Of a DNA stretch of 64,000 nt, positions 1 to 64,000 are shown one piece after another. Below the pieces are notes generated by a model. The model did no database searches and was not told where the DNA came from. It was given only the letters and a program-made list of their open reading frames with translations. How positions within the stretch are numbered: position 1 is the first letter of the stretch; each line of letters opens with the position of its first letter. The DNA is from Alphaproteobacteria bacterium (GTDB taxonomy: Bacteria; Pseudomonadota; Alphaproteobacteria; ATCC43930; CGMCC-115725): NCBI GenBank assembly GCA_028871055.1, contig JAGWON010000009.1, positions 62,001-126,000 of the forward strand, written 5' to 3'. The position numbers and the translations under genes are program-made.

Positions 1-65
1 AGCCGAATCGGCGCATCCTGCGCCGTCCCGAGTCGGGGTGTCAATATGTTCGGCGAGTCAATGGC

Positions 66-752
66 TTAGTCGAATTCATTCGGATTTGAGTCGAATTCGA
101 TGCTGAGCTGTAGGGGCGCGAACGACATCCGGTGATGGCGGGTTGGGCCGAGCGCGAGCAAGCCGGCGCGGTGCTCTTCGGTGGCATAGCCGACATTGGT
201 CTCCCAACCGTAGCCGGGATAACGCCGCGCCAGCGCCCGCATCAGCCGGTCGCGGGTGACCTTGGCAATGATCGAGGCAGCGGCGATCGACAGTGACAGC
301 CCGTCGCCGCCGATCACCGTACGAGTGCGGCACGGCAGCGGCGGCGTCATGTTGCCGTCGACAAGCGCCCAATGCGGCACCGCGGGGAGGGCGTCGAGCG
401 CGCGCCGCATGGCGAGAAGCGAGGCTTGCAGGATATTGATGCGGTCGATCTCGCCGACCGAGGCGGCGCCGATGCCAATCCGCGCACACGACCACAGCCG
501 CGCGGCGTATTCCTCTCGCTGTTCGCGCAGCAGCTTCTTCGAATCGTCGATTTGCTTGCGCAAGCCGCGCGGCAGCCGCGCCACATCGATGATCACTGCG
601 GCCGCGACAACCGGGCCAGCCAGAGGCCCGCGGCCTGCCTCATCGATGCCGCAGACGACGCCGTCGCATTTCCGCTCGAGCACAAGATTCGGCATCCCGT
701 TAGGAGACACGGCGTACGCACGCGACGCAAGCGCGCCGCCGGATGCAAACAC
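66..752 (-). CDS. rnhB: Ribonuclease HII
   Basis: GIDEAGRGPLAGPVVAAAVII and SIAAASIIAKVTRDRLM motifs typical of RNase HII. Confidence 0.95.
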   Translation of the reverse strand: MFASGGALASRAYAVSPNGMPNLVLERKCDGVVCGIDEAGRGPLAGPVVAAAVIIDVARLPRGLRKQIDDSKKLLREQREEYAARLWSCARIGIGAASVGEIDRINILQASLLAMRRALDALPAVPHWALVDGNMTPPLPCRTRTVIGGDGLSLSIAAASIIAKVTRDRLMRALARRYPGYGWETNVGYATEEHRAGLLALGPTRHHRMSFAPLQLSIEFDSNPNEFD

Positions 753-798
753 ATGAATCCCGAGGATGAAATCACAGCCGCGCGCTGCTGCGGCAGCG

Positions 799-1887
799 TC
801 AGAACAGGTTGAGCTGTGCGTTCGGCGCGGGCGGTGCCGCGAATTTGCCGGTATCGAGCCGCCACAACCGCCCGCGATTAAGATTGAGCCTCAGCCGCCG
901 GCAAGCGGTCTCGAAGCGAATGCGCAGCAGTTCGGCATAAGGACCGCTGCCGGTCATGCGCTTTCCCCAATGCGGGTCGTAGTCCTTGCCGCCATGACCT
1001 TCGCGCACCAACGACATGACGTGCTTGGCCTTGGCGGGAAAATGGTCATTGAGCCATTCGATGAACAGCGGTGCCACCTCCAAGGGCAGGCGCAGCATGG
1101 TGTAGCCGGCGCCGCGCGCGCCCGCGTCGACGCTGCGCTCGAGAATGACCTCCAGCTCGACGTCGTTGAGGGCCGGAATCATCGGCGCCGCCATGACACT
1201 GGTCGGAATGCCGGCGCGCGTCAGCGCCGCGATCGCCTCCAGGCGGCGCTCGGGCGTTGCCGCGCGCGGCTCCATCACCCGCGCCAGCTTGCGGTCGAGG
1301 GTCGTCACCGAAACCGCGCACGCGGCAAGGTTGTCCTTCGCCATGTCGGCGAGGATATCGATGTCGCGCTGGATCAGCGCCGATTTGGTGACGACGGTGA
1401 CGGGATGCCGGAAGTCGCGCAGCACCTCGAGGATGCCGCGCATGATCCGGTAATGCCGCTCCGCCGGCTGGTAGGGATCGGTGTTGGTGCCGAGCGCGAT
1501 CGGCCGGCAGCGGTACGACGGCTTGCGCAACTCGGCGGCCAGTAGGGCCGGCGCCTGCTCCTTGACCAGGATCTTGCTCTCGAAGTCGAGGCCCGGCGAC
1601 AGGCCGAGATAGGCGTGGGTCGGTCGCGCGAAGCAGTAGATGCAGCCGTGTTCGCAGCCGCGATACGGATTGATCGAGTGATCGAAGGGAATATCGGGCG
1701 AATCGTTGCGCGCGATGATGCTGCGCGTGCTGTCACGCGTGAATCTCGTCGGAAGTCGCGGTGGCGCCTCGTCCGACGCACCCCAGCCGTCGTCGAAAGC
1801 CTCACGCTTCTCGTGTTCGTAGCGCCCTGTCGCGTTGGTGCCGGCGCCGCGGCCCTTCTGCAGCCGCACCCTGGCGATATCGTCCAT
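799..1887 (-). CDS. PA0069-type radical SAM protein
   Basis: NPYRGCEHGCIYCFARPTH (CX3CX2C). Start placed at MDDIARVRLQKGRGAG because the longer ORF to 2028 would overlap moaB. Confidence 0.85.
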   Translation of the reverse strand: MDDIARVRLQKGRGAGTNATGRYEHEKREAFDDGWGASDEAPPRLPTRFTRDSTRSIIARNDSPDIPFDHSINPYRGCEHGCIYCFARPTHAYLGLSPGLDFESKILVKEQAPALLAAELRKPSYRCRPIALGTNTDPYQPAERHYRIMRGILEVLRDFRHPVTVVTKSALIQRDIDILADMAKDNLAACAVSVTTLDRKLARVMEPRAATPERRLEAIAALTRAGIPTSVMAAPMIPALNDVELEVILERSVDAGARGAGYTMLRLPLEVAPLFIEWLNDHFPAKAKHVMSLVREGHGGKDYDPHWGKRMTGSGPYAELLRIRFETACRRLRLNLNRGRLWRLDTGKFAAPPAPNAQLNLF

Positions 1888-1970
1888 CGCAGAATGATGC
1901 GCCGGCCTATTGAACAAATCAAGAACATGGCTCAATGCGTCGGGATCGTTCGGATCTTCGGGCGCGGCGG

Positions 1971-2525
1971 CTACCGCACCGGCGCCATGTGCTCCTTGAG
2001 GCGCGGCATCAACTCGACGAGGTTGCACGGCCGGTGACGGTTGTCGAGCTGCGGCCCGATCACCTCCCAGCCGTCACGGCAGGCGCCCGGCGAGCCAGGC
2101 AGAGCGAAAAGATAAGTGCCGCCGGCGACGCCGGCGGTGGCGCGGCTCTGGATCGTCGACGTGCCGATCTTCTGATAGCTGAGCCAGCGGAACAGCTCGC
2201 CGAAGCCGGTGATTTCCTTTTCGTAGACCGCCTGGAACGCCTCAGTCGTGACGTCGCGACCGGTGACGCCGGTACCGCCAGTCGAGATCACGACGTCGAT
2301 GCTCGGATCGGCGATCCATGCATTGAGCATCGCTACGATCTCGCTCGTCTCGTCCTTGACGATACGCTTGGCGGCAACGCGGTGACCGGCCTTGGTCGCG
2401 AGCTCGACGAGGGTGCGGCCCGACGTGTCCGAGGCTTCGTCGCGCGTGTCGGAGACCGTCAGGATCGCGATATTGACGGGAAGGAAGGGGCGCTTCTCAT
2501 CGATTGTCGGCGACACGGCGATCAT
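1971..2525 (-). CDS. moaB: Molybdenum cofactor biosynthesis protein B
   Basis: NIAILTVSDTRDEASDTSGRTL and VVISTGGTGVTGRDVTTEA motifs; start chosen at MIAVSPTIDEKRPF. Confidence 0.88.
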   Translation of the reverse strand: MIAVSPTIDEKRPFLPVNIAILTVSDTRDEASDTSGRTLVELATKAGHRVAAKRIVKDETSEIVAMLNAWIADPSIDVVISTGGTGVTGRDVTTEAFQAVYEKEITGFGELFRWLSYQKIGTSTIQSRATAGVAGGTYLFALPGSPGACRDGWEVIGPQLDNRHRPCNLVELMPRLKEHMAPVR

Positions 2526-4137
2526 TGCTCTCGTGCATGTCGAAAGCGGTATAGATCGGCCACTCGCCCTCGGCAAGCGCGTCGAGATCCGGCGTCGGCT
2601 GATCGAAACGCATGCGGTAAATCCAATAATTGGTCATTACACGCTCGGTGAAGGCCCGCGACTGGGCAACCGGAAAGGTCTCGAGGAAAAGCAGCGGATC
2701 GCTGCGAGTGTCGGCCATCGCTGCCTTCGAGCGCTCGACCGCGCCGGGGCCGCCGTTGTAGGCGAGCGCGAAGAAAAACAGATTGCCGCGGATGTGGTCG
2801 TCCTTGAGCAGTGTGTGGATGTATTCCTGGGCCAGCATCAGGTTGGTCTCGGGATCGGATAGCTGCTCGTGCTGGGTGCGGCGATCGGTAACGTCTTTGC
2901 CCAGTTGCGCCGCCATCGAGCGCGCCGTAGCGGGCATGAGCTGCATCAGCCCGCGCGCGCCGGCGTTGCTTACGACTTGGGGCGCGAACTTCGACTCCTG
3001 CCGCATCACGCCGAACAGCAGGGCTCGGTCGACTGTGAAGCCGCCGCGCGGCAGCCAGCGCGGGGTCGGGTAGAGCGCTTGGTCGTGGTGCTGGCCGTCG
3101 CGCCGCGCCAGGATCGCCGCAAGCTGGAGGCTCAACGCCGGCATGTTGGCGCGATCGGCGAGAGCGACAACCGCCTGCAACACGTTGGTCGAGCCACGCG
3201 CCGCCATCAGGCGAAGCTCGGCCTCGGCTGCGGCATTGTCGCCGACTTCGAGGTCGGCCAGAACGCGACGACCGGCTGACGTGCCGGTCATCAGCCGGGC
3301 GTCGAGATCGGTAAACGGTTCGCGGTTGAAATTGAGGTAGGTGTCGACGCCGAGCAGGCGACGCGCGAGCAAGCCGTAGAAGGTTTGCGGATGCTTCGCG
3401 GCGATGCCAAGCCAATAGGCGACCTCCTGGGGTCGCCGGGTCCTGAGCGCGACGCGCGCGGTCCAAAACGCCGCCGCCGAAGTCGTCCAACGCGACTGGC
3501 CTGGCGCCTTGGCGAGGGTGGAGAACTCCTTGTGCGCCTCGTCGAGATGCCCGCTGCGCCAAGCCGCGAGCCCTGCCTGCCACAGGCCATGCGGCGAGGC
3601 GCTTGCCTCGCCGCTGCCGTGCGTCAGATGTGCCTCTGCAGCGCTCTCGCCGACGGCCGGCACCACCACCACGCCGCCGACCGGCCTGCGCGGCTGAGCG
3701 TTGGCCGGGGCACGCTTGACCGCCAAGGCATAGATCGCCTTTGCATCGGGCTCGTCGGCATGGGCGTCGAGCCAAGCCGCCAGCTCGTCATAGGTCGTGC
3801 GATAACGCGGATGGAGATAGCGCTGGGCGAGGATATGGCCGAGCAGCAGCCGATCTTTGAGCAAGCCGATCTCGCGGTCGGCAGCCCGCCATTGCCCCGT
3901 CCGTTGCAGCAACTCGATCAACCTATAGCGTTCGGCATCCGCCCCGCTCAATACGTAGGGCAGGTTGGTGCCGCGCCGGAGTTCGGTCGGCGGTGTCAGG
4001 GCAGCGGATTGGAATCCAGCGTTGAATTCACCCGCAGCCGCATCTTGGAAGGCGAACAATGCTGCTGACAATATCGCAATAACAAACAGTGCAGCGAAAG
4101 TCTTGTCCCACCGTCCCCCACGTTTCGAGCCATTCAT
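2497..4137 (-). CDS. Soluble lytic murein transglycosylase (Slt family)
   Basis: Signal-like N-terminus; MRQESKFAPQVVSNAGARGLMQLMPATA and ALAYNGGPGAVERSK typical of the SLT domain. Confidence 0.9.
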   Translation of the reverse strand: MNGSKRGGRWDKTFAALFVIAILSAALFAFQDAAAGEFNAGFQSAALTPPTELRRGTNLPYVLSGADAERYRLIELLQRTGQWRAADREIGLLKDRLLLGHILAQRYLHPRYRTTYDELAAWLDAHADEPDAKAIYALAVKRAPANAQPRRPVGGVVVVPAVGESAAEAHLTHGSGEASASPHGLWQAGLAAWRSGHLDEAHKEFSTLAKAPGQSRWTTSAAAFWTARVALRTRRPQEVAYWLGIAAKHPQTFYGLLARRLLGVDTYLNFNREPFTDLDARLMTGTSAGRRVLADLEVGDNAAAEAELRLMAARGSTNVLQAVVALADRANMPALSLQLAAILARRDGQHHDQALYPTPRWLPRGGFTVDRALLFGVMRQESKFAPQVVSNAGARGLMQLMPATARSMAAQLGKDVTDRRTQHEQLSDPETNLMLAQEYIHTLLKDDHIRGNLFFFALAYNGGPGAVERSKAAMADTRSDPLLFLETFPVAQSRAFTERVMTNYWIYRMRFDQPTPDLDALAEGEWPIYTAFDMHESNDRRVADNR

Positions 4138-4251
4138 GCGGCAGGCCTTAAACTATCTTGCCCGCCAAAGGCAAGTAAAAATTTTATAAAGTTGGCGTGG
4201 ACCGGGAATGGATTTATTCTACGGTTAATACTTCTGTGGAATAGCGCAGTA

Positions 4252-5046
4252 TTACTTCAACGATATAAGTTTCGACTGTATCGACAAGAGATCACGCCAC
4301 GCTTCACTTTTGTGTGCAGGTGCACGCAAAAGAAAAGACGGGTGATAGGTCGCCATCGTCGGCACCGGCCGGTCAAGACCGGGGACAGGTAGCTCGAACC
4401 AGCGGCCCCGTAGCCGAGTGATGCCGTCAGTCCGGTTGAGGAGCGCGGCAGTGGCCGTTCCGCCGCACAAAACCACGACTTTTGGTCTCATCAGAGCGAT
4501 GTGTCGCCACACGAACGGCAGGCAGATCGCCGTCTCGTCTGGCGTCGGCTTGCGGTTGCCGGGCGGCCGCCAGAACAGGACGTTGGTGATGTAAGCATTT
4601 TCGGCCCGCCGGATCCCGATCCCGGCCAGCATCCGGTCGAGCAACTGGCCACTTCGGCCGACAAAGGGCAGGCCGATACGGTCTTCGTCGGCCCCGGGCG
4701 CCTCGCCGATCAGCATCAGAGGAGCACCGGCATTGCCGTCGGCGAAGACGGTGTGGGTCGCCGTTCGCCTGAGAGAACACCCATCGAACGCTTCGACGGT
4801 CGCGCGCAATTCGACGAGATCTCTGGCCGCGTCCGCCCGCACCCGCGCGCTCGCCAGAACGGCGCTCTGCGGTGCCGTGACGGGCGGTGCGGTCGGCGTG
4901 ACGATCGGCGACGCAACCGGCCGCGGCATCGGCGCCGCACGCGGCTTCGGCTGCAGCCGGTCGCGCGGAGTGTCGAGAATCGCCTCGTCCGCGCCCATCG
5001 TCATCTGCCACTCGAGAAGCCGCGAAAGCGCCGCGCGATCCTGCAT
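4252..5046 (-). CDS. Uracil-DNA glycosylase family protein (family 4/5-like)
   Basis: [30 protein letters not shown] and [21 protein letters not shown] trimmed to [13 protein letters not shown]. Confidence 0.88.
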
Positions 5047-5100
5047 GCGGGCGAGCCTAGCATCGCTGGCTCTTTGAACACCACCGGCTATAGTCGCGCG

Positions 5101-6705
5101 ATGCAGCGTGAGCGCATGGATTACGACGTGCTGATCGTCGGCGCCGGTCCCGCCGGCCTTGCCGCCGCGATCCGGTTGAAGCAGCTTGCGCCGGCGATGC
5201 CGGTCTGCGTCATCGAAAAGGGATCCGAGGTCGGCGCGCACATCCTTTCCGGTGCGGTGTTCGAGCCGCGGGCGCTGAACGAGCTCATTCCCGATTGGCG
5301 CGAGCGCGGGGCGCCGTTGCTCACGCCGGCGGTGGACGATCAGTTCATCCTGCTCACGCCGCGCCGCGGCTGGCGGCTGCCGCCGCCGCCGCCCATGCGC
5401 AATCACGGCAACTACATCATCAGCCTCGGCAATCTTTGCCGGTGGTTGGCCAAGGAAGCCGAGGCGCTCGGCGTTGAGATTTATCCCGGCTTTGCCGGCG
5501 CCGAGGTGCTCTACGGCTCCGACAGTCGCGTCATCGGCGTCGCCACCGGCACGATGGGCGTCGGCAAGGATGGAAAGCCGACGGCGAATTTCCAATCAGG
5601 CGTCGAACTCCACGCCAAAATGACGCTGTTTGCCGAGGGTTGCCGCGGTTCGCTCGCCAAGTCGCTCGAGGCCCGGTTCGGCCTGCGCGCGCATTGCGAT
5701 CCGCAAAGCTATGGCATTGGGATCAAGGAGCTGTGGGAGGTTGCGTCCGAACGCCACCGCCCCGGCCGCGTCGTCCATACTATCGGTTGGCCGCTCGACT
5801 CGTGCACCTATGGCGGCTCGTTCCTTTATCACCTCGAGAACAACCAGGTTGCGGTTGGTTTCGTCGTCGGGCTCGACTATGACAATCCGTTCCTCAGCCC
5901 TTTCGAAGAATTTCAGCGCTTCAAGACCCATCCGGCGATCCGCCCTACTTTTGTCGGCGGTCGCCGCGTCTCCTATGGGGCGCGGGCACTCAACGAAGGT
6001 GGATTCCAGTCGATCCCGGCGCTGAGCTTCCCCGGCGGGCATCTGATTGGCTGTGCCGCGGGTTTCCTCAATGTGCCGAAGATCAAGGGCAGCCACACGG
6101 CGATGAAATCGGGCATGGTCGCGGCGGAGGTCGTGGCCCGGCAGCTTGCCGGCGAGAACGCCGATTTCCGCCACGCGCTCGCGGCGTCGTGGGTGTGGCC
6201 GGAGCTGCGCGGGGTGCGCAACCTGCGTCCGGCCTTCCGCTGGGGCTTGTGGGCGGGCCTTGCTCATGCCGCGCTCGATACGTATATCCTGCGCGGCAAG
6301 GCACCTTGGACCCTGCGGCAGACTGCCGACCATCTCCATCTGAAGCGGGCGCGTGCGGCGCAGCCGATCACCTATCCCAAGCCGGATGGCGCGGTGAGCT
6401 TCGACCGCCTGTCCTCGGTCTATCTGTCGAATGTCAATCACGAGGAGAATCAGCCGCCGCATCTCCGCTTGCGCCGGCCCGACGACGCGATCGCGGTCAA
6501 TTATGCGCTCTATGATTCGCCGGAGACGCGCTATTGCCCGGCCGGCGTCTACGAGATCGTGAAGGACGAAGTCGGCGCTCCGCGCCTCCAGATCAACGCG
6601 CCCAACTGCGTCCATTGCAAGACTTGTGACATCAAAGATCCGACGCAGAACATCGACTGGGTGGTGCCGGAGGGCGGCGGCGGCCCGAATTACCCGAATA
6701 TGTGA
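5101..6705 (+). CDS. Electron transfer flavoprotein-ubiquinone oxidoreductase
   Basis: [22 protein letters not shown]-terminus and [33 protein letters not shown]-terminus; start trimmed to MQRERMDYD. Confidence 0.95.
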
Positions 6706-6778
6706 TGAATAGGCTGACCCAAGAACGGCCCGGCGGTGTAATCTCTGCCGATCACGTGACATGGCGGACGGCGGTGCG

Positions 6779-8494
6779 ATGAAAGTGCGATTCTGTCTCG
6801 CGGGTGCGCTGGCGACGGGCATCGTCCTTGGATTGACCGCATGCCAAGGCAACTCGGCGGATCGCCCTTTGACGGCGCCGATGCGTCCCGAAAGTTCGTT
6901 CGGCGGTTATCTTGCGGCACTCCACGCCCAGCAGGCACACGATTACCGCGATGCCTCGGCCTTCATCGACGCTGCGCTCGCTGCCGATCCCGCCAACTAC
7001 AACCTGATGCGCCGCGCCTTTGCGCTGCGCGTGTCGGAGGGGCGCATTGGCGAGGCTGCGCCGCTGGCGCGCCGGATCGCGGCGCACGACGGCGCCGGCG
7101 GCCTCGCCGGATTGGTGCTGGTCGAGCAGGCGTTCAAAGCGGGCGACGATGGTCGGGCTGCCGCCGAAGCAGCCGTGGTGCCGCACGAGGGCGCGCAACG
7201 CTATGCCGTGCCGCTGCTTCTCGCTTGGGCTGATGCCGGCCGTGGCCAGGATAAGAAGGCGACGCACGATCTCGACATGATGGGCGACACGCGCGGTCTT
7301 GGGCCGCTCAAAGATCTGCACGCGACGCTCATCGCCGACTTCGCCGGCCAGACTGCGTCGGCCGCCGCTGCCTACAAGAGACTGCTCGCGGCCGAGACGC
7401 CGCCGACCACGCGGATCGCCCAGCTCGCAGGCAACTTCTACGAGCGTCAGCATGACGCGGCGGCGGCGCGTACGGTCTACCTGAGCATCGTGCCGGTCGA
7501 TGATTCCGATGTCGGCTCGGCCGGTCTCGATCGTCTGGCGCGTAACGTTGTCCCGCCCAAGCTCATCGCGACCCCGGCCGATGGCGCGGCCGAGGCGCTG
7601 TTCGATCTTGCCAGCCTGCTCGACCAGGCCGAGACACTCGACGCCGCGCTGATCTACGTCCGGCTCGCCCTCGATCTGAAGCCGGATTTCCCGTTGGCCG
7701 AGCTTCTCGCCGGCGAAATTCGCGCCCAGCAGGATCAGCCCAGCGATGCGCTCGCGCTCTATCGGCGCGTTGACCCGGCCTCGCCCTATGCCTGGACGGC
7801 GCGGATGCGCGTCGCGCTCACGCTCGATTCGCTGTCGCGGACCGACGAGGCGATCAAGCAGATCGAGGCGCTGGCGGCGGAGCAGCCGAAGCGCGCCGAG
7901 CCGCTGGTCGAGCTGGGCGACATCCTGCGCTCGCACAGCCGCTTCGACGATGCCGTCGGAGCGTACGATCGGGCGCTGGCGCGTGTCCCGAAGCCGACGT
8001 CCGGCGATTGGCGCATATTCTATAGCCGCGGCGTATCCTTCGAACGCACCGGACAATGGCCGCGCGCCGAGGCGGATCTCAAGCGCGCGCTGGAATTGCG
8101 GCCGGATCAGCCGCTGGTGCTCAATTATCTCGGCTACACCTGGATCGACAAAGGCGAGAACCTGCCCGAGGCGATCCGGATGATCGAGCAGGCGGTCAAG
8201 CTGCGGCCGGACGACGGCTATATCGTTGACAGCCTCGGCTGGGCCTATTTCCGGCTTGGTCAGTATACGCGCGCGACCGAGACGCTCGAGCGTGCGATCG
8301 AGCTGGTGCCAGAGGATCCGACGATCAACGATCATCTGGGCGACGCTTATTGGCGCGCCGGCCGCCAAGCGGAGGCGCGCTACCAATGGCGGCGCGCCCT
8401 CCAGTTCAAGCCGGAGGCGGACGAAGTGAAGACCATTCAGGCCAAGCTTGAACACGGCCTCGGCGCCGCGCCGGCAAAGGTGAGCGGCGGCTGA
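6779..8494 (+). CDS. Tetratricopeptide repeat lipoprotein
   Basis: Lipobox GLTAC; multiple TPRs (LNYLGYTWIDKGENLPEAIRMIEQAV, DSLGWAYFRLGQYTRATETLERAIEL). Confidence 0.88.
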   Translation: MKVRFCLAGALATGIVLGLTACQGNSADRPLTAPMRPESSFGGYLAALHAQQAHDYRDASAFIDAALAADPANYNLMRRAFALRVSEGRIGEAAPLARRIAAHDGAGGLAGLVLVEQAFKAGDDGRAAAEAAVVPHEGAQRYAVPLLLAWADAGRGQDKKATHDLDMMGDTRGLGPLKDLHATLIADFAGQTASAAAAYKRLLAAETPPTTRIAQLAGNFYERQHDAAAARTVYLSIVPVDDSDVGSAGLDRLARNVVPPKLIATPADGAAEALFDLASLLDQAETLDAALIYVRLALDLKPDFPLAELLAGEIRAQQDQPSDALALYRRVDPASPYAWTARMRVALTLDSLSRTDEAIKQIEALAAEQPKRAEPLVELGDILRSHSRFDDAVGAYDRALARVPKPTSGDWRIFYSRGVSFERTGQWPRAEADLKRALELRPDQPLVLNYLGYTWIDKGENLPEAIRMIEQAVKLRPDDGYIVDSLGWAYFRLGQYTRATETLERAIELVPEDPTINDHLGDAYWRAGRQAEARYQWRRALQFKPEADEVKTIQAKLEHGLGAAPAKVSGG

Positions 8495-8496
8495 GC

Positions 8497-9348
8497 TTGC
8501 TCGCTCCGGCCAAGCTCAATCTCTATCTCCATGTCGTCGGCCGCCGCGCCGACGGCTATCACCTCATCGACAGCCTCGTCGCGTTTGCCGATATCGGCGA
8601 CCAGCTGACCGCGTCGCCGGCGGACCGGCTCAGCGTCGCGGTCAGCGGCCCGTTCGCCAAGGATCTGGCTGCGATCGATCCAGCGCAGAATCTAGTCTGG
8701 CGCGCGGCGGAGCGCTTGGCGCGGGAACTGGGTCGGGCGCCGGCGGCGGCGATCATGCTGGAGAAGAATCTGCCGGTTGCCTCCGGCATCGGCGGCGGCT
8801 CGAGCGACGCGGCGGCGGCCCTCCGGTCACTCATCGCGTTGTGGCACGCGACCATCGGCGACCGGGCGCTGGCGGTGCTCGCTGCGGAGCTCGGTGCCGA
8901 CGTGCCGGTCTGTCTCGCCGGCCATGGTGCGTTCGTCGGCGGCATCGGCGAAGCGATCGAGCAGGCGCCCGCGCTGCCGCGCGCGCCGCTGGTGCTGGCC
9001 AATCCGGGCAAGGCTCTCGCCACCGCCGACGTGTTCCGGGCGCGTCGGGGTCCTTATGGCAAGGCGGCGCGCTTCGACCGCGCGCCGAAGGATCCCGTGG
9101 AGCTTGCGCGCCTTCTCGCCGCGCGCGGCAACGATCTCGATGGCGCGGCGCAGACGATCGTTCCCGAGATCGGCGAAGTGCTGGCGCAGCTCGCAGCGTG
9201 CGACGGCGCGCTCCTTGCACGCATGAGCGGCAGCGGCGCGACTTGTTTCGCGCTGTTCGCCGACGAGGGCGCGGCGCATGCCGCTGCGGCGCGGATGCGC
9301 GCCGTCAATTCCACTTGGTGGGTGGCGAACGCCCGGTTGCTGTCGTGA
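8497..9348 (+). CDS. ispE: 4-diphosphocytidyl-2-C-methyl-D-erythritol kinase
   Basis: APAKLNLYLHVVGRRADGYHLIDSLV and LPVASGIGGGSSDAAAALR GHMP motifs. Confidence 0.95.
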   Translation: MLAPAKLNLYLHVVGRRADGYHLIDSLVAFADIGDQLTASPADRLSVAVSGPFAKDLAAIDPAQNLVWRAAERLARELGRAPAAAIMLEKNLPVASGIGGGSSDAAAALRSLIALWHATIGDRALAVLAAELGADVPVCLAGHGAFVGGIGEAIEQAPALPRAPLVLANPGKALATADVFRARRGPYGKAARFDRAPKDPVELARLLAARGNDLDGAAQTIVPEIGEVLAQLAACDGALLARMSGSGATCFALFADEGAAHAAAARMRAVNSTWWVANARLLS

Positions 9349-9388
9349 TGGCTAAAGCGGGCGCGTCGACGGTCGCGCCCGACGCCGA

Positions 9389-11371
9389 TCAATGCGCTGC
9401 GTTGGCCTTCTGCGACACGGTCGGCGCGGCGCTGGTCTGAATCGTCTGCTGAAGCTGCGTCGCGCGCGCTTGGGCCTTCTTGAGCTCGTCCGGTGGCAAC
9501 GCGCTCGCGATATGGTCGCGCCGTTGCGCGGCACCCTGGTCGCCGCGCGAGGCGGCAGCGGCGTACCACGCATAGGCCTCGACCAACGACTGCGGCACGC
9601 CTTCGCCGCGCTCATAGAGCAGGCCAAGATTGAATTGCGCATTGATCACGCCCGCCGCGGCGGCGCGACGGAACCAGCGCGCCGCTTCCGGCATGTCCTG
9701 CCGCACGCCGCTGCCGTTCGAATAGGCGACACCGAGATTGAACGCGGCGTTGGCGTTACCCTGCTCGGCGGCCTTCGTGTACCACGTGACCGCCTGCACC
9801 GGATCGCGCTGGACGCCCATGCCTTCGCTGTACATGACCGCGACGTTGTATTGCGCTTCGGCGACGCCGCCATTGGCGGCAGACTTGAAGAGCTGCGCGG
9901 CGTGGCCGTAATCCTGCTTCACGCCTTGGCCGAGCGCGTAGAGCACGCCGAGCCGGTATTCGGCGACGGGATCGCCCGACTTGACCCGCTGCTCGAGCCA
10001 GGCGGCGAGCTTCGCCGGGTCCTTGGGAATCTCGGCTTCGGCGCCTTGGCGCGCAGCTGCAGTTGCGGCCGCTTGTGCCTGTTGAGCGACGGGCGCGGCT
10101 TGTACCGCTTTTTCGGGCGTCGGATTGGCGGCGGCGATCTTGCGCGGCGGCAGTGGCGGTGGCGTGTCGGGCTGCGACGATGTGGTCACCGCCGGTTGCT
10201 TGGGTTGCGGTGATGCGGTTACAGCTGGCGGCGCGCTCGCGGCGGACGATGGGTTTGCGGACGACGCGGCCGGTTGCGGCGCGATGCTCTGCGGCGCGGC
10301 CGGCATCGACGTGGTCACGGGCGGCGGCGGCGTTGGCACGGTCGTTGGCGTAACCAGCGACGGCGGCAGCAGCGCACCCGGATTGCTCATGGCGGCCTGC
10401 GGCGCGGCTGCTGGCGGGTTCGACATTGCGATCGACGCCGGCGTGGTCGGCTCGGGCGGCGGCAACGGCGTCGACGGCGACAACGCCGCATGTTGTGGCA
10501 AGTTGCTGGTCGGAATGGCCGGCGGCCCCGAAATCGCGGCGCTCTCGGTTGACGTCAGGTGGCTGCGCGGCCCCGCGATGAAGCGCTGTGCGCCCAGTGC
10601 GCCAAGCGCCACGGCAAGGGCGATGGCGACGGCAATCAGGAGCGGACGCTTGGAGCGACGCGGGCGGATCGGACTGCGGAGCTCGAGCGGCTCGCGCGGG
10701 TCGAAGCCGACGCCCGATTCGACCTGCACGTAAGGCTCCGCCGCCGTGTTCTCCTCGAAAGCCGGCCACGGTGCGCCGAAGCGCGGGGCTTGTTCCTCGC
10801 GGTCGCGCCAATCGGCGACTTCGGTGGCAAAGGCGACGGCGCGGCGCTTTGACTCGCGGACCCGCTCGAGGGCCGAAGGCTGGCGCGCAACAAATGCCTC
10901 GTGCTGGTGCGGCGACGGTTGTGTCCGATCAAACGCCGGCGTCGGAGCTTCGCCGGCTTGAAACTCGATGTTGCCGGTAGGCGGCGGCGCCATCGTCGGC
11001 CGCGGCATCGGCGGCGGCTCAGGCGGCGGTGGCACGAACGATTGCTGAGGTGGCGCTGCGGGGTGCGGTTCGGGATAGGCCTGCCGCGCGCGGGCTATGA
11101 GCTCAGCCAGCGCGGCTCCGGCATTCTGCGCCGGCATCGGTGCGGGCTGAGGCGATGGCGCCATCGGCCGCGGCGGCTCGGCGTAGGCGGCGGGCGCCGG
11201 TGGCGCGACCGGCGCCGGCGGCATGAAATATTCCGCGCAGGCGCGGCGGATGGCACGCTCGAGCCAGGCGTCGACGGGGATGCCGGCAATGCGCGCCGCG
11301 CGTTCGGCGAGGAGCCGAAGCGTCGGATCGACGTCCATGTCGGACCAGCTTTGGGGCAGTTCGCGCATCAT
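9389..11371 (-). CDS. Sel1-repeat membrane protein, PodJ-like layout (N-terminal WLERAI motif, TM segment, Pro-rich linker, C-terminal Sel1 repeats)
   Basis: TM segment RPLLIAVAIALAVALGALGAQRF; Sel1 repeats (GVAEAQYNVAVMYSEGMGVQRD, GNANAAFNLGVAYSNGSGVRQD, GVINAQFNLGLLYERGEGVPQS); start at MMRELPQSW, overlapping the stop of the upstream gene. Confidence 0.8.
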   Translation of the reverse strand: MMRELPQSWSDMDVDPTLRLLAERAARIAGIPVDAWLERAIRRACAEYFMPPAPVAPPAPAAYAEPPRPMAPSPQPAPMPAQNAGAALAELIARARQAYPEPHPAAPPQQSFVPPPPEPPPMPRPTMAPPPTGNIEFQAGEAPTPAFDRTQPSPHQHEAFVARQPSALERVRESKRRAVAFATEVADWRDREEQAPRFGAPWPAFEENTAAEPYVQVESGVGFDPREPLELRSPIRPRRSKRPLLIAVAIALAVALGALGAQRFIAGPRSHLTSTESAAISGPPAIPTSNLPQHAALSPSTPLPPPEPTTPASIAMSNPPAAAPQAAMSNPGALLPPSLVTPTTVPTPPPPVTTSMPAAPQSIAPQPAASSANPSSAASAPPAVTASPQPKQPAVTTSSQPDTPPPLPPRKIAAANPTPEKAVQAAPVAQQAQAAATAAARQGAEAEIPKDPAKLAAWLEQRVKSGDPVAEYRLGVLYALGQGVKQDYGHAAQLFKSAANGGVAEAQYNVAVMYSEGMGVQRDPVQAVTWYTKAAEQGNANAAFNLGVAYSNGSGVRQDMPEAARWFRRAAAAGVINAQFNLGLLYERGEGVPQSLVEAYAWYAAAASRGDQGAAQRRDHIASALPPDELKKAQARATQLQQTIQTSAAPTVSQKANAAH

Positions 11372-12318
11372 CGGCGTTGTCCTTCTGGCACGGCGGCGAT
11401 GCGTCGCAATGCCTCGTCGACGCCGGCTTGGTCGGAAAGCATCTGCTCCGCCGCGCGCTCGGGATCGGAGATGTCGAGCAGCGCATAGGCTTGAGCGCGC
11501 GTCAGCCGGCCGTCGACGATCAGGCCGCGCAAACGCGGCGACAATCCGAGCAGCCGCAACGTCCGCACGACATGTGCCATGTCGCGGCCGATCGCGCTGC
11601 AGACGTCGCGCGGATCGAGCGAGAATTCGGTCAGCAGGCGGAGATAGGCGCGTGCCTCGTCGACCGGCGACAACGTACCTTCGCCGAGATTTTCGGTGAG
11701 CGAGGCGAGCACGGCTTCGGGATCGGCGAGGTTCGTCACCACGGTCGGAATCTGCTGGAGGCCGAGGCGCTTGACGGCGTGCCAACGGCGCCGGCCGGCG
11801 ATGATCTCATAGCGGCCGTCGGCGCCGGGCTTGCGGCGGGCGAGGATCGGTTGACGCAACCCGTCACGGGCGATCGCCGCGACCAGCGCTTCCGGCGCAT
11901 CGGCTTCGTCGCGGCGCGTTCCGACCGAACCGGACTCGAGCAGCGACGGCGACAGCATGATTGTGGTGGCATCCACCGACTGCGTCGGCGATCCGGATTC
12001 GGGCGCACGCGACATCTGCGGCGCCGCATGCATCGTCGGCGGCTGCGGCGCAATCGGCTGCGCCGCTGGTGGGGCGACGCGCGGCGGCGCGACCGGACGA
12101 AATGGCAGCGGCTGCACCACGGCGCGCGGTTGGGCTGGCGGTGGCTGGACGATGCGCGGCGCAGCGCCAAGCACGACGCCTTCGCTGGCGGCAGTTTCGG
12201 CGATCAGCCGACCGAGCCATTGGTTGAGCGGCACGCCGGCATTTCGTGCCGCGCTCGCGGCGGCATCGCGCGCCTCCGGGGTAAGCCGATCGAATTGCCA
12301 GAGAGCGGTCGCCGTCAT
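11368..12318 (-). CDS. ParB N-terminal (nuclease-fold) domain protein
   Basis: ALVAAIARDGLRQPILARRK, YEIIAGRRRWHAVKRLG, ENLGEGTLSPVDEARAYLRL ParB-core motifs; no parA beside it. Confidence 0.82.
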   Translation of the reverse strand: MTATALWQFDRLTPEARDAAASAARNAGVPLNQWLGRLIAETAASEGVVLGAAPRIVQPPPAQPRAVVQPLPFRPVAPPRVAPPAAQPIAPQPPTMHAAPQMSRAPESGSPTQSVDATTIMLSPSLLESGSVGTRRDEADAPEALVAAIARDGLRQPILARRKPGADGRYEIIAGRRRWHAVKRLGLQQIPTVVTNLADPEAVLASLTENLGEGTLSPVDEARAYLRLLTEFSLDPRDVCSAIGRDMAHVVRTLRLLGLSPRLRGLIVDGRLTRAQAYALLDISDPERAAEQMLSDQAGVDEALRRIAAVPEGQRR

Positions 12319-12417
12319 CGGACCTGGCTCCTTAAATTCTCGCCATTAGTTGCGAGTATAAGACAATTTAAAGGTTAATGCTCCGTTACTGGAACAACAC
12401 ATAAGTACCGGCGCGCG

Positions 12418-12447
12418 TTGACCATTCGTTTACAAAGCGCCTAGAAT
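12418..12447 (+). promoter_or_regulatory. Sigma70-type promoter, TTGACC-N18-TAGAAT
   Basis: Hexamers read directly upstream of the small ORF and zapA. Confidence 0.5.
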
Positions 12448-12469
12448 CGCACCTTCCGGACCGAGGGGC

Positions 12470-12661
12470 TTGCAGTTGGGACGACTCGAACAGGCGGCCA
12501 AGCGGCTCGAACAGGCGGTCGTCCGGCTCGAATCGGCGGCCGAAGCCGTTTCGGACAAAGCCGCACCACCGCGCGAATCGGCCGCTGGCAGGCCTCCCGC
12601 CGATGTCGCCGCGCGCATTGATGCGGTGATCAACCGGCTTGACCGCGTGCTGGAGGGCTGA
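12470..12661 (+). CDS. Small coiled-coil hypothetical protein upstream of zapA
   Basis: RBS-like GAGGGG before a TTG start; heptad-like GRLEQAAKRLEQAVVRLESAAEAV; ends at the zapA start. Confidence 0.55.
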   Translation: MQLGRLEQAAKRLEQAVVRLESAAEAVSDKAAPPRESAAGRPPADVAARIDAVINRLDRVLEG

Positions 12662-13008
12662 TGCCGCAGGTCACCGTCGTCATCAATGGCCGCTCCTATA
12701 CGATCGCCTGCGAACCAGGCGAGGAGGATCGAGTGCGCCAACTCGGCCGCAGCATCGACGCCAAGGTTGTGGGCTTCGCCAAGGACGCGCCGCAGGCGGG
12801 CGAGGCCCGGCTGCTGGTGATGGCGGCGCTGATGCTGGCCGACGAACTCAGCGAGGCGAGGGAAACCCTGCGCCGCGCGCGCGAACGCGGGCCGGAAAGT
12901 GGGGTCGGCGCGGCGATGCCCGACGAAGACGCGCTAGCTAATGGCATTGAACGCTTGGCGTTGCGCATCGAAACGGTTGCAGCGCGCCTCGAGGCGGCCC
13001 AAGTATAG
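12661..13008 (+). CDS. zapA: Cell division protein ZapA
   Basis: VTVVINGRSYTIACEPGEEDRVRQLGRSIDAKV; MAALMLADELSEA. Confidence 0.9.
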   Translation: MPQVTVVINGRSYTIACEPGEEDRVRQLGRSIDAKVVGFAKDAPQAGEARLLVMAALMLADELSEARETLRRARERGPESGVGAAMPDEDALANGIERLALRIETVAARLEAAQV

Positions 13009-13013
13009 TGGAC

Positions 13014-13177
13014 GAGGATGGGGCTGCGCGGTGCGTTAGGCGCATGCAACCCCGGGGCCGATATCGACACCTCGGGGACTGTCTCTACCGGAGCCGTGGC
13101 TTCGGCATATGGTTCCCACCTGCGTTAGCGGGCCACGAGGGTTCGTCAAGGCCGACGGCCGAGGCGGCTCCATCCTC
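13014..13177 (+). ncRNA. ssrS: 6S RNA
   Basis: Lies between zapA and the 5-FTHF cyclo-ligase gene (conserved synteny); closing stem GAGGATGG/CCATCCTC; 6S-like central bubble arms. Confidence 0.85.
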
Positions 13178-13205
13178 AACACATTCCGTTGATGAACCGA
13201 GTCGC

Positions 13206-13799
13206 ATGCACGCCGATATCGCCGCGCTGAAGGCGACCCTCCGCGCCCAAGCGCGCGAACGCCGGGCCGTGGCCTATCGTGCGACCGGCGCGTCGATCGC
13301 GGCGAAACTCCGCGACTACCTGCCCGAGCTTTATCTGCCGTCGCGCTGCATCGTCGCCGGCTACGTTCAGCGCGGCTCGGAGCTCGATCCGCTGCCGGCG
13401 CTCAAGTTGTTGCACGATCGCGGCTATCGCCTGGCCTTGCCCGCAGTCGTGGCGAAGGACGCGCCGCTGATCTTTCGCACCTGGGCGCCGGGCGATGCGC
13501 TGGCGCCCGATGCCGCCGGTCTGCCAGCACCGTTGCCGGCGGCGGCCGAGACGGTGCCCGAGGCGCTGTTCGTGCCGCTGGTGGCGTTCGACGGCAAGGG
13601 CCACCGCATCGGAACCGGTGCCGGCTACTATGATCGCACGCTGCCTGGGCTCCGCGCGCAGAACCCGAAGCTTATCGCGATCGGTCTCGCGTTTGCCGTG
13701 CAGCAGGAGCGCGAGCTGCCGCACGAGCCGACGGATGCGCCACTCGACGCCGTGATCACCGAGCGCGGCGTGCTATGGTTTCGCGAACGCGCAGGTTGA
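13206..13799 (+). CDS. 5-formyltetrahydrofolate cyclo-ligase
   Basis: LFVPLVAFDGKGHRIGTGAGYYDRTLPGLR motif; directly after 6S RNA. Confidence 0.93.
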   Translation: MHADIAALKATLRAQARERRAVAYRATGASIAAKLRDYLPELYLPSRCIVAGYVQRGSELDPLPALKLLHDRGYRLALPAVVAKDAPLIFRTWAPGDALAPDAAGLPAPLPAAAETVPEALFVPLVAFDGKGHRIGTGAGYYDRTLPGLRAQNPKLIAIGLAFAVQQERELPHEPTDAPLDAVITERGVLWFRERAG

Positions 13800-13809
13800 G
13801 GGTTTCACG

Positions 13810-14655
13810 ATGAGGCTGCTGCTCTGCGGCGACGTCGTCGGACGGGCGGGACGCGAGGCGATCGTCGCCGAGCTGCCGCGCCTGCGCCGTGCATTCGCGC
13901 TCGATCTCGTTGTGGTCAACGGCGAGAACGCGGCGCACGGCTTCGGTATCACCGACAAGATCTGCGAGCAGCTCTACGCCGTTGGTTGCGACGTCATCAC
14001 CACGGGAAACCATGTTTGGGATCGGCGCGAGATCATTCCCTATATCGACGGCGATCCGCGCCTTCTGCGGCCGATCAATTTTCCACCTGGTACGCCAGGC
14101 CGTGGCTACGGCGTGTTCCGGACGCGTGATGGCCGCAAGGTGCTGGTTGCGAACGCGATGGCCCGGCTGTTCATGGACGCGATCGATGATCCGTTCGCCG
14201 CGATCGGCAAGCTGCTCGACGAACACCCGCTCGGTTCGATCGACGCGGCGCTGATCGACTTCCACGGCGAGGCGACGTCGGAAAAGACTTCGATGGGCTA
14301 TTTCTGCGACGGGCGCGCTTCCGCGGTGATCGGTACCCACAGCCATGTGCCGGCGGCCGATTACCGCATCCTGCCCAGGGGCACCGCGTATATGAGCGAC
14401 GTCGGGATGTGCGGCGACTACGATTCGGTGATCGGCATGCAGAGCGGATCAGCGGTAGCGCGCTTCGTCAAGAAGATGCCGGTCGAGCGACTCCAGGTCG
14501 CCGACGGCCCGGCAACGCTGTGCGCGGTCGTGGTCGAGACCGACGATGCAAGCGGCCTCGCCGGGCGAATCGCGCCAGTGCGAATCGGCGGCAGCCTTAC
14601 GCCGACGTGGCCACGCGAGATGGAAGAAACCGCGCGCGCATTGTCGCCGTCCTAA
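13810..14655 (+). CDS. YmdB-family metallophosphoesterase
   Basis: MRLLLCGDVVGRAGREAI, VVNGENAAHGFGIT, GNHVWDRREI, GTHSHVPAADYRILPRGTAYMSDVGMCGD. Confidence 0.92.
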   Translation: MRLLLCGDVVGRAGREAIVAELPRLRRAFALDLVVVNGENAAHGFGITDKICEQLYAVGCDVITTGNHVWDRREIIPYIDGDPRLLRPINFPPGTPGRGYGVFRTRDGRKVLVANAMARLFMDAIDDPFAAIGKLLDEHPLGSIDAALIDFHGEATSEKTSMGYFCDGRASAVIGTHSHVPAADYRILPRGTAYMSDVGMCGDYDSVIGMQSGSAVARFVKKMPVERLQVADGPATLCAVVVETDDASGLAGRIAPVRIGGSLTPTWPREMEETARALSPS

Positions 14656-14779
14656 GGCAACCGCCGCAATCCTGCCATATTGCCTCGGCTCAATAGCCGT
14701 GGGGAGAAACGCGTCGGATGGCTGAGGAATCACCCGATATGGTATGGTCGGGCGAATTCACTTGACGCCGGAATGGCAA

Positions 14780-15526
14780 ATGGCCGGGCATTCCCAATTC
14801 AAAAACATCATGCATCGCAAGGGCGCGCAGGATAAAAAGCGCGCCAAGGTCTTCACCAAGGTCATCCGCGAGTTGACCATCGCCGCGAAGAGCGGCTCTC
14901 CCGATCCGGGTACCAATCCGCGCCTGCGCGCCGCGGTCACCGCCGCCAAGGAGGCGAACATGCCGCGCGACACGATCGAGCGCGCGGTTAAGCGCGGCAG
15001 CGGCGGCACCGAAACCGACAATTACGAGGAAGTCCGCTATGAGGGCTACGGTCCGGGCGGCGTCGCGGTCATCGTCGAGGCACTGACCGACAATCGCAAC
15101 CGCACCGCCAGCGAAATTCGCGCCGCCTTCACCAAGGTCGGCGGCAATCTCAGCGAGAGCAACAGCGTCAGCTTTCTGTTCGACCGCGTCGGCCAGGTGG
15201 TCTTTCCGGCCACGGTTGATTTCGAAGCGCTGTTCGAGGCCGCGGTCGAGGCCGGCGCCGACGATGTCGAGACCGTGGGCGAGGATCATCTGGTGACCTG
15301 CGCGCCGGAGAATCTCAATGCGGTGCGCGATCGTCTCGAAGCCAGATTCGGCGCGCCCCGCTCGGCGCGGCTGGTGTGGCGCCCGAAAACCAGCGCGCCG
15401 ATCGGCCGCGACGACGCCGAGGCGTTGTTCAAGCTGCTCGAAACTTTGGAGGATAGCGACGACGTGCAGAACGTATTCGCCAATTTCGAGGTTTCCGACG
15501 ACATCATGGCGCGGTTGAGCGCGTGA
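14780..15526 (+). CDS. YebC/PmpR family transcriptional regulator
   Basis: [39 protein letters not shown]. Confidence 0.95.
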
Positions 15527-15557
15527 GTCCGCCGGAACGCGGTTGCTAGCGTCGGCC

Positions 15558-16070
15558 ATGCGCCTCATCGGGCTCGATCCCGGCCTGCGCCGCACCGGTT
15601 GGGGCGTCGTCGACGCCGAGGGTAACCGGCTGCGTCACGTCGCGTGTGGCACTATCGTCGTGGCCGAGACCGGCGCGCTGGCGGGGAGGCTTGCCGAACT
15701 CTTTCGCGGCCTCGCCGCCGTGCTCGACCGCTATGCGCCGGACGCGGCGGCGGTGGAGGAGACCTTCGTCAACCGCAACGCGGCGTCGACGCTCAAGCTC
15801 GGTCTCGCACGCGGGGTCGTGCTGCTCGCGCCAGCGGAGCGCGGCTTGCCGGTCTACGAATACTCCGCCAACCTGATCAAGAAATCGGTGGTCGGCTTCG
15901 GGCATGCCGAAAAGCGCCAGATTGCATTGATGGTGCACAAGCTGCTGCCCGGAGCCGATGCGGCAGCGGATGCCGCCGACGCGCTCGCCGTCGCCATCTG
16001 CCACGCGCATCACGCCGGCAGCGCACGCGTCTGGGCCGATCGCGAGCTCGTGCGCGAGACCCGGCGATGA
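15558..16070 (+). CDS. ruvC: Holliday junction resolvase RuvC
   Basis: [38 protein letters not shown]; followed by ruvA and ruvB. Confidence 0.96.
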
Positions 16071-16657
16071 TCGCGATGCTAGCGGGCAGGGTCGACCAGG
16101 TCGGCCCCGACAGCGTGGTGCTCGACGTCAACGGCGTCGGCTATCTCGTCTTCTGCTCGGCGCGCAGCCTTGCCGAGGTCCCGGCGCGCGGCGAGCCGCT
16201 GCGGCTCTACATCGAGACTCATGTGCGCGAGGATCACATCCATCTCTACGGCTTCCTCGACGAGATCGAGCGCGCCTGGTTTCGCTTGCTGCTCGGCGTG
16301 CAGGGCGTCGGCGCGCGCATCGCCATGGCGATCCTCGGCGCGCTCGCGCCGGCCGAGCTCGCGACCGCGATCGTGGCGCAGGACAAGGCGTCGATCACTC
16401 GCGCCGACGGCGTCGGACCGAAGCTCGCAAGCCGCATTTTGATCGAGCTCAAGGACAAGGCGGCGGTGCTCGCGCCGGCGGCGGCCATCGCCAGCGTCAC
16501 CGAAGGCGCGACTGCCGATGCGGTTTCGGCCCTGGTCAATCTGGGCTATCCGCGCGGCGATGCTTATGGCGCGGTCGCCGAAGCGGCGCGCCGGCTTGGT
16601 CCGTCGGCGCGGCTCGACACGCTGATCAAAGTGGGATTGCGAGAGCTCGGCCGATGA
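16067..16657 (+). CDS. ruvA: Holliday junction DNA helicase RuvA
   Basis: [40 protein letters not shown]; start overlaps the ruvC stop. Confidence 0.95.
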
Positions 16658-17706
16658 CGGCGCCGCGCATCCTGTCGGCTGATCGCCGTCCCGAGGACGC
16701 CGAGGTCTCGCTACGTCCGGCGACGCTGTTGGAATTCGTCGGCCAAAAGGCCGTGCGCGATAATCTCGCGGTGTTCATCAAGGCGGCGCGCGCGCGCGGC
16801 GAAGCGCTCGACCATGTCCTGCTGTCGGGACCGCCCGGGCTCGGTAAGACCACGCTGGCGCAGATCATCGCGCGCGAGATGGGCGCAGGGTTCCGCGCGA
16901 CCTCCGGCCCAGTGATCCAGCGTGCCGGCGACCTCGCCGCGATCCTCACCAATCTCGAACCGCGCGACGTGCTGTTCGTCGACGAGATCCATCGCCTTGC
17001 GCCGGCCGTCGAGGAAGTGCTCTACCCGGCGATGGAGGATTTCGAGCTCGACCTCATCATCGGCGAGGGGCCAGCGGCGCGCTCGGTCCGTATCGACCTG
17101 CCGGCCTTCACGCTCATCGGTGCGACGACGCGCGCCGGCCTCATCACGCGTCCGCTGCGCGAGCGCTTCGGCATCCCGCTGCGGCTCCAGTTCTACGACA
17201 CCGCCGATCTGCGCGAGATCGTCGCGCGCGGGGCACGTGTGCTCGGCATGACACTCGACGCCGAAGGCGCCAGCGAGATCGCGCGACGGTCGCGCGGCAC
17301 GCCGCGCGTCGCCTCGCGGCTGCTGCGTCGGGTGCGCGATTTCGCGGCGGTGGGCGGCGCGGCGCGGATCGACGCCAAGACCGCCGATGCAGCGCTGCAG
17401 CGCCTTGAGGTCGACGGTCACGGGCTCGACGCGATGGACCGTCGCTATCTCCTGTGCATCGCCACGAATTACGGCGGCGGGCCGGTCGGCGCCGAAACCG
17501 TCGCGGCCGCACTCGGCGAAGAACGCGACGTGATCGAGGACGTGATCGAGCCCTATCTCGTCCAGCAAGGACTCGTCCACCGCACCCCGCGCGGCCGTAT
17601 GCTGACCGATGCCGGTTTCGCCTATCTCGATCTCAAGCCGGCGCGGCCCAAGGGCGCGCAGCTCGACCTGCTGGTGGCCAAGGACGCCGAGGAGGAACCG
17701 GCATGA
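16654..17706 (+). CDS. ruvB: Holliday junction branch migration ATPase RuvB
   Basis: [50 protein letters not shown]. Confidence 0.97.
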
Positions 17707-18179
17707 GCCTGCCGCGCGAGGGCCGTCTCGCCGACGGCGTCTACCAGTTCCCGGTTCACGTCTATTACGAGGACACCGACGCCGGCGGCGTGGTCTATTA
17801 CGCCAACTATCTCAGATTCACCGAGCGCGCGCGCAGCGAGGCGATCCGCACGCTCGGCGCGTCGCACGGGCGGCTCCGCGACGAAGCGGGCGTCATTCTC
17901 GCAGTGCACAAGCTCGCGGCCGAATATCTCGCGCCAGCGCGGCTCGACGACGATCTCGTCGTCCATACTCGCGTGCTCGACGCCACCGGCGCGACGATCG
18001 AGCTCAAGCAGGAGATCACACGCGACGGAACGCGGCTTTTTGCCATGACCTGCACCGTCGTCTGCGTCGCCAAGAATGGCCGGCCGACGCGCCTGCCGCC
18101 CGCGCTCGCCGCAGCGGTCGCGCATTTCAATCCCCCAATACCCCCAACACCCAAGGTGATCAAAGCCAATGCCCGGTAA
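17703..18179 (+). CDS. ybgC: Tol-Pal-associated acyl-CoA thioesterase YbgC
   Basis: [31 protein letters not shown] hotdog active-site motif; next to tolQ. Confidence 0.94.
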
Positions 18180-18945
18180 CGTCATCGACAATGCCGTGAA
18201 CACTCTCGCCAGCCCGTCGACTCCCGTCGACCAGCTGGCGCTCGCGGGCTCCGCGGCACCGCACGATCTTTCGATCTTCACGCTGTTCATGCAGGCCGAC
18301 ACGATCGTCAAGCTCGTGCTCTTCCTGCTGCTCGCGGCCTCGTTCTGGTCGTGGGCCGTGATCTTCGACAAGGTCAGCAAGCTCCGCCGTCTCCATCGCG
18401 ACGCCGAGCATTTCGAGGAAAGCTTCTGGTCAGGCGGTTCGCTCGACGACCTCTACGATCACGTCGGCGAGCGGCCGGAAGACCCGATGTCCGCGGTCTT
18501 CGCCGCGGCGATGCGCGAGTGGCGGCGCAGCGTCGCCAAGGGCCTCATCGACAGCACCAGCATGCGCGCCAACCTTAAGGAGCGGGTCGAGCGCGTCATG
18601 CAGATCACCCTCGGCCGCGAGATGGATCGGCTCGAGCGCTACATGCCGTTCCTCGCCACCGTGGGCTCGACGGCGCCTTTCGTCGGCCTATTCGGCACGG
18701 TGTGGGGCATCATGAACAGCTTCCAGGCGATCGCCGCCGTCAAGAATACCAGCCTAGCGGTGGTCGCGCCCGGTATCGCCGAATCGTTGTTCGCGACCGC
18801 GCTCGGACTGGTTGCCGCGATCCCGGCGGTTGTCGCCTACAACAAGTTCTCGACCGATTTCAGTCGCTATGTCGGCCGATTGCAGGCCTTCGCGACCGAA
18901 TTCAGCGCGATCCTGTCGCGGCAGCTCGACGAAAAGGCGCACTGA
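18169..18945 (+). CDS. tolQ: Tol-Pal system protein TolQ
   Basis: MPFLATVGSTAPFVGLFGTVWGIMNSFQAIA; GIAESLFATALGLVAAIPAVVAYN. Confidence 0.96.
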   Translation: MPGNVIDNAVNTLASPSTPVDQLALAGSAAPHDLSIFTLFMQADTIVKLVLFLLLAASFWSWAVIFDKVSKLRRLHRDAEHFEESFWSGGSLDDLYDHVGERPEDPMSAVFAAAMREWRRSVAKGLIDSTSMRANLKERVERVMQITLGREMDRLERYMPFLATVGSTAPFVGLFGTVWGIMNSFQAIAAVKNTSLAVVAPGIAESLFATALGLVAAIPAVVAYNKFSTDFSRYVGRLQAFATEFSAILSRQLDEKAH

Positions 18946-18946
18946 C

Positions 18947-19405
18947 ATGGCCGTTACGCTTCCGAGTTCTCGCGATCACGGCGTGCGATCGGCCAGATAC
19001 CGGCCGATGTCGGAAATCAACGTGACGCCGATGGTCGACGTCATGCTCGTGCTGCTGGTCATCTTCATGGTGACGGCGCCGCTGCTGACAGTCGGTGTGC
19101 CGGTCGATTTGCCGCAAACCCAGGCGCCGGCCATCAACGAGCCGAAGGAGCCGCTGGTCATCACCATCGACGCCAAGGGCGGCATTTATCTGCAGAATAA
19201 CCCGATCGATCCGAAGGATCTCGGCCCCCGACTGATCGCGATTACCAACAACAACCCCAACGCCACGATCTACGTCCGCGGTGACCGCGCGATCGACTAT
19301 GGCCGGGTGCTTGAGGTCATGGGCATCGTGAGTTCCGCCGGTTTTACCAAGGTCTCGCTGATCGCTGAGCTGCCCGGCACCAACGACAAGGCCTTGCGGC
19401 GCTGA
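18947..19405 (+). CDS. tolR: Tol-Pal system protein TolR
   Basis: MSEINVTPMVDVMLVLLVIFMVTAPLLTVGVPVDLPQT (ExbD/TolR). Confidence 0.95.
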   Translation: MAVTLPSSRDHGVRSARYRPMSEINVTPMVDVMLVLLVIFMVTAPLLTVGVPVDLPQTQAPAINEPKEPLVITIDAKGGIYLQNNPIDPKDLGPRLIAITNNNPNATIYVRGDRAIDYGRVLEVMGIVSSAGFTKVSLIAELPGTNDKALRR

Positions 19406-19406
19406 C

Positions 19407-20249
19407 GTGACGGTTGCGCAGGTCGACAGCATGCCAGAGCGGCGCGGTGTCATCTATTCGGCCATCATGCACCTGCTCATCGTGCTGGCGGTGGTGCTGG
19501 GGCTGCCTTCGGTGTTTCAGACGCGTATCGACGAAGAACAGCCGATTGTCGTCCAGCTGGTGAATATCGGGCCGAAGACGTTGGCGACCATTAAGACGCT
19601 GACGCCGCCAAAGGAAAAAGCGCCGCCCAAGGTCGCCGAGATCGAGCCGAAGAAACCGACGCCGCCGCAACCGCAGCAGTCGAAGCCATCGCCGCCGCAA
19701 CCGCCGCCCGAGCCCAAGCCGGCCGAGGTCAAGGTTCCCGAAAAGCCCACGCCGCCCAAGCCGGAGGCCAAGTCGCAACCGCCGCAACCGCCACAACCGC
19801 TGCCGAAGCAGAAGAGGCAGGATCTGGCATTTGACGCCCTGTTGAAGAATCTGGCGGCGAAGCCGCTGCCGCAGGAGCAGTCGACGCAACCGGCAACGAA
19901 GCCGCAACCGTCGTCGCAACCGGTCGCGCCGCTGGGTTCGCAGCTTTCGGTGAGCGAGCTCGACCTCGTCAAGCAGCAGATCGAACAATGCTGGAACGTG
20001 CCGGCCGGAGCGCGCGACGCCCAGAACCTGACGCCGGAGTTCCACGTTTATATGAATCCGGACGGCACCGTACGATCCGCGACGCTGATGAATCCCGAGC
20101 GCCTGACCGACCCCTTCTTTCAGGCCGCTGCTGACAGCGCGCGCCGCGCGTTGTTCAACCCGAGCTGTCAGCCGCTCAAACTTCCGCCACAAAAATATGA
20201 CCAATGGCAGACTTTCACGATAACCTTTGACCCCAAGGACCTTTCATGA
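19407..20249 (+). CDS. tolA: Tol-Pal system protein TolA
   Basis: Single N-terminal TM, long Pro/Lys linker, TonB-like C-terminus; between tolR and tolB. Confidence 0.88.
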
Positions 20250-21565
20250 ACCGCCTGCTCCGTCCGTTCGCTCTGCTAACGCTCGCCGCGCTCTGCATCC
20301 TGCCGCTCTCCGCGCGCGCGGAGCTCCACCTCGACATCACGCGCGGCAAGATCGAGCCGTTGCCGATCGCGATCCCAATCTTCGCGGGCAACGCCCAAGC
20401 CGCGGCCGGCATCACCCAAGTGCTGTCGGCGGATCTCGAACGCTCCGGTCTGTTCAAGCCGATCGACCCGCAGGCTTTCGTCGACAAGGATCCCAACTCG
20501 CACACCCCGCCCAACTATGGCGATTGGCGGGTGATCAACGCGCAGGCGCTGATTACCGGTGATGCGACGCAGATGCCGGACGGCAGGCTCCAGGTCGAGT
20601 TCCGGCTGTGGGACGTCTTCGCCGAGCAGCAACTTACTGGCTTGCGTTACACCACGACGGCGTCCAACTGGCGTCGCATCGCCCATATCATTGCCGACGC
20701 GGTCTATAAGCGCATCACTGGCGAGGAAGGTTATTTCGACACGCGCATCGTCTACATCGCCGAGAGTGGCCCCCTCGACCGACGCGTCAAGCGCCTCGCC
20801 ATCATGGACCAGGACGGCGCCGACAACCGCTATCTCACCGACGGCCGCGCCCTCGTGCTGACGCCGCGCTTCTCGCCGTCGACGCAGGAGATCACCTATC
20901 TTTCGTACGCGCGCGGCACGCCGCGGGTCTATCTCTTCAACATAGATACCGGCCAGCAGGAGGTACTGGGCGATTTCCCGGGCATGACCTTCGCCCCGCG
21001 CTTTTCGCCCGACGGCAACCGCGTGATCATGAGTCTGTCGGTCAACGGCGCGAGCGAGATCTATACGCTCGATCTCCGCACCCGTCGCGCCGTCCAGATC
21101 ACCAACACGCAGGCGATCGACACGTCGCCGTGCTATTCGCCCGATGGTCAGCATATCGTGTTCAATTCCGATCGCGGTGGATCGCAACAGCTCTACGTGA
21201 TGAACGCCGATGGCAGCAACATCCACCGTATCAGCTTCGGCTCGGGCCGCTACGGCACGCCGGTATGGTCGCCGCGCGGCGACCTGATCGCCTTCACCAA
21301 GATCGACAACGGCCAGTTCTATATCGGCGTCATGCATCCGGACGGGTCGGGCGAACGCCTGCTTACCAGCGGCTTCCTCGTTGAGGGTCCGAGTTGGGCG
21401 TCGAACGGTCGCGTGCTGGTCTATTTCCGCCAGACGCCAGCCGACTCGCGCGGTCGGGGTGCGTCCAGCCGCCTCTATACCATCGACCTAACGGGTTACA
21501 ACGAACGCGAGGTCGTTACGCCGACCGATGCTTCCGATCCGGCTTGGTCCCCCTTGCTTCCCTAA
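20246..21565 (+). CDS. tolB: Tol-Pal system protein TolB
   Basis: Beta-propeller repeats [63 protein letters not shown]. Confidence 0.96.
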
Positions 21566-21583
21566 CAATCTCAGGGCTATAGT
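21554..21583 (+). promoter_or_regulatory. Candidate pal promoter TTGCTT-N18-TATAGT, -35 overlapping the tolB 3' end
   Basis: Hexamers read directly; 21617-21635 tandem repeat lies in the resulting 5' UTR. Confidence 0.45.
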
Positions 21584-21701
21584 CGCCAAAGTTTGTCTAT
21601 GCCACAGGTCGAATCGCATGTGATTTCATGTGATTGGGGTGTGGTAGGGGGGCCCCTTGGGCACTGCCGTCACGATCAAGAATCCAAACAAGGAGTGCAA
21701 A

Positions 21702-22166
21702 ATGAATTTCAGGTCACTTAGTGTGATCGCGGCGATGTTGCTGCTGGCAGCCTGCCAGAGTGCTCCGCAGTCCGGCGCCGGTGCCGGCGGGACCACGGCA
21801 GGCGCGGTGCCCGGCTCGCGCGAAGACTTCGTTCAGAACGTTGGCGACCGGGTCTTCTTCGACTTCGATAAGTCGGACATCAAGCCGGAAGGCGAAAAAA
21901 CTCTTGAGCGCCAGGCGGCGTGGCTGAAGAAATATCCGAACGCCAAGGTCACCGTCGAAGGCCATTGCGACGATCGCGGCACGCGCGAATATAACCTGGC
22001 GCTCGGCGCGCGTCGCGCCAACGCTGTGAAGCGCGCGCTGGTCGCTCTCGGCATCGATCCCAATCGCATCACGACGATCAGCTACGGCAAGGAACGTCCG
22101 GCCGTGATCGGTGACAACGAAGCGGCTTGGGCGCAGAACCGCCGCGGCGTGACCGTCGTCCAGTAA
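21702..22166 (+). CDS. pal: Peptidoglycan-associated lipoprotein Pal
   Basis: Lipobox LLAAC; OmpA-like VTVEGHCDDRGTREYNLALGARRANAVKRALV. Confidence 0.96.
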   Translation: MNFRSLSVIAAMLLLAACQSAPQSGAGAGGTTAGAVPGSREDFVQNVGDRVFFDFDKSDIKPEGEKTLERQAAWLKKYPNAKVTVEGHCDDRGTREYNLALGARRANAVKRALVALGIDPNRITTISYGKERPAVIGDNEAAWAQNRRGVTVVQ

Positions 22167-22194
22167 CGGACCGAGACGTCCGATCGGATCACGA

Positions 22195-22252
22195 GGCGCC
22201 TGCTCCTTTCCGGCGACGGACGAGTCGCGGAGGGGCAGGCGCCCTTTTTTTG
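22195..22252 (+). terminator. Intrinsic terminator after pal
   Basis: Stem GGCGCCTGCtCC / GGggCAGGCGCC followed by CTTTTTTTG. Confidence 0.85.
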
Positions 22253-22298
22253 CCCTAATGCTCGATCATCTCTTGGGGCGCCAAGGACTGCGGCCGCC

Positions 22299-23186
22299 AT
22301 GCGCTTCCTGATCATTTTGTTTTCGTTCGCCGTGCTGCTGGGCTCGGCTCATGCCGCGCGGGCGCAGGATTCGAGCGACGCGGCCGCGCTTAACAATCGC
22401 CTCGATCGCATGGAGCGCGATCTCAATGCGCTGGAGCGGCAGGTTTATCGCGGCGGCGGGTCGCCGCCGGCGGCGACCACGAACGGCGGTGCGCCGGAAG
22501 GTTCCGGACCGGCGGTGCTGCAAACCGAAGATCGCCTGGCCCGGCTCGATGACCAGATGCGCGATCTCAACGGCAAGGTCGAGGTCATCAACAACGCCAT
22601 CAGCCAGATGAACGAGCGGCTCGACAAGCTTTCGAATGACGTCGATATGCGGCTGAGCGCCCTCGAGCGCGGCGGCGCGGCGCCGGTTGCGAACGGCGCA
22701 TCGGGTTCGCCGGCGCCTGGGGCCGTGCCATCCCGGGCCGCCGCGGGCACACTCGGCACATTGCCGGCGGCGCCCTCGGGCGCTGCCCCGGCCGCGACGG
22801 CGGCGTCGCCGCGCGAGCAGTATCAAGACGCCTTCGCTCTGCTGCGTCGCGCCGATTATCCGGGCGCCGAGCAGGCGCTCCGCACCTTCATCGCACAGCA
22901 CCCCAACGATCCGCTTGCGGGCAACGCGCAATATTGGCTTGGCGAGACCTATTACGTTCGCCGCAACTGGAAGGACGCGGCGATCGCATTCGCCGAGGGC
23001 TACCAGAAGTATCCGAAGAGCAGCAAGGCCCCGGACGAGCTGCTCAAGCTGGCCATGTCGCTCGGCAACATGGGCCAGAAGGCCAATGCCTGCACCGCCC
23101 TGGGCCGGCTGCGACGCGACTTCCCGCAGATGCCCGCGAACGTCCGGGGTCCGGCCACCGCCGAGAAGCAGCGCCTGGGCTGCTGA
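22299..23186 (+). CDS. cpoB: Tol-Pal system protein YbgF/CpoB
   Basis: Signal peptide, coiled coil, TPRs (YQDAFALLRRADYPGAEQALRTFI, NAQYWLGETYYVRRNWKDAA). Confidence 0.93.
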   Translation: MRFLIILFSFAVLLGSAHAARAQDSSDAAALNNRLDRMERDLNALERQVYRGGGSPPAATTNGGAPEGSGPAVLQTEDRLARLDDQMRDLNGKVEVINNAISQMNERLDKLSNDVDMRLSALERGGAAPVANGASGSPAPGAVPSRAAAGTLGTLPAAPSGAAPAATAASPREQYQDAFALLRRADYPGAEQALRTFIAQHPNDPLAGNAQYWLGETYYVRRNWKDAAIAFAEGYQKYPKSSKAPDELLKLAMSLGNMGQKANACTALGRLRRDFPQMPANVRGPATAEKQRLGC

Positions 23187-23190
23187 CGGC

Positions 23191-24525
23191 ATGGAAGGCG
23201 CCGTCGCCGGCTCGATGACGCCGCTCGCCGCGGCCGAGTTCGAGCCGCTGATGGCGCGGTTCGCGCCGTTCGAGCCCCAACCGCATCTTGCGGTCGCCTG
23301 TTCAGGCGGCGGCGACAGCATGGCGCTCGCCGTTCTCGCCGATCGCTGGGTGCGGTCACGCGGCGGTAGCGTGACCGCGCTGATCGTCGATCATAGCCTG
23401 CGGCCGGAATCGGCACGCGAAGCGGAGAGTGTCGGCCGCGCGCTTGCCGCGCGCGGCATCACCTATTGCGTACTCGTCCGCTCCGAAGCATTGCCCGCGA
23501 CCAATCTCGAGGATGCGGCGCGTCGTGCACGCTATCGGCTGCTCGAATCCTGGTGCGAGGAGCATGGCGTTCTCCATCTGCTGACCGCGCATCATCGCGA
23601 CGACCAGGCCGAGACGCTCCTCATGAGGCTGGCGCGTGGCAGCGGGCTCGACGGCCTGACCGGTATTGCGCCGGAAAGTGCGCGCCGCGCCTGCCGTGTG
23701 TTGCGGCCGCTGCTCGGCGTTGCGCCCGAACGGTTGCGCGCGACGCTGCACGGCCTCGGCATCGGCTACGTCGAGGATCCGATGAATCACGATCCGGCGT
23801 TTCAGCGCGTGCGTCTCCGCGCAGCGCGCGCGTTCCTTGCCGAGGAGGGATTATCGGCCGATCGACTGGCCGCGACGGCGTCGCGGCTGGCGCGTGCCCG
23901 GATGGCGATCGAGGCCATGGTCGACAGCGCGCTGGCGCGCGCCGTGGTGCTTGATCCCTGCGGCTTCGTGCGGGTCGACATCGCGATCCTCAAGGCGGCG
24001 CCGGAAGAAGCCGGCCTGCGCGCGTTGTCCGCCGTGCTGGCGACGGTGGGCGGGGCGGATTATCCGGTCAGGCTCGAGCGCCTCGAGCGCCTCTACCGCG
24101 CGTTGCCCGATGGCATCGCTGGCGGGCGAACGCTCGGCGGTTGCTGGTTGCTGCCCAAGGTTGGCCGGGTCGTGGTTTGTCGGGAGCCGGCGGCCGTTGC
24201 TGGCCCGCTTGCGTTACCGCCCGGCGGGCGGTTGCATTGGGACGGGCGCTTTGCGATCACGGCGCCGGAAGGCGCGCCGGCCGGCCTGACCGTGGCGGCC
24301 ATCGGCACCGATGCCGCGGCGCGGCTGGCAGCCGAGAGTCGCGGCGGCGGCCTGCCGGCAGTGATCCGGACGACGTTGCCGGGCCTGTTCGACGCCGACG
24401 GGCTGGCGGCGGTGCCGGCTTTGGCTTGGCACCGGAGCGATGTCGGTGCGACCCTCGCCCGCCCCGAAATTGCCGTTTTCACGCCGTTGCGGCCGCTCTC
24501 GGGCTCGGGGTTTACAGTTGTTTAA
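23191..24525 (+). CDS. tilS: tRNA(Ile)-lysidine synthase
   Basis: VACSGGGDSMALAVLADRW PP-loop; HHRDDQAETLLMRLARGSGLDGLTG. Confidence 0.94.
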   Translation: MEGAVAGSMTPLAAAEFEPLMARFAPFEPQPHLAVACSGGGDSMALAVLADRWVRSRGGSVTALIVDHSLRPESAREAESVGRALAARGITYCVLVRSEALPATNLEDAARRARYRLLESWCEEHGVLHLLTAHHRDDQAETLLMRLARGSGLDGLTGIAPESARRACRVLRPLLGVAPERLRATLHGLGIGYVEDPMNHDPAFQRVRLRAARAFLAEEGLSADRLAATASRLARARMAIEAMVDSALARAVVLDPCGFVRVDIAILKAAPEEAGLRALSAVLATVGGADYPVRLERLERLYRALPDGIAGGRTLGGCWLLPKVGRVVVCREPAAVAGPLALPPGGRLHWDGRFAITAPEGAPAGLTVAAIGTDAAARLAAESRGGGLPAVIRTTLPGLFDADGLAAVPALAWHRSDVGATLARPEIAVFTPLRPLSGSGFTVV

Positions 24526-24636
24526 GTGCAAAGTCTTCTTATGTAGTAACATGGCGCGGCGATGGGGCGGAGTGTCCGGCCCTGCAGCCTTCAGAACGAC
24601 AGGCGGCCGGCTCAGCATGGAAGGGCCATTGGACTC

Positions 24637-26583
24637 GTGAACAATTTCGGCAAAAACCTCGCCCTTTGGATCATCATCGGCCTGCTCCTGGTCGCTCTGT
24701 TCAATCTCTTTCAGAGTTCGACCACCCACGCGCCGCAGAACAGCCTAGCGTATTCCGAATTTATCAATGACGTGAACCGCGGCGAGGTCCGCCAAGTCAC
24801 CATCCAGACCGGCGCCCAGGGTAGCACAGTCGCCGGCAAGTTCAGCGACGGCCGCGACTTCTCGACCTATGTGCCGAACGATCCCAATCTCGTCAGCCGC
24901 CTGCTCGAAAAGGGCGTGGTCATCCGCGCCACACCGACCGAAGAGAACATGCCGTCGCTGTTCGGCATCCTGATCTCGTGGTTCCCGATGCTGTTGCTGA
25001 TCGGCGTGTGGATCTTTTTCATGCGTCAGATGCAGGGCGGCGGCGGCAGGGCGATGGGCTTCGGCAAAAGCCGCGCCAGATTGCTGACGGAAAAGGTCGG
25101 CCGCATCACCTTCGATGACGTCGCCGGCATCGACGAGGCCAAGAACGAGCTCGAGGAAATCGTCGAATACCTCAAGGATCCGCAGAAGTTCCAGCGCCTC
25201 GGCGGCAAGATTCCGAAGGGCGTGCTGCTGGTCGGCCCGCCCGGCACCGGCAAGACGCTGCTGGCGCGCGCCATCGCCGGCGAGGCGAACGTGCCGTTCT
25301 TCACCATCTCGGGCTCCGATTTCGTCGAGATGTTCGTCGGCGTCGGTGCGTCGCGCGTGCGCGACATGTTCGAGCAAGGCAAGAAGAACGCGCCGTGCAT
25401 CATCTTCATCGACGAGATCGATGCGGTGGGCCGCCATCGCGGCGCCGGCCTCGGCGGCGGCAACGACGAGCGCGAGCAGACCCTCAATCAGCTGCTGGTC
25501 GAGATGGACGGGTTCGAGGCGAACGAAGGCGTGATCCTGATCGCCGCGACCAACCGGCCCGACGTGCTCGATCCCGCGCTGCTGCGCCCGGGCCGCTTCG
25601 ACCGCCAAGTCGTCGTGCCGAATCCTGACGTGGTCGGCCGCGAGAAGATCCTGAAAGTGCATATGCGCAAGGTGCCGCTGGCGTCGGATGTCGACCCGCG
25701 CATCATCGCTCGCGGTACGCCTGGCTTCTCTGGCGCCGATCTTGCCAACCTCGTCAACGAGGCGGCGCTGATGGCGGCGCGCAAGGGCAAGCGCTCGGTC
25801 ACCATGGCCGAATTCGAGCAGTCCAAGGACAAGGTGATGATGGGCGCCGAGCGGCGTTCCATGGTCATGACCGAGGACGAGAAGAAGCTCACGGCCTATC
25901 ATGAAGGCGGTCATGCGCTGTGCATGCTTTACGCCGAAGGCCACGAGCCGCTGCACAAGGTGACGATTATCCCGCGCGGCCGCGCACTCGGTATCACCAT
26001 GTTCTTGCCCGAGCGCGACAAGTACAGCCAGTCGCGCAAGGAGCTCGAGGCGATGGTCACCAGCTTGTTCGGCGGCCGTGTCGCCGAGGAGCTGATCTTC
26101 GGTTCCGAGAAGGTCACCACCGGCGCCGCCGACGACATCAAGCGCGCAACCAATCTGGCGCGCCGCATGGTCACGGAGTTCGGCTTCAGCGACAAGCTGG
26201 GTCCGCTGCGCTACAGCGACAACGAAGAAGAGGTCTTCCTCGGCCATTCGGTGACGCAGCGCAAGAACGTCTCCGACGCCACCGCCAAGGTCATCGACGA
26301 GGAAATTCGCCGCATCGTCGAAGAAGGCGAGAAGCGCGCGCGCGATATCCTGACCGGCCATGTCGACGAACTGCACGCTCTTGCCAAGGGCTTGCTCGAA
26401 TTCGAGACGCTCTCGGCCGACGAGATCCGTCGTATCATCCGCGGCGAAAAGATCGTGCGCGACACCGGCCCTGCTCTCGAGGAGCCCGCCAAGCCGGCGC
26501 CCGGGCGACGCCCCTCGGTACCGTCCGCGGGTCGCGACAAGCCGGCCAGCGGCGTCGAACCCGAACCGCAGCCGGGCGGCTGA
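24637..26583 (+). CDS. ftsH: ATP-dependent zinc metalloprotease FtsH (GTG start)
   Basis: [41 protein letters not shown] (HEXXH) zinc site. Confidence 0.97.
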
Positions 26584-26605
26584 GCCGTCTCGCGCTCCAG
26601 GGGGC

Positions 26606-27982
26606 ATGGTGAAGTCGACGACGCGCAAGCTGTTCGGCACCGACGGCATCCGCGGCACCGCGAATCGCGAGCCGATGACCGCCGATACCGCGCTCAAGGT
26701 GGCGATGGCGGCGGCCTTCGTGTTGCGCCGCGGCGATCACCGCCATCTCGTCGTCATCGGCAAGGACACGCGGCTTTCGGGCTACCTGATCGAGCCCGCG
26801 CTGACCTCGGGCTTCATTGCCATGGGTATGGACGTCGTGCTGGTCGGCCCGCTGCCGACGCCGGCGATCGCCATGCTGACCCGCAGTCTGCGCGCCGATC
26901 TCGGCGTCATGATCTCGGCTTCGCACAATCCCTACGAGGACAACGGCGTCAAGCTGTTCGGCCCCGACGGTTTCAAGCTGTCCGACGAGATCGAGGCGCA
27001 GATCGAAGTGGCGTTCGACCGCGCCGCCGATCAACGCGCCACGTCCAAGGGGCTGGGCCGCGCCAAGCGCCTCGACGACGCCGGCGGCCGCTACATCGAA
27101 TTCGTCAAGAACACCTTCCCCAAGGGTCTGCGGCTCGACGGCCTGAAAGTGGTGGTCGATTGCGCCAACGGCGCCGCCTATAAGGTCGCGCCCACCGTGC
27201 TGTGGGAACTGGGTGCAGAGGTCGTGCCGGTGGCTGTCACGCCCGACGGCATCAACATCAACCGTGATTGCGGCGCCACAGCGCCCGAGACGATGCAGGA
27301 GGCGGTGGTGACGCACGGCGCCGATCTCGGTATCGCGCTCGACGGCGACGCCGACCGCCTGATCATGGCCGACGAGCATGGCCGTATGCTCGACGGCGAC
27401 CAACTGATGGCGCTGATCGCAGTCAATTGGCACCGCAACCGCCGGCTCGCGCCGTCGGGCATCGTCGCCACGGTCATGTCGAATCTGGGGTTCGAGCGAC
27501 ACTTGGCGGGCAGCGGCGTCGCCGTGACGCGCACGCAGGTGGGCGACCGCTATGTCGTCGAGACGATGCGCCGCATCGGCAGCAACCTCGGCGGCGAGCA
27601 GTCGGGCCATATCATCCTCGGCGACTATTCGACCACCGGCGACGGCCTGATCGCCGCGCTTCAGGTCCTCGCCGCGATCGTCGAAACCGGCGCGCCGGCC
27701 AGCCGGGTCTGCAAGGTTTTCGAGCCGGTGCCGCAATTGCTGCGCAACGTCCGGGTGAACGGCGTCGGCTTGCTCGACGACGGGGCGATCAAGGCCGCCA
27801 TTGGCGCCGCCGAACGCCGTCTCGGCGCGCAAGGCCGCCTGCTGGTCCGCAAATCCGGCACCGAGCCGCTGATCCGCATCATGGCCGAGGGCGAGGACCA
27901 GACGCTAGTGGCCGAGATCGTCGAGAGCGTCGCCGCTGCGGTGGCCGCGGCGGGACACGCGGAGGAAAGCGCGGCCGAATGA
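26606..27982 (+). CDS. glmM: Phosphoglucosamine mutase
   Basis: [39 protein letters not shown]. Confidence 0.97.
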
Positions 27983-28839
27983 CCGGCCGCGTGCTCATCG
28001 TCGCCGGCTCGGATTCCTCGGCCGGTGCGGGCATCCAAGCCGATATCAAGACCGTGATGGCGCTGGGCGGCTATGCCGCCACGGCGATCACGGCGCTGAC
28101 CGCGCAGAGCACGTTCGGCGTCGCCGCCGTGCTGCCGGTCGGGCCCGATTTCGTTCGCCGCCAGATCGAGGCCGTGCTGGCCGATATCGGCGCCGATGCG
28201 GTCAAGACCGGTATGCTGGTCGATGCGGCGGTGGTCGAGACGGTGGCCGACGCGCTCGCGGCGCTCGCGCCGACCGTGCCGCTGGTCATCGATCCGGTGA
28301 TCGCTGCCACCAGCGGCACGGCGCTCCTCGATGAACCCGGCGTCGAGCGCCTGAAGCGTCGCTTGATCGCACGGGCCGCCGTGGTCACACCCAACGTCCC
28401 CGAGGCCGCGATGCTGACCGGCCTCACCGTCGCCGATCTGGACGGCATGCGGCGCGCCGCCGATGCGCTGCTGCGCCTGGGCGCCGGCGCGGTGGTGGTG
28501 AAGGGCGGCCATCTTCAGGGCGAGACGCTCGCCGACCTCGTCGTCACGCCGCGCGACAGTTTCGTGCTCGAAGCACGGCGACAGAAGACCCGCGCAACCC
28601 ACGGCACCGGCTGCACCTACGCCTCGGCTATCGCCGCCGGCCTGGCGCAGGGCTTGGCGCTCCGGCGGGCGATCGAGCGCGCGCACGATTTTGTGCAGCA
28701 GGCGATCCGCCACGCGCCCGGTCTAGGCAAAGGCCGCGGCCCGCTGGGATACGCACCGCTGCCGGCCGGGCGCAAGACGAGGGGGAAGCATGTCCGACGC
28801 CATTCGCTACGCCGACGAGCCAAGTCTCGGCGTCGATGA
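27979..28839 (+). CDS. thiD: Bifunctional hydroxymethylpyrimidine kinase/phosphomethylpyrimidine kinase
   Basis: [56 protein letters not shown]. Confidence 0.95.
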
Positions 28840-29200
28840 ATTCGTCGACGTGCTGCGGCGCTCGACCTTGGCCGAGCGCCGGCCGATCGACGATCGCGGC
28901 CGCATCGCCCGCATGCTCGATCGCGCCGATATCAGACTTTGCGCCCGCGATGCTGCCGGGTTGCTCGTCGGCGTGTCGCGTGCGCTGACCGATTTCGCCT
29001 ACTGCCGCTATCTCACGGACTTGGCGGTTGACGCCGTCTGGCAGCGACGCGGCATCGGCAGAGAGCTGATTCGCCGCACCCACGCTCTTGCCGGGCCGGG
29101 TACGCAGCTTATCCTGCTCGCAGCGCCCAAGGCCATGAGCTATTACCCGCATGTCGGTCTGACGCGCTCGGAACGCGCTTTCACCATCGAGCGGCGCTGA
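28790..29200 (+). CDS. GNAT family N-acetyltransferase
   Basis: LTDLAVDAVWQRRGIGRELIRRTHAL (RxxGIG motif). Confidence 0.85.
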   Translation: MSDAIRYADEPSLGVDEFVDVLRRSTLAERRPIDDRGRIARMLDRADIRLCARDAAGLLVGVSRALTDFAYCRYLTDLAVDAVWQRRGIGRELIRRTHALAGPGTQLILLAAPKAMSYYPHVGLTRSERAFTIERR

Positions 29201-29235
29201 GCTAGATTGCCGCGCCGCGGAGTGGAGTGCAGGTG

Positions 29236-29685
29236 ATGGCCGAGCGCTATTTCGACGATTTCAAGGTGGGCGAAAGGTTCAGCACCGCGACCAAGACCGT
29301 CACCCAGGACATGATCGTCGAATTCGCCAAGGTCTACGACCCGCAGCCGTTCCACATCGATCCCGCAGCGGCGAAGCACAGCATCTTCGGCGGGCTGATC
29401 GCGAGCGGCTTCCAGACCCTCGCGCTGGGCTTCCGGCTGTTTTGGGATACCGGGCTGTTCAAGGCCGCCAGCATGGGCTCGCCCGGCTTCGACGAACTCC
29501 GCTGGCTCAAGCCGGTGCGGCCGGGCGACACGTTGCGCGTCGAGATGGAGGTGACGGAGAGCCGCCCGTCGCAATCGAAGCCCGACCGCGGCATCATACG
29601 CGCCGGCTTCCGAATCCTAAACCAGAACAGCGAGGCGGTGCTGACCTTCAACTCGATGCACCTGCTCAAGCGCAAACTGGACTGA
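29236..29685 (+). CDS. MaoC family dehydratase
   Basis: DFKVGERFSTATKTVTQDMIVEFAKVYDPQPFHIDP; IFGGLIASGFQTLAL. Confidence 0.9.
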   Translation: MAERYFDDFKVGERFSTATKTVTQDMIVEFAKVYDPQPFHIDPAAAKHSIFGGLIASGFQTLALGFRLFWDTGLFKAASMGSPGFDELRWLKPVRPGDTLRVEMEVTESRPSQSKPDRGIIRAGFRILNQNSEAVLTFNSMHLLKRKLD

Positions 29686-29773
29686 CGCGGCGATTCGGCT
29701 GCGGCAGGACGACGCGCCGCGGCTCCTTTTACCATGTGCGATTGACGCGGCCGGCGAACGCCCGTAGTTTCTT

Positions 29774-29820
29774 CGGCGGGACACGCCCCCCCAACGGGGC
29801 GCGGCTATTCTGGAAGGAAT
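29774..29820 (+). ncRNA. Candidate serC-type leader RNA motif
   Basis: Just upstream of serC: hairpin GGCG-GGACA-CGCC, then CCCC/GGGG pairing, then TATTC-TGGAAG-GAATA enclosing the RBS; preceded by TTGACG-N17-TAGTTT promoter. Family assignment from memory of the alphaproteobacterial serC motif. Confidence 0.55.
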
Positions 29821-29826
29821 AGATTC

Positions 29827-30984
29827 ATGAAGCCGAATTCTCGGCCCGCCAATCCGTCATTTTCGTCTGGTCCTTGCGCCAAGCGTCCCGGGTGGAGCTT
29901 GCAGGCGCTCGATGCCGCGCTGCTGGGCCGCTCGCATCGCTCCAAGCCGGGCAAGGCCAAGCTGAAAGAGGTAGTCGACCGTTCGCGGCACCTCCTCGGC
30001 ATGCCGAAGGACTACCGCCTCGGCATCGTGCCCGCTTCCGATACTGGCGCGGTCGAGATGGTGATGTGGTCGCTCTTGGGCGCGCTCGGCGTCGACCTGC
30101 TGGCCTGGGAGGTCTTTGGCGAGGGCTGGGCAACCGACGTCGAGAAGCAGCTCAAACTCGCGGATCTGCGCGTCATGCGCGCGCCCTACGGCGCGATTCC
30201 CGATCTCGCCAAGGTCGATACCGACCGCGATGTGGTCTTTCCCTGGAACGGCACGACGTCGGGCGCGCGCATCCACGGCGGCGACTGGATCAAGTCCGAC
30301 CGCAAGGGCCTGACCATCTGCGACGCGACATCCGCGGTTTTCGCGATGGACCTGCCGTGGCCCAAGCTCGACGTTGTCACCTGGTCCTGGCAGAAGGTGC
30401 TCGGCGGCGAGGCGGCGCACGGCATGCTCGCGCTGTCGCCCCGCGCCGTGGAGCGGCTTGAGACCTACAAGCCCGCCTGGCCGCTGCCCAAGATCTTCCG
30501 CCTCACCTCGAAGGGCAAGTTTGCCGAGAACATTTTCCAGGAAGAGACCATCAACACGCCATCCCTGCTCGTGGTTGAGGACGCGATCGACGGGCTCAAA
30601 TGGGCCGAATCGATTGGCGGGCTCGCCGCGCTCAAGACACGCTGCGAGGCCAACTTGGCTGCAATCGCCCGTTGGGTGGCGAAGTCGGCGTGGATCGAGT
30701 TCCTGGTCGCTGATCCGAAGATCCGCTCCTGCACCTCGGTCTGCCTCAGGATCGTCGATGACTGGTTCCTGCGCCTGACGCCGGACGCACAGCGCGCCCA
30801 GGTGAAGCGCATCGAGGCGCTGCTCGACGCCGAAGGTGTTGCCCACGACATCGCCGGCCATCGCGACGCGCCGCCGGGCCTGCGGATCTGGTGCGGCGCC
30901 ACCGTCGAGACCCGCGACGTCGAAGCGCTGCTGCCGTGGCTCGACTGGGCGTTCGGCGACGTGCGCCGCGCCGCCGCCGCCTGA
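29827..30984 (+). CDS. serC: Phosphoserine aminotransferase
   Basis: [46 protein letters not shown]. Confidence 0.95.
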
Positions 30985-30998
30985 ACCTGGTCGCCATC

Positions 30999-32576
30999 AT
31001 GCCCAAGGTGCTGATTTCAGACGAGCTGAGCCCGCGCGCCGTCGCCGTTTTCAAGGAACGCGGCGTCGAAACGGTGGTCAACACCAAGCTGACGCCCGAC
31101 GAGCTCAAGAAAGTCATCATCGACTTCGACGGCCTTGCCGTGCGCTCGGCGACGAAGGTCACCAGGCCGGTGATCGAGGCCGCCACGAAGCTCAAGGTGA
31201 TCGGCCGCGCCGGCATCGGCGTCGACAACATCGACGTCGCGGCCGCGACCCAGCGCGGTATCGTGGTGATGAATACGCCCTTCGGCAATTCGATCACCAC
31301 CGCCGAGCACGCCATCGCCCTGATGATGGCGCTGGCGCGGCAGCTCCCTGCGGCCGATCGCTCGACCCAGGCGGGAAAGTGGGAGAAGTCCAAATTCATG
31401 GGCGTCGAGGTCACCGGCAAGACGCTCGGCGTCATCGGCTGCGGCAACGTCGGCTCGGTCGTCACTGACCGCGCCATCGGGCTCAAGATGAAGGTCGTCG
31501 CCTACGACCCGTTTCTGTCGCCCGAGCGTGCGGTGGCGCTCGGCGTGGAAAAGGTCGCGCTCGACGAGCTGTTGGCGCGGGCCGATTTCATCACTCTGCA
31601 TACGCCGCTGACCGAGGCGACCCGCAACATCATTGATGCCAAGGCGCTGGCCAAGACTACGAAAGGCGTGCGCATCGTCAATTGCGCGCGTGGCGGCCTT
31701 GTCGTCGAGGCGGATCTGAAGGCGGCGCTCGATTCGGGCCAAGTGGCCGGCGCAGCGGTCGACGTCTTCCCGGTCGAGCCGGCCAAGGAGAACGTCCTTT
31801 TCGGCCATCCGAACGTCATCGCCACGCCGCATCTCGGCGCCTCGACGACCGAGGCGCAGGAGAACGTCGCGCTCCAGATCGCCGAGCAGATGGCGGATTA
31901 CCTGGTCTCGGGCGCCGTGACCAATGCGCTCAACATGCCGTCGCTTTCGGCTGAGGAGGCGGTGCGGCTCAAACCCTACATCACGCTGGCCGAGCAGCTC
32001 GGCTCCTTCGCCGGCCAGCTAACCGATGCCGGACTCAAGAGCATCGCGATCGAATACGAGGGCCATGCCGCCGAGCTCAACATCAAGCCGCTGACCGCGA
32101 TCACGCTCGCCGCGCTGCTCGGACCGCAGCTCGATTCGGTCAACATGGTCAACGTGCCGGTGGTGTGCAAGGAACGCGGCATCGCGGTCTCCGAGACGCG
32201 CAGCACCGAGCCGAGCGACTTCCAGACTCTGATCCGCGTCACCGTGCAGGGGACGAACGGCGCGCGCAGCGTCGCCGGCACGCTGTTCGGCGGCGACCGG
32301 CCGCGCATAGTCGATATCGAGGGAATCGCGCTCGAGGCCGAACTCGGCGCGCACATGCTCTTCGTCCGCAACCACGACAAGCCCGGTTTCATCGGCAATC
32401 TCGGTCAGACCTTGGGCGAGGCAGCGATCAACATCGCGACCTTCCATCTCGGCCGCTCGGCACCGGGCCGGGATGCGATCTGCCTGGTGCAGGTGGATCA
32501 GCCGCTGGGCGAACCGTTGCTCGACAAGGTGCGCCACATCGCCAACGTGGTGCAGGCGAAACAGCTGCACTTTTAG
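30999..32576 (+). CDS. serA: D-3-phosphoglycerate dehydrogenase
   Basis: MPKVLISDELSPRAVAVFKERGVE; GVIGCGNVGSVVTDRAIGLKMKVVAYDPF; C-terminal ACT region. Confidence 0.96.
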   Translation: MPKVLISDELSPRAVAVFKERGVETVVNTKLTPDELKKVIIDFDGLAVRSATKVTRPVIEAATKLKVIGRAGIGVDNIDVAAATQRGIVVMNTPFGNSITTAEHAIALMMALARQLPAADRSTQAGKWEKSKFMGVEVTGKTLGVIGCGNVGSVVTDRAIGLKMKVVAYDPFLSPERAVALGVEKVALDELLARADFITLHTPLTEATRNIIDAKALAKTTKGVRIVNCARGGLVVEADLKAALDSGQVAGAAVDVFPVEPAKENVLFGHPNVIATPHLGASTTEAQENVALQIAEQMADYLVSGAVTNALNMPSLSAEEAVRLKPYITLAEQLGSFAGQLTDAGLKSIAIEYEGHAAELNIKPLTAITLAALLGPQLDSVNMVNVPVVCKERGIAVSETRSTEPSDFQTLIRVTVQGTNGARSVAGTLFGGDRPRIVDIEGIALEAELGAHMLFVRNHDKPGFIGNLGQTLGEAAINIATFHLGRSAPGRDAICLVQVDQPLGEPLLDKVRHIANVVQAKQLHF

Positions 32577-32685
32577 GCGGCCGCGAACCGGGTCGCGGCC
32601 GGAATCGTCGGCAAAAAAGTTCCGCTACGCGGGAACGGGCGACGATGCGCATCCCTATAGTGTTCCGGAAGCTCGCGGGAATCCG

Positions 32686-32814
32686 ATGGAGGGATTCATG
32701 GCCGGCCTTCGTCGCTATGTCGGGGTTGCGGCGGCACTCGCGCTGCTCGCGGCGCTCAGCGGTTGTGTGATCATCGCGCCGCTGCCGCACCGTTACTATC
32801 GCGGCTACTATTAA
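32686..32814 (+). CDS. Very small lipoprotein (42 aa; alternative start 32698)
   Basis: LAALSGC lipobox then CVIIAPLPHRYYRGYY. Confidence 0.55.
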   Translation: MEGFMAGLRRYVGVAAALALLAALSGCVIIAPLPHRYYRGYY

Positions 32815-32912
32815 GCCGATCCGCTCGCGCGGAGTCGCGCCGCTCGCGTGGTCGGTCGTGATCGCGGCGCAGGATTGTTGCCGCGGCGCGTCAAACCGGC
32901 TATTCCGGCTCC

Positions 32913-34058
32913 GTGAACGAGACGCTGCACAAGGCGCTGTTGCCCGAAGGCCTGCGCGATCTGCTCCCGCCCGATGCCGGCATCGAGGCCGACGTAGTGT
33001 CGCGGCTGATGGCGGTGCTGGCGAGCCACGGCTACGAACGAGTCAAGCCGCCGCTTGCCGAGTTCGAGAACAATCTGCTGTCGGGCGCCGGTGCCGCGAT
33101 GGCGAAGGACACCTTTCGGGTGATGGATCCGGTGTCGCAGCGCATGATCGGCCTGCGAGCCGATATGACACCGCAGGTCGCGCGTATCGCGGCGACGCGG
33201 CTCAAGAAAGCGCCACGGCCCCTGCGCCTGTGCTATGCCGGCCAGGTGCTGCGCGTCAAAGGCAGCCAGCTTCGGCCCAGCCGCCAGGTCGGCCAAGTTG
33301 GCGCCGAACTCATCGGTCCGGCCGATGTCGCCGCCGATGCCGAGGCGATCTCGCTCGCCGCTGAGGCGCTTGCCGGTCTCGACCTTCAAGGAATTTCGGT
33401 CGATCTGACGCTGCCGACGCTGGTGCCGGCGATCTGCCGCGCCGCCAAGCTCGATCCGGCGCAAGGCGACGCGGTGCGCCGCGCGCTCGACCACAAGGAT
33501 GCGGCCGCCCTCCGGAAGGCTGCCGGACCGGTGGCGACGGTGCTCGGCGAACTCCTCAAGGCGGCGGGGACCGCCGAGAAATCGCTTGCCAAGCTTGCGG
33601 CGCTCGACTTGCCGAAATCGGCGGCGGACGAGCGCGCGCGGCTCGGCGACGTCATTGGTCGGGTGAAGCAGGCGGCGCCTGCGCTCGTCATCACCGTCGA
33701 TCCGGTTGAGAATCGCGGCTTCGAGTATCACACGGGCGTTAGCTTCACGTTCTTCGCCAAGGCGGTCCGCGGCGAGTTGGGCCGCGGCGGACGCTATCGC
33801 ACCGATAACGGCGGCGGCGAGGACGCCACGGGCTTCACGCTCTACGCCGACACCATCCTCCAGGCGCTGCCGGAGCCGCCGGCGCCGCGCCGGATTTACG
33901 TGCCGTTCGACGGCGATCTCGGTTCGGCAAGACGGTTGCGCACCGAAGGCTGGATCACGGTTGCCGGCCTCGCGCCGGTCCGAAATGCGCGCGACGAGGC
34001 GAAACGATTGAATTGCGGCCATCTGCTCGATGGCGGCAAGATCATCGTGCTGACCTAG
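32913..34058 (+). CDS. hisZ: ATP phosphoribosyltransferase regulatory subunit (GTG start)
   Basis: [44 protein letters not shown]; class II synthetase-like; next to purA. Confidence 0.9.
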
Positions 34059-34077
34059 GCGCGCCGGGAGCCAATCG

Positions 34078-35370
34078 ATGGCGAATGTTGCGGTAATCGG
34101 CGCTCAATGGGGCGACGAGGGAAAGGGAAAGATCGTCGACTGGCTGAGCGAGCGCGCCGACGTGGTGGTGCGCTTCCAGGGCGGACACAACGCCGGCCAC
34201 ACGCTCGTCGTCGGCAACGTCGAGTACCGGCTCAGCCTGTTGCCCTCGGGCGTGGTGCGCAAGGGCAAGCTGTCGATCATCGGCAATGGGGTGGTCGTCG
34301 ATCCCTGGGCCCTGATCAAGGAAATCGACAACATCGCGGACAAGGGCGTGACGGTCACGCCGGCGAGCCTGCGCGTCGCCGAGAACGCGGCACTGATCCT
34401 ACCGTCGCACGGGCAGATCGACCGTGCGCGCGAGGAAGCGCGCGGCGCCCACAAGATCGGTACCACCGGCCGCGGCATCGGCCCGGCCTACGAGGACAAG
34501 GTCGGCCGCCGCGCGCTACGGTTGTGCGATCTCGCTGATCCCGCGAGCCTGCCGGACAAGCTCGACGAGCTGCTGCTCCATCACAATGCGTTGCTGCGCG
34601 GGCTGGGCGCCGCCGAGGTGAAGCGCGAGCCGCTGCTCAAGGCGCTGCTCGAAATTGCTCCCAAGGTGCTGCCCTATGCCGATCGCGTATGGGAACGGCT
34701 CGACCAGGCGCGTCGCGCCAACAAGCGAATCCTATTCGAAGGCGCGCAGGGCGTGATGCTCGACGTCGATCACGGTACCTATCCCTTCGTGACGTCGTCG
34801 CATACTCATCCGGGCGAAGCGGCGTCGGGTGCCGGAATCGGCCATTCCGCGGTCGGCTATGTCCTCGGCATCACCAAGGCCTATACGACGCGTGTCGGCA
34901 GCGGTCCGTTCCCGACCGAGCTCACCGACAAGGTCGGCCAGACCCTGGGCGAACGCGGGCGCGAGTTCGGCGTGGTCACCGGGCGCAAGCGCCGCTGCGG
35001 TTGGTTCGACGCGATCATGGTGCGCCAGGCGGTCAAGGTCGCCGGCATCGATGGCATCGCGCTGACCAAGCTCGACGTGCTCGACGGGTTCAAGGAGATC
35101 AAGGTGTGCACCGGTTACCGCCTGCGCGGCGAGACGCTCGACCATCTGCCGGCTGGGGCAAACCTGCAGGCGGCGGTCGAGCCGGTCTACGAGACGGTCG
35201 AGGGCTGGAGCGAAAGTACGCGCGGCGCACGGCGCTGGGCGGATCTGCCGGCGCTCGCGATCAAATACATCCGTCGCATCGAGGAGCTGATCGGCGCGCC
35301 GGTGGCGCTGCTCTCGACCAGCCCCGAGCGCGAGGACACCATCCTCGTGCACGATCCTTTCGCGGGGTGA
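34078..35370 (+). CDS. purA: Adenylosuccinate synthetase
   Basis: [39 protein letters not shown]. Confidence 0.97.
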
Positions 35371-35380
35371 GCGGGGCGGC

Positions 35381-36043
35381 TCAAACCTTGGCGGTCGCCC
35401 GCGCCGTCCGGAGCCGCGCGACGATATAGCCCTCGATCGTTTCCGACAGCGTGTCGAGGCGGTCGGCGAAGAAATGGTCGGCGCCAGCGATGACCCGATA
35501 ATCGACCTTGAGCGAGCGCTGCTTTTGCAGCCGTTGGGCCAGCTCCTTCACGCCATCGGGCGCGACGATCTGGTCGCTGTCGCCCTGGACGATGAGGCCG
35601 GCCGCAGGCGGCCGGGTCAGAAAGTTGAAGTCGACCAGGTTGACAGGCGGCGCGACCGCGACGAAGGCGTCCGATTCCGGGCGCCGCGCCAGTAGTTGCA
35701 AAGCGATCCACGCGCCAAACGAGAAACCGGCGATCCAGCACTGCTCCGCGTCGGGATTGCTGTTCTGGAGCCAGTCGAGCGCCGCTGCCGCGTCGGCGAG
35801 CTCGCCCTCGCCATTGCCATAGCTGCCCTGGCTCTTGCCGACACCGCGAAAGTTGAACCGCAGCGCGGCGAAGCCCCGGCGCGCGAAGGTGTGGAACAGG
35901 GTATAGACCACCTTGTTGTGCATGGTCCCGCCATGCTGCGGGTGCGGATGAAGGATCAGCGCGATCGGTGCGTTTTCGACCCGGGACGGATGATAGCGCG
36001 CCTCAAGCCGGCCGGCCGGGCCAGTCAGAACCAATTCAGGCAT
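35381..36043 (-). CDS. Alpha/beta hydrolase
   Basis: IALILHPHPQHGGTMHNKVVYTLFHTFARRGFAALRFNFRGVGKSQG. Confidence 0.9.
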   Translation of the reverse strand: MPELVLTGPAGRLEARYHPSRVENAPIALILHPHPQHGGTMHNKVVYTLFHTFARRGFAALRFNFRGVGKSQGSYGNGEGELADAAAALDWLQNSNPDAEQCWIAGFSFGAWIALQLLARRPESDAFVAVAPPVNLVDFNFLTRPPAAGLIVQGDSDQIVAPDGVKELAQRLQKQRSLKVDYRVIAGADHFFADRLDTLSETIEGYIVARLRTARATAKV

Positions 36044-36109
36044 CGTGAAGCTTTAACCCAGTGGGAAAGTCGGGATTGATACCACATGTCCAGCGGGACT
36101 CAACGATCT

Positions 36110-36152
36110 AACCGGTCACAAACTTGACCGGTTTACTAGGAATAGATATAGT
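36110..36152 (+). promoter_or_regulatory. Promoter TTGACC-N17-TATAGT with palindrome AACCGGTCA-N6-TGACCGGTT overlapping the -35, upstream of cysE/isc genes
   Basis: Perfect 9-bp inverted repeat at 36110-36133; -35 at 36124-36129, -10 at 36147-36152. Confidence 0.65.
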
Positions 36153-36242
36153 CTCGACCTCCCGCCCAAACAATGCGCGGAGGCAGATTTCCCACGCTAG
36201 GCAATCGCGGGTGATGGGATCATATAACAAACAGGATCCGAA

Positions 36243-36971
36243 ATGTTGAAGGCTTTGCGCGAACAAATCGACACCATCCTCCGGCTCGATCCGGCGGCCC
36301 GTTCGCGCGTGGAAATCGTGCTCGCCTATCCGGGGTTCCATGCCGTGGTATTCCACCGCCTGGCGAACTGGATGTGGCGGCACAGATTCGAGGTGCTGGC
36401 GCGCTTCACCTCGAACGTCGCCCGGCTGTTGACCGGGATCGAGATCCATCCAGCCGCCAAGATTGGTCGCCGGCTGTTCATCGACCACGGCACGGGCGTG
36501 GTGATCGGCGAGACCACCGAGATCGGCGACGACGTGACGCTTTACCAGGGCGTCACCCTCGGCGGAACGTCACTCAGTCGCGGCAAGCGCCATCCGACAC
36601 TCGAGGACGGCGTCATCGTCGGCGCTGGCGCCAAGGTCTTGGGCGGCTTCACCGTCGGTGCGGGCGCCCGAGTCGGCGCCAATGCTGTCGTGTTGCACGC
36701 GGTGGCGCCGGGCGAGTCGGTCGCTGGCATCCCGGCCAAACCGACCGGGGTCAAGCGCGAGGCACCCAAGGATTTCCTGCCATACGGCACGCCGTGCGAG
36801 GACCTGCCCGATCCGATCGCGCGCTGTGTCGCCAGCCTGATGGACGAGGTCGCGAATCTCAAGCAGCGCATCGCCGAACTCGAGAACAAGACCGAGCTTC
36901 CCGCCCGGGAGATTCCCGCCGAGGCGCAGCCGGCGCGGGCGCGTCGAATCCTGCGGGGTGTGGAGGACTGA
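36243..36971 (+). CDS. cysE: Serine O-acetyltransferase
   Basis: [48 protein letters not shown] hexapeptide repeats. Confidence 0.95.
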
Positions 36972-36972
36972 T

Positions 36973-37464
36973 ATGAGGCTTAGCACGAAGGGACGCTATG
37001 CCGTGATGGCGATGGTGGACATCGCCAAGCACGCCGAGGGTACGCCAATCACGCTGGCTGAGATCGCCGAGCGGCAATTGATCTCGCTCTCCTACCTGGA
37101 GCAGCTCTTCGCCAAACTGCGCAGCGCCGGTCTGGTCAAGAGCGTGCGCGGACCCGGTGGCGGCTATCTGCTCGCCCGCGGCGCCGAGGGTACGCGTATC
37201 TCCGACATCATCATCGCAGTCGACGAGCCGATCCGCACCACGCGCTGCACACCCGGTGCGCCGATGGGCTGCAGCGGCAACAAGAGCCGCTGTCTCACCC
37301 ACGATCTGTGGGAGGAACTCGGCAACCAGATCCGGCTCTATCTGAGCTCGGTGACGCTGGCCGATGTGGTCGCCAACCGGCTGCTCGGCCACAGTGGCGT
37401 GCTCCACCGCGAGCGCGCCGATGAGGAACAGCCCGTGTCGGCGCCATCGCTCGCCGCGCAGTGA
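36973..37464 (+). CDS. iscR: Rrf2 family Fe-S regulator IscR
   Basis: MRLSTKGRYAVMAMVDIAKHA; Fe-S ligand region CTPGAPMGCSGNKSRCLTHDLW. Confidence 0.93.
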   Translation: MRLSTKGRYAVMAMVDIAKHAEGTPITLAEIAERQLISLSYLEQLFAKLRSAGLVKSVRGPGGGYLLARGAEGTRISDIIIAVDEPIRTTRCTPGAPMGCSGNKSRCLTHDLWEELGNQIRLYLSSVTLADVVANRLLGHSGVLHRERADEEQPVSAPSLAAQ

Positions 37465-38597
37465 CGTCGAAAGTTGTTTCCGTGCCCGCCCGTTTGTCCT
37501 ATCTCGACTGGAACGCGACGGCGCCGGTGCGGCCGGAGGCCGCGGCGGCGGTGGCGCGTGCGCTGACGCTGGGCGGCAATCCATCTTCGGTCCATCGCGC
37601 CGGGCGCGCGGCACGCCGTCTGGTGGAGGCCGCGCGTGCCGAGGTGGCGGCGCTGGTCGGCGCCCAGGCCGAAGACGTTGTGTTCACCTCGGGCGGTACG
37701 GAAGCCAATACGCTGGCGCTGCAGGCGTTTCCTGACCGACGCCTCCTGATTTCGGCGATCGAGCATGACTCGGTGATGGCCAACGCACCCCAGGCAGTGC
37801 GCATCCCCGCGACGCGCGACGGGCGCGCCGACTTGGCGGCGCTGGAGCGGCTGCTTGTAGCCGACCGCCGCCCAGCGCTGGTTTCGCTCATGTTCGCCAA
37901 TAACGAGACCGGCGCGGTCCAGCCAGTCGCGGATGGGGCGCGCCTGGCACACGCGCACGGCGCGCTATTTCATTGCGATGCTATCCAGGGTGCAGGCCGC
38001 CAGCCGATCGACATCCGGCGTCTCGGCTGCGACCTGTTGACGCTTTCGGCGCATAAGCTCGGTGGGCCGATGGGCGTCGGCGCGCTGATTGTCGCATCCG
38101 GCCTCGATATCGTGCCGTTGATCCACGGCGGCGGTCAGGAGCGCGGCCGCCGCGCCGGTACCGAGAACTTGCCGGGTATTGCCGGCTTCGGCGCCGCGGC
38201 ACTGGCCGCTGTGGCCGGCCTGGCGGCGTGGCCCAACGTCGCGGCATTGCGTGAGCAGGCCGAATCCCGGCTTCTGGCGATTACACCCGATGCGGTGATC
38301 CACGCCGCGGCGGCGACGCGTTTGCCCAACACGATCTGCATCTCGATGCCGGGGGTTCCGGCCGCGACCCAGGTCATGGCGCTCGACCTCGCCGGCGTGA
38401 TGGTCAGCGCCGGCGCCGCGTGCTCCTCGGGCAAAGTGCGGCGCAGCCACGTGCTCGACGCTATGGGCGTTCGGGAGCGCGAGGCCGAATGCGCCATCCG
38501 CGTCAGTCTGGGTTGGAATACCACGGCAACCGAAATCGACCATCTGGTCGAGGCCTGGGGTGCGCTCTACGCGAGGACGAGGGCGTCCGCCGCATGA
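37461..38597 (+). CDS. Cysteine desulfurase, NifS-like (first of two)
   Basis: LDWNATAPVRPEA; LSAHKLGGPMGVGALIV PLP lysine; AGAACSSGKVRRSHVL catalytic Cys. Confidence 0.9.
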   Translation: MTSKVVSVPARLSYLDWNATAPVRPEAAAAVARALTLGGNPSSVHRAGRAARRLVEAARAEVAALVGAQAEDVVFTSGGTEANTLALQAFPDRRLLISAIEHDSVMANAPQAVRIPATRDGRADLAALERLLVADRRPALVSLMFANNETGAVQPVADGARLAHAHGALFHCDAIQGAGRQPIDIRRLGCDLLTLSAHKLGGPMGVGALIVASGLDIVPLIHGGGQERGRRAGTENLPGIAGFGAAALAAVAGLAAWPNVAALREQAESRLLAITPDAVIHAAAATRLPNTICISMPGVPAATQVMALDLAGVMVSAGAACSSGKVRRSHVLDAMGVREREAECAIRVSLGWNTTATEIDHLVEAWGALYARTRASAA

Positions 38598-39805
38598 CTG
38601 CCGCCATCGTCCGCCGACCCAACGCGGCGCCAGTCTATCTCGACAATCAGGCGACCACGCCGTGCGATCCGCGCGTGGTCGAGGCGATGCTGCCGTGGTT
38701 CACCGAAAAGTTCGGCAATCCCAATTCGCTGACCCACGCCTATGGCCGCGAGGCCGAGCAGGCGGTGGAGCAGGCGCGCGCCGAGCTCGCCGATCTGATC
38801 GGCGCCGATCCGCGTGAGATCGTGTTCACCTCGGGCGCGACCGAAGCCAACAACATGGCGGTCAAAGGCGCGGCGCGCTTCCACCGCCAGTTCGGCAAGG
38901 ATGGCGTGGTCACGCTGGCGACCGAGCATAAGTGCGTGCTCGAAAGCACCATGGCGCTGGCGCGCGACGCGTTCCGCGTTTCCATCCTCTCCGTCGGGCA
39001 CGACGGGCTCGCCGATCTCGACGCGCTGGCGCGCGCCATCGACGACCGAACCGCGATTGTCTCGGTGATGATCGCGCACAACGAGATCGGCGTGCTGCAG
39101 CCGATCAAGGAGATCGCCGCGCTCGCGCATGCGAAGGGCGCGCTGTTCCACACCGACGCCGCCCAGGCCGTCGGCAAGATCGCGTTCGACGTCGCCGAGC
39201 TCGGCGTCGATCTGATGTCAATCTCCGGCCACAAGGTCTATGGACCCAAGGGCATCGGCGCGCTTTATCTGCGCCGCCGGCCGCGGGCGCGGATCGAGCC
39301 GCTGTTCGACGGCGGCGCGCAAGAGCGCGGCATGCGTTCGGGCACGCTGCCGGTGCCGCTGATCGTCGGATTGGGCCGAGCCGCCGTCCTGGCCAAGGCC
39401 GAAATGGCGGGCGAGGCGCAACGGCTGCTGGCGCTCCGAGCGCGTTTCCTGTCTGGTCTGCGCGCGAAGCTTCCGGACGCGATCCTGAACGGCCATGCCG
39501 AGCAACGGCTGCCGGGCAATCTCAACCTGAGCTTCCCCGGCCTCAAGGCCATCGACTTGATCGGCGCCTGCCCGGGCCTGGCACTATCGACCGGCTCGGC
39601 CTGCACCGCCGCCGAGGTCGAGCCGTCCTATGTGCTGCGCGCGCTCGGGCTGGGCGATGATCTTGCCGGCGCCTCTCTGCGCATCGGCCTCGGCCGCTTC
39701 ACCACCGCGACCGAGGTCGATTTCGCCGTCGACGCGCTGGTCGTCGCGGTCCGGCGGTTGCGTGCAGGCGAGCGGATGACAAGCGAAGCCTCCGGCATTA
39801 CATAA
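38594..39805 (+). CDS. iscS: Cysteine desulfurase IscS (second of two)
   Basis: VYLDNQATTPCDPRVVEAMLPWF; ISGHKVYGPKGIGALYLRRRPR; STGSACTAAEVEPSYVLRALG. Confidence 0.93.
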   Translation: MTAAIVRRPNAAPVYLDNQATTPCDPRVVEAMLPWFTEKFGNPNSLTHAYGREAEQAVEQARAELADLIGADPREIVFTSGATEANNMAVKGAARFHRQFGKDGVVTLATEHKCVLESTMALARDAFRVSILSVGHDGLADLDALARAIDDRTAIVSVMIAHNEIGVLQPIKEIAALAHAKGALFHTDAAQAVGKIAFDVAELGVDLMSISGHKVYGPKGIGALYLRRRPRARIEPLFDGGAQERGMRSGTLPVPLIVGLGRAAVLAKAEMAGEAQRLLALRARFLSGLRAKLPDAILNGHAEQRLPGNLNLSFPGLKAIDLIGACPGLALSTGSACTAAEVEPSYVLRALGLGDDLAGASLRIGLGRFTTATEVDFAVDALVVAVRRLRAGERMTSEASGIT

Positions 39806-39820
39806 GGGTTGGAGATTCCC

Positions 39821-40159
39821 ATGGCCCTGAAACAGGCGATGACGGTGACCGACGCGGCGGCCAAGCGCATCCAGGCGCTCCTGGCCCAGCGCGGCAAGCC
39901 GTCGGCCGGCGTCCGCGTCGGCGTGCGCGCCCGCGGCTGCTCGGGCCTGACCTATACGCTCGAATATGCCGATGAGAAGGGCAAGCTCGACGAGGTCGTC
40001 CAGGAAAAGGGCGTCACCATTTTGATCGATCCCAAGGCGACGATGTTCATCATCGGTACCGAGATGGATTACGTCGAGGACAAGCTGCAATCGGGCTTCA
40101 CCTTCCGCAATCCGAACGAAAAAGGCCGGTGCGGCTGCGGCGAATCGTTCCACGTCTGA
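39821..40159 (+). CDS. iscA: A-type Fe-S carrier IscA/HesB
   Basis: VGVRARGCSGLTYTLEYAD and C-terminal GRCGCGESF conserved cysteines. Confidence 0.93.
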   Translation: MALKQAMTVTDAAAKRIQALLAQRGKPSAGVRVGVRARGCSGLTYTLEYADEKGKLDEVVQEKGVTILIDPKATMFIIGTEMDYVEDKLQSGFTFRNPNEKGRCGCGESFHV

Positions 40160-40175
40160 GGTCCGCGCAGTCCCG

Positions 40176-40622
40176 ATGAAGCTGTTCCAGATCGAGGAGC
40201 CCGAAGGCGCGCCGCTTTCGGCCGAGGGGTCAGGCGCCGCGGTGGGCATCGATTTGGCGGCGGACTCGGCGGCCGTCGCCATCGCGCTCGGCGGCAATGC
40301 CGAGATCCTGACCGGCGCCAATGGCGAGCAGCGGCTGGACGTCACGGGGCAGGCACCCGCCGAGGTCCTGCTGGCGCTCCGCGCACGTGCCGAGAAGCAG
40401 CTCGCTCGGCCGGTGACCCATGCGGTGATCGCGATTGAGGATACAGTCGGCGCCGCCGCGCTCGCAGCGGCCGCCCAATCGGCCGGTTTTTCCATACTGC
40501 GCGTGGTGACGCGGCGTGAAGCTGCGGCGAAGGATGCCGGCAAGGACGCGGTCGCGCTGGGAGCGGCACGGCTGGCCGAGGATTTGGCGCCGCGAGCTGA
40601 TATAACGTCGCCCCAAGTTTGA
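40176..40622 (+). CDS. Truncated HscA/Hsp70-like protein (148 aa)
   Basis: N-terminus [13 protein letters not shown]...AVGIDL resembles HscA (LQI.EP...GIDLGTTNS); [12 protein letters not shown]...[29 protein letters not shown] resembles the HscA segment around [41 protein letters not shown]; sits between iscA and fdx. Confidence 0.7.
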
Positions 40623-40638
40623 TTGCGGATCGGATCGC

Positions 40639-40971
40639 ATGCCCAAGATGACTTTCATCGAACGCGACGGCACCCGGAAGACCGTGGACGCGCCGGTCGG
40701 CCTGTCCGTGCTCGAGATCGCGCACCAGAACGACGTCGACATCGAGGGCGCGTGCGAAGGCTCGCTGGCCTGCTCCACGTGTCACATCGTCATCGAGCCG
40801 GAATGGTACGAGCTGCTGAAGGATGCGACCGAGGACGAAGAGGACATGCTCGACCTTGCCTTTGGCCTGACCAAGACGTCGCGGCTGGGCTGCCAGATCG
40901 TAATGACCGAAGAGCTCGACGGCCTCACCGTTCGCTTGCCGCAGACGACGCGCAACATGATGAACACCTGA
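40639..40971 (+). CDS. fdx: Isc-type 2Fe-2S ferredoxin
   Basis: [38 protein letters not shown]. Confidence 0.94.
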
Positions 40972-42056
40972 TGGACCCGGCGCTGACTCCTGGCGCGCGC
41001 GTCGTCGTCGCCATGTCGGGCGGCGTCGACAGCTCGACCGTGGCGGCGCTCCTGGCCGAGCGCGGCTGCGATGTCGTCGGCGTTACGCTGCAGCTCTACG
41101 ATCACGGCGGTGCGACCGGGCGCAAGGGCGCATGCTGTGCCGGCCAGGACATCCGCGACGCCGCGCGCGTCGCCGAGACGCTCGACATTCCCCATTACGT
41201 GCTCGACTACGAGAAGCGATTCCGTACCGAGGTGATCGACGATTTCGCCGATTCCTACCTCGCCGGCGAGACGCCGGTGCCATGTGTCCGCTGCAATGAG
41301 ATCGTGAAGTTCCGCGATCTGCTCGCCGTGGCACGCGATCTCGGCGCTCAGGCGCTTGCCACCGGCCACTATGCGCGGCGCGCCGACGGCGTCGACGGGC
41401 CGGAGCTGCATCGCGCCGCGGATGCCGGCCGCGACCAAAGCTATTTCCTCTACCGCACGACGCGCGCGCAGCTCGCGTTCCTGCGCTTTCCCTTGGGCGA
41501 CTTCACCAAGGACGAAACCCGTGCGCTGGCATCGCGTTTTGCGCTGCCCGTGGCGCAGAAGCCGGACAGCCAGGACATCTGCTTCGTCCCAGCAGGCCGC
41601 TATGACGACATGATCGAAAAACTGCGCCCCGGTGCCACCGAGCCGGGCGAGATCGTCGACGAGGTGGGCCGCGTGCTCGGCCATCACGACGGCGTCATCC
41701 ATTTCACCGTCGGCCAGCGCAAGGGCCTCGGCGTGGCCGGCGGCCAGCCGCTCTACGTGCTACGGCTCGAGCCGGCAAGCCGGCGCGTCGTCGTCGGGCC
41801 GCGCGCCAGTCTCGGCGCCAGGCACGTGCCCTTCGATCACATCAACTGGCTTGGCCCGCGTCCGGGCAAGTCGGGAATTCGCGTTGCGGTCAAGCTGCGC
41901 TCAGCGCAGCCGCCGTTGCCCGCGACCCTTCTCCTCGAGACCGAGCGCGGCATGGCGGTGCTCGACGAGCCCGCTTTCGGCGTGGCACCGGGCCAGGCTT
42001 GCGTCGCCTATGACGGCGACCGCCTGCTGGGCGGCGGCTGGATCGCGCGCGCCTGA
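40971..42056 (+). CDS. mnmA: tRNA-specific 2-thiouridylase MnmA
   Basis: [47 protein letters not shown]. Confidence 0.96.
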
Positions 42057-42105
42057 TCGCCGCTAGGCTTGCCGCGCGTGCGGCGCTCCCCGATACTGCG
42101 CCGCC

Positions 42106-43335
42106 ATGACCGCTGCCAAGAAAACCCGCGAAACTGTCAAGAAGGTCGTGCTCGCCTATTCGGGCGGGCTCGACACCTCCGTCATCCTGCGCTGGCTGCA
42201 GGAGACCTATGGCTGCGAGGTGGTGACCTTCACCGCCGATATCGGCCAGGGCGAGGAGCTCGCACCCGCGCGCAAGAAGGCCGAGCTCATGGGCGTGAAG
42301 CAGATCTTCGTCGAGGATCTGCGCGAGGAATTCGTGCACGACTTCGTCTTCCCGATGTTCCGGGCGAACGCGCTCTACGAGGGACAATACCTGCTCGGCA
42401 CCTCGATCGCGCGGCCGCTGATCGCCAAGCGTCAGATCGAGATCGCCGAGGCGACCGGCGCCGACACCGTCGCCCACGGTGCCACCGGCAAGGGCAACGA
42501 CCAGGTGCGTTTCGAGTTGGCGTATTACGCGCTCAAGCCGGACATCAAGGTGATCGCGCCGTGGCGCGAATGGGATCTCAACTCGCGCACCAAGTTGATC
42601 GAGTACGCCGAGCAGCATCAGATCGAGATCGCCAAGGACCAGCGCGGCGAGGCGCCGTTCTCGACCGACGCCAACCTTTTGCACATCTCGGCCGAGGGCA
42701 AGGCGCTCGAGGACCCGTGGCACGAGCCCGAGGAGTTCGTCTATAGCCGGACGGTGGCGCCCGAGCAGGCGCCAAATCAGCCGGAATACGTCGAGGTCGA
42801 ATTCGTCAAGGGCGATCCGGTCGCGGTCGACGGCAAGAAACTGTCGCCGGCGGCGCTGCTCGCGCGGCTCAACAAGCTCGGCGGCAGGCACGGCATCGGC
42901 CGGCTCGACCTGGTCGAGAATCGCTTCGTCGGCATGAAATCACGGGGCATTTACGAGACTCCCGGCGGCACCATCCTGCACGCGGCGCATCGCGGCATCG
43001 AGAGCATCACGCTCGACCGCGGCGCGGCGCACCTCAAGGACGAGTTCATGCCGCGCTATGCCGAGCTGATCTACAACGGCTTCTGGTTCTCGCCCGAGCG
43101 CGCCATGCTCCAGGCGCTCATCGACAAGAGCCAGGAGAACGTCGCCGGTACGGTGCGCCTCAAGCTCTACAAGGGCTCGGTGCGGGTGGTCGGGCGCAAA
43201 TCGCCCAACAGCCTCTATAGCCTCGCGCACGCGACGTTCGAGGCCGATCAGGTCTACGACCAGCGCGATGCCGAAGGGTTCATCAAGCTCAACGCGCTGC
43301 GGCTGCGACTCGCCGCGCGCCTGCGCCGAAAATAA
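42106..43335 (+). CDS. argG: Argininosuccinate synthase
   Basis: [38 protein letters not shown]. Confidence 0.97.
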
Positions 43336-43514
43336 TCACAACGGACTGGGCTGAAATTGGCCCCAGGCTTGGTTTGCCGAATTTCAACCAAGTCATTGAA
43401 ATAAAATGGTAATAGCTCAAGATTGAGCCGCGAATTGACCGCGGAAACTCCTTGTTTTTGCCATGATCAGCGACCATGTTCGTTGAGTCGCCCATAGCAA
43501 AAGGGGATTGAACC

Positions 43515-43757
43515 ATGGGTTCGCGCATTGCCATTCTGACGTTGGTAGCCGGTCTGGTGCTTTCAGGCTGCGGCACATCGCCAGGTGACCGTGGCCTGTC
43601 GGGCGCCGGTATCGGTGCGGCGGGTGGCGCCGTGGTTGGAGCGCTGGTTGGCGCGCCTCTGGCAGGTGCGGCAATCGGTGCTGGTGCCGGTGCTCTGACC
43701 GGCATGGCCACCAGCCCGTCGAGTGTCTATCTCGGCAAGCCGGCCTGGGAACAGTAA
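43515..43757 (+). CDS. Small glycine-zipper lipoprotein
   Basis: VLSGC lipobox; GAGIGAAGGAVVGALVGAPLAGAAIGAGAGALTG. Confidence 0.85.
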   Translation: MGSRIAILTLVAGLVLSGCGTSPGDRGLSGAGIGAAGGAVVGALVGAPLAGAAIGAGAGALTGMATSPSSVYLGKPAWEQ

Positions 43758-43790
43758 CCGGCTCGACGATCGTCAGTCGCTGACGGCATC

Positions 43791-43825
43791 GCCCCCTCGG
43801 GGTCGTCCCGAGGGGGCTTTGCTTT
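43791..43825 (+). terminator. Intrinsic terminator
   Basis: GCCCCCTCGGgg-tcg-tCCCGAGGGGGC followed by TTTGCTTT. Confidence 0.85.
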
Positions 43826-43835
43826 GCACACTTCG

Positions 43836-44726
43836 CTAAAGCGTCGGTTCGGGCAGTCCGCGCCGGCGACACGCCGCGACCACCGTGTTGCGCAGCAGAC
43901 AGGCGATGGTCATCGGACCGACGCCACCGGGCACCGGCGTGATCGCACCGGCGACGCGCTGGGCTTCGGCGAAGGCAACGTCGCCGACCAGGCGGCTTTT
44001 GCCGTCGCCGTCGGCGATACGATTGATGCCGACGTCGATCACCGTCGCGCCCGGCTTGATCCAGTCGCCGCGCACGAACTCAGGGCGGCCGATCGCGGCC
44101 ACCAGCAGATCGGCGCGGCGCGCCACCGCCGGCAGCTCCCGCGTCCGCGAATGCGTGACCGTCACCGTGCAATGCTCGCCCAGCAGCAGCGCCGCCATCG
44201 GCTTGCCGACGATGTTGGAGCGCCCGACCACCACGGCTTCGGCGCCCGCGAGGTTATTGCCCAGGCTCTCGCGCGCCAGTAGCAGGCAGCCATAGGGCGT
44301 GCATGGCACGAGCGCCCGGCCGCCGCTCCACAGCCGCCCCACATTCTCGGGATGGAATCCGTCGACGTCCTTGGCGGGGTTGATCGCCTCGATGACGCGT
44401 TGCGCATCGATCTGCCGCGGCAAGGGAAGCTGGACGAGAATGCCGTCGACCGCGTTATCGGCGTTGAGCTGCGCCACCAACCGCAGCAACTCGGGCTCGC
44501 TGGTCGCTGCCGGCAGGCGATGGGTGAAGCCTTTGAGGCCGGCGTCGTCGGTCGCCTTGGTCTTGCTCTTGACGTAGACCTGGCTTGCCGGATCGTCGCC
44601 GACCAAGACCGCCGCCAGGCCTGGCACGACGCCGTGCGCAGCCTTGAGCGCGGTGGCCGCGGCGGCGACGTCGGCGCGGAGCCGCGCGGCGACCGCCTTG
44701 CCGTCGATCAGTCGGGCAGCAGCCAT
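43836..44726 (-). CDS. folD: Methylenetetrahydrofolate dehydrogenase/cyclohydrolase FolD
   Basis: [54 protein letters not shown]. Confidence 0.96.
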
Positions 44727-45034
44727 GGCTTCAAGCCTTGTTCGAGCTGCGCGCCGAGAGCGGCAGGATCGCCGGCAATATGGACCAGCTTGCGGCGTCC
44801 GCCGCCGCCCGCGGCGATGCTAAGATCGCTCTTGCGCAGGCCGAAATGGCTTGCCAACAGACGGAGCAGCGCGGCGTTCGCCTCGCCGTCCTGCGGCGGC
44901 GCATGGACGGCAAGCTTCAACACGACGCCGTCCGGCTCGTCACTCAGGCCGAGCACGCGGTCCTGCGCGGCCCGGGGTGCGACGCGCACGGCCAGCGTCG
45001 CGCCGCTTCGTCCGAGGCGGAAAGGAAGCGCCAT
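44708..45034 (-). CDS. DUF167/YggU family protein
   Basis: [52 protein letters not shown]. Confidence 0.88.
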
Positions 45035-45041
45035 CGCCGCG

Positions 45042-45347
45042 TTAGCCGCCGCTCAGATAATAGATGAGTTTTCCGAGCTCCATTTCGATGAGCCACAGGA
45101 TTAGCAGCAGGATCACCGGCGAAATATCGATGCCGCCGAAATTGGGCAGGACGCGCTGGATCGGGCGCAGCGCGGGTTCGGTCGCGCGGTAAAGGAAGTT
45201 CGCCACCATGCGCACGGCGTGGTTGCGCGTATCGATGACGCCGAACGCCATGAGCCATGAGAACACCGCGGCGATGATGACGATCCACCAATAGAGGTCG
45301 ATCACGTAGATGACGATGACGACGACCGGCACCAGGAAATCACCCAT
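45042..45347 (-). CDS. YggT family membrane protein
   Basis: [36 protein letters not shown]. Confidence 0.9.
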
Positions 45348-45481
45348 GGACCGATTCTCCCCTCCATGCTGCGGCGTGCGAACCCTAAGCGATAGGCCTT
45401 GAGCCGCGCAAGGACGAGCGATGTCGCGAGCGCGCCTTGACAGTCCGCGCGACCACGACCCATATTCCGCGCGACGTGGGC

Positions 45482-45557
45482 GGGGCAGTAGCTCAGTTGG
45501 GAGAGCGCGACGTTCGCAATGTCGAGGTCAGGGGTTCGATCCCCCTCTGCTCCACCA
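45482..45557 (+). tRNA. tRNA-Ala (anticodon CGC), CCA encoded
   Basis: Cloverleaf read by hand: acceptor GGGGCAG/CTGCTCC with the G3-U70 Ala identity pair, anticodon stem CGACG-TTCGCAA-TGTCG, T arm AGGGG-TTCGATC-CCCCT, 3' ACCA. Confidence 0.95.
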
Positions 45558-45644
45558 TCGCTCGCACGACGCCAAGTTCCGCAAATTCCAGGCGTTTTTC
45601 CTCCCTCCCGGGGAACTACGGAGGGAACTACGAGCCGTCGTCTG

Positions 45645-45872
45645 ATGCCGCATGCGCGACTTTGGAAAGGACGTTACCGGATCCGCGCACCGATCCGTGA
45701 AGATCGGCGGCGGCACTTCGGCGGCCGAAAATACTACCTCAAAGCGCTCGGCACTTCGGATAAGCGCGAAGCCGAGCAACGGACAATCCCGGCTCTCGCC
45801 GAGTTTCAACGCCAATGCCGCGTGCGGCTCATCGACGAGCCGCGTTCAGCCCTCCATAGCGCCGGGCGCTAA
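45645..45872 (+). pseudogene. Truncated site-specific integrase (N-terminal segment only)
   Basis: [57 protein letters not shown] resembles phage-type tyrosine integrase N-termini; ends before any catalytic domain; 88 bp from the tRNA 3' end. Confidence 0.7.
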
Positions 45873-46033
45873 AATGAGACGTTAGGGTAAGGCGGCCGCG
45901 TTGGATTAGCATATCCTGTGAAAACGCGGCCTTGCGCCCTCGCCTTGACCAAGAAGGGCGGTATGCCGGTTCAGGAAGGCGTCGGGATCATGCTCTGTCG
46001 GCCATACGCTGCCCCGGCGCGAGGGCTAATGCG

Positions 46034-46891
46034 ATGTCCAATGCGCTGAGGATCGCACACGGCAGGTTCGGGCGCGTCGCGCTCCTTGACATGGACGCGT
46101 CGCTGGTTCGTCACGCCCATCCCCATTGCCACGTCCTCATCAAGGCCGAGGGCGCCGATACGCACTTCATGGTCCGCGATCAGCTAGTGCCGCTCACCGC
46201 GAACAACGCGGTCCTGATCAACGCCTGGGAGCCGCACGCTTACGTGCATGATCCCAGCCATCCGCGTACCGTCATCCTTGCCTTCTATATTGAGCCCGGC
46301 TGGCTGTCGGGCTTTCGTCGCAACTGGGGCGCCAGTGCCGCGCCCGGCTTCTTCGAGCGTCACTCGGATTGGCTCACCGCCGCCATTCGCCGCCGGGCGA
46401 ACGAACTCGCCGCCGTGCTGATGGCGGCGCCCGACGCCGGTGAGGCGCAGGAAGCGCTGATCTCCGAATTGATGATCGCGGTAATCGAGCGCTACGCGCC
46501 GTGGCGTAGCACCATGCTACGCGATTTCGAGCCGGATGGCCGGGTCGATTATCGCATCCGCCGAGCTCTGATATCGATCCGGGGCAACAGTGCCGGCGTT
46601 ACCGACATGACCTGCCTGGCGCGCGAGGTCGGCCTGTCGCGCACCCATTTCTTCCGCCTGTTCGGCCGAACGATGGACATCAGTCCGCGCGTCTTCCTTA
46701 ATACGGTGCGCATGGAGACTGCGGTCGCCGAGGTCATGGACGGCGATACCGGCATGGCCGAGGTCAGCGACCGTCTCGGCTTCAGCGCCCCGGCGCATTT
46801 CACGCGCTTCTTCCGCGACCATGCCGGCGCACCGCCGCGCGAATTCCGCGCCATCGCGCGTCTCAACGCGCCGCACAAGATCGCGAGCTAG
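46034..46891 (+). CDS. AraC family transcriptional regulator
   Basis: CLAREVGLSRTHFFRLFGRTMDISPRVFLNTVRMETAV and VSDRLGFSAPAHFTRFFRDHAGAPPREFR double HTH. Confidence 0.92.
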   Translation: MSNALRIAHGRFGRVALLDMDASLVRHAHPHCHVLIKAEGADTHFMVRDQLVPLTANNAVLINAWEPHAYVHDPSHPRTVILAFYIEPGWLSGFRRNWGASAAPGFFERHSDWLTAAIRRRANELAAVLMAAPDAGEAQEALISELMIAVIERYAPWRSTMLRDFEPDGRVDYRIRRALISIRGNSAGVTDMTCLAREVGLSRTHFFRLFGRTMDISPRVFLNTVRMETAVAEVMDGDTGMAEVSDRLGFSAPAHFTRFFRDHAGAPPREFRAIARLNAPHKIAS

Positions 46892-46939
46892 CCGTATGGC
46901 GGTGGGCAGTGTTCCGCCGTTGATGCGGCGACAGGCGGG

Positions 46940-49918
46940 GTGTCGCCCATGGACGTGACCGCCGACGAGCCCCGGCCGTGGCTCGGCCGCTCGCTGCCGC
47001 GCGTCGAGGACGCCGCGCTGCTCATCGGACGCGGCCGCTATATCGACGATCTCGGCGTGCCACCCGGCACGCTGCATGCGGCGATCCTGCGTTCGCCACA
47101 CGGCCATGCAGAAATTGTATCGATCGACCCGACGCGCGCTCGCGCCTTGCCGGGGGTCACTGCCGTGCTTGTCGGCAGCGATGTCCAGGCCCATTCGGCC
47201 AGCCTCTTGGTTGGCGTCAAGGCGCCGATCGAATGCTGGCCGATCGCGACCGATCGCGTTCGATATGTCGGCGAGCCGGTGGCCGTGGTAGCGGCACGCG
47301 ACCGCTATGTTGCCGAGGATGCGCTCGACCTGATCGAGGTCGCTTACCGGCCTCTACCGGCGGTGATCGATCCACGCGCGGCGTTGGCGCCCGATGCGCC
47401 GGTCCTGCATCCGGGCCTCGAGGGCAATCTGGCGAGCGACCGCGTCTTCCGCTACGGCGATCCCGAGCGCGCCTTCGCCGATGCGGCGCATCGCGTCGCC
47501 ATCGAGGTCGATTATCCGCGCAGCGCCTGTACCCCGATCGAGACCTATGGCGTCGTCGCCGAATACGATCCCGGCCTCGATGCCTACGACGTGCTGGCGA
47601 ATTTCCAGGGCCCGTTCAGCATCCACGCGGTCATCGCGCGCGCTCTCAAGGTGCCGGGCAACCGGTTGCGGCTGCGCACGCCGCCGGATTCGGGCGGCAG
47701 CTTCGGCGTCAAGCAAGGGGTCTTTCCCTACATTGTGCTGATCGCGCTCGCCGCCCGCGCCACCGGCCGGCCGGTCAAATGGATCGAAGACCGGCTCGAG
47801 CACCTGGCGGCGTCCACCTGCGCCACCAACCGCTTTACGCGGCTCGAGGCGGCGGTGGCGGCGGACGGCCGTATCACCGCGCTCACCTGGGATCAGATCG
47901 AGGATTGCGGCGCCCACTTGCGCGCGCCCGAGCCGGCAACGCTCTATCGCATGCACGGCAACATGACCGGCGCCTACGACATCCGGAACGTATCGATCCG
48001 CAACCGCGTCGTGCTGACCAACAAGATGCCGACCGGCCTCAACCGCGGCTTCGGCGGCCCACAGGTCTATTTCCCGCTCGAACGGCTGATGCAGCGCATT
48101 GCGCACGAGCTCGGCCTCGACCCGCTCGACGTGATCCGCCGCAACCTGGTGCCGCGGGGCGCCTTTCCCTACCGCACCGCCAGCGGCGCGCTGCTCGATT
48201 CCGGAGATTACGCTGCGGCGATGGAATCGGCGCTGCTGCAAGGCGGCGTCGCGGAGCTAATCGCGCGGCGCGATGCAGCGCGCCGGGACGGCCGGCTTTA
48301 TGGCATCGGTTATGCCGCTGTGGTCGAGCCGAGCGTCTCCAACATGGGGTACATCACCACGGTGCTGACCGCCGCCGAACGCCGCAAGGCCGGTCCCAAG
48401 AACGGCGCGCAGTCGACCGCCACCATTGCACTCGATCCGGTCGGTTCGGTCACGGTTCACGTTGCGTCGGTGCCGCAGGGGCAGGGGCACCGCACCGTGC
48501 TGGCCCAGGTCGTGGCCGACGTGCTCGGTCTCAAGCCCGCGGAAGTGCGCGTTGTCACCGATGTTGACACGGCCAAGGACGGCTGGTCGATCGCCTCGGG
48601 CAATTATTCGAGCCGCTTTGCGCCGGCGGTGACCGGCGCCGCGCATTTAGCCGCGATGCGGCTGCGCGAGCGCCTGGCGCACATCGCCGCAGCGCAACTC
48701 AACGTGCCAGCGGTGGACGTCGTCTTCGATGGAGGTCGGGTACAGGCGCGGCGCAATCGCGACAACGCGCTCTCCTTCGCGCGCGTTGCCGCGGCCAGCC
48801 ACTGGGCACCGGGGACGCTGCCGAGCGAGGCCGATACTGCGATCCGCGAGACCGTGTTCTGGACGCCGCCAGAGTTGACGGCCCCGAACGACGCCGACGA
48901 GATCAACAGTTCGCTCTGCCACGGCTTTATCTTCGATATCTGCGCGGTCGAGATTGATCGCGTCACCGCCGAGGTCAGGATCGATCGCTATGTCAGCATG
49001 CATGATTGCGGCCGCATGCTGCATCCCGGCATGGTCGCGGGCCAAGTCAACGGCGGCTTTGCCCACGCGCTCGGCGCGGCGCTTCTCGAGGAGCATGCCT
49101 ACGGACCCGACGGCAGCCTGCTCACCGGCACGCTCGCCGACTACTTGATCCCGACCGCCATGGAGGTGCCGGAACCCCTGATCCTTCATCACGAGACGCC
49201 ATCGCCGTTGACGCCGCTCGGCGCCAAAGGCGTGGGCGAGGGGAATTGTATGTCGACGCCGGTCTGCATCGCCAATGCGGTCGCCGACGCGCTCGGCGTC
49301 GCGGACGTGTCGCTGCCGCTGCTGCCGGCACGGTTGGCCCAGCAAGTTCATGGGCCCGAGAAAGCGCCGAGGGGTAAGACGCCCGTGCGGCCGGCGGCGA
49401 AGGAGGCGGCCAGCGAGCGTCAGCTCTTCGGCGAGGGCGAGGCGTCGGTCGACGCGCCGGCGACGACGATCTGGGCGATGCTGCTCGATCCCAACGCGCT
49501 GATGGCGGTGGTGCCGGGTGCGCATGCGATCGAGAAAGTCTCGGACACATGCTTCACCGCCGAGATTACGCTGGGTATCGGCCCGGTGAAGGGCCGCTAC
49601 CGCGCGACAATGGAACTTTCGGACCTCGATCCGCCGCGCGCGCTGACCCTCACCGGCTCGGCCGATGGAGCGCTCGGCTTCGGACGCGGCACCGGCCAGG
49701 TCACGCTCCGCGAGGAAGCGCCCGGGCGCACGGTGATCGGCTATCGCTACCAAGCCGCGATTGGCGGCAAGGTCGCGTCGATCGGCGGAAGGCTGCTCGA
49801 TGGCGCTGCGCGCGTCATCATCGGCCAGTTTTTCGCCAGCCTGGCCCGTCAGGCCGGCGGTGGCGGCCGGCCGGCCGGACTTTGGGCGTGGCTGCGCCGC
49901 TTGCTGGGGTTCGCATGA
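46940..49918 (+). CDS. Xanthine dehydrogenase-family molybdopterin-binding subunit with C-terminal CoxG/SRPBCC domain
   Basis: LPRVEDAALLIGRGRYIDDL; GLNRGFGGPQVYFPLERLM; GAKGVGEGNCM (catalytic Glu region); C-terminal GEASVDAPATTIWAMLLDPNALMAVVPGAHAIEKVSDTCFTAEITLGIGPVKGRYRATMELSD. GTG start, alternative ATG at 46949. Confidence 0.93.
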   Translation: MSPMDVTADEPRPWLGRSLPRVEDAALLIGRGRYIDDLGVPPGTLHAAILRSPHGHAEIVSIDPTRARALPGVTAVLVGSDVQAHSASLLVGVKAPIECWPIATDRVRYVGEPVAVVAARDRYVAEDALDLIEVAYRPLPAVIDPRAALAPDAPVLHPGLEGNLASDRVFRYGDPERAFADAAHRVAIEVDYPRSACTPIETYGVVAEYDPGLDAYDVLANFQGPFSIHAVIARALKVPGNRLRLRTPPDSGGSFGVKQGVFPYIVLIALAARATGRPVKWIEDRLEHLAASTCATNRFTRLEAAVAADGRITALTWDQIEDCGAHLRAPEPATLYRMHGNMTGAYDIRNVSIRNRVVLTNKMPTGLNRGFGGPQVYFPLERLMQRIAHELGLDPLDVIRRNLVPRGAFPYRTASGALLDSGDYAAAMESALLQGGVAELIARRDAARRDGRLYGIGYAAVVEPSVSNMGYITTVLTAAERRKAGPKNGAQSTATIALDPVGSVTVHVASVPQGQGHRTVLAQVVADVLGLKPAEVRVVTDVDTAKDGWSIASGNYSSRFAPAVTGAAHLAAMRLRERLAHIAAAQLNVPAVDVVFDGGRVQARRNRDNALSFARVAAASHWAPGTLPSEADTAIRETVFWTPPELTAPNDADEINSSLCHGFIFDICAVEIDRVTAEVRIDRYVSMHDCGRMLHPGMVAGQVNGGFAHALGAALLEEHAYGPDGSLLTGTLADYLIPTAMEVPEPLILHHETPSPLTPLGAKGVGEGNCMSTPVCIANAVADALGVADVSLPLLPARLAQQVHGPEKAPRGKTPVRPAAKEAASERQLFGEGEASVDAPATTIWAMLLDPNALMAVVPGAHAIEKVSDTCFTAEITLGIGPVKGRYRATMELSDLDPPRALTLTGSADGALGFGRGTGQVTLREEAPGRTVIGYRYQAAIGGKVASIGGRLLDGAARVIIGQFFASLARQAGGGGRPAGLWAWLRRLLGFA

Positions 49919-50742
49919 AGCCGGCGCGCTTCGATTACGTCGCCGCCGCCAGTGCCGAGGAGGCACTCGAGGCGCTGGCGCAAGAAGGCGGCAATGCGCG
50001 CATCCTCGCAGGTGGCCAGTCGCTCCTGCCGATGCTCAACATGCGGCTGGCACGTCCCACCGTGCTGATCGACATCATGGGCGTCGACGAATGGCGAGCG
50101 GTGGACCGCGACGGCGACGTGCTGCGCATCGGCGCAGCGGTACGCCAAGTCGCGCTCGAGCAGGACCCCGACCTGGCACGGTTCCAGCCGTTGCTGGCGG
50201 CGGCGCTGCCCTGGGTCGGCCATCCACAGACCCGCAGCCGGGGCACCGTGTGCGGCTCGATCGCCCATGCCGATCCTAGCGCAGAGCTGCCGTTGGTGCT
50301 GGTCGCGCTCGGCGGCACGGTGCATCTGCGTTCGCGGCGGCGCAAGCGCGTGCTGTCGGCGCAGAATTTCTTCACCGGCATGATGTCGACGGCGCGCGAA
50401 GACGACGAATTGATCGAGGCGATTGCGCTGCCGAAAGCCCGCACCCGAACGGGTTACGCTTTCCGCGAGGTGGCTCGGCGCCACGGCGATTTCGCCATCG
50501 TCGCCTGCGCGGCGGTCGTCAACGGCGTGCGGGCACAACTGGCGGTCGGCGGCGTCGCCGACCGGCCCGCGCTATGCGAATTGCCCGCGCCGGGCGCGGC
50601 CGGACTCGATGAGGCGCTCGACGACTTCGCCTGGAGCCTCGAGGCGCGCGATGACCTCCACGCCACGGCGCGCTATCGCCGCGAACTGGTCCGCCGCCTG
50701 GGTCGCACCACGCTCGAGGAGGCCGTGCGATGCCGCGCCTGA
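49915..50742 (+). CDS. FAD-binding subunit of molybdenum hydroxylase (CoxM/XdhB-like)
   Basis: ARILAGGQSLLPMLNMRLARPTVLIDI; GHPQTRSRGTVCGSIAHADPSAELP. Confidence 0.93.
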   Translation: MKPARFDYVAAASAEEALEALAQEGGNARILAGGQSLLPMLNMRLARPTVLIDIMGVDEWRAVDRDGDVLRIGAAVRQVALEQDPDLARFQPLLAAALPWVGHPQTRSRGTVCGSIAHADPSAELPLVLVALGGTVHLRSRRRKRVLSAQNFFTGMMSTAREDDELIEAIALPKARTRTGYAFREVARRHGDFAIVACAAVVNGVRAQLAVGGVADRPALCELPAPGAAGLDEALDDFAWSLEARDDLHATARYRRELVRRLGRTTLEEAVRCRA

Positions 50743-51236
50743 GCGCTGATTGCCGCCATATGGTGAGCTTCACGCTCAACGGCGCCCCGGTCTCGGGCGA
50801 GGCCGAGCCGCGCATGCTGTTGAGTGATTTCTTGCGCTACGTCGTCGGTGCCACCGGCACACATGTCGGTTGTGAACACGGACTGTGCGGCGCGTGCACG
50901 GTCGAGATCGACGGACAGCCAGGTCGTGCCTGCCTGACGCTCGCGGTGCAGGTGCGCGGCGCGCAAATCCGTACCGTTGAGGGGTTGGCGCCCGCGCCCG
51001 ACCGGCTCTCGGTGCTGCAGGAATGCTTCCGCGAGCATCACGGGTTGCAATGCGGTTTCTGTACCCCGGGAATCCTGGTCACGCTCGACGCCCTGCTGCG
51101 CGACAACCCAGCCGCGTCCGAGCCCGAAATTCGCGAAGCGCTCGCGGGTCATCTCTGCCGGTGTACCGGCTATGTTTCGATCATGCGGGCGGCGCTCGCC
51201 GCCCAGCAGCGCCTTGGGAAGAAGACAGATGCTTGA
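50730..51236 (+). CDS. 2Fe-2S subunit of molybdenum hydroxylase (CoxS/XdhA-like)
   Basis: GCEHGLCGACTVEIDG; LQCGFCTPGILVT; LCRCTGYVSIMRA. Start may be 50760. Confidence 0.95.
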   Translation: MPRLSADCRHMVSFTLNGAPVSGEAEPRMLLSDFLRYVVGATGTHVGCEHGLCGACTVEIDGQPGRACLTLAVQVRGAQIRTVEGLAPAPDRLSVLQECFREHHGLQCGFCTPGILVTLDALLRDNPAASEPEIREALAGHLCRCTGYVSIMRAALAAQQRLGKKTDA

Positions 51237-52785
51237 TCTCGGAACCAGCTTTCTCGCCAGCGTGGCGCGCGATCCCGACGCGCTCGCGATCGTCGACGGC
51301 GACCTGCGACTCGGCTACGCGGCGTGGCTCGACAAGATCTCTTGCATCGTCGCGGGGCTCGACGCGCTCGGCCTGAAGAAAGGCGACCACCTCCTGACCG
51401 TGCTGCAGAACCGCTGGGAGGCGGCGACGCTACATTGGGCGTGCCAATTCGCCGGCATCATCCTGACGCCGCTCAATTGGCGGGTGAAGGCCGACGAGAT
51501 CGATTACTGCATCGAGGACGCTGGGGCTGCCGCGTTGGTTTACGAGGACGTATCGGCCAAAGCCGTGGCCCTGTCGCACCGCGCCGCTGCGCTGCCGCGC
51601 ATCCGTGTCGGCGCCGCTGCGCCGGGCGAGACCGCGTTCGCCGCCATGCTGGCGCAAAGCGCACCCAGGGTGACGCCGCGCGTCGATGCCGACGCCTGGT
51701 CGCTGATGCTCTATACCTCGGGCACCACATCGCGCCCCAAGGGCGTGCCGCGCCGCCACTGCGCCGAGCGCGCGGCGGCGCTGGCCCATGTCGCGCAAAA
51801 TCTCTACGCGCATGGCGAGCGTACCCTCGGCGTGATGCCGCTCTATCACACCATGGGCGTGCGGTCGCTGCTCGCCATGTCGCTGATCGGCGGTGTCTTC
51901 GTCTGCCTGCCACGCTTTGACGTGCGGGCGGCGCTCGGCCTGATCGCGCGCGAGCGCGTGACAAACCTTTATCTCGTTCCGACGCTCTATCACGATCTCG
52001 TCCACCATCCGGATTTTGCCAGGTCCGACATGCGCTCGGTGCGCAAGCTCGGCTTCGCTGGCGCGCCGATGACCGATGCCCTCTTGAAGAAGCTCGACGC
52101 GGTGTTCAAGCCCGAGGTGTTCGTGAATCACTACGGCAGTTCTGAGGTCTATACTTTCACCATCGACCAGAAGGCGGCGGCGAAACCGGGATCGGCCGGC
52201 CGCGCCGGGCTCAATCAGATGATCCGGGTGGCCAAGCTCGGCGCCAACACGCCGGCGGAGCTGGCCGGGGTCGGCAAGGAAGGCGAGATCATCGCGCTCA
52301 TGGCCGGCGACGAATCCTTCGAAGGTTATTGGCGCCGGCCCGACGCCGACGCCAAGGCGCTGCGCGACGGTTGGTATTTCACCGGCGACACCGGCTATTT
52401 CGACGCCGCCGGCGACCTGTTCGTTACCGGCCGGGTCGACGACATGATCATCACCGGCGGCGAGAACGTCTCGCCGGTCGAGATCGAAAGCTGTCTCTCG
52501 CTGCATCCGGCGGTGTCCGAGGTCGCAGTGGTGGGATTGGCCGACGAGCGTCTGGGCAAGGCGGTCACTGCCTTCATTAAGCGTGCCGCGCCGGTGACCC
52601 CGGCGGAGATCGACGAGTTCTGCCGAAAATCCGGCCTCGCCAACTTCAAACGCCCGCGCCGCGTGATCTTCGTCAGGGATATCCCAAAATCGCCGGTCGG
52701 CAAGCTGTTGCGCCGTAAGTTGGTGGCGGGCGAATACCAGCTTGCCGACGCAGTGTCGCGTGCAGAAGAGGAAGCAAAGACATGA
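51229..52785 (+). CDS. Class I adenylate-forming enzyme (acyl/aryl-CoA ligase)
   Basis: LMLYTSGTTSRPKGVPRRH; GWYFTGDTGYFDAAGDLFVTGRVDDMIITGGENVSPVEIE; SPVGKLLRRKL. Confidence 0.92.
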   Translation: MLDLGTSFLASVARDPDALAIVDGDLRLGYAAWLDKISCIVAGLDALGLKKGDHLLTVLQNRWEAATLHWACQFAGIILTPLNWRVKADEIDYCIEDAGAAALVYEDVSAKAVALSHRAAALPRIRVGAAAPGETAFAAMLAQSAPRVTPRVDADAWSLMLYTSGTTSRPKGVPRRHCAERAAALAHVAQNLYAHGERTLGVMPLYHTMGVRSLLAMSLIGGVFVCLPRFDVRAALGLIARERVTNLYLVPTLYHDLVHHPDFARSDMRSVRKLGFAGAPMTDALLKKLDAVFKPEVFVNHYGSSEVYTFTIDQKAAAKPGSAGRAGLNQMIRVAKLGANTPAELAGVGKEGEIIALMAGDESFEGYWRRPDADAKALRDGWYFTGDTGYFDAAGDLFVTGRVDDMIITGGENVSPVEIESCLSLHPAVSEVAVVGLADERLGKAVTAFIKRAAPVTPAEIDEFCRKSGLANFKRPRRVIFVRDIPKSPVGKLLRRKLVAGEYQLADAVSRAEEEAKT

Positions 52786-53576
52786 GCGACCATAATTCCC
52801 GTCTCCAGAGCCTGGACGGCTTCCGCGTCACGGTCGACGCGGCCCGCGCGCGCGCCGACGTCGTGCTCGACCGGCCGCCCTTCAACGTCATCACCATGCC
52901 GCAGCGCGACCAGATCCGCCGCGTCTTCGAGGCGCTCGATGAGGACGAACGGGTGCGCGTCATCGTGCTCGGCGCCGCCGGCGAGCATTTCTCCTCGGGT
53001 GGTTACATCAAAGGCTTCATGGAGGCTTCGCCCGAGCACGTCTCGAAACTCGCCTGGAACATCGCCGCGCCGGCGCGGTGCAGCAAGCCGGTGATCGCGG
53101 CCAATCGCGGCTTTTGCTTCGGCGTCGGCTTCGAGATTTCGCTCGCCTGCGATTTCCGCTTGACTTCGGAAACCTGCTTTTACGCGCTTCCGGAACAGAA
53201 GCTGGGGCAAATCCCGGGCTCCGGCGGCTCGGCGCGGCTCCAGAAGATTGTCGGCATCACCCGCACCAAGGACATCGTCATGCGCTCAAAGCGCATACCG
53301 GCGAAGCAGGCCTATGAATGGGGTCTTGCCACCGAGCTGGTGCCGGATGCCAAGCTCGAAGCGGCGACTGATGCGCTGGCGCAGGAGCTGGTCGGCTTTT
53401 CGCCGCTGGCGCAACGCACAGCAAAGAAGTTGCTCAACGACACTGAGGACGCGTCGCTCTCGGTCGCGATCGAGCTCGAGGGCCATTGCTACAGCCGGCT
53501 GCGCACATCGGAGGACTTCAAGGAAGGCGTCGCGGCATTTCACGAAAAACGCACGCCCAAGTTCCGCGGCGTTTGA
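52782..53576 (+). CDS. Enoyl-CoA hydratase/isomerase family protein
   Basis: DRPPFNVITMPQRDQIRRVFEAL; CSKPVIAANRGFCFGVGFEISLACDFRL; LPEQKLGQIPGSGGSARL. Confidence 0.92.
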   Translation: MSDHNSRLQSLDGFRVTVDAARARADVVLDRPPFNVITMPQRDQIRRVFEALDEDERVRVIVLGAAGEHFSSGGYIKGFMEASPEHVSKLAWNIAAPARCSKPVIAANRGFCFGVGFEISLACDFRLTSETCFYALPEQKLGQIPGSGGSARLQKIVGITRTKDIVMRSKRIPAKQAYEWGLATELVPDAKLEAATDALAQELVGFSPLAQRTAKKLLNDTEDASLSVAIELEGHCYSRLRTSEDFKEGVAAFHEKRTPKFRGV

Positions 53577-53592
53577 CCGAACGGAGGATCCA

Positions 53593-55026
53593 ATGCCGGA
53601 CCAGTCCCGCCTCAACGCGCCGGTGGCTGCGCCAGTGACCACTTTGCGCGGCTGGCTTGACAATCTGGCCGAGCATGGTCGCTTGGCGGTGATCCGGCCG
53701 GATGTCGGCTTGCGCTTCGAGCTCGCCGCGATCTCGAAGCGGCTCGACGGCAGCAAGGCGACGTTCTTCCCACACCCAGGTGGCCATGCGATTCCTGTCG
53801 TCTCGGGGCTGTTCGGCGATCGGGCCTGGGTGGCGGATGCGATGGGCGTGACGGCCGATGCCGTCCTGGCGCGCTTCAGCGCCGCGGTGGCGAATCCACT
53901 GCCCTGGCGAGAGGTGAAATCGGCACCGGTCCAGGAAATCGTCCACGACCAGGTTGACCTGCTGCGCCTGCTGCCGATTCCGACGCATAACGAACTCGAC
54001 AGCGGGCCCTATATCAGCGCCGGGCTGCTGATCTCGCGCAACCCGCGCACTGGCGTGCAGAACGTCGCCATCCACCGCTGCCAGGTGAACGCGCCGGACG
54101 AGCTCGGCATTCTCTTGTTGCCGCGCCATACCCTTGCCTTCTACGAGGCGGCGGAGCGGGATGCCGAGGCGCTCGAGATCGCCATTGTCATCGGCGTCGA
54201 TCCGCTGACCTCGCTCGCCTCGCAGTCGATCGCGCCGCTCGATTTCGACGAACTCACCATCGCCGGCGCGCTGCACGGTGAGCCGATCGAGGTGGTGAAA
54301 TGCCAGACCAACGCGGTGCGCGTGCCGGCTAGCGCCGAGATCGTGCTCGAAGGCCGCATTCTGCCGCACCGGCGCGAACCCGAAGGCCCATTCGGCGAGT
54401 TCCCGCAATACTACGGCGAACGTGCGAAACGCCACGTCGCCAAGATCGACCGCATCACCCATCGCCGCGACGCGATCTTCCATACCATCGTCGGCGGAGC
54501 GAACGAGCATCTTCTTCTGGGCGCGATCCCGCGCGAGGCGACGCTGCTCGGCCACCTGCGCCGCAACTTCCCGAACGTGCTTGACGTGCATCTTTCAATG
54601 GGCGGCGTTGGGCGCTACGTGCTCTATGTCAAGCTGCACAAGCGTCAGGAGGGCGAGGCGAAGAACGTGATCATGGGCGCCTTCGCCGGACATTACGACA
54701 TAAAGCACGTCATCGTGGTCGACCAGGACGTCGACATCCACAATTGGCGCGAGGTCGAATGGGCGGTCGCGACGCGCGCCCAGGCGGACCAGGATCTGGT
54801 CATAGTCGCCAACGCTCAGGGCTCGAAGCTCGATCCCTCGTCGCACGATGGCGTCAGCGCCAAGATGGGTATCGACGCGACCGTGTCGCTCTCGGCACCC
54901 GCCGGGAAATTCAAGCGTATTTATGTGCCGGGCGAGGAAAGCGTCGATCTGGCAGCGGTCGTGGATACCAAGATGGGCGGCGACTGGCGCCACGCGAGGG
55001 ATGGGCAGGGCCAACGAACGAAATGA
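53593..55026 (+). CDS. UbiD family (prenylated-FMN) decarboxylase
   Basis: TGVQNVAIHRCQVNAPDELGILLLPRHTLAFY; VPASAEIVLEGRILPHRREPEGPFGEFPQYYGE; AIPREATLLGHLRRNFPNVLDVHL. Confidence 0.93.
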   Translation: MPDQSRLNAPVAAPVTTLRGWLDNLAEHGRLAVIRPDVGLRFELAAISKRLDGSKATFFPHPGGHAIPVVSGLFGDRAWVADAMGVTADAVLARFSAAVANPLPWREVKSAPVQEIVHDQVDLLRLLPIPTHNELDSGPYISAGLLISRNPRTGVQNVAIHRCQVNAPDELGILLLPRHTLAFYEAAERDAEALEIAIVIGVDPLTSLASQSIAPLDFDELTIAGALHGEPIEVVKCQTNAVRVPASAEIVLEGRILPHRREPEGPFGEFPQYYGERAKRHVAKIDRITHRRDAIFHTIVGGANEHLLLGAIPREATLLGHLRRNFPNVLDVHLSMGGVGRYVLYVKLHKRQEGEAKNVIMGAFAGHYDIKHVIVVDQDVDIHNWREVEWAVATRAQADQDLVIVANAQGSKLDPSSHDGVSAKMGIDATVSLSAPAGKFKRIYVPGEESVDLAAVVDTKMGGDWRHARDGQGQRTK

Positions 55027-55151
55027 GACTTCTAGGTAAGTACGATGACCGCTCCATGATCTACTCTATGGGCATGGCGCCGCCTGTTGGAACCTGACAG
55101 GCACAAAGAACGCCGCACAATAAACCACGAATGATAGGGGGAAAAACGGGC

Positions 55152-56468
55152 ATGTCGAGCACCGCTGGAACCACGAGCGTAGCCTGGCCGGTCGGCAAGA
55201 AACAGATGGTGACGGCGATCATCGCCTCGTCGCTGGGCTGGGCTCTCGATCTTTTCGACCTCTTCATCCTGCTCTACGTCGCGCCGATCGTCGGCAAGCT
55301 GTTTTTCCCGTCGGCCTTTCCGACACTCTCGCTGGCGGCAGTCTATGCCTCCTTCGCCGTCACGCTGCTGATGCGGCCTTTCGGCTCGGCGCTGTTTGGG
55401 TCCTACGCCGACCGCTTCGGCCGTCGCGGCACGATGATCGTCGCAGTCGTCGGCGTCGGCATCTCCACGGCGCTGTTCGGCGCGCTGCCGACCATCGATC
55501 AGATCGGCGCCGCGGCCCCGATGATCTTCCTCGTCCTGCGGCTGGTCCAAGGCCTGTTCGTCGGCGGCGTGGTCGCCTCGACCCATACCATCGGCACCGA
55601 ATCTGTCCCACCCTACTGGCGCGGCGCGATGTCGGGCCTGATCGGCGGCGGCGGCGCCGGCATCGGCGCGTTGTTGGCCTCGATCGTCTATTTCATCACC
55701 ACCGAGGCATTCCCTGGCGACCTTTACGCCGTGTGGGGTTGGCGCTGCATGTTCTTCTCCGGGATTCTCAGCTCGATCCTGGGATTCTTCATCTTCAGCA
55801 GCCTCGAGGAATCGCCCATTTGGGCGGAGCTTGCGGCCAAGCGTAGTCAGGTGATGAAGGCACCGGTGCGCGCGCTGTTCTCGCGCGAATATCTTCCGGT
55901 GCTTCTTGTCAACCTGATGATGACCGTCGGCGGCGGCGCAGGCTATTACCTGACCTCGGGCTATCTGCCGGCCTTCCTCAAGGTCGTGAGCAAGATTCCG
56001 AGCAGTTCGGCGTCGCTGATCTTGATCGCTGGAAGCTTCATTGCGATCATCGCGTCGATCACGGCCGGCCACCTGAGCACGTTGTGGGGACGCAAGCGCA
56101 CGCTGCTGATCCTGGCGCTGATTCGGATCGTGCTGCTGCCGCTGTGCTACCTCGAGATGGCGAATACCAGTGACATCGCGACGCTTGCATTCTGGGGGCT
56201 GCTGCTGACCTTCTTCGGCAACGCGGGCTACGCACCGCTGTTGATCTTCCTCAACGAGCGCTTCCCGACCGCGATGCGTTCGACCGGCACCGGCCTGTCG
56301 TGGAATATCGGCTTCGCGATCGGCGGCATGATGCCGATCTTCGTCTCGTTGTCCTCGGCGACGCCGGCCGATCTGCCGAAGATGCTGACGATCTTCGTCT
56401 TCGGGATTTCGGTGCTGTTCCTGCTCGGGGCGCTGGTCATCCCGGAGACCAGGGGCAACTTCAAGTAA
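55152..56468 (+). CDS. MFS transporter, metabolite:H+ symporter type
   Basis: SSLGWALDLFDLFILLYVAPIVG; FGSYADRFGRRGTMIV; about 12 hydrophobic segments. Confidence 0.9.
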   Translation: MSSTAGTTSVAWPVGKKQMVTAIIASSLGWALDLFDLFILLYVAPIVGKLFFPSAFPTLSLAAVYASFAVTLLMRPFGSALFGSYADRFGRRGTMIVAVVGVGISTALFGALPTIDQIGAAAPMIFLVLRLVQGLFVGGVVASTHTIGTESVPPYWRGAMSGLIGGGGAGIGALLASIVYFITTEAFPGDLYAVWGWRCMFFSGILSSILGFFIFSSLEESPIWAELAAKRSQVMKAPVRALFSREYLPVLLVNLMMTVGGGAGYYLTSGYLPAFLKVVSKIPSSSASLILIAGSFIAIIASITAGHLSTLWGRKRTLLILALIRIVLLPLCYLEMANTSDIATLAFWGLLLTFFGNAGYAPLLIFLNERFPTAMRSTGTGLSWNIGFAIGGMMPIFVSLSSATPADLPKMLTIFVFGISVLFLLGALVIPETRGNFK

Positions 56469-56484
56469 CCGGCGGGCAGGCGGC

Positions 56485-57243
56485 ATGGGACGGCTGAACG
56501 GGCGGGCTATCATCGTCACCGGTGCGGCGCAGGGCATCGGCGCCGCCTATGCCAAGGCGCTTGCAGCCGAGGGCGCGCGCCTTGGCCTCTGCGACCTGCA
56601 AGTGCCCGATTCCACCGTCGCGGTGATCAAGCAGGCCGGCGGCGACGCCTTTGGCATGGCCTGCGACATCACCGACGGCAAGGCGGTGGGCCGGCTCGTC
56701 CAGGCCACCGAAAAGGCCTTCGGCGGGGTGCAGGGCCTAGTCAACAACGCGGCGCTGTTCGGCAACCTGCCGCTGAAACGCATCGAGGAAATCGAGTCCG
56801 CGGAATTCGACCGCGTCATGTCGGTTAATGTCCGCGGCTCGTTCGAATGCGTGAAGGCGGTGCTGCCGGTGATGCGGCGCCAGCGCTACGGCAAGATCAT
56901 CAATGTTGCCTCGGGCACCGTGTTCAAGGGCACGCCGATGATGCTCCACTACGTCGCGTCGAAAGGGGCAATCGTCGCCCTGACGCGCAGCGTCGCGCGC
57001 GAATGCGGCGACGACGGCATCCGCTGCAACTGCCTCGCGCCCGGCCTGACCATGTCCGAGAACGTGCGCAGCAACCCGGCTTGGGCCGACGCAATCGTCA
57101 AGGCCAACATCGCCAGCCGTTGCATCAAGCGCGAAGCGACGCCCGACGATCTGTTGGGCACGCTGGTGTTCCTGGCGTCCGCCGATAGCGATTTCATGAC
57201 CGGTCAGACTGTCGTGGTGGACGGCGGCTCGGTCACCCATTAA
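56485..57243 (+). CDS. SDR family oxidoreductase
   Basis: IIVTGAAQGIGAAYAKALAAEGA; VNNAALFG; YVASKGAIVALTRSVARE; TGQTVVVDGGSVTH. Confidence 0.94.
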   Translation: MGRLNGRAIIVTGAAQGIGAAYAKALAAEGARLGLCDLQVPDSTVAVIKQAGGDAFGMACDITDGKAVGRLVQATEKAFGGVQGLVNNAALFGNLPLKRIEEIESAEFDRVMSVNVRGSFECVKAVLPVMRRQRYGKIINVASGTVFKGTPMMLHYVASKGAIVALTRSVARECGDDGIRCNCLAPGLTMSENVRSNPAWADAIVKANIASRCIKREATPDDLLGTLVFLASADSDFMTGQTVVVDGGSVTH

Positions 57244-57264
57244 GGCCGACTGCCAACCCACCCG

Positions 57265-58233
57265 TCAACCCGACCGATAAAGCGGTAGCTTGGTGCCGGC
57301 GGCGGTGCGCTCGACCACGACGTCGCGCCGAAACCGGAAGAGCTTCGCCGGCCGTCCGCCGGTCGCGGTCGAAACCTTGCCGGTTTCCTCGACCAACCCC
57401 TGTTGTTCGATGAGGCGGCGGAAGTTCTGCTTGTGGAGACGCTGCCCGGCCAGCGCCTCGACCGCGCACTGCAATTGAAAGAGCGTGAAGCTTGCCGGCA
57501 TCAGCTCGAACACCACCGGCCGGTATTTGATCTTGGCGCGCAGCCGGGCGATGCCGGTGGCGAGGATGCGGCGGTGGTCGTGCATCATCGGCATTCCGAG
57601 GGCGAGGGTGCCGTCCGCGGATGGCCTGCTTTCCGCCTCGGGCACGAGCCCCGCTTCCCACAGCAGCTCGTAGCGTTGGAGCACGAACTCCTCATTCCAA
57701 CCGCGCCCCGACGTTGCAAAGGCGACCTCGATGCGTTCGCGCCGTTCACGTTTCAGCGGCTCCGGCCCTTGCCGCACCCATGCCCGCAACCGCGGCACGA
57801 TCGCGCTTGCGATCAGCCGCGGCGATCCGCGCCGCCAGTCCTCCCAGGGAAAATAGCGATACCAGTTGTGCCACGCGGCTTCCGCGCCATCGGCGCCGGC
57901 GCGTTCGCGCGTCAGGCCGAGATAGCTGATCGAAATCAGGCGCTCGATCGTTCCCGCGCGCGTGCGCTCGCGATCGGCGAAGGTATAGAGCTGCTCGACA
58001 TAACCCAGCGCATGCCCGGTCTGGTCCTCGACCCACGAACGCACGCCACTCTGCAAGGTGCGATGGCGCGATTGCAGCGGACCCGCGGGCAGGAGCTGGC
58101 CGCCGTGCAGCGCGAGCACGCGCGGCTCATCGGCGGTAACGGCGACGATGACCGCCGTCAGTTCGACGGCAAGCGCGCTGGTCGCCGGCTCGGTACCGGG
58201 TTCGGGCCTGCGCTCGAGGTCGAGTCGGGTCAT
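57265..58233 (-). CDS. nadQ: NUDIX-like transcriptional regulator of NAD synthesis, NadQ/NrtR type
   Basis: Degenerate NUDIX N-terminus (LTAVIVAVTADEPRVLAL), C-terminal winged helix (FTLFQLQCAVEALAGQRLHKQNFRRLIEQQGLVEETGK), divergent from nadABC. Confidence 0.8.
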   Translation of the reverse strand: MTRLDLERRPEPGTEPATSALAVELTAVIVAVTADEPRVLALHGGQLLPAGPLQSRHRTLQSGVRSWVEDQTGHALGYVEQLYTFADRERTRAGTIERLISISYLGLTRERAGADGAEAAWHNWYRYFPWEDWRRGSPRLIASAIVPRLRAWVRQGPEPLKRERRERIEVAFATSGRGWNEEFVLQRYELLWEAGLVPEAESRPSADGTLALGMPMMHDHRRILATGIARLRAKIKYRPVVFELMPASFTLFQLQCAVEALAGQRLHKQNFRRLIEQQGLVEETGKVSTATGGRPAKLFRFRRDVVVERTAAGTKLPLYRSG

Positions 58234-58312
58234 GTGTTCGCGCCTTCGCCGCCTATTACGCCATAGGGCGGAGCGGCGCGCCATCCGGCGGCCGCGGCGG
58301 TCTTGACAGCCA

Positions 58313-58333
58313 TTATGTTCAACCCTAGCATAA
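58313..58333. promoter_or_regulatory. Candidate NadQ operator 1: TTATGTTC-AACCC-TAGCATAA
   Basis: Imperfect 8-N5-8 palindrome between nadQ and nadA. Confidence 0.65.
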
Positions 58334-58374
58334 CTTCGGTAATGGGCGTTCGCGCCCGTTTTCTTTGCCACCTG

Positions 58375-58395
58375 AAATGCTCAGAAGGAGCATAA
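58375..58395. promoter_or_regulatory. Candidate NadQ operator 2: AAATGCTC-AGAAG-GAGCATAA
   Basis: Perfect ATGCTC/GAGCAT core with the same 8-N5-8 architecture; ends 1 nt before the nadA ATG and includes its SD. Confidence 0.65.
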
Positions 58396-58396
58396 T

Positions 58397-59368
58397 ATGC
58401 TGGATACGATCACCCTCGAGAGGCTTTACCAGCGCGTGCGCCAGGCCATTCCGCCGGTCGAATGGCCGGTCTTCGCCGACGACATCGCGGCCATCCTGGC
58501 GCTGAAGCAGGCGCGCAACGCCGTCATCCTGGCGCACAACTACCAGACACCGGAGATCTACCACTGCGTCGCCGACATCACCGGCGACAGTCTCGCTCTG
58601 GCGCGCGAAGCGGCGAAAACCGCCGCACGCACCATCGTCCTGGCTGGCGTGCACTTCATGGCGGAGACCGCCAAGCTCCTCAATCCCGACAAGACGGTGT
58701 TGATCCCCGATCTGCATGCCGGCTGCTCGCTGGCCGGCTCGATCACCGCCGCCGACGTGCGGCTGCTGCGCCAGCGCTATCCCGGCGTGCCGGTGGTCAG
58801 CTACGTCAACACCTCCGCCATGGTGAAAGCGGAATCCGACATCTGCTGTACCTCGGGCAACGCGAAGAGAGTCGTCGAATCGCTCGGCGTATCGCGCGTC
58901 ATCATGCTGCCCGACGAATATCTGGCGCAGAATGTGGCGGCCGAGACGGGAGTCGAGATCGTCGCCTGGCGCGGTCACTGCGAAGTGCACGAGCGCTTCA
59001 CGGCGTCGGAAATCCGCTCGCTCCGCGCGGAGCATCCGGGCATTGTCGTGCTTGCCCATCCTGAATGCCCTCCCGACGTCGTCGCCGAGGCCGATTTCGC
59101 CGGCTCGACCGCGGCGATGTCGAATTACGTCGCCACGAAACATCCGGCGCGCGTCGTGCTCATGACGGAATGCTCGATGAGCGACAATGTCGCGCTCGAG
59201 CATCCCGAGACGGCGTTCGTGCGGCCGTGCAACCTCTGCCCGCACATGAAGCGCATCACCCTGTCCAACATCCGTCATGCGCTCGAAACCATGACGCACG
59301 AGGTGACGATCGATCCGCGCATCGCCGTTCCGGCGCGCCGTGCCGTCGAGCGCATGCTGGCGGCGTGA
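58397..59368 (+). CDS. nadA: Quinolinate synthase
   Basis: [52 protein letters not shown]. Confidence 0.96.
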
Positions 59369-59374
59369 GCCCAG

Positions 59375-60922
59375 ATGGATTCGATCTCACAGACCTTCGT
59401 CGGTTGCCCGGTCGTGATCGGTGCCGGCATTGCCGGATTGATGACGGCGCTGCATCTCGCCCCCGAGCCGGTCATCGTCTTGGCCAAGGCGCCGCTCGGA
59501 TCGGGTTGCGCCAGCGGCTGGGCGCAAGGCGGCATCGCCGTCGCAGTTGGTGAAGACGACGATCCTGTGCGCCATGCCGCCGACACCCTTGCTGCCGACG
59601 GGCTATGCGACCAGGCGGTGGTGCGGCGGATCACCGCCGCCGGCCCAGCGGCTCTCGCCGAGCTCGTCCGCCGCGGCGTCGTCTTCGACCGTGCACCGGC
59701 CGGGCCTTACAAGCTCGGTCTTGAGGGCGGTCATGGCCGTCGCCGTATCGTGCATGCCGCGGGCGACGGAACCGGGCGGGCGATCATGATGGCGCTGATC
59801 GAGGCGGTGCGACGGACGCCATCGATCACCGTGCTCGAAGGCGTCGACGCGCGCAGGCTGACCGTCGAGGACGGCGCCGTCGCGGGCGTGCTCGCGGTCG
59901 CGGCGGATGGACTGCGGATCCTGCCAAGCGCACGCGTGGTGATCGCGACCGGCGGCATCGGCGGACTCTATCGTGAAACGACCAACCCGCTCTCGGCGAT
60001 CGGCCAGGGCCTGGTCCTGGCCGCTCGAGGCGGCGCGGCGCTCGCCGATATGGAGTTCGTCCAGTTCCATCCGACGGCACTTGATGCCGGTCTCGATCCG
60101 ATGCCGCTGGTGAGCGAGGCGGTGCGCGGGGAAGGGGCGCTGCTCGTCGATGAGGCGGGAAACCGGTTCATGGTCGATTATCCGCGCGCGGAGCTCGAGC
60201 CGCGCGACGTCGTGTCTCGCGCGGTATGGCGCGAGTCCGCTGTCGGCCGCCGCGTCTTCCTCGATGCGCGCGGCGTGCTCGGCGGCCGCTTCGCCGAGCG
60301 CTTCCCGGGCATTGCCGCGGCGTGTTGCGCCGCCGGCATCGATCCGGCGGTCGATCCGATCCCGATTCGCCCGGCCGCGCACTATCACATGGGCGGAATT
60401 GCCGTCGACGCGGCGGCACGCAGCTCGATCGCCGGGCTGTGGGCGGTGGGCGAAGCCGCGGCGAGTGGCCTCCACGGCGGCAATCGCCTGGCGAGCAACT
60501 CACTGCTCGAAGCCTGCGTCTGCAGCCACGCGGTCGCGGACTCCGTTGCCGGCGCGGCGTCGCGGCCGCCGCGCCTCCGGACGGCCGGCGTCTCGTATCT
60601 CCCGCTGTCGCCACGGGCCGAAAAGGTGCGCCGGATCATGGCAGAGCACGTCGGCGTGTTGCGCGACCGCCGCGGGTTGGCCGCGGCGATCGGCGCGCTG
60701 GCGCCGCTCGCCTTTGCCTCCGGTCTGGAGGCAGATCCGGCCCTCGTCGGCCTCTTTATCGCGGTGGCGGCGCTGCAGCGGGCGGAGAGCCGCGGCAGTC
60801 ATAGCCGAACAGATTTTCCCGCCCACTCGCCCGACGGTGCGCGCCGCTCGTTGCTTCGGCTTGCGGACGTGGAGCGCGCGGCACTCGACGCCGTCGACGA
60901 CCGCGTCTCGTCCGGAGCGTGA
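59375..60922 (+). CDS. nadB: L-aspartate oxidase
   Basis: VVIGAGIAGLMTALHLAPEPVIVLAKAPLGSGCASGWAQGGIAVA; HYHMGGIAVDAAARSSIAGLWAVGEAAASGLHGGNRLASNSLLEACV. Confidence 0.96.
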   Translation: MDSISQTFVGCPVVIGAGIAGLMTALHLAPEPVIVLAKAPLGSGCASGWAQGGIAVAVGEDDDPVRHAADTLAADGLCDQAVVRRITAAGPAALAELVRRGVVFDRAPAGPYKLGLEGGHGRRRIVHAAGDGTGRAIMMALIEAVRRTPSITVLEGVDARRLTVEDGAVAGVLAVAADGLRILPSARVVIATGGIGGLYRETTNPLSAIGQGLVLAARGGAALADMEFVQFHPTALDAGLDPMPLVSEAVRGEGALLVDEAGNRFMVDYPRAELEPRDVVSRAVWRESAVGRRVFLDARGVLGGRFAERFPGIAAACCAAGIDPAVDPIPIRPAAHYHMGGIAVDAAARSSIAGLWAVGEAAASGLHGGNRLASNSLLEACVCSHAVADSVAGAASRPPRLRTAGVSYLPLSPRAEKVRRIMAEHVGVLRDRRGLAAAIGALAPLAFASGLEADPALVGLFIAVAALQRAESRGSHSRTDFPAHSPDGARRSLLRLADVERAALDAVDDRVSSGA

Positions 60923-60926
60923 ATCG

Positions 60927-61775
60927 ATGACCGTCCTGCCGCTGCCGACGATCATGGTCGAGCCTCTGGTGCGCGCGGCGCTGCTCGAAGATCTGGGTCG
61001 TGCCGGCGACATCACGACCGACGCGATCGTGCCGCCCGGCGCCCGCGCCGAAACCGCGCTGGTTGCGCGGGGGGCCGGCGTGGTGGCTGGGCTCGATTGC
61101 GCCCTCATGGCGTTTCGGCTGATCGAGCCCGCGCTCGCGGCCGAAATTGCCCGACCGGACGGCAGCGCCGTCGCCGGCGGCGACGTTATCGCGACGATTT
61201 CCGGTCCGACGCGCGGCATCCTGTCGGCCGAGCGCGTGGCGCTCAACTTCGTCTGCCATTTGAGCGGTATCGCCTCGGCGGCGGCGGCGATCGTACAGTC
61301 GATCAAGGGACACCGCGCGCACCTCGTTTGCACGCGCAAGACGATACCGGGCCTGCGCGCGCTGCAGAAATATGCCGTCCGCGTCGGCGGCGGGTTCAAT
61401 CATCGTTTCGGCCTCGATGACGGCGTGCTGATCAAGGACAATCACGTTGCCGCCGCCGGCAGTCTCGAGGCGGCGATCAAGCGCGCCCGCGCCGCCATCG
61501 GCCACCTTGTCAAAATCGAGCTCGAGGTTGACACACTGCAACAGCTCGAGGAGGCGCTCCGCCTTCCGGTCGATGCCGTGCTGCTCGACAACATGAGCCT
61601 CGACGATCTGCGCAGCGCGGTGGCGATGACCGCAGGCCGGTTCGCCACTGAGGCCTCGGGCCGTATCACGCCGGAGACCGCGCCCGCGGTGGCGGCGACC
61701 GGCGTCGATCTGCTGTCGAGCGGATGGCTCACGCACAGCGTCACGGCGCTCGATATCGGCCTCGATTGGCGCTGA
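60927..61775 (+). CDS. nadC: Nicotinate-nucleotide pyrophosphorylase (carboxylating)
   Basis: ALLEDLGRAGDITTDAIVPPGA; CTRKTIPGLRALQKYAVRVGGGFNHRFGLDDGVLIKDNH. Confidence 0.96.
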   Translation: MTVLPLPTIMVEPLVRAALLEDLGRAGDITTDAIVPPGARAETALVARGAGVVAGLDCALMAFRLIEPALAAEIARPDGSAVAGGDVIATISGPTRGILSAERVALNFVCHLSGIASAAAAIVQSIKGHRAHLVCTRKTIPGLRALQKYAVRVGGGFNHRFGLDDGVLIKDNHVAAAGSLEAAIKRARAAIGHLVKIELEVDTLQQLEEALRLPVDAVLLDNMSLDDLRSAVAMTAGRFATEASGRITPETAPAVAATGVDLLSSGWLTHSVTALDIGLDWR

Positions 61776-61838
61776 CGACCAAGATGGCCTCGGCACGCAG
61801 TATCGCTTGCGATTTCGGCGGTTTTCGCCGATTGATCC

Positions 61839-63242
61839 GTGGCCATGGCTGACTTGGCCCAATCCTGCGACGTGCTGGTGGCGGGCGGCGGCAATGCGGC
61901 GCTCTGCGCTGCCATCACCGCGCGCGAGGCCGGCGCGACCGTCCTGCTCGCCGAGTATGCGCCGTGCGATTTCCGCGGTGGCAACAGCCGCCATACCCGG
62001 AATTTCCGCGTTATGCACGGCGCGCCGACGGCGACGCTGACCGAAGCCTATGGCGAGGATGAATATTGGGACGATCTGCGGCGTGTCACCGCGGGCGAGA
62101 CCGACGAAGCGCTGGCGCGGCTGACCATCCGCGGCTCGGCGGCGGCCATGCCGTGGATGGAGCGCCACGGCGCACGATTCCAGCCGTCACTGACCGGTAC
62201 GCTCAGCCTGTCGCGCACGAACGCGTTCTTTCTGGGCGGCGGCAAGGCGCTGCTCAATGCCTATTATCGCGCGGCGGAGCGGCTCGGCGTTTCGATCCTT
62301 TACGGCGCCGAGGTGCGGGAGCTGCATCTCCGGGACGGCGCGATCGAGTCCGTCGCCGTCGATATTGGCGGAACGACCGCGACCGTGCGCGCCAAGTCCG
62401 TCGTGGTCGCATCGGGAGGCTTTCAGGCGAACATCGATTGGCTCCGGCAATATTGGGGACCGGCGGCCGACAATTTCCTGATCCGCGGCACGCCCTATGC
62501 CACAGGACGCGTTCTGCGCAATCTGCTCGATCAGGGCGTGATGCCGGTCGGCGATCCGACGCAATGCCACGCCGTCGCCATCGACGCGCGCGCGCCGAAA
62601 TTCGACGGCGGGATCGTGACACGCCTCGATGCCGTGCCGTTCAGCATCATGGTCAATCGCGACGGGCGGCGCTTCTACGATGAGGGCGAGGATCTATGGC
62701 CCAAGCGCTATGCCATCTGGGGCCGTCTGATCGCGCAACAGCCGGATCAGATCGCCTATGCGATCACCGATGCGAAGGCGCTGACTCTGTTCATGCCGAC
62801 GATGTTTCGGGCGATCACGGCGGCGTCGGTTGGCGAGCTCGCGGGCAAACTCGGCCTCGATGCGGCGGTGCTCGCCAATACGGTGCGGACATACAATGCG
62901 GCGGTCCGGCCAGGTGCCTTTAATGACAAGGTTTTCGACGATTGTCGGACGGAAGGGCTGACGCCACCCAAGTCGCATTGGGCGCAGCCGATCGACACGC
63001 CGCCCTACCATGCCTATCCGCTGCGGCCGGGAATCACCTTCACCTATCTTGGCGTAAAGGTGGATGATCGGGCGCGCGTTCTGATGACGGGCGGGCGGGC
63101 AACACGCAACCTCTTTGCCGCCGGCGAGATCATGGCGGGTAACGTCCTGGGCCGCGGGTATCTGGCGGGATTCGGCATGACCATCGGCACGGTGTTCGGG
63201 CGGATCGCCGGGGTGGAGGCCGCGACGCATGCATGCCACTGA
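61839..63242 (+). CDS. tcuA: FAD-dependent tricarballylate dehydrogenase TcuA
   Basis: DVLVAGGGNAALCAAITAREAGATVLLAEYAP; RGGNSRHTRNFRVMH; followed by tcuB-like gene. Start may be 61845. Confidence 0.88.
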   Translation: MAMADLAQSCDVLVAGGGNAALCAAITAREAGATVLLAEYAPCDFRGGNSRHTRNFRVMHGAPTATLTEAYGEDEYWDDLRRVTAGETDEALARLTIRGSAAAMPWMERHGARFQPSLTGTLSLSRTNAFFLGGGKALLNAYYRAAERLGVSILYGAEVRELHLRDGAIESVAVDIGGTTATVRAKSVVVASGGFQANIDWLRQYWGPAADNFLIRGTPYATGRVLRNLLDQGVMPVGDPTQCHAVAIDARAPKFDGGIVTRLDAVPFSIMVNRDGRRFYDEGEDLWPKRYAIWGRLIAQQPDQIAYAITDAKALTLFMPTMFRAITAASVGELAGKLGLDAAVLANTVRTYNAAVRPGAFNDKVFDDCRTEGLTPPKSHWAQPIDTPPYHAYPLRPGITFTYLGVKVDDRARVLMTGGRATRNLFAAGEIMAGNVLGRGYLAGFGMTIGTVFGRIAGVEAATHACH

Positions 63243-64000
63243 CGCGGTCGCCGAGGCGCGGCGGATGATGGAGATCTGCAACGCTTGCCGCTATTGCGAG
63301 GGTTATTGCGCCGTCTTCCCGGCGATGGAGCTGCGCCGCGAGTTCTCGAATGCCGATCTGAGCTATCTCGCGAATCTCTGTCACGATTGCCGGGGCTGCT
63401 TTTACGCCTGCCAGTACGCTCCGCCGCATGCGTTCGACCTCAACTTGCCGCGCACCTTCGCCCAGGTCCGCACCGAGACTTACGAGGCGTATGCGTGGCC
63501 CGGCGTGCTCGCCCGATTGTTTCGGCACAACGGCGTGGTCGTATCGCTGATCGCGGCCGTGGCGCTCGCGGCAGTGCTGCTGCTGACGACCGCCTTGCAG
63601 GTGCCGGTTGTGCTCTACGGCGTGCATACCGGTCCCGGCGCATTCTACGCGGTCGTTCCCTACGGGACGATGGCCTCGGTTGGGCTGTCGACCTTCGGCT
63701 ACGCCCTCTTTGCGCTGGCGATGGGTTTCGCACGGTTCTGGCGTGATGCGGCGGCAGGTTCACCGCGCGCGAAGCCGAGCGCCCTGTGGCGCGCCTTATG
63801 CGACGTCGCCGTTTTGCGCAACCTGTCCGGCGGCGGTTACGGCTGCAACGATCGCGATGAGTCTTTTTCCGGTCTGCGCCGATGGCTGCATCACGCCATG
63901 TTCTACGGCTTCCTCGCGTGTTTCGCGGCAACGTCGGTGGCGACGATCTACCATCATGTCTTGCGCTGGATTGCGCCTTATCCGCCGCTGAGCGCTCCGG
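63229..64000 (+). CDS. tcuB: Tricarballylate utilization protein TcuB-like, 3' end beyond window
   Basis: ATG at 63229: MHATDAVAEARRMMEICNACRYCEGYCAVFPAMELRR...LCHDCRGCFYACQYAPPHAFDLNLP (two ferredoxin-like Cys clusters) then TM segments; open to window end, not in the ORF track. Confidence 0.85.
   Translation, partial: MHATDAVAEARRMMEICNACRYCEGYCAVFPAMELRREFSNADLSYLANLCHDCRGCFYACQYAPPHAFDLNLPRTFAQVRTETYEAYAWPGVLARLFRHNGVVVSLIAAVALAAVLLLTTALQVPVVLYGVHTGPGAFYAVVPYGTMASVGLSTFGYALFALAMGFARFWRDAAAGSPRAKPSALWRALCDVAVLRNLSGGGYGCNDRDESFSGLRRWLHHAMFYGFLACFAATSVATIYHHVLRWIAPYPPLSAP

Follow-up and report, generated by a model that had tools for sequence, protein, structure and literature searches.

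A nine-gene alphaproteobacterial operon that almost certainly belongs to the hmf/psf pathway of furan acid breakdown

Furan acids (5-hydroxymethylfurfural [HMF], furandicarboxylate, and furoate) derive from heat-treated plant sugars. In the published pathway, HmfD makes furoyl-CoA, HmfABC hydroxylates furoyl-CoA, and HmfF yields furoate from furandicarboxylate; the lactone opening that is also part of the scheme has no agreed enzyme, and HmfE is only proposed to hydrolyse 2-oxoglutaroyl-CoA (PMC6678421, PMC6604932, PMC12064950). Three described systems are closest to the locus reported here. Cupriavidus basilensis HMF14, compared through the papers, carries hmfABCDE and hmfFGH, that is, the Trudgill furoate pathway with an HMF branch. 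Pseudomonas umsongensis GO16 has an hmf/psf cluster that has been dissected by deletions, and Pseudomonas pseudoalcaligenes CECT 5344 has hmfABCDE, a major facilitator superfamily (MFS) transporter, and an AraC activator that is required for growth on furfural (PMC6678421).

The locus lies in a 64,000-nucleotide stretch of alphaproteobacterial DNA (the window), where nine genes, all on the + strand, occupy positions 46034 to 57243:

46034..46891, + strand: araC, AraC-family regulator (AraC_binding and HTH_18 domains)
46940..49918, + strand: hmfA, molybdenum large subunit of 2-furoyl-CoA dehydrogenase with a fused C-terminal CoxG domain (MoCoBD_1/2 and COXG)
49915..50742, + strand: hmfB, FAD subunit of 2-furoyl-CoA dehydrogenase (FAD_binding_5, CO_deh_flav_C; synteny)
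50730..51236, + strand: hmfC, 2Fe-2S subunit of 2-furoyl-CoA dehydrogenase (Fer2, Fer2_2; synteny)
51229..52785, + strand: hmfD, 2-furoyl-CoA synthetase (AMP-binding)
52782..53576, + strand: hmfE, crotonase-fold protein, proposed 2-oxoglutaroyl-CoA hydrolase (ECH_1)
53593..55026, + strand: hmfF, predicted UbiD-family, prFMN-dependent 2,5-furandicarboxylate decarboxylase (UbiD N, middle, and C domains; PDB matches; His 308)
55131..56468, + strand: hmfT-like MFS transporter (metabolite/H+ symporter model, below its cut-off)
56485..57243, + strand: psfG-like short-chain dehydrogenase/reductase (SDR)

A sequence-only reading of this DNA had listed the same gene content at the same positions, and the domains found in each of the nine genes bear it out. 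Its description of the six genes from the hydroxylase large subunit to UbiD as overlapping or nearly contiguous is likewise accurate: hmfA/hmfB and hmfD/hmfE share ATGA overlaps, hmfB/hmfC and hmfC/hmfD also overlap, and 16 nt separate hmfE from hmfF. Gaps of about 104 nt and 16 nt follow between hmfF and the MFS gene and between the MFS and SDR genes. The start of hmfA may be GTG 46940 or ATG 46949, and 50760 is a possible alternative start for hmfC. The base composition of the cluster is unremarkable. No NCBIfam model scored above its cut-off for hmfA to hmfE, and hmfF reached only the general UbiD family model; the names hmfA to hmfF were therefore taken from gene neighbourhood, solved structures, and papers. 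Downstream of the cluster (57265-63242) lie a 368-aa gene on the - strand, which reads like a Nudix/NrtR-type regulator (a tentative name, the gene having no NCBIfam match), and then nadA, nadB, nadC, and the tricarballylate dehydrogenase gene tcuA, all four named by NCBIfam.

The window UbiD is HmfF by comparison, with a predicted activity as 2,5-furandicarboxylate decarboxylase. Over residues 19 to 457, its best matches among solved structures are 6h6v (469 bits) and 6h6x (465 bits). The record of 6h6v bears a generic molecule name; we take these structures to represent HmfF, the Pelotomaculum thermopropionicum enzyme that decarboxylates furandicarboxylate. The next structure family, that of the indole-carboxylate decarboxylase 7p9q, scored 209 bits. 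Residue H297 of HmfF, numbered 296 in the PDB chain as printed, is key for furan specificity and is replaced by Asn in the pyrrole enzyme (PMC7976604). The corresponding residue of the window protein (P0001) is H308, and this position holds His in all 85 HmfF-type sequences at least 58% identical to the window protein and differs in 26 of 29 other UbiDs. The position of Arg 343 is Arg in all 85 sequences and that of Arg 316 is Arg or Lys, and all three positions vary among the 29 other UbiDs. In the three UbiD paralogues of the window's own genome, Gln, Thr, or Ser replaces the specificity His.

These comparisons also bear on which substrate the cluster serves. UbiD enzymes handle several heteroaromatics, and the decarboxylase of pyrrole-2-carboxylate is itself a UbiD (PMC7976604), so that another heteroaromatic acid with a five-membered ring, such as pyrrole-2-carboxylate or thiophene-2-carboxylate, could be the substrate of a related pathway with the same kinds of enzymes. 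We consider this very improbable, however: the pyrrole-2-carboxylate enzyme PA0254 scored 83 bits against the window UbiD, compared with 469 for 6h6v, it has Asn where HmfF and the window protein have His, and the operon contains orthologues of hmfT and psfG. A hydroxybenzoate or phthalate pathway, with enzymes of the 4-hydroxybenzoyl-CoA reductase or phthaloyl-CoA decarboxylase type, deserves still less credence, to the point of being nearly negligible. The molybdenum hydroxylase subunits do match 4-hydroxybenzoyl-CoA reductase models above chance, but every such match falls far under its curated cut-off (385.6 versus 994.6 bits for the large subunit); phthaloyl-CoA decarboxylases reached only 70 bits against the window UbiD, and both gene order and partner genes agree with hmf loci.

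Gene order was compared across 80 loci that the window UbiD, used as the query, retrieved from named genomes. At least one relative of hmfA to hmfE lay within the fetched flank of 63 of these 80 HmfF loci. All five genes were present on one strand in 41, drawn from several proteobacterial classes, and every one of the 41 kept the same order, which excludes a chance arrangement. In the window, hmfA, hmfB, hmfC, hmfD, and hmfE are likewise contiguous, in this order, and on one strand. The sequence-only reading had proposed such a neighbourhood comparison; its outcome upholds the cluster as a real one, and the agreement with known hmf loci removes the label "uncharacterised."

The lower-pathway proteins resemble their counterparts in these loci. 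HmfA is mostly 58 to 79% identical to HmfA of hmf loci, and its orthologue in the P. umsongensis type strain, recovered in pieces at contig ends, shows 51 to 63%; partial HmfA matches in several loci reflect cut contigs or split matches. HmfD is 61% identical to its P. umsongensis counterpart, the next best ligase of that genome reaching 33%. HmfE shares 63 to 83% with HmfE of hmf loci where the gene is uncut (a value of 57% in locus L028 was set aside as an artefact of a cut contig or split match), and within the family its orthologues stand at 75 to 83% versus at most 39% for other crotonases. Since this protein corresponds to HmfE, for which hydrolysis of 2-oxoglutaroyl-CoA is the activity proposed in the literature, it is probably a thioesterase rather than a hydratase.

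The architecture of HmfA varies among loci. CoxG is fused to HmfA in the window and in Pseudomonas. In L015, L024, L026, L036, L047, and L007, the HmfA match ends near residue 800 to 820 with hmfB or hmfD directly after it, and the C-terminal CoxG domain seems to be absent. In L024 and L026 it is hmfD that follows hmfA, and hmfB and hmfC were not detected in the fetched flank; the furoyl-CoA dehydrogenase there would be without its usual small subunits, or these would be encoded elsewhere.

The remaining genes are best read against P. umsongensis. The locus of its type strain, DSM 16611 (L071), contains the end of hmfE, the SSF-family transporter gene hmfI, hmfF, an MFS gene, an SDR gene, the aldehyde dehydrogenase gene psfA, and genes for a LysR regulator, UbiX, an alpha/beta hydrolase, an XdhC-type protein, and an AraC regulator. 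Strain GO16, which belongs to this species, has the same gene list in its hmf cluster (PMC12064950). A 297-aa + strand frame at L071:8437-9330 was rejected as antisense, the true hyd gene lying on the - strand at 8473-9309. The order hmfF-hmfT-psfG is shared with the window, at identities of 65, 58, and 68%, respectively. The MFS gene adjacent to hmfF in GO16 has been shown to encode an importer of 5-hydroxymethyl-2-furoate (HMFCA), and psfG of that strain measures 759 bp (PMC12064950). The window transporter probably imports HMFCA or a related furan acid, and the window SDR, also of 759 bp and aligned over 100% of its length, is probably an HMFCA dehydrogenase. The AraC protein is 40% identical over 98% to that of L071, where araC stands at the far end instead of being the first gene, and 54 to 62% identical to AraC proteins whose genes adjoin hmfA in several loci from Alphaproteobacteria; it is a probable activator of furan genes.

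The departures from the described clusters are minor and consist of one compact operon and the lack of several linked companions. With C. basilensis HMF14 the window shares the five lower-pathway genes, identically ordered, as well as HmfF and a transporter. In contrast to that strain, the window has hmfF, the transporter gene, and the SDR gene after hmfE in one operon, without linked hmfG or hmfH, and a psfG-type SDR takes the place of the HmfH oxidase. Unlike P. pseudoalcaligenes CECT 5344, which has no hmfF and fails to grow on HMF, it carries hmfF. GO16 also links hmfI, psfA, psfB, psfC, hyd, and psfD, whereas the window operon has no linked psfA, hmfG/psfC (UbiX), psfD (XdhC type), or hyd. 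Elsewhere in the genome there are one unlinked XdhC/CoxI gene, one GMC oxidoreductase gene, one unlinked hyd homologue (42%), and unlinked aldehyde dehydrogenase homologues of PsfA (28 to 38%), the best of them (38%) on another contig. One aldehyde dehydrogenase homologue (G000:C23:48782-50221) has a single in-frame TAG and is either a pseudogene or the product of a sequencing error. Only two PF02441 genes were found, both unlinked: one UbiX-like gene beside another UbiD gene and one likely CoaBC. A dedicated UbiX-type partner is the usual companion of HmfF but not strictly defining, and because prFMN can be supplied by a shared UbiX, the absence of a linked hmfG/psfC does not exclude HmfF membership. 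A tentative, and on balance rather unlikely, extension is a streamlined operon that is entered at 5-hydroxymethyl-furoate or furandicarboxylate and draws its UbiX, XdhC, and aldehyde dehydrogenase entirely from housekeeping genes, the lactone-opening step being possibly nonenzymatic or recruited.

Taken as an hmf/psf operon, the cluster almost certainly serves to degrade furan acids completely, as far as 2-oxoglutarate. Comparison shows the gene identities, their order, and the furan-specific residues, and we infer each enzymatic step in this organism from characterised relatives. HmfT would import 5-hydroxymethyl-2-furoate, and the PsfG-like SDR would oxidise it to 5-formyl-2-furoate, from which an aldehyde dehydrogenase with its gene outside the operon would make 2,5-furandicarboxylate. 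HmfF, with prFMN, would decarboxylate this acid to 2-furoate, HmfD would form 2-furoyl-CoA, and HmfABC (Mo/FAD/2Fe-2S) would hydroxylate it at C5. The ring lactone may then yield 2-oxoglutaroyl-CoA, either spontaneously or through an unlinked hydrolase, and HmfE would release 2-oxoglutarate. A furan acid is probably the signal on which the AraC protein activates the operon. Of the chemistry proposed earlier, uptake, prFMN-dependent decarboxylation, CoA activation, and molybdenum-dependent hydroxylation of a heteroaromatic CoA ester are retained, hydration is probably wrong, and the order is revised, decarboxylation coming first. The sequence-only reading had recognised no named pathway, although furoates were already among its suggested substrates, and had held that a match to a characterised pathway would overturn it; the UbiD structures, the papers, and the P. 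umsongensis locus all provide that match.

Among 40 relatives, HmfF-type proteins (at least 59% identity) were found in two members of the family and in one further member of the class. The three genomes from within the genus, one of them only 85% complete, had none. Five genomes of the family encode HmfE orthologues (75 to 83%), and three of these five lack HmfF. The cluster has the patchy distribution to be expected of an accessory catabolic operon.

In sum, this cluster is an ordinary member of the pathway described in C. basilensis HMF14 and P. umsongensis GO16. It comes off the list of unknown clusters, its small, one-operon gene set being a convenient example and no more, and is assigned to a known pathway with biotechnological uses in furan detoxification of lignocellulose hydrolysates and in furandicarboxylate production.
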